This document shows positions 1 through 39,573 of a stretch of DNA of 39,573 nt, in pieces. The notes beneath the pieces are model-generated. The model had not been told where the DNA came from. It searched no databases and was given only the letters and a program-made list of their open reading frames with translations. The number at the start of each line of letters is the position of its first letter. Position 1 is the first letter of the stretch. Position numbers and translations under genes: made by a program. Source of the DNA: Chitinophagaceae bacterium (lineage in GTDB: Bacteria; Bacteroidota; Bacteroidia; Chitinophagales; Chitinophagaceae); contig CANGTN010000017.1 of assembly GCA_947456805.1 (NCBI GenBank), positions 1-39,573 on the forward strand. The letters run 5' to 3'.

Positions 1-802
1 CCAAACTTAGTTGATTCAGTATGTACAATAATTCCTGTGTTCTTCCAACACTGAAAGATGGAATTATTAACTTCCCATTTTTTTCAACACAAGTTTTCTG
101 AATCCAGTAATCTAAAGTCTCCACAGGGCTTTTAATAATATCGTGCAAACTATTGCCGTAGGTACTTTCTATAATAATATAATCTGCTTGCGGGAATATA
201 TCAGGGCTTCGTAAAATCATGTCTTTGTAACGCCCCACATCACCACTAAAAGTCAACTTCGTAACCTTGTCTTTTTCTGTAATTTTCAAATGAACACTTG
301 CACTTCCTATGATGTGTCCGGCATCTGTAAACATCGCTTCTACACCATCAGTTACTTTAAACCAATGTTTGTATTCTTCTTTATCCAACTGAGTAAAAGA
401 TTGCTTTACATCTTCTACGTTATAAATTGGCTCAATCAATGAAAGCCCTAATTTTTCTCGCTTTTTGTTGATATAACGAATATCGTCTTGTTGAATAATT
501 GCCGAGTCTTGTAATAAGATTTTAGTAATATCATAGGTTGCAGGTGTACAATAAATTTGTCCAGTAAATCCTTCTTTCACCAGTTTTGGAATAAGGCCGC
601 TATGGTCAATATGTGCATGCGATAATACAACGGCATCAATCGTTTTTGCATCAAAACCAAAACTCGCATTCAAAGTTGCAGTTTCTTTACCCAATCCCTG
701 AAACAAGCCACAGTCAAGCAATATATTTTTCCCATTGGCTAATTGAATAAGGTGTTTAGAACCAGTGACCGTTCTTGCTGCACCATGAAATGTAATTTGC
801 AT
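1..802 (-). CDS. Beta-CASP metallo-beta-lactamase-fold RNA-processing-type hydrolase (C-terminus outside window)
   Basis: The frame is open from the ATG at 802 to the left edge, giving about 267 residues with no stop, so the C-terminus is missing. The N-terminus reads MQITFHGAARTVTGSKH, followed by an LDCGLFQG strand and the zinc motif HAHIDHSG, which defines the metallo-beta-lactamase fold. Near the edge the protein reads IPSFSVGRTQELLYIL, the GRTQE signature of the beta-CASP insert of CPSF73/Rae1-like proteins. Such proteins are usually annotated as MBL-fold hydrolases with an RNA specificity domain; ribonuclease activity is inferred from the family. An unusually strong Shine-Dalgarno (GGAGGAG, positions 808-814 on the complement) supports this start. 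It is the last gene seen of a minus-strand run with the DUF4442 and Plug genes. Confidence 0.88.
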   Translation of the reverse strand, partial: MQITFHGAARTVTGSKHLIQLANGKNILLDCGLFQGLGKETATLNASFGFDAKTIDAVVLSHAHIDHSGLIPKLVKEGFTGQIYCTPATYDITKILLQDSAIIQQDDIRYINKKREKLGLSLIEPIYNVEDVKQSFTQLDKEEYKHWFKVTDGVEAMFTDAGHIIGSASVHLKITEKDKVTKLTFSGDVGRYKDMILRSPDIFPQADYIIIESTYGNSLHDIIKSPVETLDYWIQKTCVEKNGKLIIPSFSVGRTQELLYILNQLSL

Positions 803-807
803 GTTTA

Positions 808-814
808 CTCCTCC
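808..814 (-). promoter_or_regulatory. Strong ribosome binding site of the beta-CASP hydrolase gene
   Basis: On the minus strand GGAGGAG lies 5 nt before the ATG at 802. It is a near-perfect anti-16S match, unusual in this window, where the other starts inspected lack a clear Shine-Dalgarno. It fixes the start of the gene. Confidence 0.6.
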
Positions 815-903
815 GTTGAAAAATTTAAAATTTAATTTATCAACTTTTTAAAATTGTAAAACAATGATGTTACCAACATTCTGTATTTCAATGAATCTGC
901 AGT

Positions 904-913
904 GGCGTCGCAC
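904..913 (-). repeat. GTGCGACGCC element, copy 1, in leader of the beta-CASP hydrolase gene
   Basis: On the minus strand GTGCGACGCC is preceded by GTACAAGT and lies 101 nt upstream of the ATG at 802. The same decamer, also preceded by GTACAA, lies 100 nt upstream of the alpha-oxoamine synthase start (12359-12368). The downstream sequences differ, although both continue to an ACATC within about 40-50 nt and both form a hairpin there. It could be a dispersed repeat or a shared leader RNA motif. Confidence 0.4.
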
Positions 914-958
914 ACTTGTACTTTATATTTTCAGTCTACAACAAAAATCAATTGATAT

Positions 959-1441
959 TTACTTTGCTTTAAAACTCCAAACAAAATAAAATTTCGCAAC
1001 TATTTCACCTTTTTCATTCATTCCAATAGATTCACATTTTACCTCAGTCGCTGCATTGGTTTGTATACTTTCTTCAATGGCTTTGGCAATCTGATTTCCG
1101 TTGTTGCAAGTGAATATAATTTTACCAACAGCCTTCTTAAAAAATTCAGCTTCCATTTTTGTAACCAACATGCTCACCGAAGGATTTCTTTCATAAATAT
1201 TTCCAAAAGCCATAATACCGGTACTAAGTTCTGCAGCCATTGAAAGAACGGCAAAATAAATAGAACGAAATGGGTTTTGATTCAACCATTTAAAGCGAAC
1301 TGCAACACTTGCACTTGCGTAATCAATGGATACTAATTGTAACCCACTGATAAAAGCCATAGGCAGCCGTAACAACATAAATAGTTTATACTTTACAGGG
1401 TGTTGAATTATTTTTTTAAACTTGTTATATTTTGGATTCAT
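959..1441 (-). CDS. DUF4442 hotdog-fold thioesterase-like protein
   Basis: 160 residues, the normal size for single-domain DUF4442 proteins, which adopt the thioesterase hotdog fold and often sit near lipid or acyl metabolism genes. Recognisable features are the N-terminal helix with LRLPMAF (about residues 24-30), the VRFKWLNQNPFRSIYFAVLS segment (about 49-68) and the AAELSTGIMAFG helix (about 69-80), the usual position of the hotdog central helix. No signal peptide. It begins 26 bp after the Plug-like gene on the same strand, so co-transcription is likely. The substrate is unknown; a thioesterase role is family inference only. Confidence 0.75.
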   Translation of the reverse strand: MNPKYNKFKKIIQHPVKYKLFMLLRLPMAFISGLQLVSIDYASASVAVRFKWLNQNPFRSIYFAVLSMAAELSTGIMAFGNIYERNPSVSMLVTKMEAEFFKKAVGKIIFTCNNGNQIAKAIEESIQTNAATEVKCESIGMNEKGEIVAKFYFVWSFKAK

Positions 1442-1467
1442 AGAAAAATTTTAATCAAAAAATATCT

Positions 1468-2754
1468 TTAAAAAGGTCTTCCTCCCCTAGAGTTAATCGT
1501 CGTAAATCCAACTATTTCATCATGTCTTCCACTCAAACTTCTGAAGTAAACAAAAATGCAATAGTCGTTTTCTGTTTCCCAAAAACTGCCATCGGTTTGT
1601 AACACATCTGCATTCGAAATACGCGTATTTTTTTCTTTGGTTACATAAGTATAACTATAATAACCTTGTTTCAAGAGTAATGTTTTTTCATATACCCCTT
1701 TTTCGTTATTAAAAATCATTTTGCTGCTGTCGTTCAGTGTATTATTCATGATAGAACCACTTAAATAGAGGTCTTTCCCCAAATAAGGTTGGTTGTTAGC
1801 GGGTACATAAGTAAAAAAAACATTGGCATAATCTGATTGCCAAAATGGATTGATGCTTTCTGTGCTGCTAATATTATACCAGCCATTTAAATCTTTGAAA
1901 TAAGCATAAACCATTCCTCTGCGTTCAGCATCAGGCTTCAAATACACGTCATTGGGCTGAATGTTTTTATTGATTTTTTGAACACGTTCACTTTCAAATC
2001 TGAAGCTGCGCAAATCAGCCCAACGATATTCTTTGCCACCGGGAAACAAACAATCTTGTTCTCCATTGTATTCATACACATAGCCTCTTAAAAATGATGG
2101 TTGAATATTTCTTACTGCATTATCCCAACGATAGTTTTGCAACACCATAACCTTCACTTGTTGCTGCGGATTGATTGGATTGAGTTGTTTAACGTCAACA
2201 CTGAATTGAACTCGCTGATGCGTTCTAAAATATTCGTTATTGAACGGTTGCAATACTTGTGCAGCAATGCTTACCTTACTTTCTACAACAAAAAAACGTT
2301 TGGTAAATGCAAGTTGATTGGTATCACTATTTAGAAATACTTTCAATAAATAATTACCACTTTTGGTAGGCATGCAACCCCTATCGGGTAATAATGCCTG
2401 ATAATGTATGTACGGGGTTTGTGCAATTGATGACACACGATATTGTGTCAAACGATTTTGTGTGAAGCCTCGTATGTAATCAAAAGGGCTTAAATCAGCT
2501 TCTTGCCAGTTTTCATTACACAATTGAAAAGTATAGAAATAGTTTTTTACATATCCATCCAAATCATCAAAATGAAGCTCGATCAAATCTGCAGAATTTA
2601 AATTAATAATGGGCAAACTCAACTGATTATTTTGCTGATATAACTGAACAGTTTTTATGTTCGACATATAAACTCCATCGGGTACTCGCTGCTTTTGTGC
2701 ATGAAGAAAAACTACAAAAAACAAAATACAATTAGTTAAAATAATTTTCATCAA
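1468..2754 (-). CDS. Type IX secretion system Plug-like protein (DUF5103 family)
   Basis: 428 residues with an N-terminal signal peptide ending near FLHAQ (about residue 19). The segment FDDLDGYVKNYFYTFQLCNENW (in two parts around residues 62-83), the PFDYIRGF motif and the later Y-H-Y block (about residues 111-113) match the DUF5103 family. In Flavobacterium johnsoniae a member of this family is the Plug protein that seals the periplasmic side of the giant SprA translocon of the type IX secretion system. I therefore infer an envelope role in type IX secretion; no other T9SS gene is visible nearby. The C-terminal half (about residues 300-428) carries a second beta-rich domain. First gene of the minus-strand run. 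Confidence 0.75.
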   Translation of the reverse strand: MMKIILTNCILFFVVFLHAQKQRVPDGVYMSNIKTVQLYQQNNQLSLPIINLNSADLIELHFDDLDGYVKNYFYTFQLCNENWQEADLSPFDYIRGFTQNRLTQYRVSSIAQTPYIHYQALLPDRGCMPTKSGNYLLKVFLNSDTNQLAFTKRFFVVESKVSIAAQVLQPFNNEYFRTHQRVQFSVDVKQLNPINPQQQVKVMVLQNYRWDNAVRNIQPSFLRGYVYEYNGEQDCLFPGGKEYRWADLRSFRFESERVQKINKNIQPNDVYLKPDAERRGMVYAYFKDLNGWYNISSTESINPFWQSDYANVFFTYVPANNQPYLGKDLYLSGSIMNNTLNDSSKMIFNNEKGVYEKTLLLKQGYYSYTYVTKEKNTRISNADVLQTDGSFWETENDYCIFVYFRSLSGRHDEIVGFTTINSRGGRPF

Positions 2755-2969
2755 ATATATTTTTAATCAGTAATCATTAGCTCTTTCAACTATTTCGTTC
2801 AAAAAAAATTTAGCAAATAAAAAAACAATTAGGGAATGGTAGTGGTGTTTAGATATAAAAATAAGTTGAATACAGTTCTTAATTAAGAATATTAATAATA
2901 AAAATTTTACAAAACTATTTTTTTGTTGAATTAAGGCTTTAGTTTTGATAATCTTCTAAATCCATTCAT
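2755..2969. other. Divergent intergenic region with a 14-bp perfect palindrome
   Basis: AT-rich spacer between two divergent genes. TTCTTAATTAAGAA (2876-2889) is a perfect palindrome and a possible operator. A -7-like box TAGTTTTG for the plus-strand permease lies at 2940-2947. No ORF or RNA gene is seen. Confidence 0.4.
2940..2947 (+). promoter_or_regulatory. Bacteroidota -7 box for the FtsX-type permease
   Basis: TAGTTTTG matches TAnnTTTG exactly. The nearest upstream TTTG (2922-2925) is only 14 bp away, shorter than the usual 17-23 bp, so the -33 partner is uncertain. The implied transcription start near 2952 suits the start codon at 2970. Confidence 0.35.
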
Positions 2970-4196
2970 TTGAATCTTGCATTATTTATAGGAAAACGAA
3001 TTGCTACAAACAAACAACAATCTTTTTCAAAATTTATTATAAGGTTGTCAATAGCTGCTACCAGCTTAAGTGTAATGGCTATGATTATTACGATTTCATT
3101 TGTCAATGGTTTTCAAAAAACAGTTGCACAAAAAGTTTTTAGTTTTTGGGGGCACATTCGAGTACAACATTTCGAAGTGAATAAATCATTGGTAAGTGAA
3201 GAAACGCCAATTGAGAAAAATGATGCAGTATTTTATTATTTACAAAAACAACCCGAAGTAATACAGGTTCAAACTTTTGCTACAAAAAGTGCAGTGATAG
3301 AAAAGAACAAAGAAATTGAAGGCATATTATTTAAAGGAATTGAAAAAAATTATGACAGTAGTTCAATCAAAAAAATGATGGTCTCGGGCAGATGGCTACA
3401 TTTCAACGACAGCTTATACAGTAAGGAAATCATTGTTTCTAGAAGTATTGCCAATGAATTGAAAATAAAATTGAACGATACAGTTCGGGTAATTTTTGTT
3501 TCACAAGAAGCCGGTGCTTCTGCTTACAGACCATTAGTAGTAGTGGGTATTTATAAAACCGGTATTGATGAATATGACAAGTTGTTTGCGATTGGCGATT
3601 TGCAATTGATTAGAAGATTGAGTGGTTGGAATGACAATCAAATTGGTGGCTACGAAGTTTTTTTAAAAGATTACAAACAATTAGATCAGATAAATCAACG
3701 ATTCGAATTTCCAGATGTCTGGAGCAGTAAAACAATTAAAGAAGTTTTTCCAAGTATTTTTGATTGGCTGGGGATTCAAAATGTAAACAGGAACGTCATT
3801 TTCGTTGTAATGTCTATCGTGGCAATTATCAACCTTATTACCTGCTTGCTGATATTAGTACTGGAACGTACAAAAATGGTAGGAATTCTAAAAGCAGTAG
3901 GTTCAAGAGACAGAATGATTCAAACCATATTTTTATATTATGCAGGAATTATCACCATCACAGGAATTGCAATTGGCTTGTTTTTTGGTATTGGTTTTTC
4001 GTTATTGCAACAATATACCGGCTTCATAAAATTGGATGAAAGTAATTATTATTTATCAGTAGCGCCAATTGAAATTATCTGGTGGCAAGTGATTATAATC
4101 AGCATTTGTACTGCTATTACTTGTTTCTTATCGCTGATTATTCCTACCCTAATTGTGAAAAGGATTAAACCAGTAAACGCCATTCAATTTAGATAA
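2970..4196 (+). CDS. ABC transporter permease, FtsX/LolC-LolE-like
   Basis: 408 residues with four membrane segments in the MacB/LolC pattern: one at about 25-48, a long periplasmic domain (about 50-270), then three at about 275-300, 320-345 and 370-400. The N-terminus LALFIGKRIA and the region ILVLERTKMVGILKAVGS (about residues 295-312) are typical of Bacteroidota lipoprotein-release-type permeases, which work with a separate ATPase to extract lipoproteins or move substrates to the outer membrane. No ATPase gene is adjacent. The start is TTG: an in-frame TAA at 2949 excludes earlier starts except an ATT, and the protein then opens M-N-L as in relatives. The 3' end overlaps the convergent TrmH gene by 8 bp (TTAGATAA holds both stops). 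Confidence 0.85.
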   Translation: MNLALFIGKRIATNKQQSFSKFIIRLSIAATSLSVMAMIITISFVNGFQKTVAQKVFSFWGHIRVQHFEVNKSLVSEETPIEKNDAVFYYLQKQPEVIQVQTFATKSAVIEKNKEIEGILFKGIEKNYDSSSIKKMMVSGRWLHFNDSLYSKEIIVSRSIANELKIKLNDTVRVIFVSQEAGASAYRPLVVVGIYKTGIDEYDKLFAIGDLQLIRRLSGWNDNQIGGYEVFLKDYKQLDQINQRFEFPDVWSSKTIKEVFPSIFDWLGIQNVNRNVIFVVMSIVAIINLITCLLILVLERTKMVGILKAVGSRDRMIQTIFLYYAGIITITGIAIGLFFGIGFSLLQQYTGFIKLDESNYYLSVAPIEIIWWQVIIISICTAITCFLSLIIPTLIVKRIKPVNAIQFR

Positions 4197-4908
4197 TGTG
4201 CGACAAAATAATTCCTGTTGCAACAGCCGCATTTAAACTTTCTGCTCCTCCAATTCTTGGAATCGTAATTGCATGATTGATATATGGTAAAATTTCTTTT
4301 GAAATTCCTTTGCCCTCGTTACCAATAACTAAAAAACCTTCTTTTACTTTATTTTGAAGTTGCACATTTTTTCCATCCAACAACGCTCCATAAATGGGCA
4401 TTGAACTTTCATTTAAAACATTTGCAATTGCACCATACCAGCAATGCACCCTTACAAAGCTTCCCATGGTACTTTGAATTACTTTAGGATTATATAATTC
4501 AACACAATCTTCACTGCACAAAATATTTTTAATTCCATACCAATCTGCAATACGAATGATAGTACCAAAGTTGCCGGGGTCTTGAATGCCATCTAATACA
4601 ATACTGAAATAATTGTCAAGAGTTGGGAAAACATTTTCCCGCTGATGCACAATTGCAAGTACTTTATTGGCATTTTGTAAACTGGTCATTCTGGACAATT
4701 CTGCTTCATTAACAATCGTTAAATTATATTTATAATCAGGATTGTCAACAACCCAATTATTAGTTGCATAAATTTTTTTAATGGTATAATTGCTTTTCAA
4801 TAACTCTTCTATCAACTTAGGACCTTCAGCAATAAACAGACCTTCTTCTTGTCTGTTTTTTTTATCGAATAAACTTTGAATATATTTGAACTCATTTCGG
4901 CTTAACAT
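4189..4908 (-). CDS. TrmH-family (SpoU) RNA 2'-O-methyltransferase
   Basis: 239 residues. The N-terminal substrate-binding domain (about 1-90) contains EGLFIAEGPKLIEELL. The SPOUT catalytic domain carries motif 1 with DGIQDPGNFGTIIR (about residues 110-123), motif 2 with VIGNEGKGIS (about 193-202) and motif 3 IPRIGGAESLNAAVATGIIL (about 215-234), which form the trefoil-knot SAM site. The family methylates ribose 2'-OH in rRNA or tRNA; which RNA is not predictable here. The start codon is 5 bp from that of the divergent tamL-like gene, so its promoter must lie inside tamL, and the 3' end overlaps the permease. Confidence 0.92.
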   Translation of the reverse strand: MLSRNEFKYIQSLFDKKNRQEEGLFIAEGPKLIEELLKSNYTIKKIYATNNWVVDNPDYKYNLTIVNEAELSRMTSLQNANKVLAIVHQRENVFPTLDNYFSIVLDGIQDPGNFGTIIRIADWYGIKNILCSEDCVELYNPKVIQSTMGSFVRVHCWYGAIANVLNESSMPIYGALLDGKNVQLQNKVKEGFLVIGNEGKGISKEILPYINHAITIPRIGGAESLNAAVATGIILSHII

Positions 4909-4913
4909 ACATT

Positions 4914-7358
4914 ATGAATTTTAACTATCGACATAAAAATATTCTTATTTTACTACCAATACTTTTATGTTTATTGGTGTCGTGTAGTGAAAATAAAGTT
5001 TTATTGGTTTTCAATCGTTACAAAGTAAAAAACTATGTTCCGAACAAACCTTTTGTATTTGCAAATAAAGTTATTGTAACCGGTAATGTAAAAAAAGATG
5101 AATTAAAAAGATTGACACTCGAATTAAACAATTATTGGGATGACAGTTTAAAAGTAAAAAGAGTGACACAGTTTGGCTTTTTTGAAAAAATAAAAAACCC
5201 TCCGGTATTTGATACAACCAACGTCAGTAAGTCTGCTAAATTTATGAACGCTTATCTAAATTCACAAGGTTACTATTATGCCACCATAAATCAAGTAGGT
5301 TCTGCAAAAATTGATACAGTAAAAGATCAACTAAGAACAACTGTTACAATGAAGATAGATGTTGGTAAAAACATTGCGATTGATTCTGTTCGTTACAATT
5401 TGACAGATGCTTTACATCAAACAAGAAAAGACAGTGCGTTGCAAACACTTGCAATGAAAAATTTCCCAAACACATTTTTAAAAAAAGGAACCCCTTATAG
5501 CAAACAATTGGTAAGCGATGAATTGGATAAGATTGTAAGTTGGTTCAGACAAAATGGATATTATAAATTTACAAGAGAACATATTTATGCACTGGTAGAC
5601 AGTACAAACGAAAATTTATTTAAGCTAACACTAGATCCAATTTCTTTAGCCAAATTAATTGCTTTGTCAGAAGCACAATGGAAAAAAAATCCAATATGGG
5701 ATATTACAATTAAACAACGAAATAATGCTGATTCCAGTCGATTAACCCAATTTTATACAGGTAAAATTTATTATTATCCTGAAACAAAATCTAATGATTC
5801 ACCTGATAGTTTAATTACTACAAAATGGCAAAGGGAAATGCCCGACAAAACAGGAAATATGTTCATCAGAGACTACAAAGGAACTTTCAAATTAAGACCT
5901 TTGCGTGAACATACATACTTGCGTAAGGCAAGTATCTATAATGAAGATTTATTTTTCAAAAGTGTAAATAAATTAGCCAAAATACCTGCTTGGAAACAAA
6001 CTGATGCAAGAATTATTGAGCGCACAAAAGACACTTTAGATTTTCATTTTTTTATGGTTCCTCAAAAAAAATACCAAACAGATTATAGCTTAGAATCGAG
6101 CATCAATACAGGAGATTTTACATCAGGTAATCTATTAGGACTTTCATTGAACTACAGTTTAAATAATTTCAATGTTTGGAAAAGAGCCATACAAAGTAAC
6201 ACTAATCTGAATGGAGGTATTGAGTTGAATTTTTCAAAGCCTTATGACACATTGAGCAGCAAAGGAAATTTGATACAAACAATTCAGTTCAGTTTAAGTC
6301 ACAGTTATATTTTCCCCCGATTATTATTACCAATCAAAAGTTTGAACAACATCTTCAGTAACGTTGAAAATAAGCGTACAATCATCACCGGGAGTGCAGC
6401 ATATACCGAAAGATTTGAAACATTTAAACTACGTAATCTCAATTTAAATTTTGGTTATGAGTGGAAAAAGAAAAACAATTTAATTCTATGGAAACCACTC
6501 AATGTAGAGTTGTACAACATTGATACATTACCGGGTTTGGATACGATATTTAAAAACAATCCTTATTTAAGAAATTCTTTCAATACAGGTAATGTAGTTG
6601 GGTTTGGATTGGGGAGTATTAATCTTACCAAAACATTTACCGGAAGGCATGATCCAAGAAATAGCCATTTTATCAGACTAGGAGTGGATGAAAGCGGATT
6701 GGCAACTTCATTATTCAAAAAACTGGATGAAAAAGTTTACAAGTATATAAAATTTGAAGCTGAATATCGTTTTGTCCACAAACTTCCAAAAAGTGAAATT
6801 GCTTATCGTTTGTTTTCAGGAGTTGGTATTCCATTGGGGGGCAAATCTTTGCCATTCTTCAAACAATATTCTGCAGGAGGGCCTTATAGTATGCGTGCTT
6901 GGGGGCTAAGGCAACTTGGTTTGGGCTCTAGTATTTTAAATGATACCATTCCTGCAACTTCATTCAGAGATCGTTTTGGAGATATGCAACTCGAAGCAAA
7001 TTTTGAATACCGATTTAATGTTGCAACAATAGGTCCTATGAAACTTGCAAGTACATTATTCACTGATATTGGCAATGTTTGGAATGTTAAAAAAGATGAT
7101 ACAGATCCTGATGCAGAATTTTCACTAAATCATTTTACAAAAGATATTGCAATAGCATTGGGCACCGGCTTACGCCTCGATTTTTCCTATTTTTTAATCC
7201 GAGTTGATTTTGCTTATAAGGTTAAAGATCCGGGAAGAATTTCCAATAACGGATGGATGAGTATTAAAGATTTTACTTGGAAAGAGGTACGCAACAATCA
7301 AGGCAAAACAGAAATCAGAAACTATGCATTTCAGCTTGGAATTGGATTGCCTTTCTAA
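4914..7358 (+). CDS. tamL: TamL-like BamA/TamA-family outer membrane lipoprotein
   Basis: 814 residues. A short basic N-region and hydrophobic core lead to the lipobox LVSC (Cys24), so the mature protein is expected to be lipid-anchored; this is the TamL hallmark that separates it from TamA and BamA. POTRA-like segments follow (about 45-260), including FMNAYLNSQGYYYA and IVSWFRQNGYYKF, and then an Omp85 barrel (about 390-814). The barrel includes the SAGGPYSMRAWGLRQLG region (about 652-668), equivalent to the conserved lid-lock VRGY/F element. It ends in a beta-strand with terminal Phe (FQLGIGLPF), as expected for a barrel protein. Its role is insertion or assembly of outer membrane proteins. 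No TamB gene is visible. Confidence 0.88.
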   Translation: MNFNYRHKNILILLPILLCLLVSCSENKVLLVFNRYKVKNYVPNKPFVFANKVIVTGNVKKDELKRLTLELNNYWDDSLKVKRVTQFGFFEKIKNPPVFDTTNVSKSAKFMNAYLNSQGYYYATINQVGSAKIDTVKDQLRTTVTMKIDVGKNIAIDSVRYNLTDALHQTRKDSALQTLAMKNFPNTFLKKGTPYSKQLVSDELDKIVSWFRQNGYYKFTREHIYALVDSTNENLFKLTLDPISLAKLIALSEAQWKKNPIWDITIKQRNNADSSRLTQFYTGKIYYYPETKSNDSPDSLITTKWQREMPDKTGNMFIRDYKGTFKLRPLREHTYLRKASIYNEDLFFKSVNKLAKIPAWKQTDARIIERTKDTLDFHFFMVPQKKYQTDYSLESSINTGDFTSGNLLGLSLNYSLNNFNVWKRAIQSNTNLNGGIELNFSKPYDTLSSKGNLIQTIQFSLSHSYIFPRLLLPIKSLNNIFSNVENKRTIITGSAAYTERFETFKLRNLNLNFGYEWKKKNNLILWKPLNVELYNIDTLPGLDTIFKNNPYLRNSFNTGNVVGFGLGSINLTKTFTGRHDPRNSHFIRLGVDESGLATSLFKKLDEKVYKYIKFEAEYRFVHKLPKSEIAYRLFSGVGIPLGGKSLPFFKQYSAGGPYSMRAWGLRQLGLGSSILNDTIPATSFRDRFGDMQLEANFEYRFNVATIGPMKLASTLFTDIGNVWNVKKDDTDPDAEFSLNHFTKDIAIALGTGLRLDFSYFLIRVDFAYKVKDPGRISNNGWMSIKDFTWKEVRNNQGKTEIRNYAFQLGIGLPF

Positions 7359-7374
7359 ATTATAAATTGATAAA

Positions 7375-9492
7375 TTATTTTTTATTTTCTTCATCCTGTA
7401 ACTTCTCTACAGCCACCAAATCATCAAGATCAATATTCATTGCAATTAATCCAATTTGTACAATTGCACGTTTACCTCTCAATTCTTTTACTTCGCCAAC
7501 CTGATAATTTTTTTTCATTTTTACCATTGTACCAACTGCAATATTTGTATTCAGTTCTTTGTATTTACGATCTACTTTTTTAGCAAGTTTATTCACAATA
7601 ATTTTTTCTTGTTTATTAAACAACAGGTCTTGTAAATTTTTGATTACTTCATTTTTGTTGGTAGATTTTTTCCAATCCAACACAATTTGTTTCAACTTGC
7701 GTTCCATATCTTTCAGGTACACAATTCTATCTTCAGCTACTTTGTTTTGTTCTTTCAACAACTCCACTTGCTGTTTGTGTTTTTCCTTATTCAATACAGC
7801 TTCCATCTCTTTTTTAAGCCGTTCATTTTCTTTCAGTAAACGATTTAATTCTATTTTTTCTTTGTCTAATTGTTGTAAGTTTTGTTCCGTATTATTCAAT
7901 AATTTATCCAGCTTGAAATGTTCTTCATCTACCAGCTTACGTGCTTTATGAATTAAATGTGTTGGCAAGCCAATTCTTTCTGCAATTGAAAAAGTATAGC
8001 TGCTACCTGGTTTTCCAACCATTAATTTATACAATGGTTGTAATTTTTTTTCATCAAAAGCCATCGCACCATTAATAATTCCTTTGGTATGATTTGCCAT
8101 TACTTTTAAATTCAAATAATGGGTGGTTACAATTCCCATGGCATGTCTTTTGCCCAATTCTTCCATAATTACTTCTGCAAATGCACCACCTAGATTAGGG
8201 TCGCTCCCACTGCCCAATTCATCAATAAAAAACAATGTTTTTCCATTGGCAACTTCTATAAAATGCTTCATGTGCATTAAGTGCGAAGAATAGGTACTGA
8301 GCTCAAATTCTATACTTTGTGTGTCGCCAATATGAATAAATAATTGTTTAAAAATTCCCATCTGCGAAGTCGGATGAACCGGCACCAACAAGCCACTCTG
8401 CAACATCATTTGGTTAAGGCCAATGGTTTTCATGGCGACCGTTTTGCCCCCGGCATTCGGTCCGCTGATTACCAAAATTCGATCTGTTTCATCCAATTTT
8501 ATATCCACGGGAATTGTTGGCTTTGCCGCTGCTTTGTTATACAACAACAATAAAGGATGATAAGCATTTATTAATTCTATGTGAGCTTTCTCCATCAAGT
8601 TAGGCATTTCGCCTTGCATATCAATTGCAAGTTTTGCTTTCGCTTTTATAAAATCATACTCACCAATAACCCTTAAATACGACTGCAGCAACGCCCCATA
8701 GATACTAAGTTTAGCGGTTAACTCTTTTAATATCCTTTGAACTTCTCTTCGTTCATCATTCTCTAATGAAAAAACTGCGTTGTTTAATTCAATCGTTTCT
8801 TCGGGCTCTATGAAGGCAGTTTTTCTGCTGTCACTTTCACCATGTAAAATGCCTTTTACTTGTCTTTTATGCTCGCTGAAAACAGCAACAACTCTCCTAC
8901 CTGTACTAAAACTTTCATCAATATCTGCACTATATCCTGCTTTTGCCAACTTTGCCAAAACTTTGTCAAACGTCCGTCGCAGCTCATTTCTCTTTCGGTA
9001 TAAACTCATCCGGATTTTTTGCAGCGCGTCGCTTGCATTGTCTTTTACGTTTCCAGTTTCATCAATTATTTCATCAATTATTTCTATAATAACTTTCTCG
9101 TAATAATTATCTTCTATCACTTTTGCAAGTGATGGAAATGCTATTTTCCTTTCGTAATCAAACCATCTGAAAATATTACCTATAGACTCTGCTAATTTTC
9201 TTACGAGAATAAATTCCTCACCACTTAAAGTAGCACCACTGATACCGATGAGCTTTAGTTCTTTGGAGATATTTTGTAAAAAATCATTAGGAAAATAAAG
9301 ACTTTGTTGCAGTATCAATTTAAACTCGTGTGACTGCCGTAATTCCAGATCAATGTATTCCCGTTTGGTATGAATACGCAAGTAATCTGTTTTTTGTTTT
9401 GCGTATTCAGTTTTGCAATGCTCCCGCAATAGAAATTTTACTTTATCAAATTCCAGTTGTGATAATGCAGATTCCGGATACAACTTCATCAT
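7375..9492 (-). CDS. mutS2: MutS2-family ATPase lacking the Smr domain
   Basis: 705 residues against about 780 in Bacillus MutS2. Core and clamp regions (about 1-300) are followed by the ABC-type ATPase with Walker A GPNAGGKT (344-351) and Walker B FFIDE (421-425) plus the signature region EFELSTYSSH. A long coiled coil (about 520-620) and a KOW-like C-terminal domain (about 645-695) come next. The protein ends where other MutS2 proteins carry a Smr nuclease/ribosome-collision domain. Family roles are suppression of recombination or rescue of collided ribosomes; without Smr, cleavage would need a partner. The start MMKLYPESAL is natural. The 3' end converges on tamL with a 16-bp gap. A weak -7-like TACATTCG lies upstream (9521-9528, complement). 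Confidence 0.88.
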   Translation of the reverse strand: MMKLYPESALSQLEFDKVKFLLREHCKTEYAKQKTDYLRIHTKREYIDLELRQSHEFKLILQQSLYFPNDFLQNISKELKLIGISGATLSGEEFILVRKLAESIGNIFRWFDYERKIAFPSLAKVIEDNYYEKVIIEIIDEIIDETGNVKDNASDALQKIRMSLYRKRNELRRTFDKVLAKLAKAGYSADIDESFSTGRRVVAVFSEHKRQVKGILHGESDSRKTAFIEPEETIELNNAVFSLENDERREVQRILKELTAKLSIYGALLQSYLRVIGEYDFIKAKAKLAIDMQGEMPNLMEKAHIELINAYHPLLLLYNKAAAKPTIPVDIKLDETDRILVISGPNAGGKTVAMKTIGLNQMMLQSGLLVPVHPTSQMGIFKQLFIHIGDTQSIEFELSTYSSHLMHMKHFIEVANGKTLFFIDELGSGSDPNLGGAFAEVIMEELGKRHAMGIVTTHYLNLKVMANHTKGIINGAMAFDEKKLQPLYKLMVGKPGSSYTFSIAERIGLPTHLIHKARKLVDEEHFKLDKLLNNTEQNLQQLDKEKIELNRLLKENERLKKEMEAVLNKEKHKQQVELLKEQNKVAEDRIVYLKDMERKLKQIVLDWKKSTNKNEVIKNLQDLLFNKQEKIIVNKLAKKVDRKYKELNTNIAVGTMVKMKKNYQVGEVKELRGKRAIVQIGLIAMNIDLDDLVAVEKLQDEENKK

Positions 9493-9643
9493 GTATTGTG
9501 CTTCACTTTATTTTGAATTGCGAATGTAATGCAGATTAAATTTATTGAAAGAGAAGTTTGAGGAATTAGTAGTTGATTTAACCTTTTCAAATGAACAAGC
9601 AGAAATTATATAGGTACTAATGTGCCATAAAACTGAAACGCTT

Positions 9644-9651
9644 TAACTTCG
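9644..9651 (+). promoter_or_regulatory. Possible -7 box placing pdxJ transcription start at its ATG
   Basis: TAACTTCG matches TAnnTTTG at seven of eight positions and ends 4 nt before the pdxJ ATG (9656). If used, transcription would begin at or beside the A of the ATG, giving a leaderless mRNA. The -33 element is not clear. Confidence 0.3.
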
Positions 9652-9655
9652 CATC

Positions 9656-10378
9656 ATGACGAAACTTAGTGTAAACATCAACAAATTTGCTACGCTTAGA
9701 AATAGTAGAGGCGGCAAAAGACCTGATGTTGTGAAAGCTGCAATTGATGCACAACTTTTTGGAGCAGATGGTATTACGGTGCATCCAAGACCCGATGAAA
9801 GACATATCACTTACCAGGATGTATTCGACATCAAACAAATTATTACTACAGAATTTAATATTGAAGGAAACCCAACAGAACAAAAATTTATTGATTTGGT
9901 TTTAGCAACCAAACCACATCAGGTAACTTTAGTTCCTGATACTTTAGGACAACTGACAAGTGATCATGGCTGGGATACGATTACCCACAAAGATTATTTA
10001 ATTGAGACGATTGCACTATTTAAATCCGCCGGAATTCGGGTTTCCATTTTTGTAGATCCTGTTATTGAAATGGTGGAAGGCGCAGCTGCAACAGGAACAG
10101 ACAGAATTGAATTGTATACCGAATCTTATGCAAAACATTTTGCTGCCAATGAAAAAACAAACACGATTCAACCCTATATCACTGCTGCACAAAAAGCAAA
10201 AGAAATTGGTTTGGGATTAAATGCAGGGCATGATTTAGACTTACAAAACTTAAAATATTTTGTACAACAAATTCCAATGATAGACGAAGTGAGCATAGGA
10301 CATGCATTGGTATGTGATGCATTGTATTTGGGTTTTGAAAATGCAATTCAGTTGTACAAAAGACAATTGATGCAATAA
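9656..10378 (+). CDS. pdxJ: Pyridoxine 5'-phosphate synthase
   Basis: 240 residues, normal for the family. PdxJ condenses 1-deoxy-D-xylulose 5-phosphate with 3-amino-2-oxopropyl phosphate to make pyridoxine 5'-phosphate, the last step of the DXP-dependent vitamin B6 pathway. The TIM-barrel landmarks are visible: LSVNINKFATLRNSRGG at the N-terminus (phosphate binding, conserved Asn and Arg), ITVHPRPDERHI (His and Arg of the active site, about 40-51), TLVPDTLGQLTSDHGWD (about 94-110) and GLGLNAGHDLDLQN (about 194-207). The start aligns with other PdxJ proteins. Followed by purE after 31 bp on the same strand, probably co-transcribed. Confidence 0.96.
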   Translation: MTKLSVNINKFATLRNSRGGKRPDVVKAAIDAQLFGADGITVHPRPDERHITYQDVFDIKQIITTEFNIEGNPTEQKFIDLVLATKPHQVTLVPDTLGQLTSDHGWDTITHKDYLIETIALFKSAGIRVSIFVDPVIEMVEGAAATGTDRIELYTESYAKHFAANEKTNTIQPYITAAQKAKEIGLGLNAGHDLDLQNLKYFVQQIPMIDEVSIGHALVCDALYLGFENAIQLYKRQLMQ

Positions 10379-10409
10379 AAAAATTATCTTTCCAACTTAA
10401 AATACTTTT

Positions 10410-10934
10410 ATGAATTCAGCTTCTTCTCCATTGGTAGGAATTATTATGGGCAGCGATAGTGATTTGAATATTATGCAGGATGCCGCAAAAATTTTAGAAC
10501 AATTTAATATCCCATTAGAGTTGACCATTGTATCTGCGCATCGCACACCACAACGCATGCTAACGTATGCAACAACTGCAAAAGAAAGAGGTTTGAAAGT
10601 AATTATTGCAGGCGCTGGTGGCGCTGCTCATTTGCCCGGAATGGTTGCTAGCATTACAACTTTACCCGTAATTGGTGTACCCATAAAATCTTCTAATTCA
10701 ATTGATGGATGGGATTCTGTGTTATCAATTTTACAAATGCCCAATGGCGTTCCAGTTGCAACTGTTGCCCTGAATGCAGCAAAAAATGCCGGCATTTTGG
10801 CTGCACAGATTATTGGGACTTCCAATAATGAAGTTGCACAAAAGTTAGCAACTTACAAATCTCAATTAGAAAGTGAAGTGCTAGAAAAAGTGAATAAAAT
10901 AAAGGCTCAATTTTCAAATGAATTTGACAAATAA
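10410..10934 (+). CDS. purE: N5-carboxyaminoimidazole ribonucleotide mutase
   Basis: 174 residues, class I PurE. It moves the carboxyl of N5-CAIR to C4, giving CAIR in de novo purine synthesis. Diagnostic motifs are GSDSD (14-18), the catalytic SAHRTP (42-47), [14 protein letters not shown] (about 65-78) and the [19 protein letters not shown] segment (about 101-119). No purK follows; a convergent terminator closes the transcript directly after the stop. The 31-bp gap to pdxJ and the lack of a clear promoter between them suggest a two-gene operon. Confidence 0.96.
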
Positions 10935-10935
10935 A

Positions 10936-10976
10936 AAAAGCATTGAAATTGATGTTATTCAACTTTCAATGCTTTT
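10936..10976. terminator. Bidirectional terminator between purE and the alpha-oxoamine synthase
   Basis: A 13-bp perfect stem (10936-10948 with 10964-10976) has A-rich left and T-rich right flanks. The loop can pair further (TTGA with TCAA, one bulged C). It begins 2 nt after the purE stop and lies 22 nt from the end of the convergent gene, so it can serve both strands. Confidence 0.85.
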
Positions 10977-10998
10977 AAAATAATTATTTACAACCTTT

Positions 10999-12258
10999 TT
11001 ATCTCACATCAGCCATATCAGGTATTTGAGAAACCTTATAAGCACCTGCATCCAATTTTTCCTTGGTTGCACTGAAAGCTTTTAAAGTAATGTCAATATC
11101 CTCATCGGTATGTGCAGCACTCGGTATTAAACGATAAATGATATGTCCCTTTGGAATTACCGGATACACTACAATAGAAGCAAACACACCATAATTTTCT
11201 CTCAAATCCATACACATTGCTGTTGCTTCTTCTACGCCACCTTTCATGTATACAGGGGTTACGGGCGTATTCGTTGCACCAATATCCAAGCCACGACTTA
11301 CTAAACCTGCTTGTAATTTTTTAGCATTGCTCCACAACTTTTCTTTCAATTCCGGCATTGTACGCAACATATCCAATCTTTTCAAATTACCCAATACAAT
11401 TGGCATTGGTAAGCTTTTTGCAAATATTTGAGAACGGATGTTGTAGCGGATATAATCTATGATAATTCTTGGGCCTGCTAAAAATGCACCAATGCTAGCC
11501 ATGCTTTTTGCAAACGTAGAAAAGTATAAATCAATTCCATCTTGGCAACCTTGCTCCTCGCCTGCACCTGCGCCTGTTTTACCCAAAGTACCAAATCCAT
11601 GAGCATCGTCTACCAACAACCTAAAATCATATTTGTTTTTCAAGTCAACAATTTCTTTCAATTTTCCCTGGTCGCCAGCCATTCCAAAAACACCTTCGGT
11701 AATTACTAAAATTCCACCGGTTTTTTGTTTCTCTATCAATGCAGCAGCACGTTCCAACTGCTTTTCACAATCAGCTACATCATTGTGTTTAAATACATAT
11801 CTGTGTCCCGGATGCAATCGCAAGCCATCGATAATACAAGCATGACTTTCTGCATCATACACAATCACATCATGTCTTCCACAAATAGCATCAATCGTAC
11901 TCATAATACCCTGATAACCAAAATTTAAAAGTATCGCATCTTCTTTATTTTCAAATGCAGCCAATTCTGCTTCTAATTGTTCATGGTAATTACTATTGCC
12001 ACTCATCATTCTTGCACCCATTGGGTAAGCCAAACCATATTGTTGAGAAGCATCTGCGTCAATCTTTCTGATGTCCGGATGATTTGCCAAACCCAAATAA
12101 TTATTCAAACTCCAAACAATCATCTCTTTCCCTCTAAATTTCATGCGGCTGCTGATTTCACCTTCCAATTTTGGAAAAGCGAAGTAGCCATGTGCTCTTT
12201 CTCTATGTTGCCCAATAGGACCATAATTCTTCGCCAGTTTTTCAAAAATGTCTGCCAT
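10999..12258 (-). CDS. Alpha-oxoamine synthase: serine palmitoyltransferase-type (sphingolipid or sulfonolipid synthesis)
   Basis: 419 residues, PLP-dependent fold type I. Landmarks are NNYLGLANHP (52-61), FGYQGIMSTIDAI (113-125), DDAHGFGTLG (217-226) and the PLP lysine K251 in STFAKSMASIGAF. Enzymes of this group join an amino acid to an acyl thioester with decarboxylation. In Bacteroidota close homologues are serine palmitoyltransferases, or cysteate acyltransferases of sulfonolipid synthesis; sequence alone does not separate them here. Glycine C-acetyltransferase and AONS are less likely given the extended N-terminus (FEKLAKNYGPIGQHRE) and C-terminal tail. It has its own promoter (12422-12452) and a leader of about 150 nt with hairpins and the GTGCGACGCC element. 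Confidence 0.85.
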   Translation of the reverse strand: MADIFEKLAKNYGPIGQHRERAHGYFAFPKLEGEISSRMKFRGKEMIVWSLNNYLGLANHPDIRKIDADASQQYGLAYPMGARMMSGNSNYHEQLEAELAAFENKEDAILLNFGYQGIMSTIDAICGRHDVIVYDAESHACIIDGLRLHPGHRYVFKHNDVADCEKQLERAAALIEKQKTGGILVITEGVFGMAGDQGKLKEIVDLKNKYDFRLLVDDAHGFGTLGKTGAGAGEEQGCQDGIDLYFSTFAKSMASIGAFLAGPRIIIDYIRYNIRSQIFAKSLPMPIVLGNLKRLDMLRTMPELKEKLWSNAKKLQAGLVSRGLDIGATNTPVTPVYMKGGVEEATAMCMDLRENYGVFASIVVYPVIPKGHIIYRLIPSAAHTDEDIDITLKAFSATKEKLDAGAYKVSQIPDMADVR

Positions 12259-12318
12259 ATCTAGTCTATTTTAAAAGTTATAGGTATAAAAGTTTGCGGT
12301 TGATTTTAGTAATGAAGA

Positions 12319-12385
12319 GAATTTTGATGTCAGCTACAAAACAAAATTCAACTTTCTCGGCGTCGCACCCTTCAGGGCTTTGTAC
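12319..12385 (-). promoter_or_regulatory. Structured leader of the alpha-oxoamine synthase gene, with GTGCGACGCC copy 2
   Basis: Read on the minus strand: GTACAA (12380-12385), a small CCCT/AGGG inverted repeat, GTGCGACGCC (12359-12368), then an 8-bp perfect stem GAATTTTG/CAAAATTC (12342-12349 with 12319-12326). All of it lies between the predicted transcription start near 12416 and the ATG at 12258. It does not match any riboswitch I recognise. Confidence 0.4.
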
Positions 12386-12421
12386 GTTACCCAACTTTTT
12401 TTATACCCGTTTTAATGTCCG

Positions 12422-12452
12422 CAAAAATAACTGTTTAATAACTATAAGCCAA
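12422..12452 (-). promoter_or_regulatory. Promoter of the alpha-oxoamine synthase gene
   Basis: On the minus strand TTG (12450-12452), 20 bp, then TATTTTTG (12422-12429) fit the TTG-N17-23-TAnnTTTG consensus exactly. The predicted transcription start is near 12416-12418, giving a 5' UTR of roughly 155 nt, long for this window. Confidence 0.6.
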
Positions 12453-12477
12453 CCATAAAATTACCTTGTGGAAAATG

Positions 12478-12485
12478 TACATTTG
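12478..12485 (+). promoter_or_regulatory. -7 box of the pafA-like gene
   Basis: TACATTTG is a perfect TAnnTTTG. The predicted transcription start near 12490 lies after the upstream possible start (12466) and before the ATG at 12505, so it helps choose the start codon. No convincing -33 TTG is placed correctly. Confidence 0.5.
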
Positions 12486-12504
12486 TGCCTTAATTATTCA
12501 TTCC

Positions 12505-14169
12505 ATGAAAACACGAATCATTTTATTGGCAAGTATTCTTTGTTTGCAAGCAGCAGCTCAAAAAACAATTACCCCAAAAAGCAAAGCAACAACAACCGTT
12601 ACAAGCAATCAACCCAAATTGGTCGTTGGTATTGTAATCGATCAAATGCGTTGGGATTATTTGTATCGCTTTCAACCATTGTTCAAAGCAAATGGTGGTT
12701 TTAAAAGAATGATGAGTCAAGGATTTAGTTGCGACAATACTTTTGTTCCATATACACCAACGGTTACAGCCTGCGGGCATACTTGTGTTTACACGGGCAG
12801 TGTTCCCAATGTACATGGCATTACCGGCAATGCCTGGTGGGATAAACAATTGAACAGAACCGTTTATTGCAGCGAAGACAAAACCGTACAAGGTATTGGT
12901 GGCAAAGATGAAGTAACCGGACAAATGAGTCCTAAAAATATGCTTACCACTACTATTTGCGATGAATTGAGATTGAACAGTAATTTTAAAAGTAAAGTAA
13001 TTGGTATTGCCATAAAAGACAGAGGTGCAATTTTGCCTGCCGGACACAGCGCCAATGCTGCTTATTGGTATGATGGCAAAAGTGGAAATTTTATTACAAG
13101 TACATATTACATGAATACATTACCAAACTGGGTAACCGATTTCAACAACAGAAAAGTAACGGATAGCTTGTACAAATTAAACTGGAATACATCATTGGAA
13201 AAATCTGTTTATTTAAACTATGCAACAGCCGATACTAAAGATTATGAAAGCAAACCATTTGGAAAAGAGCAGCTCGGATTTCCGTATGACTTAACCAGAT
13301 ATGTAGGCAAAGATTTTTCTAAAATCAGCAGTACTCCGCATGGAAATACATTAACAGCAGAAATGGCAAAAGCTGCATTGATTGCAGAACAATTGGGTAA
13401 AGGCAGTGCAACCGATTTTTTGGCAATCAGCTTTTCTTCGCCTGATTACATTGGTCATTCTTTCGGACCAAACAGTTGGGAAATGGTAGATGATTATGTA
13501 AAATTAGATGAAGAACTTGGAAAGTTATTTGACCTTTTGGATAAACAATTGGGTGCAGGAAATTATGTAAGCTTTTTAACGGCAGATCATGCGGTGGCGC
13601 ATGTTCCGGGGTTTATGAAAGAAAATAAATTACCCGGCGGAACCGTTGATGATGCAGCACTTGTAAAAGACATGAACAAACAATTGAAAAATGTTTTTAA
13701 TGCAGATAGTTTGATTTTGAGTTCCTATAATTATCAGCTCACTTTAAACCAGCGATCGATTGATAGGAATAATTTAAACAAGGAAAAAATCATCACTTGG
13801 ATTATTGATTATGTGAAAAAAGTAGATGGCATCAGTCAGGTATTTGCCATCAGTGATTTAATGGCAACACCAATTAATAATACACTCAAAGAAATGTTGA
13901 TAAATGGATACAATGCCAATCGTTCGGGTGATATACAAATGATATTTAAGCCAGGTTATATTGATGGCGGAAATACAGGAACTACGCATGGTTTATGGAA
14001 TCCGTATGATGCACATATCCCATTACTTTGGTATGGTTGGGGCATTAAAAAAGGAAGCACCCGCAGAGAAACTTACATGACAGATATTGCAGCAACATTA
14101 GCGGGTTTATTGAAAATACAAATGCCTAGCGGATGTATTGGTAAAGTGATTGAAGAAGTGATACAATAA
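12505..14169 (+). CDS. pafA: PafA-type alkaline phosphatase family protein
   Basis: 554 residues from this ATG, which gives the signal peptide MKTRIILLASILCLQAAAQ; an in-frame codon 39 nt upstream would add a hydrophilic extension and lies before the predicted promoter. PafA-like phosphatases are periplasmic, zinc-dependent phosphomonoesterases of the alkaline phosphatase superfamily, known for being phosphate-insensitive. Metal and active-site landmarks: Asp46 in VIDQMRWDYL, the nucleophile Thr88 in TPTVTACGHT, FSSPDYIGHSFGP (about 309-321), TADHAVAHVP (about 353-362) and TTHGLWNPYDAHIP (about 493-506). The likely role is phosphate scavenging. The gene stands alone, with a structured gene-free region after it. 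Confidence 0.87.
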   Translation: MKTRIILLASILCLQAAAQKTITPKSKATTTVTSNQPKLVVGIVIDQMRWDYLYRFQPLFKANGGFKRMMSQGFSCDNTFVPYTPTVTACGHTCVYTGSVPNVHGITGNAWWDKQLNRTVYCSEDKTVQGIGGKDEVTGQMSPKNMLTTTICDELRLNSNFKSKVIGIAIKDRGAILPAGHSANAAYWYDGKSGNFITSTYYMNTLPNWVTDFNNRKVTDSLYKLNWNTSLEKSVYLNYATADTKDYESKPFGKEQLGFPYDLTRYVGKDFSKISSTPHGNTLTAEMAKAALIAEQLGKGSATDFLAISFSSPDYIGHSFGPNSWEMVDDYVKLDEELGKLFDLLDKQLGAGNYVSFLTADHAVAHVPGFMKENKLPGGTVDDAALVKDMNKQLKNVFNADSLILSSYNYQLTLNQRSIDRNNLNKEKIITWIIDYVKKVDGISQVFAISDLMATPINNTLKEMLINGYNANRSGDIQMIFKPGYIDGGNTGTTHGLWNPYDAHIPLLWYGWGIKKGSTRRETYMTDIAATLAGLLKIQMPSGCIGKVIEEVIQ

Positions 14170-14301
14170 TATTTTGCATTTGTAAATCTAATTTCGGACA
14201 CAGTCCGAAAAATTATTTGACACTAGTGACTCGCTATTGCGGAAGACTTGCGCCAGTGAGTAATTTTTAAAAGTTCAGTAAACTTACAATGTTCAAAGGC
14301 A

Positions 14302-14357
14302 GGGGGATTGCAGCAAAGTAGCCCGCAGCTTTGCGAGGACTACTTGCGTAAAGCCCC
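14302..14357 (+). repeat. Imperfect palindromic element (possible dispersed repeat or small structured RNA)
   Basis: The outer arms GGGGG (14302-14306) and CCCC (14354-14357) enclose a nested stem: AAGTAG-CC-CGCA (14316-14327) pairs with TGCG-A-GG-A-CTACTT (14332-14345), leaving two bulged A residues and the tetraloop GCTT. From memory, intergenic elements of the form GATTGCAGC..AGCCCGC..GCGAGGACT..AAGCCCC recur in Bacteroidota genomes; I could not check this. Transcription and function are unknown. Confidence 0.45.
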
Positions 14358-14590
14358 AACCACAGCCAGACAAAGTGTTTCAGCTGATTGCCCAACAAAT
14401 AAAAATGCAATTGGGTAATCCATTTTTGGTTTGTACGTGTGATACTTCATCTATGAAAACCTTTGTTAGTTTGGATTTTACTATTCTGTATTGATATCGT
14501 ATGCAACATTGAATTGTAGTTTAACAACTGTCGCCAATAGTATACAAATTAAGAACCCTTAGATTTGCGGTTGAAATGAACAATACAAGA

Positions 14591-14621
14591 TTGTTTTAAA
14601 ATCGTTTCATTTCTACGTTTT
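14591..14621 (+). promoter_or_regulatory. Promoter of the MlaD - OstA - NhaA operon
   Basis: TTG (14591-14593), 20 bp, TACGTTTT (14614-14621, one mismatch from TAnnTTTG). The predicted transcription start near 14626 gives a leader of about 15 nt. Confidence 0.45.
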
Positions 14622-14639
14622 ATAAAGCAACAACTACGC

Positions 14640-15650
14640 ATGATGAAAATTTCGAACGAAACCAAAGTAGGCGCATTAACAGCCATCACCATTACTTTGA
14701 TGGTATTGGGCTTCAATTTTTTGAAAGGAAAAAGTTTATTGAAAACGGGCAATTTTATTTATGCCAAATTCAATGATGCCAAAGCTTTGACAACATCTAA
14801 CCCTGTATATGTAAATGGTTTTCAAATAGGCAGCGTTTATGATATTGAAAATGATGATCCCAACTTAAAATCTATCACCGTAGCTATTAAATTGAAAGAC
14901 GAATACAATATTCCGGATAATTCACTTGCTTCTATTAGCAGCAATCCACTTGGAACGCCAAATATTGAAATTGCATTGGGTAACAGCACCAACAAATTAA
15001 CCCATGGTAGTATTATTAAAACCGTTGAAAGTGAAGGGCTATTGGGTGATTTGAAAAATAAATTTGTTCCGATTGCAGACCAACTAAAAACGACCACCAA
15101 AACATTGGACAGCGTATTGAAAAACATTAATTCTATTTTTGATGCAAAGGCAAAAAATAATTTACAAGGAATTGTTGCCAACATTAATAAAACAACGGCT
15201 TCATTAATTGTAAGTAGTGCCTCGATAGAAACAATGCTGAACCAACAAAGTGGAAGCATTGCACAAAGCATGAACAATGTAAATAGTTTTACAAAAAACT
15301 TAACCGCTCAAAATGATAAAATCAATAGCACTTTGGGCAACCTCGAAAAAACATCTGCACAATTAGCTGCATCGGATATTGCAGGTTCTGTAAACCAATT
15401 GAAAGGTGCCATTGAAAATTTGAATGGGGTTATTAAAAAAATTGATTCGAAAGAAGGTACATTGGGATTGTTGGTAAACGATAAAACTTTGTATAATAAC
15501 TTAACCAACACCGTACGAAGCGCCAATATATTAATGGATGACTTGAAAACACATCCGAAGCGTTATGTAAATATTTCTGTGTTTGGAAAAAAAGACAAAT
15601 CTACTCCCCTCTCTGCACCAATCAATGATACTTTAACCAAGAAACCTTAA
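14640..15650 (+). CDS. MlaD/MCE-domain lipid-transport protein
   Basis: 336 residues. One N-terminal membrane anchor (about 10-28, ALTAITITLMVLGFNFL) is followed by a single MCE domain (about 35-115: FNDAKALTTSNPVYVNGFQI, then the SNPLGTPNIEIALG core). A long helical C-terminal region rich in Asn, Thr and Ser (about 130-310) resembles the tunnel-forming helices of MlaD/PqiB/YebT-type proteins. Such proteins bind lipids in the periplasm and work with an MlaE-type permease and MlaF-type ATPase, neither of which is visible here. The stop overlaps the next start (TAATG), so it is probably translationally coupled to the OstA-like gene. The start could be either of two adjacent ATGs. Confidence 0.85.
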   Translation: MMKISNETKVGALTAITITLMVLGFNFLKGKSLLKTGNFIYAKFNDAKALTTSNPVYVNGFQIGSVYDIENDDPNLKSITVAIKLKDEYNIPDNSLASISSNPLGTPNIEIALGNSTNKLTHGSIIKTVESEGLLGDLKNKFVPIADQLKTTTKTLDSVLKNINSIFDAKAKNNLQGIVANINKTTASLIVSSASIETMLNQQSGSIAQSMNNVNSFTKNLTAQNDKINSTLGNLEKTSAQLAASDIAGSVNQLKGAIENLNGVIKKIDSKEGTLGLLVNDKTLYNNLTNTVRSANILMDDLKTHPKRYVNISVFGKKDKSTPLSAPINDTLTKKP

Positions 15651-17275
15651 TGCAACCGTTTTTCAAAAAAATATTTTTCTATGCACTATTTATTGTTGCG
15701 GCAAAAGCCAATGCTCAACAGCAAATTGATACATTGCAGAAAGGGAAAAAATTAGATGTGTTGTTTGCAGAAAGGATGAACATCAGAAAAATAGATTCGG
15801 GCGGACAGTTTATTTCATATGCAGGTAACGTTCGTTTGAAACAAGGAAAAACATTATTTAATGCGGATAGTATCGTATTGAATGAAAAAGAAAATACCAT
15901 TGAAGCTTTTGGGAAAGTGCATATTAACGATGCAGACAGCGTACAAACTTATGCAGACTACTTAAAATACATTGGCAACATTAAAAAAGCTTACCTCAAA
16001 AAAAATGTAAAACTTACCGATGGTAAAGGCATACTTACTACCAACGATTTGGAGTATGATTTGAACACAAAAATTGGTACGTATTTAAATGGCGGAAAAG
16101 TAATCAATGGCAAGACAGTGCTCACAAGTAAAGAGGGATATTATTACGGAGAAACAAGAGACATTTATTTTAAAAACAAAGTGGTGCTGATTGATCCGGG
16201 TTATAAAATAAATACAGATACACTGTTGTATAACACCTATAGCAATGTTGCCAATTTTGTTACTACAACAAAAATTGTAACGAACGACAGAAAAATTAAA
16301 ACCAAAGACGGTTACTACGATTTAAAAAACAAAAAAGCCTACTTTGGCAAACGCCCTGAAATAGAAGATAGTACAAGCATTTTGAAAGCCAATGAAATGA
16401 ATTTTGATGACAGTACGGGTATTTCTATTTTTAAAGGAGATGTTGTATACAAAGGAAAAGATACAAATGGCGGTTATGATTTAATTACCAACCGACTTGA
16501 AACAAACAGTAAAAAAAGTTCTTTCATTGCTACGGAAGCCCCAATCCTATTGATCAAGCAAGGAAGAGATTCTGTATTTATTCGTGCAGATACTTTGAAA
16601 TCGGCGAAGCTTTCAGATTTTTTAAAAACTAGAAAAGTTCCCAATATCAGGGATTCAATGACAGGCAAAAATGCATTCCTTACTGCACAACCTAAGGACA
16701 CTGCCAATGATAAATATTTTGAAGCGCATGCACATGTAAGAATTTTTTCAGACTCATTGCAGGCTGTTGGCGATAGTTTGTTTTATACTTTGCAGGATTC
16801 TGTTTTTCGATTGTTCAAAAATCCAATTGTATGGGCCCAGGAAAATCAAATTAATGGAGATACAATTTATCTTTTCATGGAAAACAGAAAGCCACAACGC
16901 ATCAAAGTTTTTGAAAATGCATTGACAATTAATTTGATAGGAAAAGAATATTACAATCAACTTGGCGGAAAAACGCTCAATGCTTTATTTATTGATGGAA
17001 AAATCAATTACATGCGTTGCAAAGGAAACCCTGCACAAAGCATTTATTATGGTGTTGATGAAAATGGAAAATTTTTTGGTGTAAACAAAGCTGGCGCTGA
17101 TTTAATTGATATGTACTTCTCAGACAATAAACCAGAAAGGGTTGTATTTAGAAATAAATTAGAAGGAACAACTTACCCAATGGGACAAGTGAATCACAAT
17201 GAATTAAGATTGCGAGGTTTTAAATGGATGGTAGAAAAAAGACCAAAATCTAAATTTGAAATTTTAACCAATTAA
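15650..17275 (+). CDS. OstA-like protein (LptA/LptD N-terminal domain repeats)
   Basis: 541 residues with signal peptide MQPFFKKIFFYALFIVAAKA, cleaved near ANAQ. The body is a run of beta-jellyroll OstA repeats, seen as recurring short strands of the type FNADSIVLNEKENTIEAFGK, YGETRDIYFKNKVVLID and ILKANEMNFDDSTGISIFKG. This is the fold of LptA and the LptD N-terminus, which form the periplasmic LPS bridge. The protein lacks the LptD barrel, so a bridge or lipid-carrier role is inferred. It overlaps the MlaD gene by 1 nt and precedes nhaA by 17 bp. An MCE protein next to an OstA-like protein suggests joint work in moving lipids across the periplasm. Confidence 0.83.
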   Translation: MQPFFKKIFFYALFIVAAKANAQQQIDTLQKGKKLDVLFAERMNIRKIDSGGQFISYAGNVRLKQGKTLFNADSIVLNEKENTIEAFGKVHINDADSVQTYADYLKYIGNIKKAYLKKNVKLTDGKGILTTNDLEYDLNTKIGTYLNGGKVINGKTVLTSKEGYYYGETRDIYFKNKVVLIDPGYKINTDTLLYNTYSNVANFVTTTKIVTNDRKIKTKDGYYDLKNKKAYFGKRPEIEDSTSILKANEMNFDDSTGISIFKGDVVYKGKDTNGGYDLITNRLETNSKKSSFIATEAPILLIKQGRDSVFIRADTLKSAKLSDFLKTRKVPNIRDSMTGKNAFLTAQPKDTANDKYFEAHAHVRIFSDSLQAVGDSLFYTLQDSVFRLFKNPIVWAQENQINGDTIYLFMENRKPQRIKVFENALTINLIGKEYYNQLGGKTLNALFIDGKINYMRCKGNPAQSIYYGVDENGKFFGVNKAGADLIDMYFSDNKPERVVFRNKLEGTTYPMGQVNHNELRLRGFKWMVEKRPKSKFEILTN

Positions 17276-17292
17276 CCCCTTGCTTGATTGCC

Positions 17293-18471
17293 ATGTTACA
17301 GTATATCAAAAATACTTTTTTACATCCGCTACAAGAATTTATACACGACAGTAGAGCAATTGGAATTACCTTATTATTTTGTACAGCGGTTTCACTTGTG
17401 TTGGCAAATATGGGTGGCCTTATCAGCAGCAGCTACATTCATTTCTGGGAATTTCATTTTGACAACACCAACAATCATCATACACATATTGGCATATTAA
17501 GTTTGCCCAATTCTCCATTGGTAATCATCAATGATTTTTTGATGGCATTTTTCTTTTTTCTGGCGGGTATGGAAATTAAAAGAGAAATCCTTCAGGGAGA
17601 ACTTGCTTCTTTAAAAAAATCAATTTTACCAATAGTTGCAGCCATTGGGGGGATGATTGTTCCTGCCATTCTTTTTATCCAATTTAACAGTAATGGAATT
17701 TACACAAAAGGCTGGGCTATACCAACTGCAACTGATATTGCATTTACTTTAGGAGTCGCTTCTTTACTAGGAAAAAGAGTTCCTATTGCATTGAAAGTTT
17801 TTATTACAGCACTGGCAATCATAGATGATTTAGGCGCAATCATTGTAATTGCATTGTTTTATGGGGGCAGCATCAAACTATTGTATTTATTGGGTTGTGT
17901 TTTTATTACAGGGATTTTTTTACTGCTGAAAAAGTTTCAGGTAAAATTTGGATTGGTACATTTTATTTTAGGATTTGTACTTTGGTACTGCATGTTCAAT
18001 TCAGGAATTCATGCAACAGTTGCAGGCGTTGTATTTGCATTGTTTATTCCGGTTGATAAACTGATCACCTTTGAATTAAAGTTACATGCACCTGTTTATT
18101 TTTTAATTATGCCCATTTTTGCTTTGGCAAACACAGCAATTGTATTTCCTGAAAATGGTTTGTCTGCTTTATCCAATAATTTAAGCTGGGGAATTATTGC
18201 AGGACTTGTCATAGGAAAACCTTTGGGCATTTGTGGTGCCAGTTACGTATTGGTAAAAATGGGAATTGCACAATTACCCAATAGTACAAATTGGTATCAA
18301 ATGATTGGTGCTTCTATATTAGCGGGTATTGGATTTACCATGAGTATTTTTATTGCAACACTTGCATTCACAAATATTTATGAACAGAATATCTCTAAAA
18401 TTTCTGTTTTAGTAGCCTCTTTTGCTGCAATGATAATAGGATTTGTATGGCTGAGATTGAGTAAGAAATAA
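17293..18471 (+). CDS. nhaA: Na+/H+ antiporter NhaA
   Basis: 392 residues from the ATG at 17293; a TTG 9 nt upstream is possible but less likely because MLQYIKNTFLHPLQ is the usual family opening. NhaA exports Na+ in exchange for H+ across the inner membrane. Visible motifs: FLAGMEIKREILQGEL (about 89-104), the transport aspartates D178-D179 in AIIDDLGAI, D148 in TATDIAF (equivalent of E. coli D133) and the GKPLGICG lysine (equivalent of K300). About 11-12 hydrophobic segments. It lies 17 bp after the OstA-like gene, so is probably read from the same transcript. It converges on the YhhN-like gene with a 22-bp gap and no clear terminator. Confidence 0.95.
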   Translation: MLQYIKNTFLHPLQEFIHDSRAIGITLLFCTAVSLVLANMGGLISSSYIHFWEFHFDNTNNHHTHIGILSLPNSPLVIINDFLMAFFFFLAGMEIKREILQGELASLKKSILPIVAAIGGMIVPAILFIQFNSNGIYTKGWAIPTATDIAFTLGVASLLGKRVPIALKVFITALAIIDDLGAIIVIALFYGGSIKLLYLLGCVFITGIFLLLKKFQVKFGLVHFILGFVLWYCMFNSGIHATVAGVVFALFIPVDKLITFELKLHAPVYFLIMPIFALANTAIVFPENGLSALSNNLSWGIIAGLVIGKPLGICGASYVLVKMGIAQLPNSTNWYQMIGASILAGIGFTMSIFIATLAFTNIYEQNISKISVLVASFAAMIIGFVWLRLSKK

Positions 18472-18493
18472 TGTTTATAAAACCCTACCTCAA

Positions 18494-19219
18494 CTACAAT
18501 CCACTTAAGTATTTAGCATAACCTTTAGCTGTATAATAATGACCAAAATAAAAAGTAAATACAATTAAAAGCTGCATAAAATTGAAATCTACATTTTTCA
18601 GCTTAAGACCTAAATTCAATAAGGTTGAGAATAAAAAAAGTAAAATGCCCGGTAAAAAAAAGTTGATACCCAATTGTTTACGTTGCTTATTTGCACAAAG
18701 ATTTGCTACAAAAATACCACCAATTGCCAGCGAAAGAAGGTATAAAACAGCAGCCAACTTGAAAATTAAGGATTGATCATTAAACTCATTATCTATCAAT
18801 TTGTAAAAGTTAAGATAAACAAACATAAAACCAACGGTAGTAAAAATCATGTATGCCAGCCCCTTGCCTTTGTAATTCACATCAAGAAGTTTGGCAATGA
18901 AGAAAACAAAAAAAACAGTTGAAGCAGTTAGTAAAAGTAAATTGATATTAAACCAGTAGGTATTATCTTTCAAAAGAAGTAAATCTGCAATCCAGGCAAA
19001 GGCTAGTGAACATAAAACGATCTGTTTGAAGTCAATGCGACTATTCTTTTTTGAAACCGCAGCCACATAAATGCAAAGCGATGGAATTAATATTATCCTC
19101 AAATAATCGGTATGATTGGTTGAAATATTAAAGTAGTCAACTATAAATAAGTCTATACAGTACCCATAGAAAATTACATTACAAATGATTAAACTATATT
19201 GTTTTAAGAATTTTTTCAT
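18494..19219 (-). CDS. YhhN/TMEM86-family membrane protein (lysoplasmalogenase-like, altered second Asp)
   Basis: 241 residues, about eight hydrophobic segments and little else. The arrangement fits the YhhN family: SLAFAWIADLLLLKD (about 71-85, with the conserved Asp79), a LPGILLFLFSTLL segment (189-201) where relatives usually read LLFxxSD, and a C-terminal LLIVFTFYFGHYYTAKG (217-233). YhhN/TMEM86 members hydrolyse the vinyl ether bond of lysoplasmalogen. Here the second conserved acidic position appears to be Thr199, so catalytic activity is doubtful, and the family assignment itself is moderate. It converges on nhaA. Confidence 0.55.
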   Translation of the reverse strand: MKKFLKQYSLIICNVIFYGYCIDLFIVDYFNISTNHTDYLRIILIPSLCIYVAAVSKKNSRIDFKQIVLCSLAFAWIADLLLLKDNTYWFNINLLLLTASTVFFVFFIAKLLDVNYKGKGLAYMIFTTVGFMFVYLNFYKLIDNEFNDQSLIFKLAAVLYLLSLAIGGIFVANLCANKQRKQLGINFFLPGILLFLFSTLLNLGLKLKNVDFNFMQLLIVFTFYFGHYYTAKGYAKYLSGL

Positions 19220-19307
19220 TATGTCCTATTATGACTTTTAAAACCAACAAATTTAAGAGATTCTGAATTTTAAAAGTGATTAAATATCATTTCTAGAGTA
19301 ATCATTT

Positions 19308-19315
19308 TACATTTG
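19308..19315 (+). promoter_or_regulatory. -7 box directly before the 111-residue membrane protein gene
   Basis: TACATTTG is a perfect TAnnTTTG and ends 4 nt before the ATG at 19320. With the usual spacing, transcription would begin at the ATG itself, giving a leaderless mRNA. No -33 TTG at the expected distance. Confidence 0.4.
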
Positions 19316-19319
19316 CAGT

Positions 19320-19655
19320 ATGTTAAGTGAAAAGGAGGAAACATTTTTGCTTTATTGGAGTGAAAACAGAAGCCGACAAAAACAAAGAACAAAACAGTTT
19401 ATAATTGGCTTGGCAACTGGTTTAGCATTTGGGCTGTCCATACTGTTTTTTATTTTTTCAGGTTGGTACACAAGAGCTACAATGATTGCAAACAGCCGAC
19501 TCAACCCAATTTTATTTTTTTTCATTATCATTGCAATTGCTGTTTTCATGGCGTATTTCTACAGAAATTACAAATGGGAAATGTATGAGCAACAATACAA
19601 AGAATTAACTATGAAAAAGAAAAAAGCGAACCCTGACATGCAACAAAAAGACTAA
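19320..19655 (+). CDS. Small two-helix membrane protein of unknown function
   Basis: 111 residues; not a family I recognise. It begins with a charged cytoplasmic stretch (LSEKEETFLLYWSENRSRQK), followed by two membrane helices (about 28-48 and 63-80) and a basic, coiled-coil-like C-terminal tail ending in KKKKANPDMQQKD. The pattern is of a small inner membrane protein with both ends in the cytoplasm. The FKBP lipoprotein gene starts 32 bp downstream on the same strand, so they may share a transcript. A perfect -7 box sits directly before its ATG. Confidence 0.7.
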   Translation: MLSEKEETFLLYWSENRSRQKQRTKQFIIGLATGLAFGLSILFFIFSGWYTRATMIANSRLNPILFFFIIIAIAVFMAYFYRNYKWEMYEQQYKELTMKKKKANPDMQQKD

Positions 19656-19687
19656 CACATAACTCACCATAAATAACAACATAGAGA

Positions 19688-20152
19688 ATGAAAAACAATT
19701 GCCTTTATTTACTTATTCCAATTTTACTTTTTAGTTCATGTGCAAAAGACAAAGCATGCACACAACAAGATCCTAGCTTAGAAAAAACAGCCATAATTGA
19801 CTATTGTAATGCCAATGCCATCACTTACACACAAGATCCTTCCGGAATTTTTTACCAAATTATTACACCGGGATCCGGCCCTCAACCCACAGCATCTTCC
19901 AGAGTATTTATCTACTACACAGGAAAGTACTTAAATGGAACAACTTTTGATCAATTGAGTGATCCAACCCGTTCAGGATGGACATTAAGTAGTTTAATTG
20001 AAGGTTGGAAAATTGGAATACCCTTGATAAGAAAAGGTGGCAGAATAAAACTTATAATCCCTTCCGCCTTAGCTTATGGATGTACCGGTTATGCTTCCAT
20101 TCCGCCAAATACACCACTGTATTTTGATGTCACATTAACCGATGTTCAATAA
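19688..20152 (+). CDS. FKBP-type peptidyl-prolyl cis-trans isomerase lipoprotein
   Basis: 154 residues. The signal peptide ends in the lipobox FSSC (Cys18), so the protein is a lipoprotein of the cell envelope. The FKBP domain covers about 45-154, with RVFIYYTGKYLNGTTFD (the YTG strand and conserved Phe-Asp), LIEGWKIGIPLIRKGGRIKL and IIPSALAYG (active-site aromatic Tyr), ending in a typical YFDVTLTDVQ strand. It likely assists folding of exported proteins, in keeping with secDF 125 bp downstream. Spacing suggests secDF has its own promoter. Confidence 0.92.
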   Translation: MKNNCLYLLIPILLFSSCAKDKACTQQDPSLEKTAIIDYCNANAITYTQDPSGIFYQIITPGSGPQPTASSRVFIYYTGKYLNGTTFDQLSDPTRSGWTLSSLIEGWKIGIPLIRKGGRIKLIIPSALAYGCTGYASIPPNTPLYFDVTLTDVQ

Positions 20153-20210
20153 CTTTCAAACATCTTAGCCAAGGATTGGTTAACAAATAAACAATAACGC
20201 TGGTTATAGA

Positions 20211-20243
20211 TTGATTTTTGAGAATACCATTCCCCTATCTTTG
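20211..20243 (+). promoter_or_regulatory. Promoter of secDF
   Basis: TTG (20211-20213), 22 bp, TATCTTTG (20236-20243), an exact TTG-N17-23-TAnnTTTG match. A second TTTG at 20217-20220 is 15 bp away. The predicted leader is about 30 nt. Confidence 0.6.
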
Positions 20244-20277
20244 CCCACTCTAAAAATTTTGTAAAACCGTTAATAAT

Positions 20278-23200
20278 ATGCAACTTAAAGGTTTAGTTCG
20301 ATTTTTTGCGATTGCACTTATCGTAATCTGTTTGTATCAATTGTCATTTACTTGGTTGGTACATAACCACGAAAGCACTATGGAAAGTAAGGCTGATAAA
20401 TGGTTGGCTGCCAACTATCCAACTCCAGAACAAAAGTATGCCGGAAATACAGAAGCGAAAGCTTTGTATGAAGACACATTAAAGCAAATTAAAAAAGCTC
20501 GTTTACAGCGTTTGCTAGATAGTACAAAAGACACTAAAATTGGACCTTTTGGCTTAGCAACTTATCAAAGTGCGAAAGACAGAGAATTGATGCTTGGCTT
20601 GGATTTGCAAGGAGGAATGAGTGTTACAATGGAAGTTGGTTTGGATGGTTTAATTAAGTCTTTAGCCAATTATACAAAAGACCCTCAGTTTACCAAAGCA
20701 TTGGATGAAGCTGTAAAACTGAAAGCTAATAGCGGCTCAGACCTTGTTACACTTTTTACCAATGAATACAAAAAAATCAATCCTACCGGCAAATTAGCTC
20801 CTTATTTTGCTGTAAGAAGCAATGGCAAAATTAAATTTGATGCTGCCGATGCTACCGTGATTGCCTATTTAAGAGAACAATCTGATGTTGCTTTTGAAAA
20901 TACCTACAGAATTTTACGTACACGTATCGACAAATTTGGCGTATCATCTCCTAACATCAACAAGAACCCTTCTAAAGGAATTATTACAATTGAATTAGCA
21001 GGTGTTAATGATCCTGAAAGAGTTCGTAAATATTTACAATCTACTGCCAATCTTCAATTTTTTGAAGTTTATACTGTAGAGAGTGAAGAACTAAGAAATG
21101 GTTTACAATCGGCTGATAAAGCTTTACAGGATTATTTGAACGGTGTCAAAGCAACTGCTAAATCTGATACAACAATAAAAGCAGCAACTGTATCAGTTAA
21201 AGTTGATAGCACTGCAACAAGAAAAATATCGGATGTTGATACCAACAAAGCAACTGCTAAAAACGATACTTCTAAAAATAAAATCAATGCAAACCCAATC
21301 AGCAGTTTATTTACTATGGGTTCTGCGCAACAACCATACCGTGGTGCAAACAACACAACAATTTATCCTGCATCATTAGCTTATGTGCAAACAAAAGACA
21401 CAGGTTTGTTGAATCAATATTTGGCAATGGAAGTTGTGAAGAGCAAATTTCCTTCTACCCTAACATTTATGTATGGTAAAGCAGAAGATGAAAAAGGCAC
21501 AACTGCTGCTAATAAATTGAACTTGTATGCCATTAAAACTTTAGAAAATGGGCAAGCGAAATTAGAAGGTGAACATGTTGCAGAAGCAAGACAAGATTAT
21601 GAAGGAAGCAAGGTAGTAATCAGAATGAACATGGATAAAGAAGGTACGAAACTTTGGGGTGATCTTACTACTAAAAATGTTGGAAGACCTATCGCAGTAG
21701 TTTTAGATAATATGGTTTATTCTGCACCAAATGTAAATGAACCTATCACAACAGGAAGTTCTCAAATTTCCGGAAACTATACCATTAAAGAAGCGCAAGA
21801 TTTATCAGAAATATTACAAACAGGTAAATTGCCTGCACCGGCTAAAATTGTTCAGGAACAAGTAATCGGACCAACCTTAGGAGCTGCTGCTGTTAAAGGC
21901 GGAACAATGAGTTTTGCCGTTTCTTTCTTGGTAATTTTTGTTTTGATGTTGTTGTACTACAACACAGCAGGATGGGTTGCTAACATTGCTTTGATTTTAA
22001 ACTTATTGTTTACAATCGGTGTTTTGGCAAGCTGGGGCTTTACTTTAACAGCTCCCGGTATCGCAGGTTTGGTATTAACAATTGGTATGGCTGTAGATAC
22101 CAACGTAATTATTTTTGAAAGGATTAAAGAAGAATTGAACAAAGGCAAAGGATATACATCTGCTGTAAACGATGGTTACAAAAGATCACTGGCTCCAGTA
22201 TTAGATGCCCATGTTACTACATTCTTAACTGCATTCATATTGTTCGTGTTTGGCTTAGGTCCGGTATTAGGATTTGCAACAACACAAATGTTGGGTATCG
22301 TATTGAGTTTGTTCTGCGGTATTTTGGTTTCTCGTTTGATAACTGATTTATATATTGGTAAAAAAGGAAGACACTTTGAATACTTCACAGGATTGTCTCG
22401 TAAAGTATTTAAACATGCATCTTACAAATTCATTGAATACAGAAAAGTAGCTTACGGAATTTCAGTAATAGTATTATTATTGGGTGTAGGTTCTTTCTTC
22501 AATGGTTTTGATGAAGGTGTAGAATTTGCAGGTGGTAGAAGCTATACGGTGCGCTTTGACAAACCGGTATCTCCTGATGCAATCAGAGATGATTTGAAAG
22601 CAGTGTTTAATAATGAAACGCCAATCATAAAAACGGTTGGAACAAACAATCAATTAGATATTACCACTTCTTATAAAATACACGAAACAGGTAATAAAAT
22701 TGATAATGAAGTAGAGCAAGCATTATTTACAGGTTTGAAAAAGCAATTACCTGCAGGTCTTACTTATGTTGAGTTTGACAGCAAATACAAACAAAGTTCT
22801 CAAACAGTATTACCAACTATTTCTGATGAATTAAAATCAGGAGCAATCAAGGCGGCAATATTTGCAATGTTGATTATTTGTTTCTACATCTTCATCAGAT
22901 TTAGAGACTGGCGTTATTCGATGGGTACAATAGTAGCCTTATTGCATGACGTTTTTGTAACATTAGCGGTATTCTCTTTCTTACGCAAATTTGTACCATT
23001 CCCATTAGAGATTGACCAACACTTTATTGCAGCTGTATTAACAGTAATTGGTTTCTCTATGAATGATACCGTAATTGTTTACGATAGAATTCGTGAGGAT
23101 AGCAAACTATATCCAAGCATGAACAAAGAACAAATAATTAATACTGCGATTAACCAAACATTGAGCAGAACTATCATGACTTCATTAACCGTGTTCTTAA

Positions 23201-23370
23201 CCATCTTAATCTTATTCATCTTTGGTGGTGAAGTAACAAGAGGTTTTGCATTTGCAATGTTGATTGGAGTTATTACCGGTACGTACTCTTCAATTTTTGT
23301 TGCAGCCCCTATCCTAGTTGACTTTGCTAAAAGCAAACCATTGGGAAAAGTGGATGCTAAAAAAGCATAA
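20278..23370 (+). CDS. secDF: Protein translocase subunit SecDF (fused)
   Basis: 1030 residues: SecD and SecF joined in one chain, usual in Bacteroidota. It uses the proton gradient to help SecYEG finish pulling preproteins across the inner membrane. SecD part: first helix (about 8-28), GLDLQGG (107-113), P1 periplasmic head, then the membrane domain with MAVDTNVIIFERIKEEL near residue 610. SecF part: a helix near 725-742, EFAGGRSYTVRF (about 750-761) and the membrane domain with GFSMNDTVIVYDRIRED (about 925-941). A low-complexity Lys/Thr/Ala/Asp-rich insert (about residues 283-340) lies inside the SecD head and is probably flexible. Transcription ends at a strong terminator 22 bp after the stop. 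Confidence 0.96.
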   Translation: MQLKGLVRFFAIALIVICLYQLSFTWLVHNHESTMESKADKWLAANYPTPEQKYAGNTEAKALYEDTLKQIKKARLQRLLDSTKDTKIGPFGLATYQSAKDRELMLGLDLQGGMSVTMEVGLDGLIKSLANYTKDPQFTKALDEAVKLKANSGSDLVTLFTNEYKKINPTGKLAPYFAVRSNGKIKFDAADATVIAYLREQSDVAFENTYRILRTRIDKFGVSSPNINKNPSKGIITIELAGVNDPERVRKYLQSTANLQFFEVYTVESEELRNGLQSADKALQDYLNGVKATAKSDTTIKAATVSVKVDSTATRKISDVDTNKATAKNDTSKNKINANPISSLFTMGSAQQPYRGANNTTIYPASLAYVQTKDTGLLNQYLAMEVVKSKFPSTLTFMYGKAEDEKGTTAANKLNLYAIKTLENGQAKLEGEHVAEARQDYEGSKVVIRMNMDKEGTKLWGDLTTKNVGRPIAVVLDNMVYSAPNVNEPITTGSSQISGNYTIKEAQDLSEILQTGKLPAPAKIVQEQVIGPTLGAAAVKGGTMSFAVSFLVIFVLMLLYYNTAGWVANIALILNLLFTIGVLASWGFTLTAPGIAGLVLTIGMAVDTNVIIFERIKEELNKGKGYTSAVNDGYKRSLAPVLDAHVTTFLTAFILFVFGLGPVLGFATTQMLGIVLSLFCGILVSRLITDLYIGKKGRHFEYFTGLSRKVFKHASYKFIEYRKVAYGISVIVLLLGVGSFFNGFDEGVEFAGGRSYTVRFDKPVSPDAIRDDLKAVFNNETPIIKTVGTNNQLDITTSYKIHETGNKIDNEVEQALFTGLKKQLPAGLTYVEFDSKYKQSSQTVLPTISDELKSGAIKAAIFAMLIICFYIFIRFRDWRYSMGTIVALLHDVFVTLAVFSFLRKFVPFPLEIDQHFIAAVLTVIGFSMNDTVIVYDRIREDSKLYPSMNKEQIINTAINQTLSRTIMTSLTVFLTILILFIFGGEVTRGFAFAMLIGVITGTYSSIFVAAPILVDFAKSKPLGKVDAKKA

Positions 23371-23392
23371 TCGCTTTCATAATAAAACTGAG

Positions 23393-23428
23393 AGAGGCAA
23401 TTGTTGTATAACATTTGCCTCTTTTTTT
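23393..23428 (+). terminator. Rho-independent terminator after secDF
   Basis: 8-bp perfect stem AGAGGCAA/TTGCCTCT (23393-23400 with 23415-23422), 14-nt loop, then a run of seven T. Confidence 0.85.
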
Positions 23429-23665
23429 ATGGTTTACTTTAGGGTGAATTGATTTTATGGATAAAAACGTAAAATAGATTGCTGACGGATAATACAGATA
23501 GCGTTTATATTTAATTTACACAGATTTACAGACAAGTATTATATGTTCATTTATTTTAAGCCTCTGTAAAACGCATTTAAGCCAACCCAATTGTATTCTT
23601 ATGAATTACCAAACGTTTTGACTAACTCAATTTTGAATTGGCAATTACTATCAATAAATTATTTA
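23429..23665. other. Gene-free spacer between secDF and ribBA
   Basis: AT-rich sequence with no ORF, RNA gene or clear signal. It includes an ATTTACACAGATTTACAG stretch of the kind often left in Bacteroidota intergenic DNA; no second copy is seen in this window. Confidence 0.4.
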
Positions 23666-24871
23666 TTATGGAGTCTTTAAAATCTCATGCCCCATTTTAT
23701 CTCTTTTGGTTTGAAGATACTTTTCGTTGTGTACATTAGGAATTGTTTCAATTGGAATAATTTCTACAATCTCAAGCCCATATCCCTTTAAAGCCGCACG
23801 CTTGCGGGGATTGTTACTCATCAAATTTAATTTTGTAACATTAAGGTGTCTTAATATTTGAGCCCCAACGCCATAATCTCTTTCATCCATTCCAAATCCT
23901 AAATGCAGGTTCGCCTCTACAGTATCCATACCTTGTTCTTGTAACTTGTAGGCCTTTAATTTGTTTACCAATCCAATACCTCTGCCTTCTTGATTCATAT
24001 ATAAGATCAATCCCTTGCCATTGGCTTGTACCATTTGCATAGCTTTATGCAACTGATCGCCGCAATCACATCTGAAACTGCCTAAAATATCTCCTGTAAA
24101 ACAACTGCTATGGACCCTTGTTAAAACAGGTTCATCTTTTTGCCACTCACCTTTTATAAGTGCAACATGTTCAACTCCAGATAGCTTTTCTTTGAATGCA
24201 GCAAGTGTAAAATCCCCATATTTGGTAGGCATTTGCACTCTTACCAGTTCTTCAATTAAACTATCTGCTTTTAATCTGTATTCGATTAAATCTTTTATAG
24301 AAATAATTTTCAAATCAAATTTTTCGGCAATCAAAATCAACTCGGGTAATCTTGCCATTGTTCCATCCTCATTCATAATTTCTACTAAAACACCAGCAGG
24401 ATAAAGACCAGCAAGTCTTGCTAAATCAACTGTAGCTTCTGTATGACCTGTTCTTCTCAAAACACCGCCATTCTTAGCTTTCAGAGGGAAAATATGCCCT
24501 GGTCTACCCAAATCTTGTGGGGTAGTATTTTGATTAATTAAAGCAGCAATTGTTTTACTTCTGTCTTGTGCAGAAATGCCTGTTGTTGTTTCATCACTTA
24601 CCAAATCAACAGAAATTGTAAAGGCTGTTTCATGTAGCGAGGTATTTGATGAAACCATTGGTTGAAGCTCTAATTTAGTACATCTTTCTTCGGTTAAAGC
24701 AACACAAATCAATCCTCTTCCCTCTTTACTCATGAAATTGATTACTTCCGGAGTTGCAAAATCAGCAGCAATAATAAAATCACCTTCATTTTCTCTGTCT
24801 TCATCATCCACCACAATTACCATTTTCCCTTGCTTAATATCGGATAAAGCCTCTTGTATAGAGTTTAACAT
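23666..24871 (-). CDS. ribBA: Bifunctional 3,4-dihydroxy-2-butanone 4-phosphate synthase / GTP cyclohydrolase II
   Basis: 401 residues catalysing both entry steps of riboflavin synthesis. The N-terminal DHBP synthase domain (about 1-200) shows the acidic [10 protein letters not shown] (22-31), GLICVALT and the [11 protein letters not shown] block (140-150). The C-terminal GTP cyclohydrolase II domain (about 205-401) shows the zinc cysteines C257, C268 and C270 in [16 protein letters not shown], then [17 protein letters not shown] (about 292-308) and [14 protein letters not shown]. All expected catalytic residues appear present. A -7 box lies 19 nt upstream of the ATG. I found no FMN riboswitch in the short leader. 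No other rib genes are adjacent. Confidence 0.96.
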
Positions 24872-24890
24872 CTAGAAATTATTTAGGTTG

Positions 24891-24898
24891 CAAATGTA
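24891..24898 (-). promoter_or_regulatory. -7 box of ribBA
   Basis: On the minus strand TACATTTG, an exact TAnnTTTG, ends 19 nt before the ribBA ATG, implying a leader of about 15 nt, too short to hold an FMN riboswitch. The -33 element is unclear. Confidence 0.5.
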
Positions 24899-25011
24899 AT
24901 AATATGTACCAGGTAAAAGATATTGTTTAGAAGTAATTACAAGCTTCGCAAAGAGGAAAATATTCATTTTTAGAGGATAGTTACTAAAAATCAAAATTTG
25001 TTAACATTTTG

Positions 25012-25044
25012 TTTGTATTTAATAGAGATTATTCATTTTCTTTG
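25012..25044 (+). promoter_or_regulatory. Promoter of the Oar-like receptor
   Basis: TTTG (25012-25015), 21 bp, TTTCTTTG (25037-25044, one mismatch from TAnnTTTG). The predicted leader is about 15 nt. Confidence 0.45.
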
Positions 25045-25063
25045 CATTTGAAAAATTAACCTT

Positions 25064-28000
25064 ATGCTAAGAAAAAAATTAATGCAACTTGTTTTGGCAG
25101 TATTATTTCTGCCGGCATTTGCTGTAGCTCAAACTACAACTAGTGGTTTGAGTGGTACTGTAAAAACCAATACCGGTGAGGCTTTGGTAGGTGCCACAGT
25201 AACTGCAACCCATGTTCCTACAGGAAGTGTATACAAAGTACAAAGCCGTATTGGTGGTCGTTTCGACATCAGCAATATGAATCCCGGAGGACCTTACAGT
25301 GTTGAAGTATCTTTTGTAAATTTTACAATTGAGAAAAAAACTGACATTTATTTAAGTTTGGGTGAAAGTTTCAAAATTGACTTTGCCCTAGTTTCAAAAG
25401 CTGAAAACTTAAAAGACGTTACTGTAACTGCTACCAAAAAAACTACCGAAATTTCTGGTAAAGGTGGTACAGAAACATTGATTGATCGTGAAAAAATGAC
25501 CAATATTCCCACTGTTGGTCGTAACCTTCAAGATTTTTTAAGGGCAGTTCCTCAAGCAAGAATTACTTCTTCTGAGGGTGGTGTAAGCATTGCAGGTCAA
25601 AACAATCGTTTCAATGGATTTTACATAGACGGTGCTGTAAATAATGACGTTTTTGGATTATCAGCATCCGGTACTAATGGTGGTCGTGCTGGATTACCTC
25701 CAATTTCCATAGATGCAATTGACCAAATGCAAGTTGTAATTGCACCTTACGATGCGTCTCTTGGTAATTTTACTGGAGGTGGTATCAATGCAGTTACCAA
25801 ACAAGGTACAAATAATGTTAGAGGAAGTGTTTACCATATTATTGCCAATGAAAATTTAACAGGTAAAACACCTACAGGTGAGAAAGAAAATGCAGTTCGT
25901 TTTGCGCAGTTTAATAACAGAACAACTGGTTTTACTTTTGGTGGTCCGATTATAAAAAATAAACTTTTCTTTTTTGTAAATGGTGAATCTCAAAAAAATG
26001 AAGCACCTCAACCTTTTGTACCATCTACTTATTTAGGTAGAAGCACTATAGCTCAAATAAATGCTTTTGCCAATACTTTGAGAGCAGCACCATACAATTA
26101 TGACCCAGGCGATTTTGTTGATAATCCTGACAGAAGAGAAGCTACACGTATTGCAACAAGAGTAGATTGGAATATTAATTCCAAACACAGATTAACTGCA
26201 AGTTATCGCTATAGCAAATTAACACGTTTCAACCCTGCAAGAAGTAGTTCTACTTCAATTAACTTTTATAACAATGGCGAACTTTTTCCAAGTGTTCAAA
26301 ATTCTGGATCATTGGAATTAAAGAGTACTGTTAGTAAAACAATTAGTAATAACTTATTGATTTCTTATACAGGTGTAAACGACGACAGACAGCCTCTAGG
26401 TTCACTTTTTCCAAGAGTAACAATTAGAGATGGATCTGGTAATATTATTTTTGGTAGTGAAAACAGCTCTACTCAAAATTTATTAAAAACAAATAATTGG
26501 TTGGTAAGAAATATTACCCGTTTAAATGCAGGTAAACATCAACTAAGTGCTGGTGTTGAGTGGGAATACAACGACGTTACCAACGTATTTATTCAAAATA
26601 CATTTGGAACTTATCAATTTGATAGTATTGGTGCTTTCTTAACTGGAAGACCTAGCCAATATCAATTAGGTTATAGTTTACTAGATAACAAAAAAGATGA
26701 TGCAACTGTTGCCGGAGCTTTATTTAAATTTGGAAGAGGTACTGGTTTCATTAACGATGAATTCAGAGCTAGTGATAATTTAACTTTAAACTTTGGTATT
26801 AGAGCTGATTACTATAAAATGTTAAGTAACCCACAAACCGATCCTTTTGCAAATAATGTTGCAATTCCTGTAATGGCAACTTTGTATGATATGCAAGGTG
26901 CACAATCTGGTTTAAAACCTACAATACCACTAGTAGTTTCTCCTAGATTTGGTTTTACTTACAAAATACCAGAAGAACAATTGGTAATTAGAGGGGGTAC
27001 AGGTTTATTTGTAGGAAGAATGCCTTTAGTATGGCCAGGTGGTATTTTTAACAACAATGGTCTTAATCAGGCAAGTTTTGTAGTAAGTTCCACTCAAAAT
27101 GCTGCTTCTCTGCCCTTAATTACTGGTTTTAGACCAGATCCATTAAACCAATGGACTGCAGCACAATTGGGTATTGCAACACCTCCAAAGGGTTCTTTAA
27201 ATTTAACTTCTGCAACATTAAATATGCCGACAATTTGGAGATCTTCATTAGCGGTTGACAAAAAATTAGGCAATGGTTGGTCAACTTCATTTGAGGCTAC
27301 ATTTACCAAAAACATTCAAGAAATTGATTACTTGAATACAAACCTTGCAGCTCCTATTGGTGTTTCAACTGGACCAGGTAGTAGAACTGTTTATGGTTCT
27401 GGTGGATCTTTAGGTAACAGACTTAGCTTTGGTGGTACTAATCCATACACAGATGTTATTTTGCTACAAAATACACCATCTACAAAAGATAAGGGTATGG
27501 CTTACAACTTCGTTGCATCAATTTCAAAACGCACCAATACTGGTTTCTCTTTTGATTTTAATTATGCTTTTGGTAACTCATTAATTATGAACGAAGGAAC
27601 CAGTTCTGTTAATTTCTCTCAATGGAGATTTATAGAAACAGTAAATGGTAGAAATGCAAATAGTAGAAACATATCTGATTTTAGCCAAGGGCACAGAATG
27701 TTTGGCTATGTAAGTAAAAAGTTTAGCTATGCAAAAAACAAGTTAGCCACTACAATTAGTTTAGTTTATACTGGGCAAAGTGGTTCTCCTGTTAGTTATG
27801 TATATGCTGCAAGTTCAGGTTTTGTTAGAGATGCTGACCCTAGCAGTGGTTTAACCAGCGATTTAATTTATGTACCAACTGCCACAGATTTAGGAAATAT
27901 GGTATTTTTATCAAATACAATTGGTACCACAACTTTCACACCTGATCAACAAAGAGCAGCTTTAAATACATTTATTAACAATGATAACTATTTAAAGAAT

Positions 28001-28363
28001 CGTAGAGGGCAGTTTGCTGAAAGAAATGGTGGACGTACACCATTTACGAACATTGTTGACTTTAGAATTGCTCAAGATTTTAATGTTAAATTAGGTAAAG
28101 AAAATTTACAGTTTCAATTAGTTTACCAAATTGCTAACGTGGGTAATTTATTAAACAGAAACTGGGGTCGTAATTATTTTGCTGGTAATGACCAAGTTGG
28201 CTTAATCAACTTTGCAGGTTTTGTAAGTGGTACTTTAACACCGCAATATAGATTTAACCCTAACTTTAATACTACTGGTGCTTTCAACGTAAGTGATAGC
28301 CCACAACCAAATTACGGTTCTCGTTGGTTTAGCCAGTTAGAATTTAGATTGAATTTATTTTAA
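25064..28363 (+). CDS. Oar-like TonB-dependent outer membrane receptor
   Basis: 1099 residues. Signal peptide to about residue 22 (FAVAQ), a carboxypeptidase-regulatory-like beta domain (about 28-105: LSGTVKTNTGEALVGATVTA), then a plug (about 125-250) with VGRNLQDFLRAVPQARI and FNGFYIDGAVNNDVFGL, and a large barrel ending in a Phe-terminated strand (QLEFRLNLF). The phrase FTGGGINAVTKQGTNNVRGS and the whole layout match Oar-type receptors of Bacteroidota and Myxococcus rather than SusC (no SusD partner follows). The ligand is unknown; Oar-like proteins have been linked to uptake, adhesion and TIXSS-related phenotypes. It stands alone with its own promoter and terminator. Base use is Thr/Asn/Gly-rich but otherwise like its neighbours. 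Confidence 0.88.
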   Translation: MLRKKLMQLVLAVLFLPAFAVAQTTTSGLSGTVKTNTGEALVGATVTATHVPTGSVYKVQSRIGGRFDISNMNPGGPYSVEVSFVNFTIEKKTDIYLSLGESFKIDFALVSKAENLKDVTVTATKKTTEISGKGGTETLIDREKMTNIPTVGRNLQDFLRAVPQARITSSEGGVSIAGQNNRFNGFYIDGAVNNDVFGLSASGTNGGRAGLPPISIDAIDQMQVVIAPYDASLGNFTGGGINAVTKQGTNNVRGSVYHIIANENLTGKTPTGEKENAVRFAQFNNRTTGFTFGGPIIKNKLFFFVNGESQKNEAPQPFVPSTYLGRSTIAQINAFANTLRAAPYNYDPGDFVDNPDRREATRIATRVDWNINSKHRLTASYRYSKLTRFNPARSSSTSINFYNNGELFPSVQNSGSLELKSTVSKTISNNLLISYTGVNDDRQPLGSLFPRVTIRDGSGNIIFGSENSSTQNLLKTNNWLVRNITRLNAGKHQLSAGVEWEYNDVTNVFIQNTFGTYQFDSIGAFLTGRPSQYQLGYSLLDNKKDDATVAGALFKFGRGTGFINDEFRASDNLTLNFGIRADYYKMLSNPQTDPFANNVAIPVMATLYDMQGAQSGLKPTIPLVVSPRFGFTYKIPEEQLVIRGGTGLFVGRMPLVWPGGIFNNNGLNQASFVVSSTQNAASLPLITGFRPDPLNQWTAAQLGIATPPKGSLNLTSATLNMPTIWRSSLAVDKKLGNGWSTSFEATFTKNIQEIDYLNTNLAAPIGVSTGPGSRTVYGSGGSLGNRLSFGGTNPYTDVILLQNTPSTKDKGMAYNFVASISKRTNTGFSFDFNYAFGNSLIMNEGTSSVNFSQWRFIETVNGRNANSRNISDFSQGHRMFGYVSKKFSYAKNKLATTISLVYTGQSGSPVSYVYAASSGFVRDADPSSGLTSDLIYVPTATDLGNMVFLSNTIGTTTFTPDQQRAALNTFINNDNYLKNRRGQFAERNGGRTPFTNIVDFRIAQDFNVKLGKENLQFQLVYQIANVGNLLNRNWGRNYFAGNDQVGLINFAGFVSGTLTPQYRFNPNFNTTGAFNVSDSPQPNYGSRWFSQLEFRLNLF

Positions 28364-28463
28364 CTGAAGGGATACTTATTTAATGTAATTAAAAAAGTAG
28401 AGCCAATTAGGTGTACGTTTTAATTTCTAATTTGAATCATTCATTTAATTGATTCCTCCTTAT

Positions 28464-28503
28464 AAAAAACCGACTCGGAAGTAAAATTTTGAGTCGGTTT
28501 TTT
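28464..28503 (+). terminator. Terminator after the Oar-like receptor gene
   Basis: 13-bp perfect stem: six A plus CCGACTC (28464-28476) with GAGTCGG plus six T (28491-28503), 14-nt loop. The symmetric A/T flanks could also stop transcription from the minus strand. The rest of 28364-28628 shows nothing. Confidence 0.88.
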
Positions 28504-28628
28504 GTTTTCAATAATTAATATAATCGACAACTTATTACAAGATTATTAATTTGCTTGAAACAATAGATAATGAACTGCCTTCTATAATTCTCAAATGCAT
28601 TGAACTTCCAGGTACTTTATAATTGTTT

Positions 28629-29312
28629 TCACAATAACCCTTCATCTGCAAAACTAAAATAACCTTCATCGCTGATAATAATATGATCCATCACATTAAT
28701 ATCAAAATATGCAGCTGCACTTTTAATTTTTTGTGTTAGCAATTCATCTTGTTTACTGGGTTTTAAATTACCACTCGGATGGTTGTGCGATAAAATAATT
28801 CCGGTGGCTTTATGTTCTAAAGCCTTTTGTAAAATTATTCTGGGATCAGCTACAGTGCCTGTTATTCCTCCTTCACTGATAATTTCATAATGTAATATTT
28901 TATTGGCTTGATTTAAAAAAACTGTTACAAATACCTCTTTAGAATGATATTGAAACTGTGCTTTCAAAAATGCTGCGACATCATTACTTGATAATACTTT
29001 ATCTCTTTTTTTTACAGCAGTATCTCTTCTGATACCCAATTCTAAGGCTGCAGCTATGGTTACTGCTTTGGCGGGTCCTAAACCTTTTACCTTCAACCCT
29101 ATCATTTCTTTAACTGATAATTTTCCTAGTCTTTGTAGGTCATTGTTTGATTTTAATAACAACTCCTTCGCAAGATCCACAGCACTTTTATCTCTTGTAC
29201 CATTATTAATTAATATAGCCAACAATTCAGAATTACTGAGCACTTCAGCACCCTTCATTAGTAGCTTTTCTCTTGGCCTATCATCTTCGCTCCAATCTTT
29301 TATGCCACTCAT
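28629..29312 (-). CDS. radC: RadC-family JAB/MPN-domain protein
   Basis: 227 residues, full length. An N-terminal helix-hairpin-helix region (about 1-100: EVLSNSELLAILINNGT, then LKVKGLGPAKAVTIAAALEL) is followed by the RPN11-like JAB domain (about 105-227) with the metal site SHNHPSGNLKPSKQD, i.e. H-x-H...D, and an upstream Glu. The name DNA repair protein RadC is historical; the true role is unclear, although the JAMM metal site suggests hydrolase activity. Single gene on the minus strand, divergent from prs. Confidence 0.92.
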   Translation of the reverse strand: MSGIKDWSEDDRPREKLLMKGAEVLSNSELLAILINNGTRDKSAVDLAKELLLKSNNDLQRLGKLSVKEMIGLKVKGLGPAKAVTIAAALELGIRRDTAVKKRDKVLSSNDVAAFLKAQFQYHSKEVFVTVFLNQANKILHYEIISEGGITGTVADPRIILQKALEHKATGIILSHNHPSGNLKPSKQDELLTQKIKSAAAYFDINVMDHIIISDEGYFSFADEGLL

Positions 29313-29435
29313 ATAACAATAAATTTTAAGAAAACTGAAATTACATATTTCACATTAACAAAAAAATATTTCCAATAAAAATCCACATTTTGAAAAAGTT
29401 GCCAAATGATATTTCGAAAGGTAGTTTCATAGTTT

Positions 29436-29443
29436 TATATTTG
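29436..29443 (+). promoter_or_regulatory. -7 box of prs
   Basis: TATATTTG, an exact TAnnTTTG, 17 nt before the first ATG. Predicted leader about 13 nt. No -33 TTG at the expected distance (TTTC lies at 29412-29415). Confidence 0.5.
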
Positions 29444-29460
29444 CCCTACACTCAACTGTT

Positions 29461-30417
29461 ATGATGAATCCTTCTGTAAAAATATTTTCAGGCACAGGTT
29501 CTCAAAAACTAGCCGAAAAAATTGCACAACGTTTTGGTACTCCGTTAGGTAAAATAAATATTCAAAAATTCAGTGACGGAGAATTTCAACCGATTTTCTT
29601 AGAGAGTATTCGTGGTGACTATGTTTTTTTAATCCAAAGCACCCATACCACATCAGATAATCTAATGGAATTATTATTGATGATTGATGCTGCAAAGCGT
29701 GCCAGTGCATACAAAATTGTAGCTGTAATGCCTTACTATGGCTATGCAAGGCAAGATAGAAAAGACAAACCAAGGGTTGCTATAGGCAGTAAGTTAGTGG
29801 CTACTTTATTGCAGGCAGCAGGTGCTAACCGTGTAATTACGATGGATTTGCATGCGCCTCAGATTCAGGCATTTTTTGAAATTCCCGTAGATCATCTGGA
29901 TAGTTCAGCAATATTTATTCCTTACATCGAACAATTAAAATTACAAAACCTTTGTTTTGCTGCACCAGATGTAGGTAGTACCAACAGAGTAAGAGAAGTA
30001 GCAAGCTACTTTAATGCAGAAATGGTCATATGCGACAAACATAGAAAACGTGCCAATGAAATTGCAAGTATGGTTGTAATTGGGGATGTAATAGGAAAAG
30101 ATATTGTTTTAATAGACGACATATGTGATACTGGCGGTACACTTGCTAAAAGTGCAGCGTTACTAATGGAAAAAGGAGCAAGAAGTGTTCGTGCTTTTTG
30201 TACACATCCTGTATTAAGTGGTAAAGCATATGAAAATATTGACAACAGTGTTTTAGATGAATTAGTAGTTTGTGATACCATTCCTCCAAAACAAGAAAGC
30301 AAAAAAATCAAAGTAATTTCAGTAGCAGATTTATTTGCAATTGCTATCAGAAATGCATATGAGAATAAAAGTATTACCAGCTTGTTTGTACATAGTCAAT
30401 TGAGGGGAAGAGGATAG
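29461..30417 (+). CDS. prs: Ribose-phosphate pyrophosphokinase
   Basis: 318 residues, class I PRPP synthase. It makes PRPP from ribose 5-phosphate and ATP for nucleotide, His and Trp synthesis. Motifs: FSDGEFQPIFLESIRG (about 38-53), MPYYGYARQDRKDKPR (about 93-108), DLHAPQIQAFFEIPVDHL (catalytic flap region with metal-binding His) and the PRPP loop LIDDICDTGGTL (about 218-229). Two adjacent ATGs open the frame; either could be used. It starts the prs - rplY - pth order found in many bacteria, but here a strong terminator follows. Confidence 0.96.
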   Translation: MMNPSVKIFSGTGSQKLAEKIAQRFGTPLGKINIQKFSDGEFQPIFLESIRGDYVFLIQSTHTTSDNLMELLLMIDAAKRASAYKIVAVMPYYGYARQDRKDKPRVAIGSKLVATLLQAAGANRVITMDLHAPQIQAFFEIPVDHLDSSAIFIPYIEQLKLQNLCFAAPDVGSTNRVREVASYFNAEMVICDKHRKRANEIASMVVIGDVIGKDIVLIDDICDTGGTLAKSAALLMEKGARSVRAFCTHPVLSGKAYENIDNSVLDELVVCDTIPPKQESKKIKVISVADLFAIAIRNAYENKSITSLFVHSQLRGRG

Positions 30418-30443
30418 TAAAAACTTTAAAAGTCTAATAGTTT

Positions 30444-30474
30444 AAGTAGTTTACGAAAGTGAGCTACTTTTTTA
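30444..30474 (+). terminator. Terminator after prs, with GNRA tetraloop
   Basis: 11-bp stem (30444-30454 with 30459-30469, two G-U pairs) closed by a C(GAAA)G tetraloop and followed by a T-rich run. Confidence 0.85.
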
Positions 30475-30556
30475 TTTAAACACTTTTAAACGGATTTCCA
30501 TTTGTTTCTTTTTTTAGGTTTGAGCTTTTAAAGCCTTAAACTAAAGAATTTTTCCC

Positions 30557-30564
30557 TACTTTTG
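30557..30564 (+). promoter_or_regulatory. -7 box of rplY
   Basis: TACTTTTG, an exact TAnnTTTG. Predicted transcription start near 30569, leader about 16 nt. No well-placed -33 TTG. Confidence 0.5.
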
Positions 30565-30584
30565 CCGTCCAAAAAATATATAAC

Positions 30585-31163
30585 ATGAAAACAGTTACAA
30601 TCGAAGGACAACTGAGGACCGAATTTGGTAAAAAAGCCACCCGCCAAATACGCTCTCAGGAAGCAGTGCCCGCTGTAATTTACGGGGGTGCTCAGGAAAT
30701 TAATTTCTATGCTCCGGCTAAAGCCTTTAAAGCTTTGGTTTACACAAGTGAATTTCAATTTGCAGAAGTTAAAATTGGAGACAAAAGCTACAAATGCATT
30801 TTAAAAGATTTACAGTTTGACAAAGTGAGCGACGCATTAATCCATTTGGATTTATTAGAATTAGTAGAAGACAAAAAAGTAATCGCTGATTTGCCTTTAA
30901 AATTTGTTGGTAATTCAATAGGTGTTAAAGATGGCGGTAAACTAGTAATTAAAATGAAGGCTTTAAAGGTTAAAACTTTACCTAAGTATTTGAAAGAAAA
31001 TATTGAAGTAGATATTACCAATGTTAAAGTAAATGAGAACTTACGCGTAGAAGATGTAAATGCTGAAAACATGGAAGTAATGAACTCTCCACGTATTCCT
31101 ATTGCATCTGTAGTAATGACTCGTCAGCTTAAACAAGAAGAAGCAGCTGCTGCAAAAAAATAA
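30585..31163 (+). CDS. rplY: 50S ribosomal protein L25 / general stress protein Ctc
   Basis: 192 residues, the long (CTC) form. The 5S-rRNA-binding beta-barrel occupies about 1-92 (VTIEGQLRTEFGKKATRQIR, then VPAVIYGG), and the C-terminal TL5/CTC domain about 95-180 (DLPLKFVGNSIGVKDGGKL, VDITNVKVNENLRVEDV). A low-complexity tail EEAAAAKK ends it. It binds 5S rRNA in the central protuberance. It sits between prs and pth as in Bacillus, but with its own promoter and terminator. Confidence 0.95.
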   Translation: MKTVTIEGQLRTEFGKKATRQIRSQEAVPAVIYGGAQEINFYAPAKAFKALVYTSEFQFAEVKIGDKSYKCILKDLQFDKVSDALIHLDLLELVEDKKVIADLPLKFVGNSIGVKDGGKLVIKMKALKVKTLPKYLKENIEVDITNVKVNENLRVEDVNAENMEVMNSPRIPIASVVMTRQLKQEEAAAAKK

Positions 31164-31179
31164 ATTAATTATTTTGAAT

Positions 31180-31214
31180 AAAAAATCTCGGACAAATTGT
31201 TCGAGATTTTTTTT
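31180..31214 (+). terminator. Terminator after rplY
   Basis: 15-bp stem with one G-U pair: 31180-31194 with 31198-31212, a 3-nt loop, ending in eight T. Very stable. Confidence 0.88.
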
Positions 31215-31271
31215 GCATTAAACTATTGAATTATCATCTTCGATGTAAAGCAATAGTTGAATAACGTGTGA

Positions 31272-31279
31272 TATATTTG
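31272..31279 (+). promoter_or_regulatory. -7 box of pth
   Basis: TATATTTG, an exact TAnnTTTG, 35 nt before the ATG at 31315. The -33 element is not clear. Confidence 0.5.
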
Positions 31280-31314
31280 TAATTGAAAGTTGTATCGAAA
31301 CAATCAAATTGAAT

Positions 31315-31893
31315 ATGAATAAATTTTTAATTGTTGGATTAGGAAATATTGGATCTGAATACCGACATACACGCCACAACATTGGATTTGATGTAGTAGA
31401 TGCATTTGTTATCAAACATGGTGGCATGTTTAAACTAGATAGATTGGCTGAAGTTGCTGAAGTAAAATGGAAGGGGAAAGTATTTGTCTGTATCAAACCC
31501 ACCACTTACATGAATCTTAGCGGAAAAGCTTTTAAATACTGGCTCGACAAAGAAAAAATAGAAGTTAATAACACTTTGACAATTGTAGATGATTTGGCTT
31601 TACCGCTAGATAAATTAAGATTAAGAAGCAGTGGCAGTGATGCCGGACATAATGGACTTAAAGACATTCAATTAATGCTAGGAACCGATCAATATCCCAA
31701 ATTAAGATTTGGTATTGGCAATAATTTTCCAAAAGGAATGCAAGCAGAATTTGTATTAAGCAAATGGCTACCTACGGAACAAGCTTTGGTGCAGCATAAA
31801 ATTATTAAATGTGTTGAAACCATTGAATCATTTGCTGCCATTGGCATTGAGCGAACTATGAATACCATCAACAACATCAATTTTACTATTTAA
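31315..31893 (+). CDS. pth: Peptidyl-tRNA hydrolase
   Basis: 192 residues from the ATG; a TTG 6 nt upstream is in frame, but MNKFLIVGLGNIG is the standard family start. The enzyme frees tRNAs from peptides dropped by the ribosome. Visible: VGLGNIGSEYRHTRHNIGFD with the catalytic His21, KPTTYMNLSG (about 61-70), the conserved Asp in IVDDLALPLDKLRLR and GHNGLKDI. The length and all motifs are ordinary. The FAH-family gene begins 10 bp after its stop, so the two are probably co-transcribed. Confidence 0.95.
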   Translation: MNKFLIVGLGNIGSEYRHTRHNIGFDVVDAFVIKHGGMFKLDRLAEVAEVKWKGKVFVCIKPTTYMNLSGKAFKYWLDKEKIEVNNTLTIVDDLALPLDKLRLRSSGSDAGHNGLKDIQLMLGTDQYPKLRFGIGNNFPKGMQAEFVLSKWLPTEQALVQHKIIKCVETIESFAAIGIERTMNTINNINFTI

Positions 31894-31903
31894 AAATATT
31901 ACC

Positions 31904-32515
31904 ATGAATATTTTTTGTGTTGGAAGAAACTATGTAGATCACGCAAAAGAATTGGGAAATGCAGTTCCAGAATCTCCGGTAATATTTATGAAACCAAGTA
32001 CTGCATTATTACCTGCAAATTCACCACTACCCTATCCCACATTTAGTAATGATGTGCATTATGAAGCAGAATTGGTTTTAAAAATTTGTAAGTCAGGGAA
32101 AAATATCAACATACAAAATGCAAATGAGTATTTCAATGAAATAACTGTTGGCATTGACTTTACAGCGAGAGACATACAAGCAAATTTGAAAAATAAAGGA
32201 CTTCCCTGGGAGAAAGCAAAAGCATGGGATGGATCTGCAGTTGTAGGTAACTGGATATCCTTAACAAAAGAAATGCTTTCCAATTCAATAGATTTTTCAA
32301 TGACAAAAAATAATACTGTTGTACAAAAAGGAAACAACAGTGAAATGCTTTTTTCTTTTGATGCAATTATAGCAGATATCAGTACCTATTTTAGTATTCA
32401 TGAAGGCGATTTAATTTTTACAGGAACACCTGCCGGCGTTGGTGCATGTATTACAGGAGATATATTTGAAGGATTTTTAAACAATGAAAAAGTTTTTACG
32501 GTTGGTATTCAATAA
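31904..32515 (+). CDS. Fumarylacetoacetate hydrolase (FAH) family protein
   Basis: 203 residues, a minimal single-domain FAH fold. Metal-binding acidic residues are visible in DVHYEAELVLKI (E-x-E) and GIDFTARDIQ (Asp); KGLPWEKAKAWDGSAVVGNW and DLIFTGTPAGVGA are the other family blocks. Members act as acylpyruvases, oxaloacetate tautomerases or decarboxylases, or in aromatic breakdown; the short form with FCVGRNYVDHAKELGN resembles the FAHD1/YcgM group (acylpyruvate hydrolase or oxaloacetate tautomerase). No aromatic pathway genes are nearby, which supports a housekeeping role. Confidence 0.9.
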   Translation: MNIFCVGRNYVDHAKELGNAVPESPVIFMKPSTALLPANSPLPYPTFSNDVHYEAELVLKICKSGKNINIQNANEYFNEITVGIDFTARDIQANLKNKGLPWEKAKAWDGSAVVGNWISLTKEMLSNSIDFSMTKNNTVVQKGNNSEMLFSFDAIIADISTYFSIHEGDLIFTGTPAGVGACITGDIFEGFLNNEKVFTVGIQ

Positions 32516-32562
32516 TCTGAATTTTATTATTGATAAAACCAATCAATATTTGAATCTTTACA

Positions 32563-34632
32563 ATGATGCTTGCAACTTCTATATTAATTGAGGCTTACAA
32601 AATCATGGCAACCGCAAAAGCCATGGCAGAAATTTATGATGAAAATCGTAGTACTTGTAAATATGTACATTCCACATCCAGAGGGCATGAAGCCATACAA
32701 ATTGCTACAGGACTGCATTTGCAACAACAAGACTGGTTTAGTCCGTATTACAGAGACGACAGTATGATGTTGTCTGCAGGATTTACTCCTTATGAAATGA
32801 TGTTGCAATTGCTTGCAAAAAAAGACGATCCATTTAGTGGCGGGAGATCGTATTACTGCCATCCTTCTAACAAAGACGGCATCAGACCTTCAATCATACA
32901 CCAAAGCAGTGCTACGGGTATGCAAGGTATCCCCACAACGGGTTTGGCGCAAGGCATTCAATTTATTGAGCAATACTTACCCAACTTTTTAGCAGTTAAT
33001 CAACAAAATAAAAAGCCGGTTGTACTTTGTTCATTTGGCGACAATAGTATCACAGAAGGAGAAGTAAGTGAAGCATTTCAATTTGCCGTATTAAAACAAT
33101 TACCCATCATTTATTTGGTACAAGATAATGATTGGGGTATCAGTGTTACCGGAAGTGAGGCAAGGGCAATGAATGCTTTTGAATATGCAGCCGGCTTCAA
33201 AGGCATGGAAAGACTTCAATGTGACGGAAGTGATTTTATTGCATCTTATGAAACCATGCAAGCAGCATTTAATTTTGTTAGAACAGAGAGAAAGCCAATT
33301 CTTGTACATGCTAAAGTACCTTTATTAGGGCATCATACAAGTGGTGTAAGAAAAGAATTTTACAGAACAAAAGAAGATTTACAGGAACAAAGTATTTCAG
33401 ATCCAATCATCAAACTTCGAAGAATATTATTAGAAAATAATATTTCCGAAGTTGAAATAAATGTAATTGACGAAAACGCTAAGGATATTGTTAATACAGC
33501 ATTTTCAAAAGCACAAGATGCCGAAGATCCTCCACCGTCTGATGTAGAAAAATACATTTTTGCACCAACTTCTGTTAAAGAAGAAACGGGTGAAAGAAAT
33601 CCTATTAACGGAGAAAAAATATTGATGGTGGATGCTGCGTTATATGCCATTAAAGAAATTATGGAACAATATCCTGAAGCCATTTTATATGGGCAAGATG
33701 TTGGAAGAAGATTGGGTGGTGTATTTAGAGAAGCAGCAACACTTGCAGAGAAATTTGGTGATCATCGAGTATTTAATACAGCCATACAAGAAGCTTACAT
33801 CATTGGTTCTACAATTGGTATGAGTGCTGTTGGATTGAAGCCAATTGTTGAAGTACAATTTGCAGATTATATTTATCCGGGATTAAATCAATTGGTAACG
33901 GAAATTTCTAAATCCTGTTATTTGAGCAATGGAAAATTTCCTGTGCAAATGATTTTAAGAGTTCCTATTGGTGCTTATGGTGGCGGTGGACCCTATCATA
34001 GTGGAAGTATAGAAAGTACACTGCTTACAATAAAAGGCATAAAAATTTGTTACCCAAGTAATGCTGCAGATATGAAAGGTTTGATGAAAGCTGCTTTCTT
34101 AGATCCCAATCCAGTTGTAATGCTTGAGCACAAAGGATTGTATTGGAGCAAAGTTCCGGGGACAGATGATGCAAAAACAGTAGAGCCTTCGAGTGATTAC
34201 ATTTTACCACTCGGAAAAGGAAATATTGTTTTAGAAGCTACTCAGGAACATATTGAAAACGGAACTTCATTGGTTGTCATTACTTACGGAATGGGTGTTT
34301 ATTGGGCAAAAGCAGCTGCTGAAAATTTCAACAGACAAGTTGAAATCATTGATTTACGTACCTTATATCCATTGGATGAATATTTAATTTTTGCAAGTAG
34401 CAAAAAACATGGAAGGGTTTTAATTGTTACAGAAGAACAGCAAAATAATTCATTTACAGAGGCGTTATCTCACCGCATTTATCATCAATGCTTTCAATTT
34501 TTAGATGCACCAATTGAAGTTTTTGGTTCACTAAATTTACCGGCAGTGCCCATAAATCTTTCATCAGAATCTGCGATGCTTCCTAATGTTGAAAAAATAA
34601 AAAACAGAATTAAACAATTGCTTCAATACTAA
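32563..34632 (+). CDS. Fused alpha-beta 2-oxoacid (2-oxoisovalerate-type) dehydrogenase E1
   Basis: 689 residues. The alpha-like part (about 1-310) contains SRGHEAIQIATGLHL, the TPP/Mg motif GDNSITEGEVSEAF with QDNDWGIS downstream, and HHTSGVRKEF. A short helical linker (about 310-350) joins it to the beta-like part (about 355-689) with YGQDVGRRLGGVFREAATL, RVPIGAYGGGGPYHSGS and IDLRTLYPLDEYLI. It decarboxylates a branched-chain 2-oxoacid and passes the acyl group to lipoyl-E2, giving branched acyl-CoA, the primer of iso-fatty acids typical of Bacteroidota. No E2 or E3 gene is adjacent. Pyruvate specificity cannot be excluded. The fused form is common in this phylum. Two adjacent ATGs open the frame. 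Confidence 0.88.
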   Translation: MMLATSILIEAYKIMATAKAMAEIYDENRSTCKYVHSTSRGHEAIQIATGLHLQQQDWFSPYYRDDSMMLSAGFTPYEMMLQLLAKKDDPFSGGRSYYCHPSNKDGIRPSIIHQSSATGMQGIPTTGLAQGIQFIEQYLPNFLAVNQQNKKPVVLCSFGDNSITEGEVSEAFQFAVLKQLPIIYLVQDNDWGISVTGSEARAMNAFEYAAGFKGMERLQCDGSDFIASYETMQAAFNFVRTERKPILVHAKVPLLGHHTSGVRKEFYRTKEDLQEQSISDPIIKLRRILLENNISEVEINVIDENAKDIVNTAFSKAQDAEDPPPSDVEKYIFAPTSVKEETGERNPINGEKILMVDAALYAIKEIMEQYPEAILYGQDVGRRLGGVFREAATLAEKFGDHRVFNTAIQEAYIIGSTIGMSAVGLKPIVEVQFADYIYPGLNQLVTEISKSCYLSNGKFPVQMILRVPIGAYGGGGPYHSGSIESTLLTIKGIKICYPSNAADMKGLMKAAFLDPNPVVMLEHKGLYWSKVPGTDDAKTVEPSSDYILPLGKGNIVLEATQEHIENGTSLVVITYGMGVYWAKAAAENFNRQVEIIDLRTLYPLDEYLIFASSKKHGRVLIVTEEQQNNSFTEALSHRIYHQCFQFLDAPIEVFGSLNLPAVPINLSSESAMLPNVEKIKNRIKQLLQY

Positions 34633-34678
34633 TCAAATAAAGTTTGTAAAATACACAAGCAATTTTAATCAAAGCGCC

Positions 34679-34686
34679 TATATTTG
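34679..34686 (+). promoter_or_regulatory. -7 box of the tRNA-Met gene
   Basis: TATATTTG, an exact TAnnTTTG, 11 nt before the mature tRNA 5' end; predicted transcription start about 7 nt before the tRNA. Confidence 0.6.
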
Positions 34687-34697
34687 CAACCCGAAAT

Positions 34698-34771
34698 GGT
34701 GAGGTAGCTCAGTTGGTTAGAGCATCGGATTCATAACCCGAAGGTCGGGAGTTCAAATCTCCTCCTCACTA
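34698..34771 (+). tRNA. tRNA-Met (CAT anticodon, elongator type)
   Basis: 74-nt cloverleaf. Acceptor GGTGAGG pairs with CCTCACT (pair 1-72 is G-U), the D arm is GCTC/GAGC, anticodon loop TTCATAA (anticodon CAT), variable AGGTC, T arm GGGAG/CTCCT with loop TTCAAAT, and discriminator A73. CCA is not encoded. The initiator is excluded because the anticodon stem lacks three consecutive G-C pairs (31-39 is A-C) and position 1 is not an unpaired C. A CAT-anticodon tRNA-Ile is less likely from overall similarity to elongator tRNA-Met. Confidence 0.95.
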
Positions 34772-34772
34772 C

Positions 34773-34810
34773 AAAAAAGGTTCTCAGATATTTTCTGAGA
34801 ACCTTTTTTT
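34773..34810. terminator. Bidirectional terminator between tRNA-Met and the S74 protein gene
   Basis: 15-bp perfect stem (34773-34787 with 34795-34809), 7-nt loop, A-run on the left and T-run on the right. It begins 2 nt after the tRNA and ends 14 nt before the end of the convergent gene. Confidence 0.9.
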
Positions 34811-34823
34811 AACTTAATACTGA

Positions 34824-35975
34824 TTACTTTTTATTGAGTATCTGATTGATTTGTTTTTCTAAAGCATTTAACCTTTCTTTTAGCGCCTTTATCTCTTTAT
34901 CTTTTTCGGCACTTTCTTCTTGTATTGCTTTAACAATTACTGGCAATAAATTTCCATAACGTGCTTCTAATTTTTCTGGATTATCTTCACTCACCAAATC
35001 AAGATGATCACCAATGTTAGATTGCTTTTGCAAAGCCAATAATTCTTGTGCTATAAAACCAGCAGACTTAATGCCCACTTTAGCTTTATCTCTGGTATTC
35101 CATGTAAAACTTACCGGATTTAATTGTTTTAAAAATGCCAAGCCTTCACCAATAGGAATGATGTCTGTTTTGTCTCTTCTATCTGATAAATTAGTTATTG
35201 GTGCATAGCATCGTAATGATGATATGCTTGAATTGCCTAATGTTATTTGATTACTAACACTGCTTGCAGAAGCTTGAGCTCCGTATCCAATCATTGTACA
35301 GTTATTCCCTGTTGCAAAACTAGATCCTGCGGCATATCCTAAAGCGGTGTTGTAACTTCCAGTGGTATTACCAAAAAGAGAATTATTTCCAATTGCTACA
35401 TTATAATATCCTGTGGTGTTGGAAATAAGTGCAGAATAACCACTTGCGGAGTTATGCCATCCCGTAATGTTGGAATAAAGTGCTTGATAACCATTTGCTA
35501 TGTTATAACTTCCTGAAGTATTAGAATAAAGTGCATAAGAACCATTTGCTATGTTATAACTTCCTGAGGTATTAGAATAAAGTGATTGATAACCATTTAC
35601 TGTGTTAGATGAAATATTTCCAGTACCTCTACCAATTGTTATATTGTTTACAGTTAAATCATAACTTCCTAGATTAACTGCCCCCGTTGCTCCGGTATAA
35701 GGCACAGCATTTGAAGCCGATGGTAACAATTTCCAGGAGCTCCCATCATAATAATAAAATCCTTGTGTGCCATCAGTTTGATAAACTATTAATCCAGTTG
35801 CTGGTGAAACGATGCTATTTTTTTCAGTAGCAGTTACTCGTGGCAGTAAAAAACCTTTAGAAGTACTTTTTACTTCCAACATTGCAGAGGTTTCTGGAGT
35901 GGTAGTTCCAACTCCTACTTGAGCAAATGTTGAAAATGTAAAGAATAAAAATGACCCTAATAAAGTATATTTCAT
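34824..35975 (-). CDS. Secreted tail-fibre-like protein with tandem repeats and C-terminal S74 chaperone domain
   Basis: 383 residues. Signal peptide to about residue 18 (FSTFAQ), then a module shared with the next protein upstream (about 19-85: VGVGTTTPETSAMLEV, FLLPRVTAT, GLIVYQTDG, YYYDGSSWK). Five 17-residue repeats of the pattern NGYxxLYSNTSGSYNIA occupy about 127-211, followed by a beta-helix-like stretch. A peptidase S74 domain (about 258-350) begins at NLSDRRDKTDI, with Ser264-Asp265 at the expected self-cleavage point, and a coiled coil (353-383) ends it. In phages S74 domains trimerise tail spikes and then cut themselves off. A trimeric surface fibre is inferred; role unknown. It is not in a prophage context. 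Confidence 0.83.
   Translation of the reverse strand: MKYTLLGSFLFFTFSTFAQVGVGTTTPETSAMLEVKSTSKGFLLPRVTATEKNSIVSPATGLIVYQTDGTQGFYYYDGSSWKLLPSASNAVPYTGATGAVNLGSYDLTVNNITIGRGTGNISSNTVNGYQSLYSNTSGSYNIANGSYALYSNTSGSYNIANGYQALYSNITGWHNSASGYSALISNTTGYYNVAIGNNSLFGNTTGSYNTALGYAAGSSFATGNNCTMIGYGAQASASSVSNQITLGNSSISSLRCYAPITNLSDRRDKTDIIPIGEGLAFLKQLNPVSFTWNTRDKAKVGIKSAGFIAQELLALQKQSNIGDHLDLVSEDNPEKLEARYGNLLPVIVKAIQEESAEKDKEIKALKERLNALEKQINQILNKK
35343..35597 (-). repeat. Five tandem 51-bp coding repeats
   Basis: The repeats encode the 17-residue units of the S74 protein. Two neighbouring copies (starting at 35489 and 35540) are identical over 45 bases except one, which indicates recent duplication or homogenisation; outer copies are more diverged. 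Confidence 0.85.
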
Positions 35976-36102
35976 AATTTGTAGTTTAGAATGAATATTT
36001 CATATTTTAGATTACAATGATACGGTAAGAAATAGATTTTAACAATTATTAGAGACAAGGATTGGAAGGGAAAAGCTGTTGGTATTTGAATTAAATAATA
36101 AA

Positions 36103-36124
36103 CCACCTTCTGATGGGAAGGTGG
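36103..36124 (-). terminator. Terminator after the 218-residue secreted protein gene
   Basis: 8-bp perfect stem CCACCTTC/GAAGGTGG with a 6-nt loop. On the minus strand it is followed by TTTATTATTT and lies about 45 nt after the gene's stop. Confidence 0.7.
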
Positions 36125-36169
36125 CTTGCTTTACCTACTTACATGTTGAATATGTGTATTTTAATTTTC

Positions 36170-36826
36170 TTAAAGTAATCGTTCAATACAAATAAAGTTA
36201 TTTAAATAACTTGCTCCAATTTGTAATGTTATTCTGTATACTCTATTACTTGTTACATCAGTTACATTGTAAACTGAAATCTCACCGGTACTTGCGAAGC
36301 TCCAATTAAACAAAGAAGTTGAGGGGGTTGTTGTAACAATAACGTTAGATCCACTGCCTCCTCCTGCTCCTGCTGAAATACCACCAAAAGTTGCACCAAT
36401 ATTACAATAAAAAGAAGTACCAACGGCAGCAACACTTAATCCACGATTACCGCTTGTAGTCACGGTCGCTTTAATATTATCAAGCTGTACATAAGTCCCT
36501 GCATTTACCAAAGCACTTACTTTTTGAGCTACATTATCCGCAGAAGTAGCTGTTGCAATGGTTGTCCATTTAGCACCATTCCAATAATAGTATCCTGCTA
36601 GTAATCCGGTGGAACCTAAATTATATACCAATAATCCTTCAGCAGGAGAGGCAATTGTTGTTGCATCTGTTGCACTCGTTAAAGTAACTCTAGGAGGCAA
36701 AAAGCCTTTATTAGTTGATCTCACATCCAAAATTGCAGATGCTAAAGGTGTGGTAGTTCCAATACCTACTTGGGCAAATATTGTACTTGTAAATAATAGC
36801 ATCAACCCTAATAAATTGTATTTCAT
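36170..36826 (-). CDS. Secreted protein sharing the N-terminal module of the S74 protein
   Basis: 218 residues; no named family recognised for the C-terminal part. Signal peptide to about residue 18 (STIFAQ), then VGIGTTTPLASAILDVRSTN, FLPPRVTLT, SPAEGLLVYN and YYYWNGAKW, which match the first 85 residues of the downstream S74 protein block by block. The C-terminal half (about 100-218) is Thr/Ser/Gly/Asn-rich with a GISAGAGGGSGSN linker and looks like a beta-sandwich. There is no S74 domain and no T9SS C-terminal sorting signal that I can see. It probably encodes an outer surface or matrix protein. The 194-bp gap and a terminator separate it from the S74 gene, so each has its own transcript. 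Confidence 0.7.
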   Translation of the reverse strand: MKYNLLGLMLLFTSTIFAQVGIGTTTPLASAILDVRSTNKGFLPPRVTLTSATDATTIASPAEGLLVYNLGSTGLLAGYYYWNGAKWTTIATATSADNVAQKVSALVNAGTYVQLDNIKATVTTSGNRGLSVAAVGTSFYCNIGATFGGISAGAGGGSGSNVIVTTTPSTSLFNWSFASTGEISVYNVTDVTSNRVYRITLQIGASYLNNFICIERLL

Positions 36827-37066
36827 AATGCGCAGTTTAATTAATTTAATCTACAAATATCTGTAAAAAAGTGCTAAAAGTGTTTATTCTGTTTTGGCTA
36901 ATAATGTATCTGTTTAATAATATCATCAATTTAAAAACAACACTTTTTCTTATTTAATGAACAATGCACTTCTTTATGAATCCACCAAAAATAAATTACC
37001 TCAACAGCAACACATTAATGGTTATCAGTTTCAACAGCATATTTTTTTGAATTACTGAATTTTAAC
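36827..37066. other. AT-rich spacer before the Cys/His protein locus
   Basis: No gene or clear RNA structure. A near -7 box for the minus-strand gene (GATATTTG on the complement, 36854-36861, seven of eight matches) is the only signal seen. Confidence 0.35.
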
Positions 37067-37115
37067 ATGCAGTTGCATAATCCCCAAGAAACACTATATT
37101 TGCAACATAGTTACA
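37067..37115 (+). promoter_or_regulatory. Two palindromic operator candidates covering one promoter
   Basis: Box 1 ATGCA-GT-TGCAT (37067-37078) is a perfect inverted repeat that contains the -33 TTG. Box 2 TGCAAC-ATA-GTTACA (37101-37115, one mismatch between arms) begins inside the -7 box and covers the predicted transcription start. The two also share the direct repeat AGTT(G/A)CATAA spaced 38 bp apart. Binding at either would block polymerase, as expected for a Fur/Zur-type metal repressor; the regulator is not identified. Confidence 0.45.
37073..37102 (+). promoter_or_regulatory. Promoter of the Cys/His protein and TonB receptor locus
   Basis: TTG (37073-37075), 19 bp, TATATTTG (37095-37102): an exact match to both Bacteroidota elements with ideal spacing. 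Predicted transcription start near 37107, 15 nt before the TTG start codon. Confidence 0.7.
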
Positions 37116-37121
37116 TAAAAC

Positions 37122-37475
37122 TTGACTGAAATTAGAAAATACAAGACTTTATTAGCTGCCGTATTATTGACGGTCTATGCTTTTATTGCCACACCAATCC
37201 AGTTATGGCATTGTCATAACTATACAGTTAATACTAAATCCGAAAAATCATCTGAACAAAAAGCAGCACCAACTTTCTCCAAATACTCACAACATGCAGT
37301 AGATGCAAATTGTCAGATATGTTCCCATCAATATTCGGCATACAGCGATGCACCTATCATCGTTTTTGATTCACCATCTCTTATCTTTCAGTCAAATAAG
37401 GAATACTATCTTTTTTTAATTCCTTCATCACTCCATTTTAATTTTTCCAATAAAGGTCCCCCAGCAAGAACATGA
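37122..37475 (+). CDS. Small exported Cys/His-rich protein, possibly metal-binding
   Basis: 117 residues; not a family I can name with confidence (it resembles DUF2946-type small proteins). It starts at TTG: an in-frame TAA lies 6 nt upstream and there is no Met codon inside, so no ATG start exists. An N-terminal hydrophobic segment (about 9-25, LLAAVLLTVYAFIATPI) acts as a signal or anchor. Two possible metal sites follow: WHCH (29-32) and H58 with C64-x2-C67-x-H69. The C-terminal part is beta-like. It lies 89 bp before a TonB-dependent receptor under one strong promoter with operator-like palindromes, suggesting a metal-related uptake role. Function is inferred only from context. Confidence 0.65.
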   Translation: MTEIRKYKTLLAAVLLTVYAFIATPIQLWHCHNYTVNTKSEKSSEQKAAPTFSKYSQHAVDANCQICSHQYSAYSDAPIIVFDSPSLIFQSNKEYYLFLIPSSLHFNFSNKGPPART

Positions 37476-37564
37476 CATTTCCTCTACAGTACTTACGCAA
37501 GTCGTTAGTATTTGATTTGTAACAGCAATAGGGTCGTTGATTCCCTTGTTTAAAACATTTTATT

Positions 37565-39573
37565 TTGAAATTATTTTTAATGATACTCATTGCTATAGCA
37601 ATAGTCAATAATGCTATAGCACAGCCTTGTACTTATAAGCTTTCTGGGCATGTAGAAGATATGGATACCAAAGAAAAATTGGTTGCAGCTACTATTAGTA
37701 TTAAAGAAACGGGTAAGCGAATTATATCTAATGACAAAGGTGATTTTGTTTTTACTGCATTATGTAGTGGGGAATATACCCTAATCGTAACTCATGTCAG
37801 TTGCGATACAGTAGAGAAAAAATTCCTACTCACAAAAGATTATCATGTAGATATTTTTATGCCACACAATCGCAAAGTGTTAGGCGATGTAGTGGTGGAA
37901 ACGCAAAAAGGAATTACCAATACTGGTTTTAAACAAGAACTAAGTGGCAAGTTATTGGAACAAACCAACGGACTTTCATTGGCAGAAGCGTTAAGTAAAA
38001 TGAACGGTATTACTATGCTGCAAACAGGTTCTACTATTGCCAAACCTGTTATCCATGGTTTGCATGGCAACCGGATACTTACTATCAACAATGGGGTGCG
38101 GCAGGAAGGACAACAATGGGGCAATGAACATGCACCTGAGATCGACCCTTTTATTGCAGATAAATTGATTGTAATAAAAGGAGTGGACGAACTAAGATAT
38201 GGCTCTGATGCAATAGGTGGTGTTATTTTAGTAGAACCTAAAGCACTACGAAATAAACCAGGCTATGCAGCAGAGTTCAATACGGTATATTTTACCAACA
38301 ACAGGCAATATGTTTTGTCAGGCATGTTTGAACAACAATTAAAAAAACAACCTGCCTTTCGTTACAGGGTGCAGGGGACTTTTAAGAAAAATGCAAATGC
38401 TACAACACCTTACTACCGACTAAACAATACGGGCAGCGAAGAAAAAAATTTTTCTATTGCTGCCGGATGGAAAAAAAATAAATTTAATACTGAACTTTTT
38501 TACAGTCACTTTACGACCAAAGTGGGGATATTTACAGGATCACATATTGGCAATTTAACCGACTTGTTAAATGCAATTGCAGCATCTAAACCTAACGAGG
38601 TTTTCTTAGGTCAGCAGACTTACAAAATACAACGACCCTTCCAAGAAGTATCGCATGATTTAGTAAAATTAAAAACAGTATTTTATTCAGGTGAACACAA
38701 GTTTACAGCTTTGCTAGCTGGTCAGTTCAACCACCGTAAAGAATTTGATATTGTAAGAAGCAGCACCAATAAAAATCCACAATTAGATTTAGCTATCTAT
38801 ACCCTTACGCAAGATCTGAGTTGGGAGCATCCGAAGAAAAATAGTTTTAGTGGTGTTGGTGGATTATCAATGATGCAGCAAGACAATAGCTACAGTGGTA
38901 GATACTTCATACCTAACTATTTTGCATACACTTTTGGTGGCTATTATATTGAAAAATGGAGTAAACATAAATGGGAGCTTCAAGCAGGCATCCGCTACGA
39001 TAATAAAAGCATAAACACTACACGATTAAAATTTAATAGCGATACCATTAACTATGATTTTAATTTTTCAACCTTCGCATCATCTTTTAATACGATTTTT
39101 AAACCGACAAATAACTGGCGGTTAAATGCCAATATAAGTCTTGCCAGTCGAGCCCCTCATGTAAATGAGCTACTGAGCGATGGCATTCATCATGGCACAG
39201 CTACTTTTGAAAAAGGGGATATTTATTTAAAGCCGGAGCGCTCCATTAATATTTCTGCTGGTATTAATTATCAACATCCATCTAATAATTTTAGTATTGA
39301 TATGCTGTTGTATTCAAATAGCATCAACAACTTTATTTTTCAGCAACCCCTACCCGACAATCCAGTATTAACTATTGGAGGGGCATTCCCATTAATTGTA
39401 TATAAACAAACAAATGCAGTGCTACATGGCTTTGATATATCTGCACTTATTAAACCAGCAACAGGATTTGAATGGAGTTCTAAATTTTCATTTTTACATG
39501 CAAGAAATAAAAAGCTCAATGACTGGTTGATATTAATGCCTGCAAACCGATTAACCAATGAATTAACCTATAA
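37565..39573 (+). CDS. TonB-dependent receptor, metal or siderophore type (C-terminus outside window)
   Basis: About 669 residues, open at the right edge. The TTG start gives a normal signal peptide (MKLFLMILIAIAIVNNAIAQ); the next ATG (37580) would remove the basic n-region. A carboxypeptidase-regulatory-like domain (about 25-100: KLSGHVEDMDTKEKLVAATI) is followed by a plug (about 110-225) with IAKPVIHGLHGNRILTINNG, VRQEGQQWGNEHAPEID and LRYGSDAIGGVILVEP. Barrel strands fill the rest, including SRAPHVNELLSDGIHHGTA (about 530-548). The plug wording and the GIHHGTA segment recall ZnuD-like and other metal-complex receptors rather than SusC. The gene upstream encodes a Cys/His protein. Substrate uncertain; zinc or copper is a guess. 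Confidence 0.85.
   Translation, partial: MKLFLMILIAIAIVNNAIAQPCTYKLSGHVEDMDTKEKLVAATISIKETGKRIISNDKGDFVFTALCSGEYTLIVTHVSCDTVEKKFLLTKDYHVDIFMPHNRKVLGDVVVETQKGITNTGFKQELSGKLLEQTNGLSLAEALSKMNGITMLQTGSTIAKPVIHGLHGNRILTINNGVRQEGQQWGNEHAPEIDPFIADKLIVIKGVDELRYGSDAIGGVILVEPKALRNKPGYAAEFNTVYFTNNRQYVLSGMFEQQLKKQPAFRYRVQGTFKKNANATTPYYRLNNTGSEEKNFSIAAGWKKNKFNTELFYSHFTTKVGIFTGSHIGNLTDLLNAIAASKPNEVFLGQQTYKIQRPFQEVSHDLVKLKTVFYSGEHKFTALLAGQFNHRKEFDIVRSSTNKNPQLDLAIYTLTQDLSWEHPKKNSFSGVGGLSMMQQDNSYSGRYFIPNYFAYTFGGYYIEKWSKHKWELQAGIRYDNKSINTTRLKFNSDTINYDFNFSTFASSFNTIFKPTNNWRLNANISLASRAPHVNELLSDGIHHGTATFEKGDIYLKPERSINISAGINYQHPSNNFSIDMLLYSNSINNFIFQQPLPDNPVLTIGGAFPLIVYKQTNAVLHGFDISALIKPATGFEWSSKFSFLHARNKKLNDWLILMPANRLTNELTY

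Follow-up and report, generated by a model that had tools for sequence, protein, structure and literature searches.

The intergenic region between pafA and mlaD

The window, i.e., the whole stretch of 39,573 nucleotides analysed, contains a gap between pafA and the mlaD-ostA operon (14170-14639, no strand assigned), which according to the ORF list measures exactly 470 bp between the end of the pafA ORF at 14169 and the start of the mlaD ORF at 14640. The pafA product matched the NCBIfam model alk_phos_PafA with 740.5 bits (cut-off 650), and the operon genes following the gap were matched by Pfam MlaD and OstA_2. The gap holds two repeat modules, referred to as B and A. The region of the hairpins (14192-14420) has a G+C content of 0.44, and that of 14302-14358 is 0.58, compared to 0.34 in the window and 0.31 in 14421-14639; the elevated G/C noted earlier from the letters alone is therefore real.

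This sequence-only reading had also described four hairpins in the gene-free 470 bp, with stems of 8, 7, about 14 and 10 bp. The gap and the 8-bp and 10-bp hairpins were confirmed, and the other two had to be redefined. The 8-bp hairpin (14192-14210, no strand; TTTCGGAC ACA GTCCGAAA) is hairpin 2 of module B, which is the gene-proximal one in the end of a RAYT (REP-associated tyrosine transposase) unit. The 7-bp stem can pair, but represents an alternative pairing of this copy; the family hairpin at this place is hairpin 1 of module B (14223-14250, no strand), which is decayed and was defined by alignment to 14 other B-type stretches. As read from the alignment, two of its six outer pairs are lost in this copy. 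The stem of about 14 bp is present and forms the middle part of a more extended, imperfect hairpin (14303-14357, plus strand), the core hairpin of module A, in which helices and internal loops follow a Flavo-1-like order. Hairpin 4 (14386-14420, no strand; 10 bp, arms 14386-14395 and 14411-14420) is composed of a left arm formed by the 3' end of module A and a right arm in the flank. The right arm also occurs in the orthologue in the sister species G005, but was not seen in the 40-nt flanks of the other aligned A copies, and hairpin 4 is not a feature of the A family.

The number of perfect hairpins in the region is not above chance: a single perfect stem of at least 7 bp (loops of 3-24) was found, which was equalled in 101 of 300 dinucleotide shuffles and in 138 of 343 sliding windows. 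The folding energy of both family modules is beyond chance, with z-scores of -4.0 for 14188-14262 and of -3.8 for 14302-14358 on the plus strand; the minus strand of the latter (-2.2) and hairpin 4 (-2.05) are mildly unusual. What makes the cluster non-random is the recurrence of its sequence in the genome.

Two dispersed repeat families and a RAYT gene in the sister species

The genome to which the window belongs (G000) is a draft of 2.4 Mb in 128 contigs and 98.86% complete. Searching it with 14100-14500, a check proposed together with the earlier reading, yielded 19 matches, itself included, the others being 74-88% identical. The matches belong to two families that meet at about 14264, and the proposed 'mosaic of palindromic repeats' was thus borne out, as two dispersed families abut in the gap. 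A lack of further genomic copies, named with the earlier reading as an argument against the finding, does not apply. Module B, a RAYT-type end (14188-14260, plus strand; similarity to other copies spans about 14179-14263), has the order hairpin 2, hairpin 1, tag, and occurs in copies in G000 and G005. The tag CGCCAGTGAG (reverse complement CTCACTGGCG; 14251-14260, plus strand) is the outer end of RAYT-flanking modules. Module A, an extended Flavo-1-like element (14265-14404, plus strand), was matched at 14275-14399 with 142.2 bits by R2, a covariance model built from 22 A copies only, this very copy included.

Among 59 genomes (our own and 58 relatives), DNA matches were found in G000, G005 (18) and G004 (1), all belonging to one genus. 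A consensus of the A core, compared to a collection with one genome per species (84,980 species) from which the window's own genome or a very near one may be missing, hit seven contigs, all of the MAG 'Chitinophagaceae bacterium isolate ZE-13may13-156'. Of the R2 matches in the 59 genomes, 21 are in G000 (13 scoring over 100 bits), 16 in G005 (10 over 100 bits), seven in G004 and one each in G007 and G016. None of the 23 strong A copies (13 in G000 and 10 in G005, orthologous pairs being counted twice) or of the 14 B copies examined falls within an ORF of at least 100 aa. Copies of B and A are therefore dispersed, intergenic and multicopy, the properties by which REP and REPIN sequences are recognised, and the cluster is made up of two worn copies of dispersed hairpin-forming repeats. 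At least eight of the 13 A copies of G000 are shared with G005 by position among the loci compared, and many are therefore old. Both flanks are collinear between the two species at the A sites on C18, C3 and C24; gene order or content differs at C88, C11, C41 (a B copy), C8 and at C17 of G005, and the flanks of C72 of G000 gave no match in G005. Two A copies of G000 lie at contig ends (at the end of C61 and the start of C56), a sign of repeats breaking the assembly.

G005 is collinear with positions 5000-24999 of the window at 86-91% identity and differs at the pafA-mlaD gap and in one unaligned stretch of about 0.2 kb. In its gap, pafA is followed by a B copy, a short reverse B piece, an ORF of 182 aa, a second B copy, module A, and mlaD. 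The ORF product was matched by NCBIfam REP_Tyr_transpos NF047646 with 87.6 bits (cut-off 80) and by Pfam Y1_Tnp with 30.5 (cut-off 23), and has the motifs NHVH and YLHENP, by which it is classified as a RAYT. A PDB search with this protein returned nothing credible (best E 0.66). HUH and catalytic-Y motifs are present in all 10 RAYT genes on the plus strand, to which this count was confined (the other 20 of the 30 RAYT loci have the gene on the minus strand). With the G005 protein as query, 36 of the 59 genomes (our own being among the 59) matched at E of at most 0.001, and the G000 draft gave no match at this threshold. The B copies of G000 therefore have no detectable transposase, and the situation looks like that after RAYT loss; the gene may also sit in an assembly gap, since the assembly is split into 128 contigs and is interrupted at two of the A copies.

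At several sites the two modules are joined. An alignment of ten copies at seven non-orthologous sites extends from the B tag across both hairpins and on into A. These junctions vary in quality. The C11 sites of both species have a complete A and a B that is 95-100% alike. At C17 of G005, B reaches 94% and the A behind it is truncated, and at L043 and its orthologue L011c the junction is seen by alignment with only part of A. For C3/C1, C2 and C8, the similarity to B is weak (69-79% over 28-67 bp). The two C7 sites adjoin paralogous genes, and gene duplication is a possible source of these. By BLAST, the junction is clear only at C11/C11 and at C17 of G005. In our reading, a B-A unit of about 215 bp has probably spread, a conclusion to which the uneven quality gives less weight. 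Upstream of several A copies, B is replaced by a third dispersed module, C (L025:719-847, L018:2106-2236, L012:2168-2293).

The RAYT unit of G005 lies inside a C-A element and between two copies of TATCTGGGTTA, a direct repeat of 11 bp (L025:833-843 and 1586-1596). The repeat is compatible with a target duplication; alternatively, it stems from recombination between repeats. Y1 transposases are not known to make target duplications, and the repeat therefore fits a Y1 enzyme poorly. Relative to G005, the window has B in reverse orientation and lacks module C, the RAYT unit and the spacer. A deletion would explain these differences; the B-A stretch of the window lacks a spacer of about 30 bp which simple recombination between two B copies would have kept. 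Elsewhere, about 60 nt without a gene separate a B copy from a B-type end in reverse orientation (L027:1240-1440), an arrangement resembling a RAYT unit with its inside deleted.

Ends of RAYT loci and probable mobility of the modules

Read on the opposite strand, module B consists of CTCACTGGCGC, hairpin 1, GTGTC, a spacer and hairpin 2. Other RAYT genes of the order are flanked in the same way, by hairpins of different sequence. The grammar tested was [N][G/A]GCGC followed by a perfect stem (5 bp or longer) and GTG. It occurred at 12 sites in six of 30 RAYT loci, every site being outside the matched gene. Among the controls it was found in one of 71 loci, this one being a B copy of G005 (seven of originally 78 loci overlapped known A, B or RAYT sites and had been removed beforehand), and in three of 600 mononucleotide shuffles. 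Four loci (L049, L052, L058 and L071) have the grammar on both sides with the tags pointing outward, L048 has it on one side, and L047 on the right side, with GTT instead of GTG on the left. At the remaining 24 of the 30 RAYT loci the tag grammar is absent, several of them having other two-hairpin inverted flanks as judged by eye. The stem sequences differ among the six loci, with complementarity retained, an indication that selection acts on the folded strand. In the window, the B copy no longer follows the strict grammar and is therefore regarded as decayed. One of the RAYT loci, in G027, is accompanied by a tandem array of units of about 170 bp (L053:2229-2917).

This kind of RAYT end is known, as atypical flanks (PMC6006769) and double-palindromic RAYT ends (PMC3733652) have been reported, and the order of tag, hairpin, GTG and hairpin may be a new detail. 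With subclass 2.6 of the TnpAY1 proteins of Bacteroidetes, the G005 RAYT shares the phylum, a Y1 HUH protein of about 180 aa with NHVH, and a gene flanked by palindromes without GTRG, which are also dispersed in the genome (PMC6006769). In module B, the GTRG at the foot of canonical REP hairpins is likewise missing, the tag being CTGGCGC / GTG, and the G005 gene is flanked by inverted hairpin repeats, i.e., the second B copy and the reverse B piece. Of the subclass signatures NH[LIV]H, WQ and YIH[QN]NP, the G005 RAYT has the first as NHVH and deviates in the others, which read WK and YLHENP. That study refers to 'atypical secondary structures' in the flanks, and the order of tag, hairpin 1, GTG and hairpin 2 was not found in the portion of it that was covered. 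The TIRYT and TIRtron elements resemble the present case in their flanking inverted repeats, some of them double-palindromic, and in forming moderately abundant dispersed families (PMC3733652). For E. coli strains, the same work describes loss of the transposase unit by deletion. Some of these TIRs share GGGGWSAS, in contrast to CTGGCGC...GTG here, and no mention of the present genomes was found in the portion of the paper available. REPINs and BIMEs (PMC3116915, PMC6006769) are similarly short, intergenic, hairpin-forming, non-autonomous and presumably moved in trans by a RAYT; however, a REPIN is an inverted pair of REPs, whereas the composite described here joins two different modules.

The cluster is probably a mosaic of non-autonomous elements which were once moved by a Bacteroidota RAYT, and the site in the window looks like a decayed RAYT locus. 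Module B would be the isolated end of a RAYT unit, in which a tag precedes two hairpins, and thus a putative substrate that a Y1 (HUH) transposase of the REP-associated type would recognise and cut in single-stranded form. The RAYT would cut the folded single strand at B ends, and B ends or the B-A composite would have been moved in trans into gaps between genes. The transposase gene may subsequently have been lost from G000 by deletion at the site, rather than gained by the sister species; upon this loss the copies would decay, and those in G000 may now be inert. This reading is supported by the dispersed intergenic copies, the RAYT with B ends in the sister species, the lack of a detected RAYT in the draft, the recurring junction and the relatedness of module A and Flavo-1. 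Against it speak the age of many A copies, the uneven junctions, covariation within A that is no better than in controls, the small number of RAYTs near Flavo-1 or A, the 24 RAYT loci lacking the tag grammar and the poor fit of the 11-bp repeat. A search for clean empty sites, with L015, L022 and L017 of G000 in G005 and with L029 of G005 in G000, yielded none, as the flanks are rearranged or missing; L015 and L022 were also searched in five other congeners. Mobility of the modules is therefore something we infer. The earlier idea of a 'recombination or insertion scar' is plausible, as the gap of G005 is about 0.9 kb longer precisely here and includes the RAYT gene, and as pafA and mlaD adjoin in no more than two of the 10 congeners compared. 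In kind, the cluster is ordinary, consisting of decayed RAYT-type repeats; what is uncommon is that its second half is related to an orphan 'RNA' family and, at several sites, accompanies the first.

Alternatively, the gap could be the joint of an old chromosome rearrangement, with the repeats serving as substrate for homologous recombination and not for transposition, which we regard as unlikely. Of 10 congeners, our own included, G000 and G005 are the only ones in which pafA has mlaD as its neighbour; in the other eight, the matches to the two genes are on different contigs. Synteny is lost on one side at C88, C11 and C41 of G000, and at C91 of G000 compared to C17 of G005, the two species differ in length at C7, C2 and C8, and the 20 kb around the site are otherwise collinear save the unaligned 0.2 kb. 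However, the other genomes are drafts, repeats gather in break-tolerant gaps, and the baseline is a single 20-kb stretch. The fully collinear A sites at C18, C3 and C24 also argue against a joint, which in addition leaves both the RAYT gene and the recurring B-A junction unexplained.

Relationship of module A to Flavo-1

Near one of the A copies, a repeat at L010:2223-2345 was identified as Flavo-1 (Rfam RF01705; 51.2 bits, gathering 42), and the Rfam alignment of this homologous copy (L010:2236-2311) is part of the evidence for the helix order given for the core hairpin. Flavo-1 matches numbered 13 in G000, 13 in G005 and 63 in G036, and were obtained in 25 of the 59 genomes, our own included, at E of at most 0.001, in 14 of the 59 above the cut-off and in none of 14 control genomes. 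None of the 13 matches of the Rfam model in G000 is an A copy. In the window, Rfam at gathering threshold returned only tRNA and no Flavo-1, and at E up to 5 the stretch 14100-14660 gave only a TMV pseudoknot and ceN100, both far below their gathering scores.

The A-derived model R2 recovers Flavo-1 in 16 of 32 loci at E of at most 0.01 (best 59.2 bits, E 7e-11), two of the 16, L116 and L160, being one place. The alignments span all 125 positions in 15 of the 16, and 13 of the 16 are above the Rfam cut-off, with L149, L151 and L153 below. The other 16 loci, among them L117, L122, L133 and L157 of G036 and L135/L136, were missed by R2. Common to A and Flavo-1 are GGC...GCC, GATTGCAG, AAAGCC and, downstream, GTTGCAGC; their inner arms are different. 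From these similarities we read A as a probable divergent and extended subfamily of Flavo-1 (Weinberg 2010, PMC2864571), which it resembles in the order of helices and internal loops, as judged by alignment, and in flanking sequence. It is set apart from Flavo-1 by an exchanged inner arm, by its greater length, by being missed by the Rfam model and by its joining to a RAYT-type end at several sites. Inspection for attC sites, a coding repeat or IS200-type ends yielded no fit for A.

R2 matches near RAYTs were obtained at two of 30 loci, one of which is the syntenic locus of the sister species, and no Flavo-1 at gathering threshold was found in the 20 of 30 RAYT loci scanned. Six of 30 Flavo-1 loci lie inside ORFs of at least 100 aa; as for orientation, the motif rule left 17 of the 30 unoriented and the count was set aside. 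Two further observations concern other relatives. In G016, which belongs to another genus, a Flavo-1/A-like element (L057:161-300, 36.2 bits) is located about 1.2 kb from a RAYT gene. G036, a relative from another family, has 21 RAYT matches, many of them fragments, besides its 63 Flavo-1 matches, and the two share few contigs among the matches listed.

Tentatively, and as an idea that we hold to be possible rather than probable, Flavo-1 might be misfiled as an sRNA and instead represent a module of Bacteroidota mobile elements of the dispersed, single-stranded-DNA kind, which in this genus has been joined to and spread by RAYT-type ends, the conserved fold being a transposase substrate. A mobile or repeat reading of Flavo-1 was not found in the portions of the literature covered (PMC9723704, PMC2864571 and PMC9029176); RF01705 is also named in PMC3765529 and PMC7682815. 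A review places Flavo-1 among the most abundant sRNA families (PMC9029176). If the mobile-DNA reading is true, annotations and sRNA censuses that count Flavo-1 as a regulator need correcting. Beyond this, the present data provide a readable end grammar for part of the Bacteroidota RAYT units and link a dispersed composite element with an Rfam 'sRNA' family that had lacked an explanation.

A rival reading, in line with the small RNA considered in the sequence-only reading, would make A a transcribed regulatory RNA, either a divergent Flavo-1 sRNA or a cis-element, that has been selected in many copies and lies close to B by accident. We consider this quite improbable. A is homologous to a family which is filed as sRNA in Rfam and was rated 'RNA? 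y' (probably) by its discoverers (PMC2864571), and its better folding on the plus strand (z -3.8 vs. -2.2) is what a one-stranded function would give. However, the 20 A copies flanked by genes on both sides have no preferred direction towards these (eight in tandem in the same direction, seven in tandem in the opposite direction, five convergent and none divergent, with orthologues of the two species entered separately). Covariation among 22 A copies was uninformative and no better than in the controls, as one pair has a double change and shuffled or slid structures did equally well or better. In F. psychrophilum, Flavo-1 matches are reported to lie sense or antisense to transcripts or outside of them, and the published transcriptome could not assign it a function (PMC9723704). 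Finally, the B-A junction recurs.

That the hairpins are just the pafA terminator plus chance structure is highly improbable, because the same sequences occur with 74-88% identity in more than a dozen other places, which refutes this as a full account even though the count of perfect stems is not above chance and a consensus terminator scan lists the hairpin 22 bases after the pafA stop codon as terminator-like on both strands. The sequence-only reading had suggested one of the hairpins as phosphatase terminator; this terminator-like hairpin recurs in B copies beside unrelated genes and is therefore part of the repeat, although it may have a secondary role as terminator.

Upstream of pafA, the window contains another short dispersed repeat with a CCCTTCAGGG palindrome (12347-12402), which has five matches in G005 (on C6, C8, C2, C13 and C11) with 78-92% identity.
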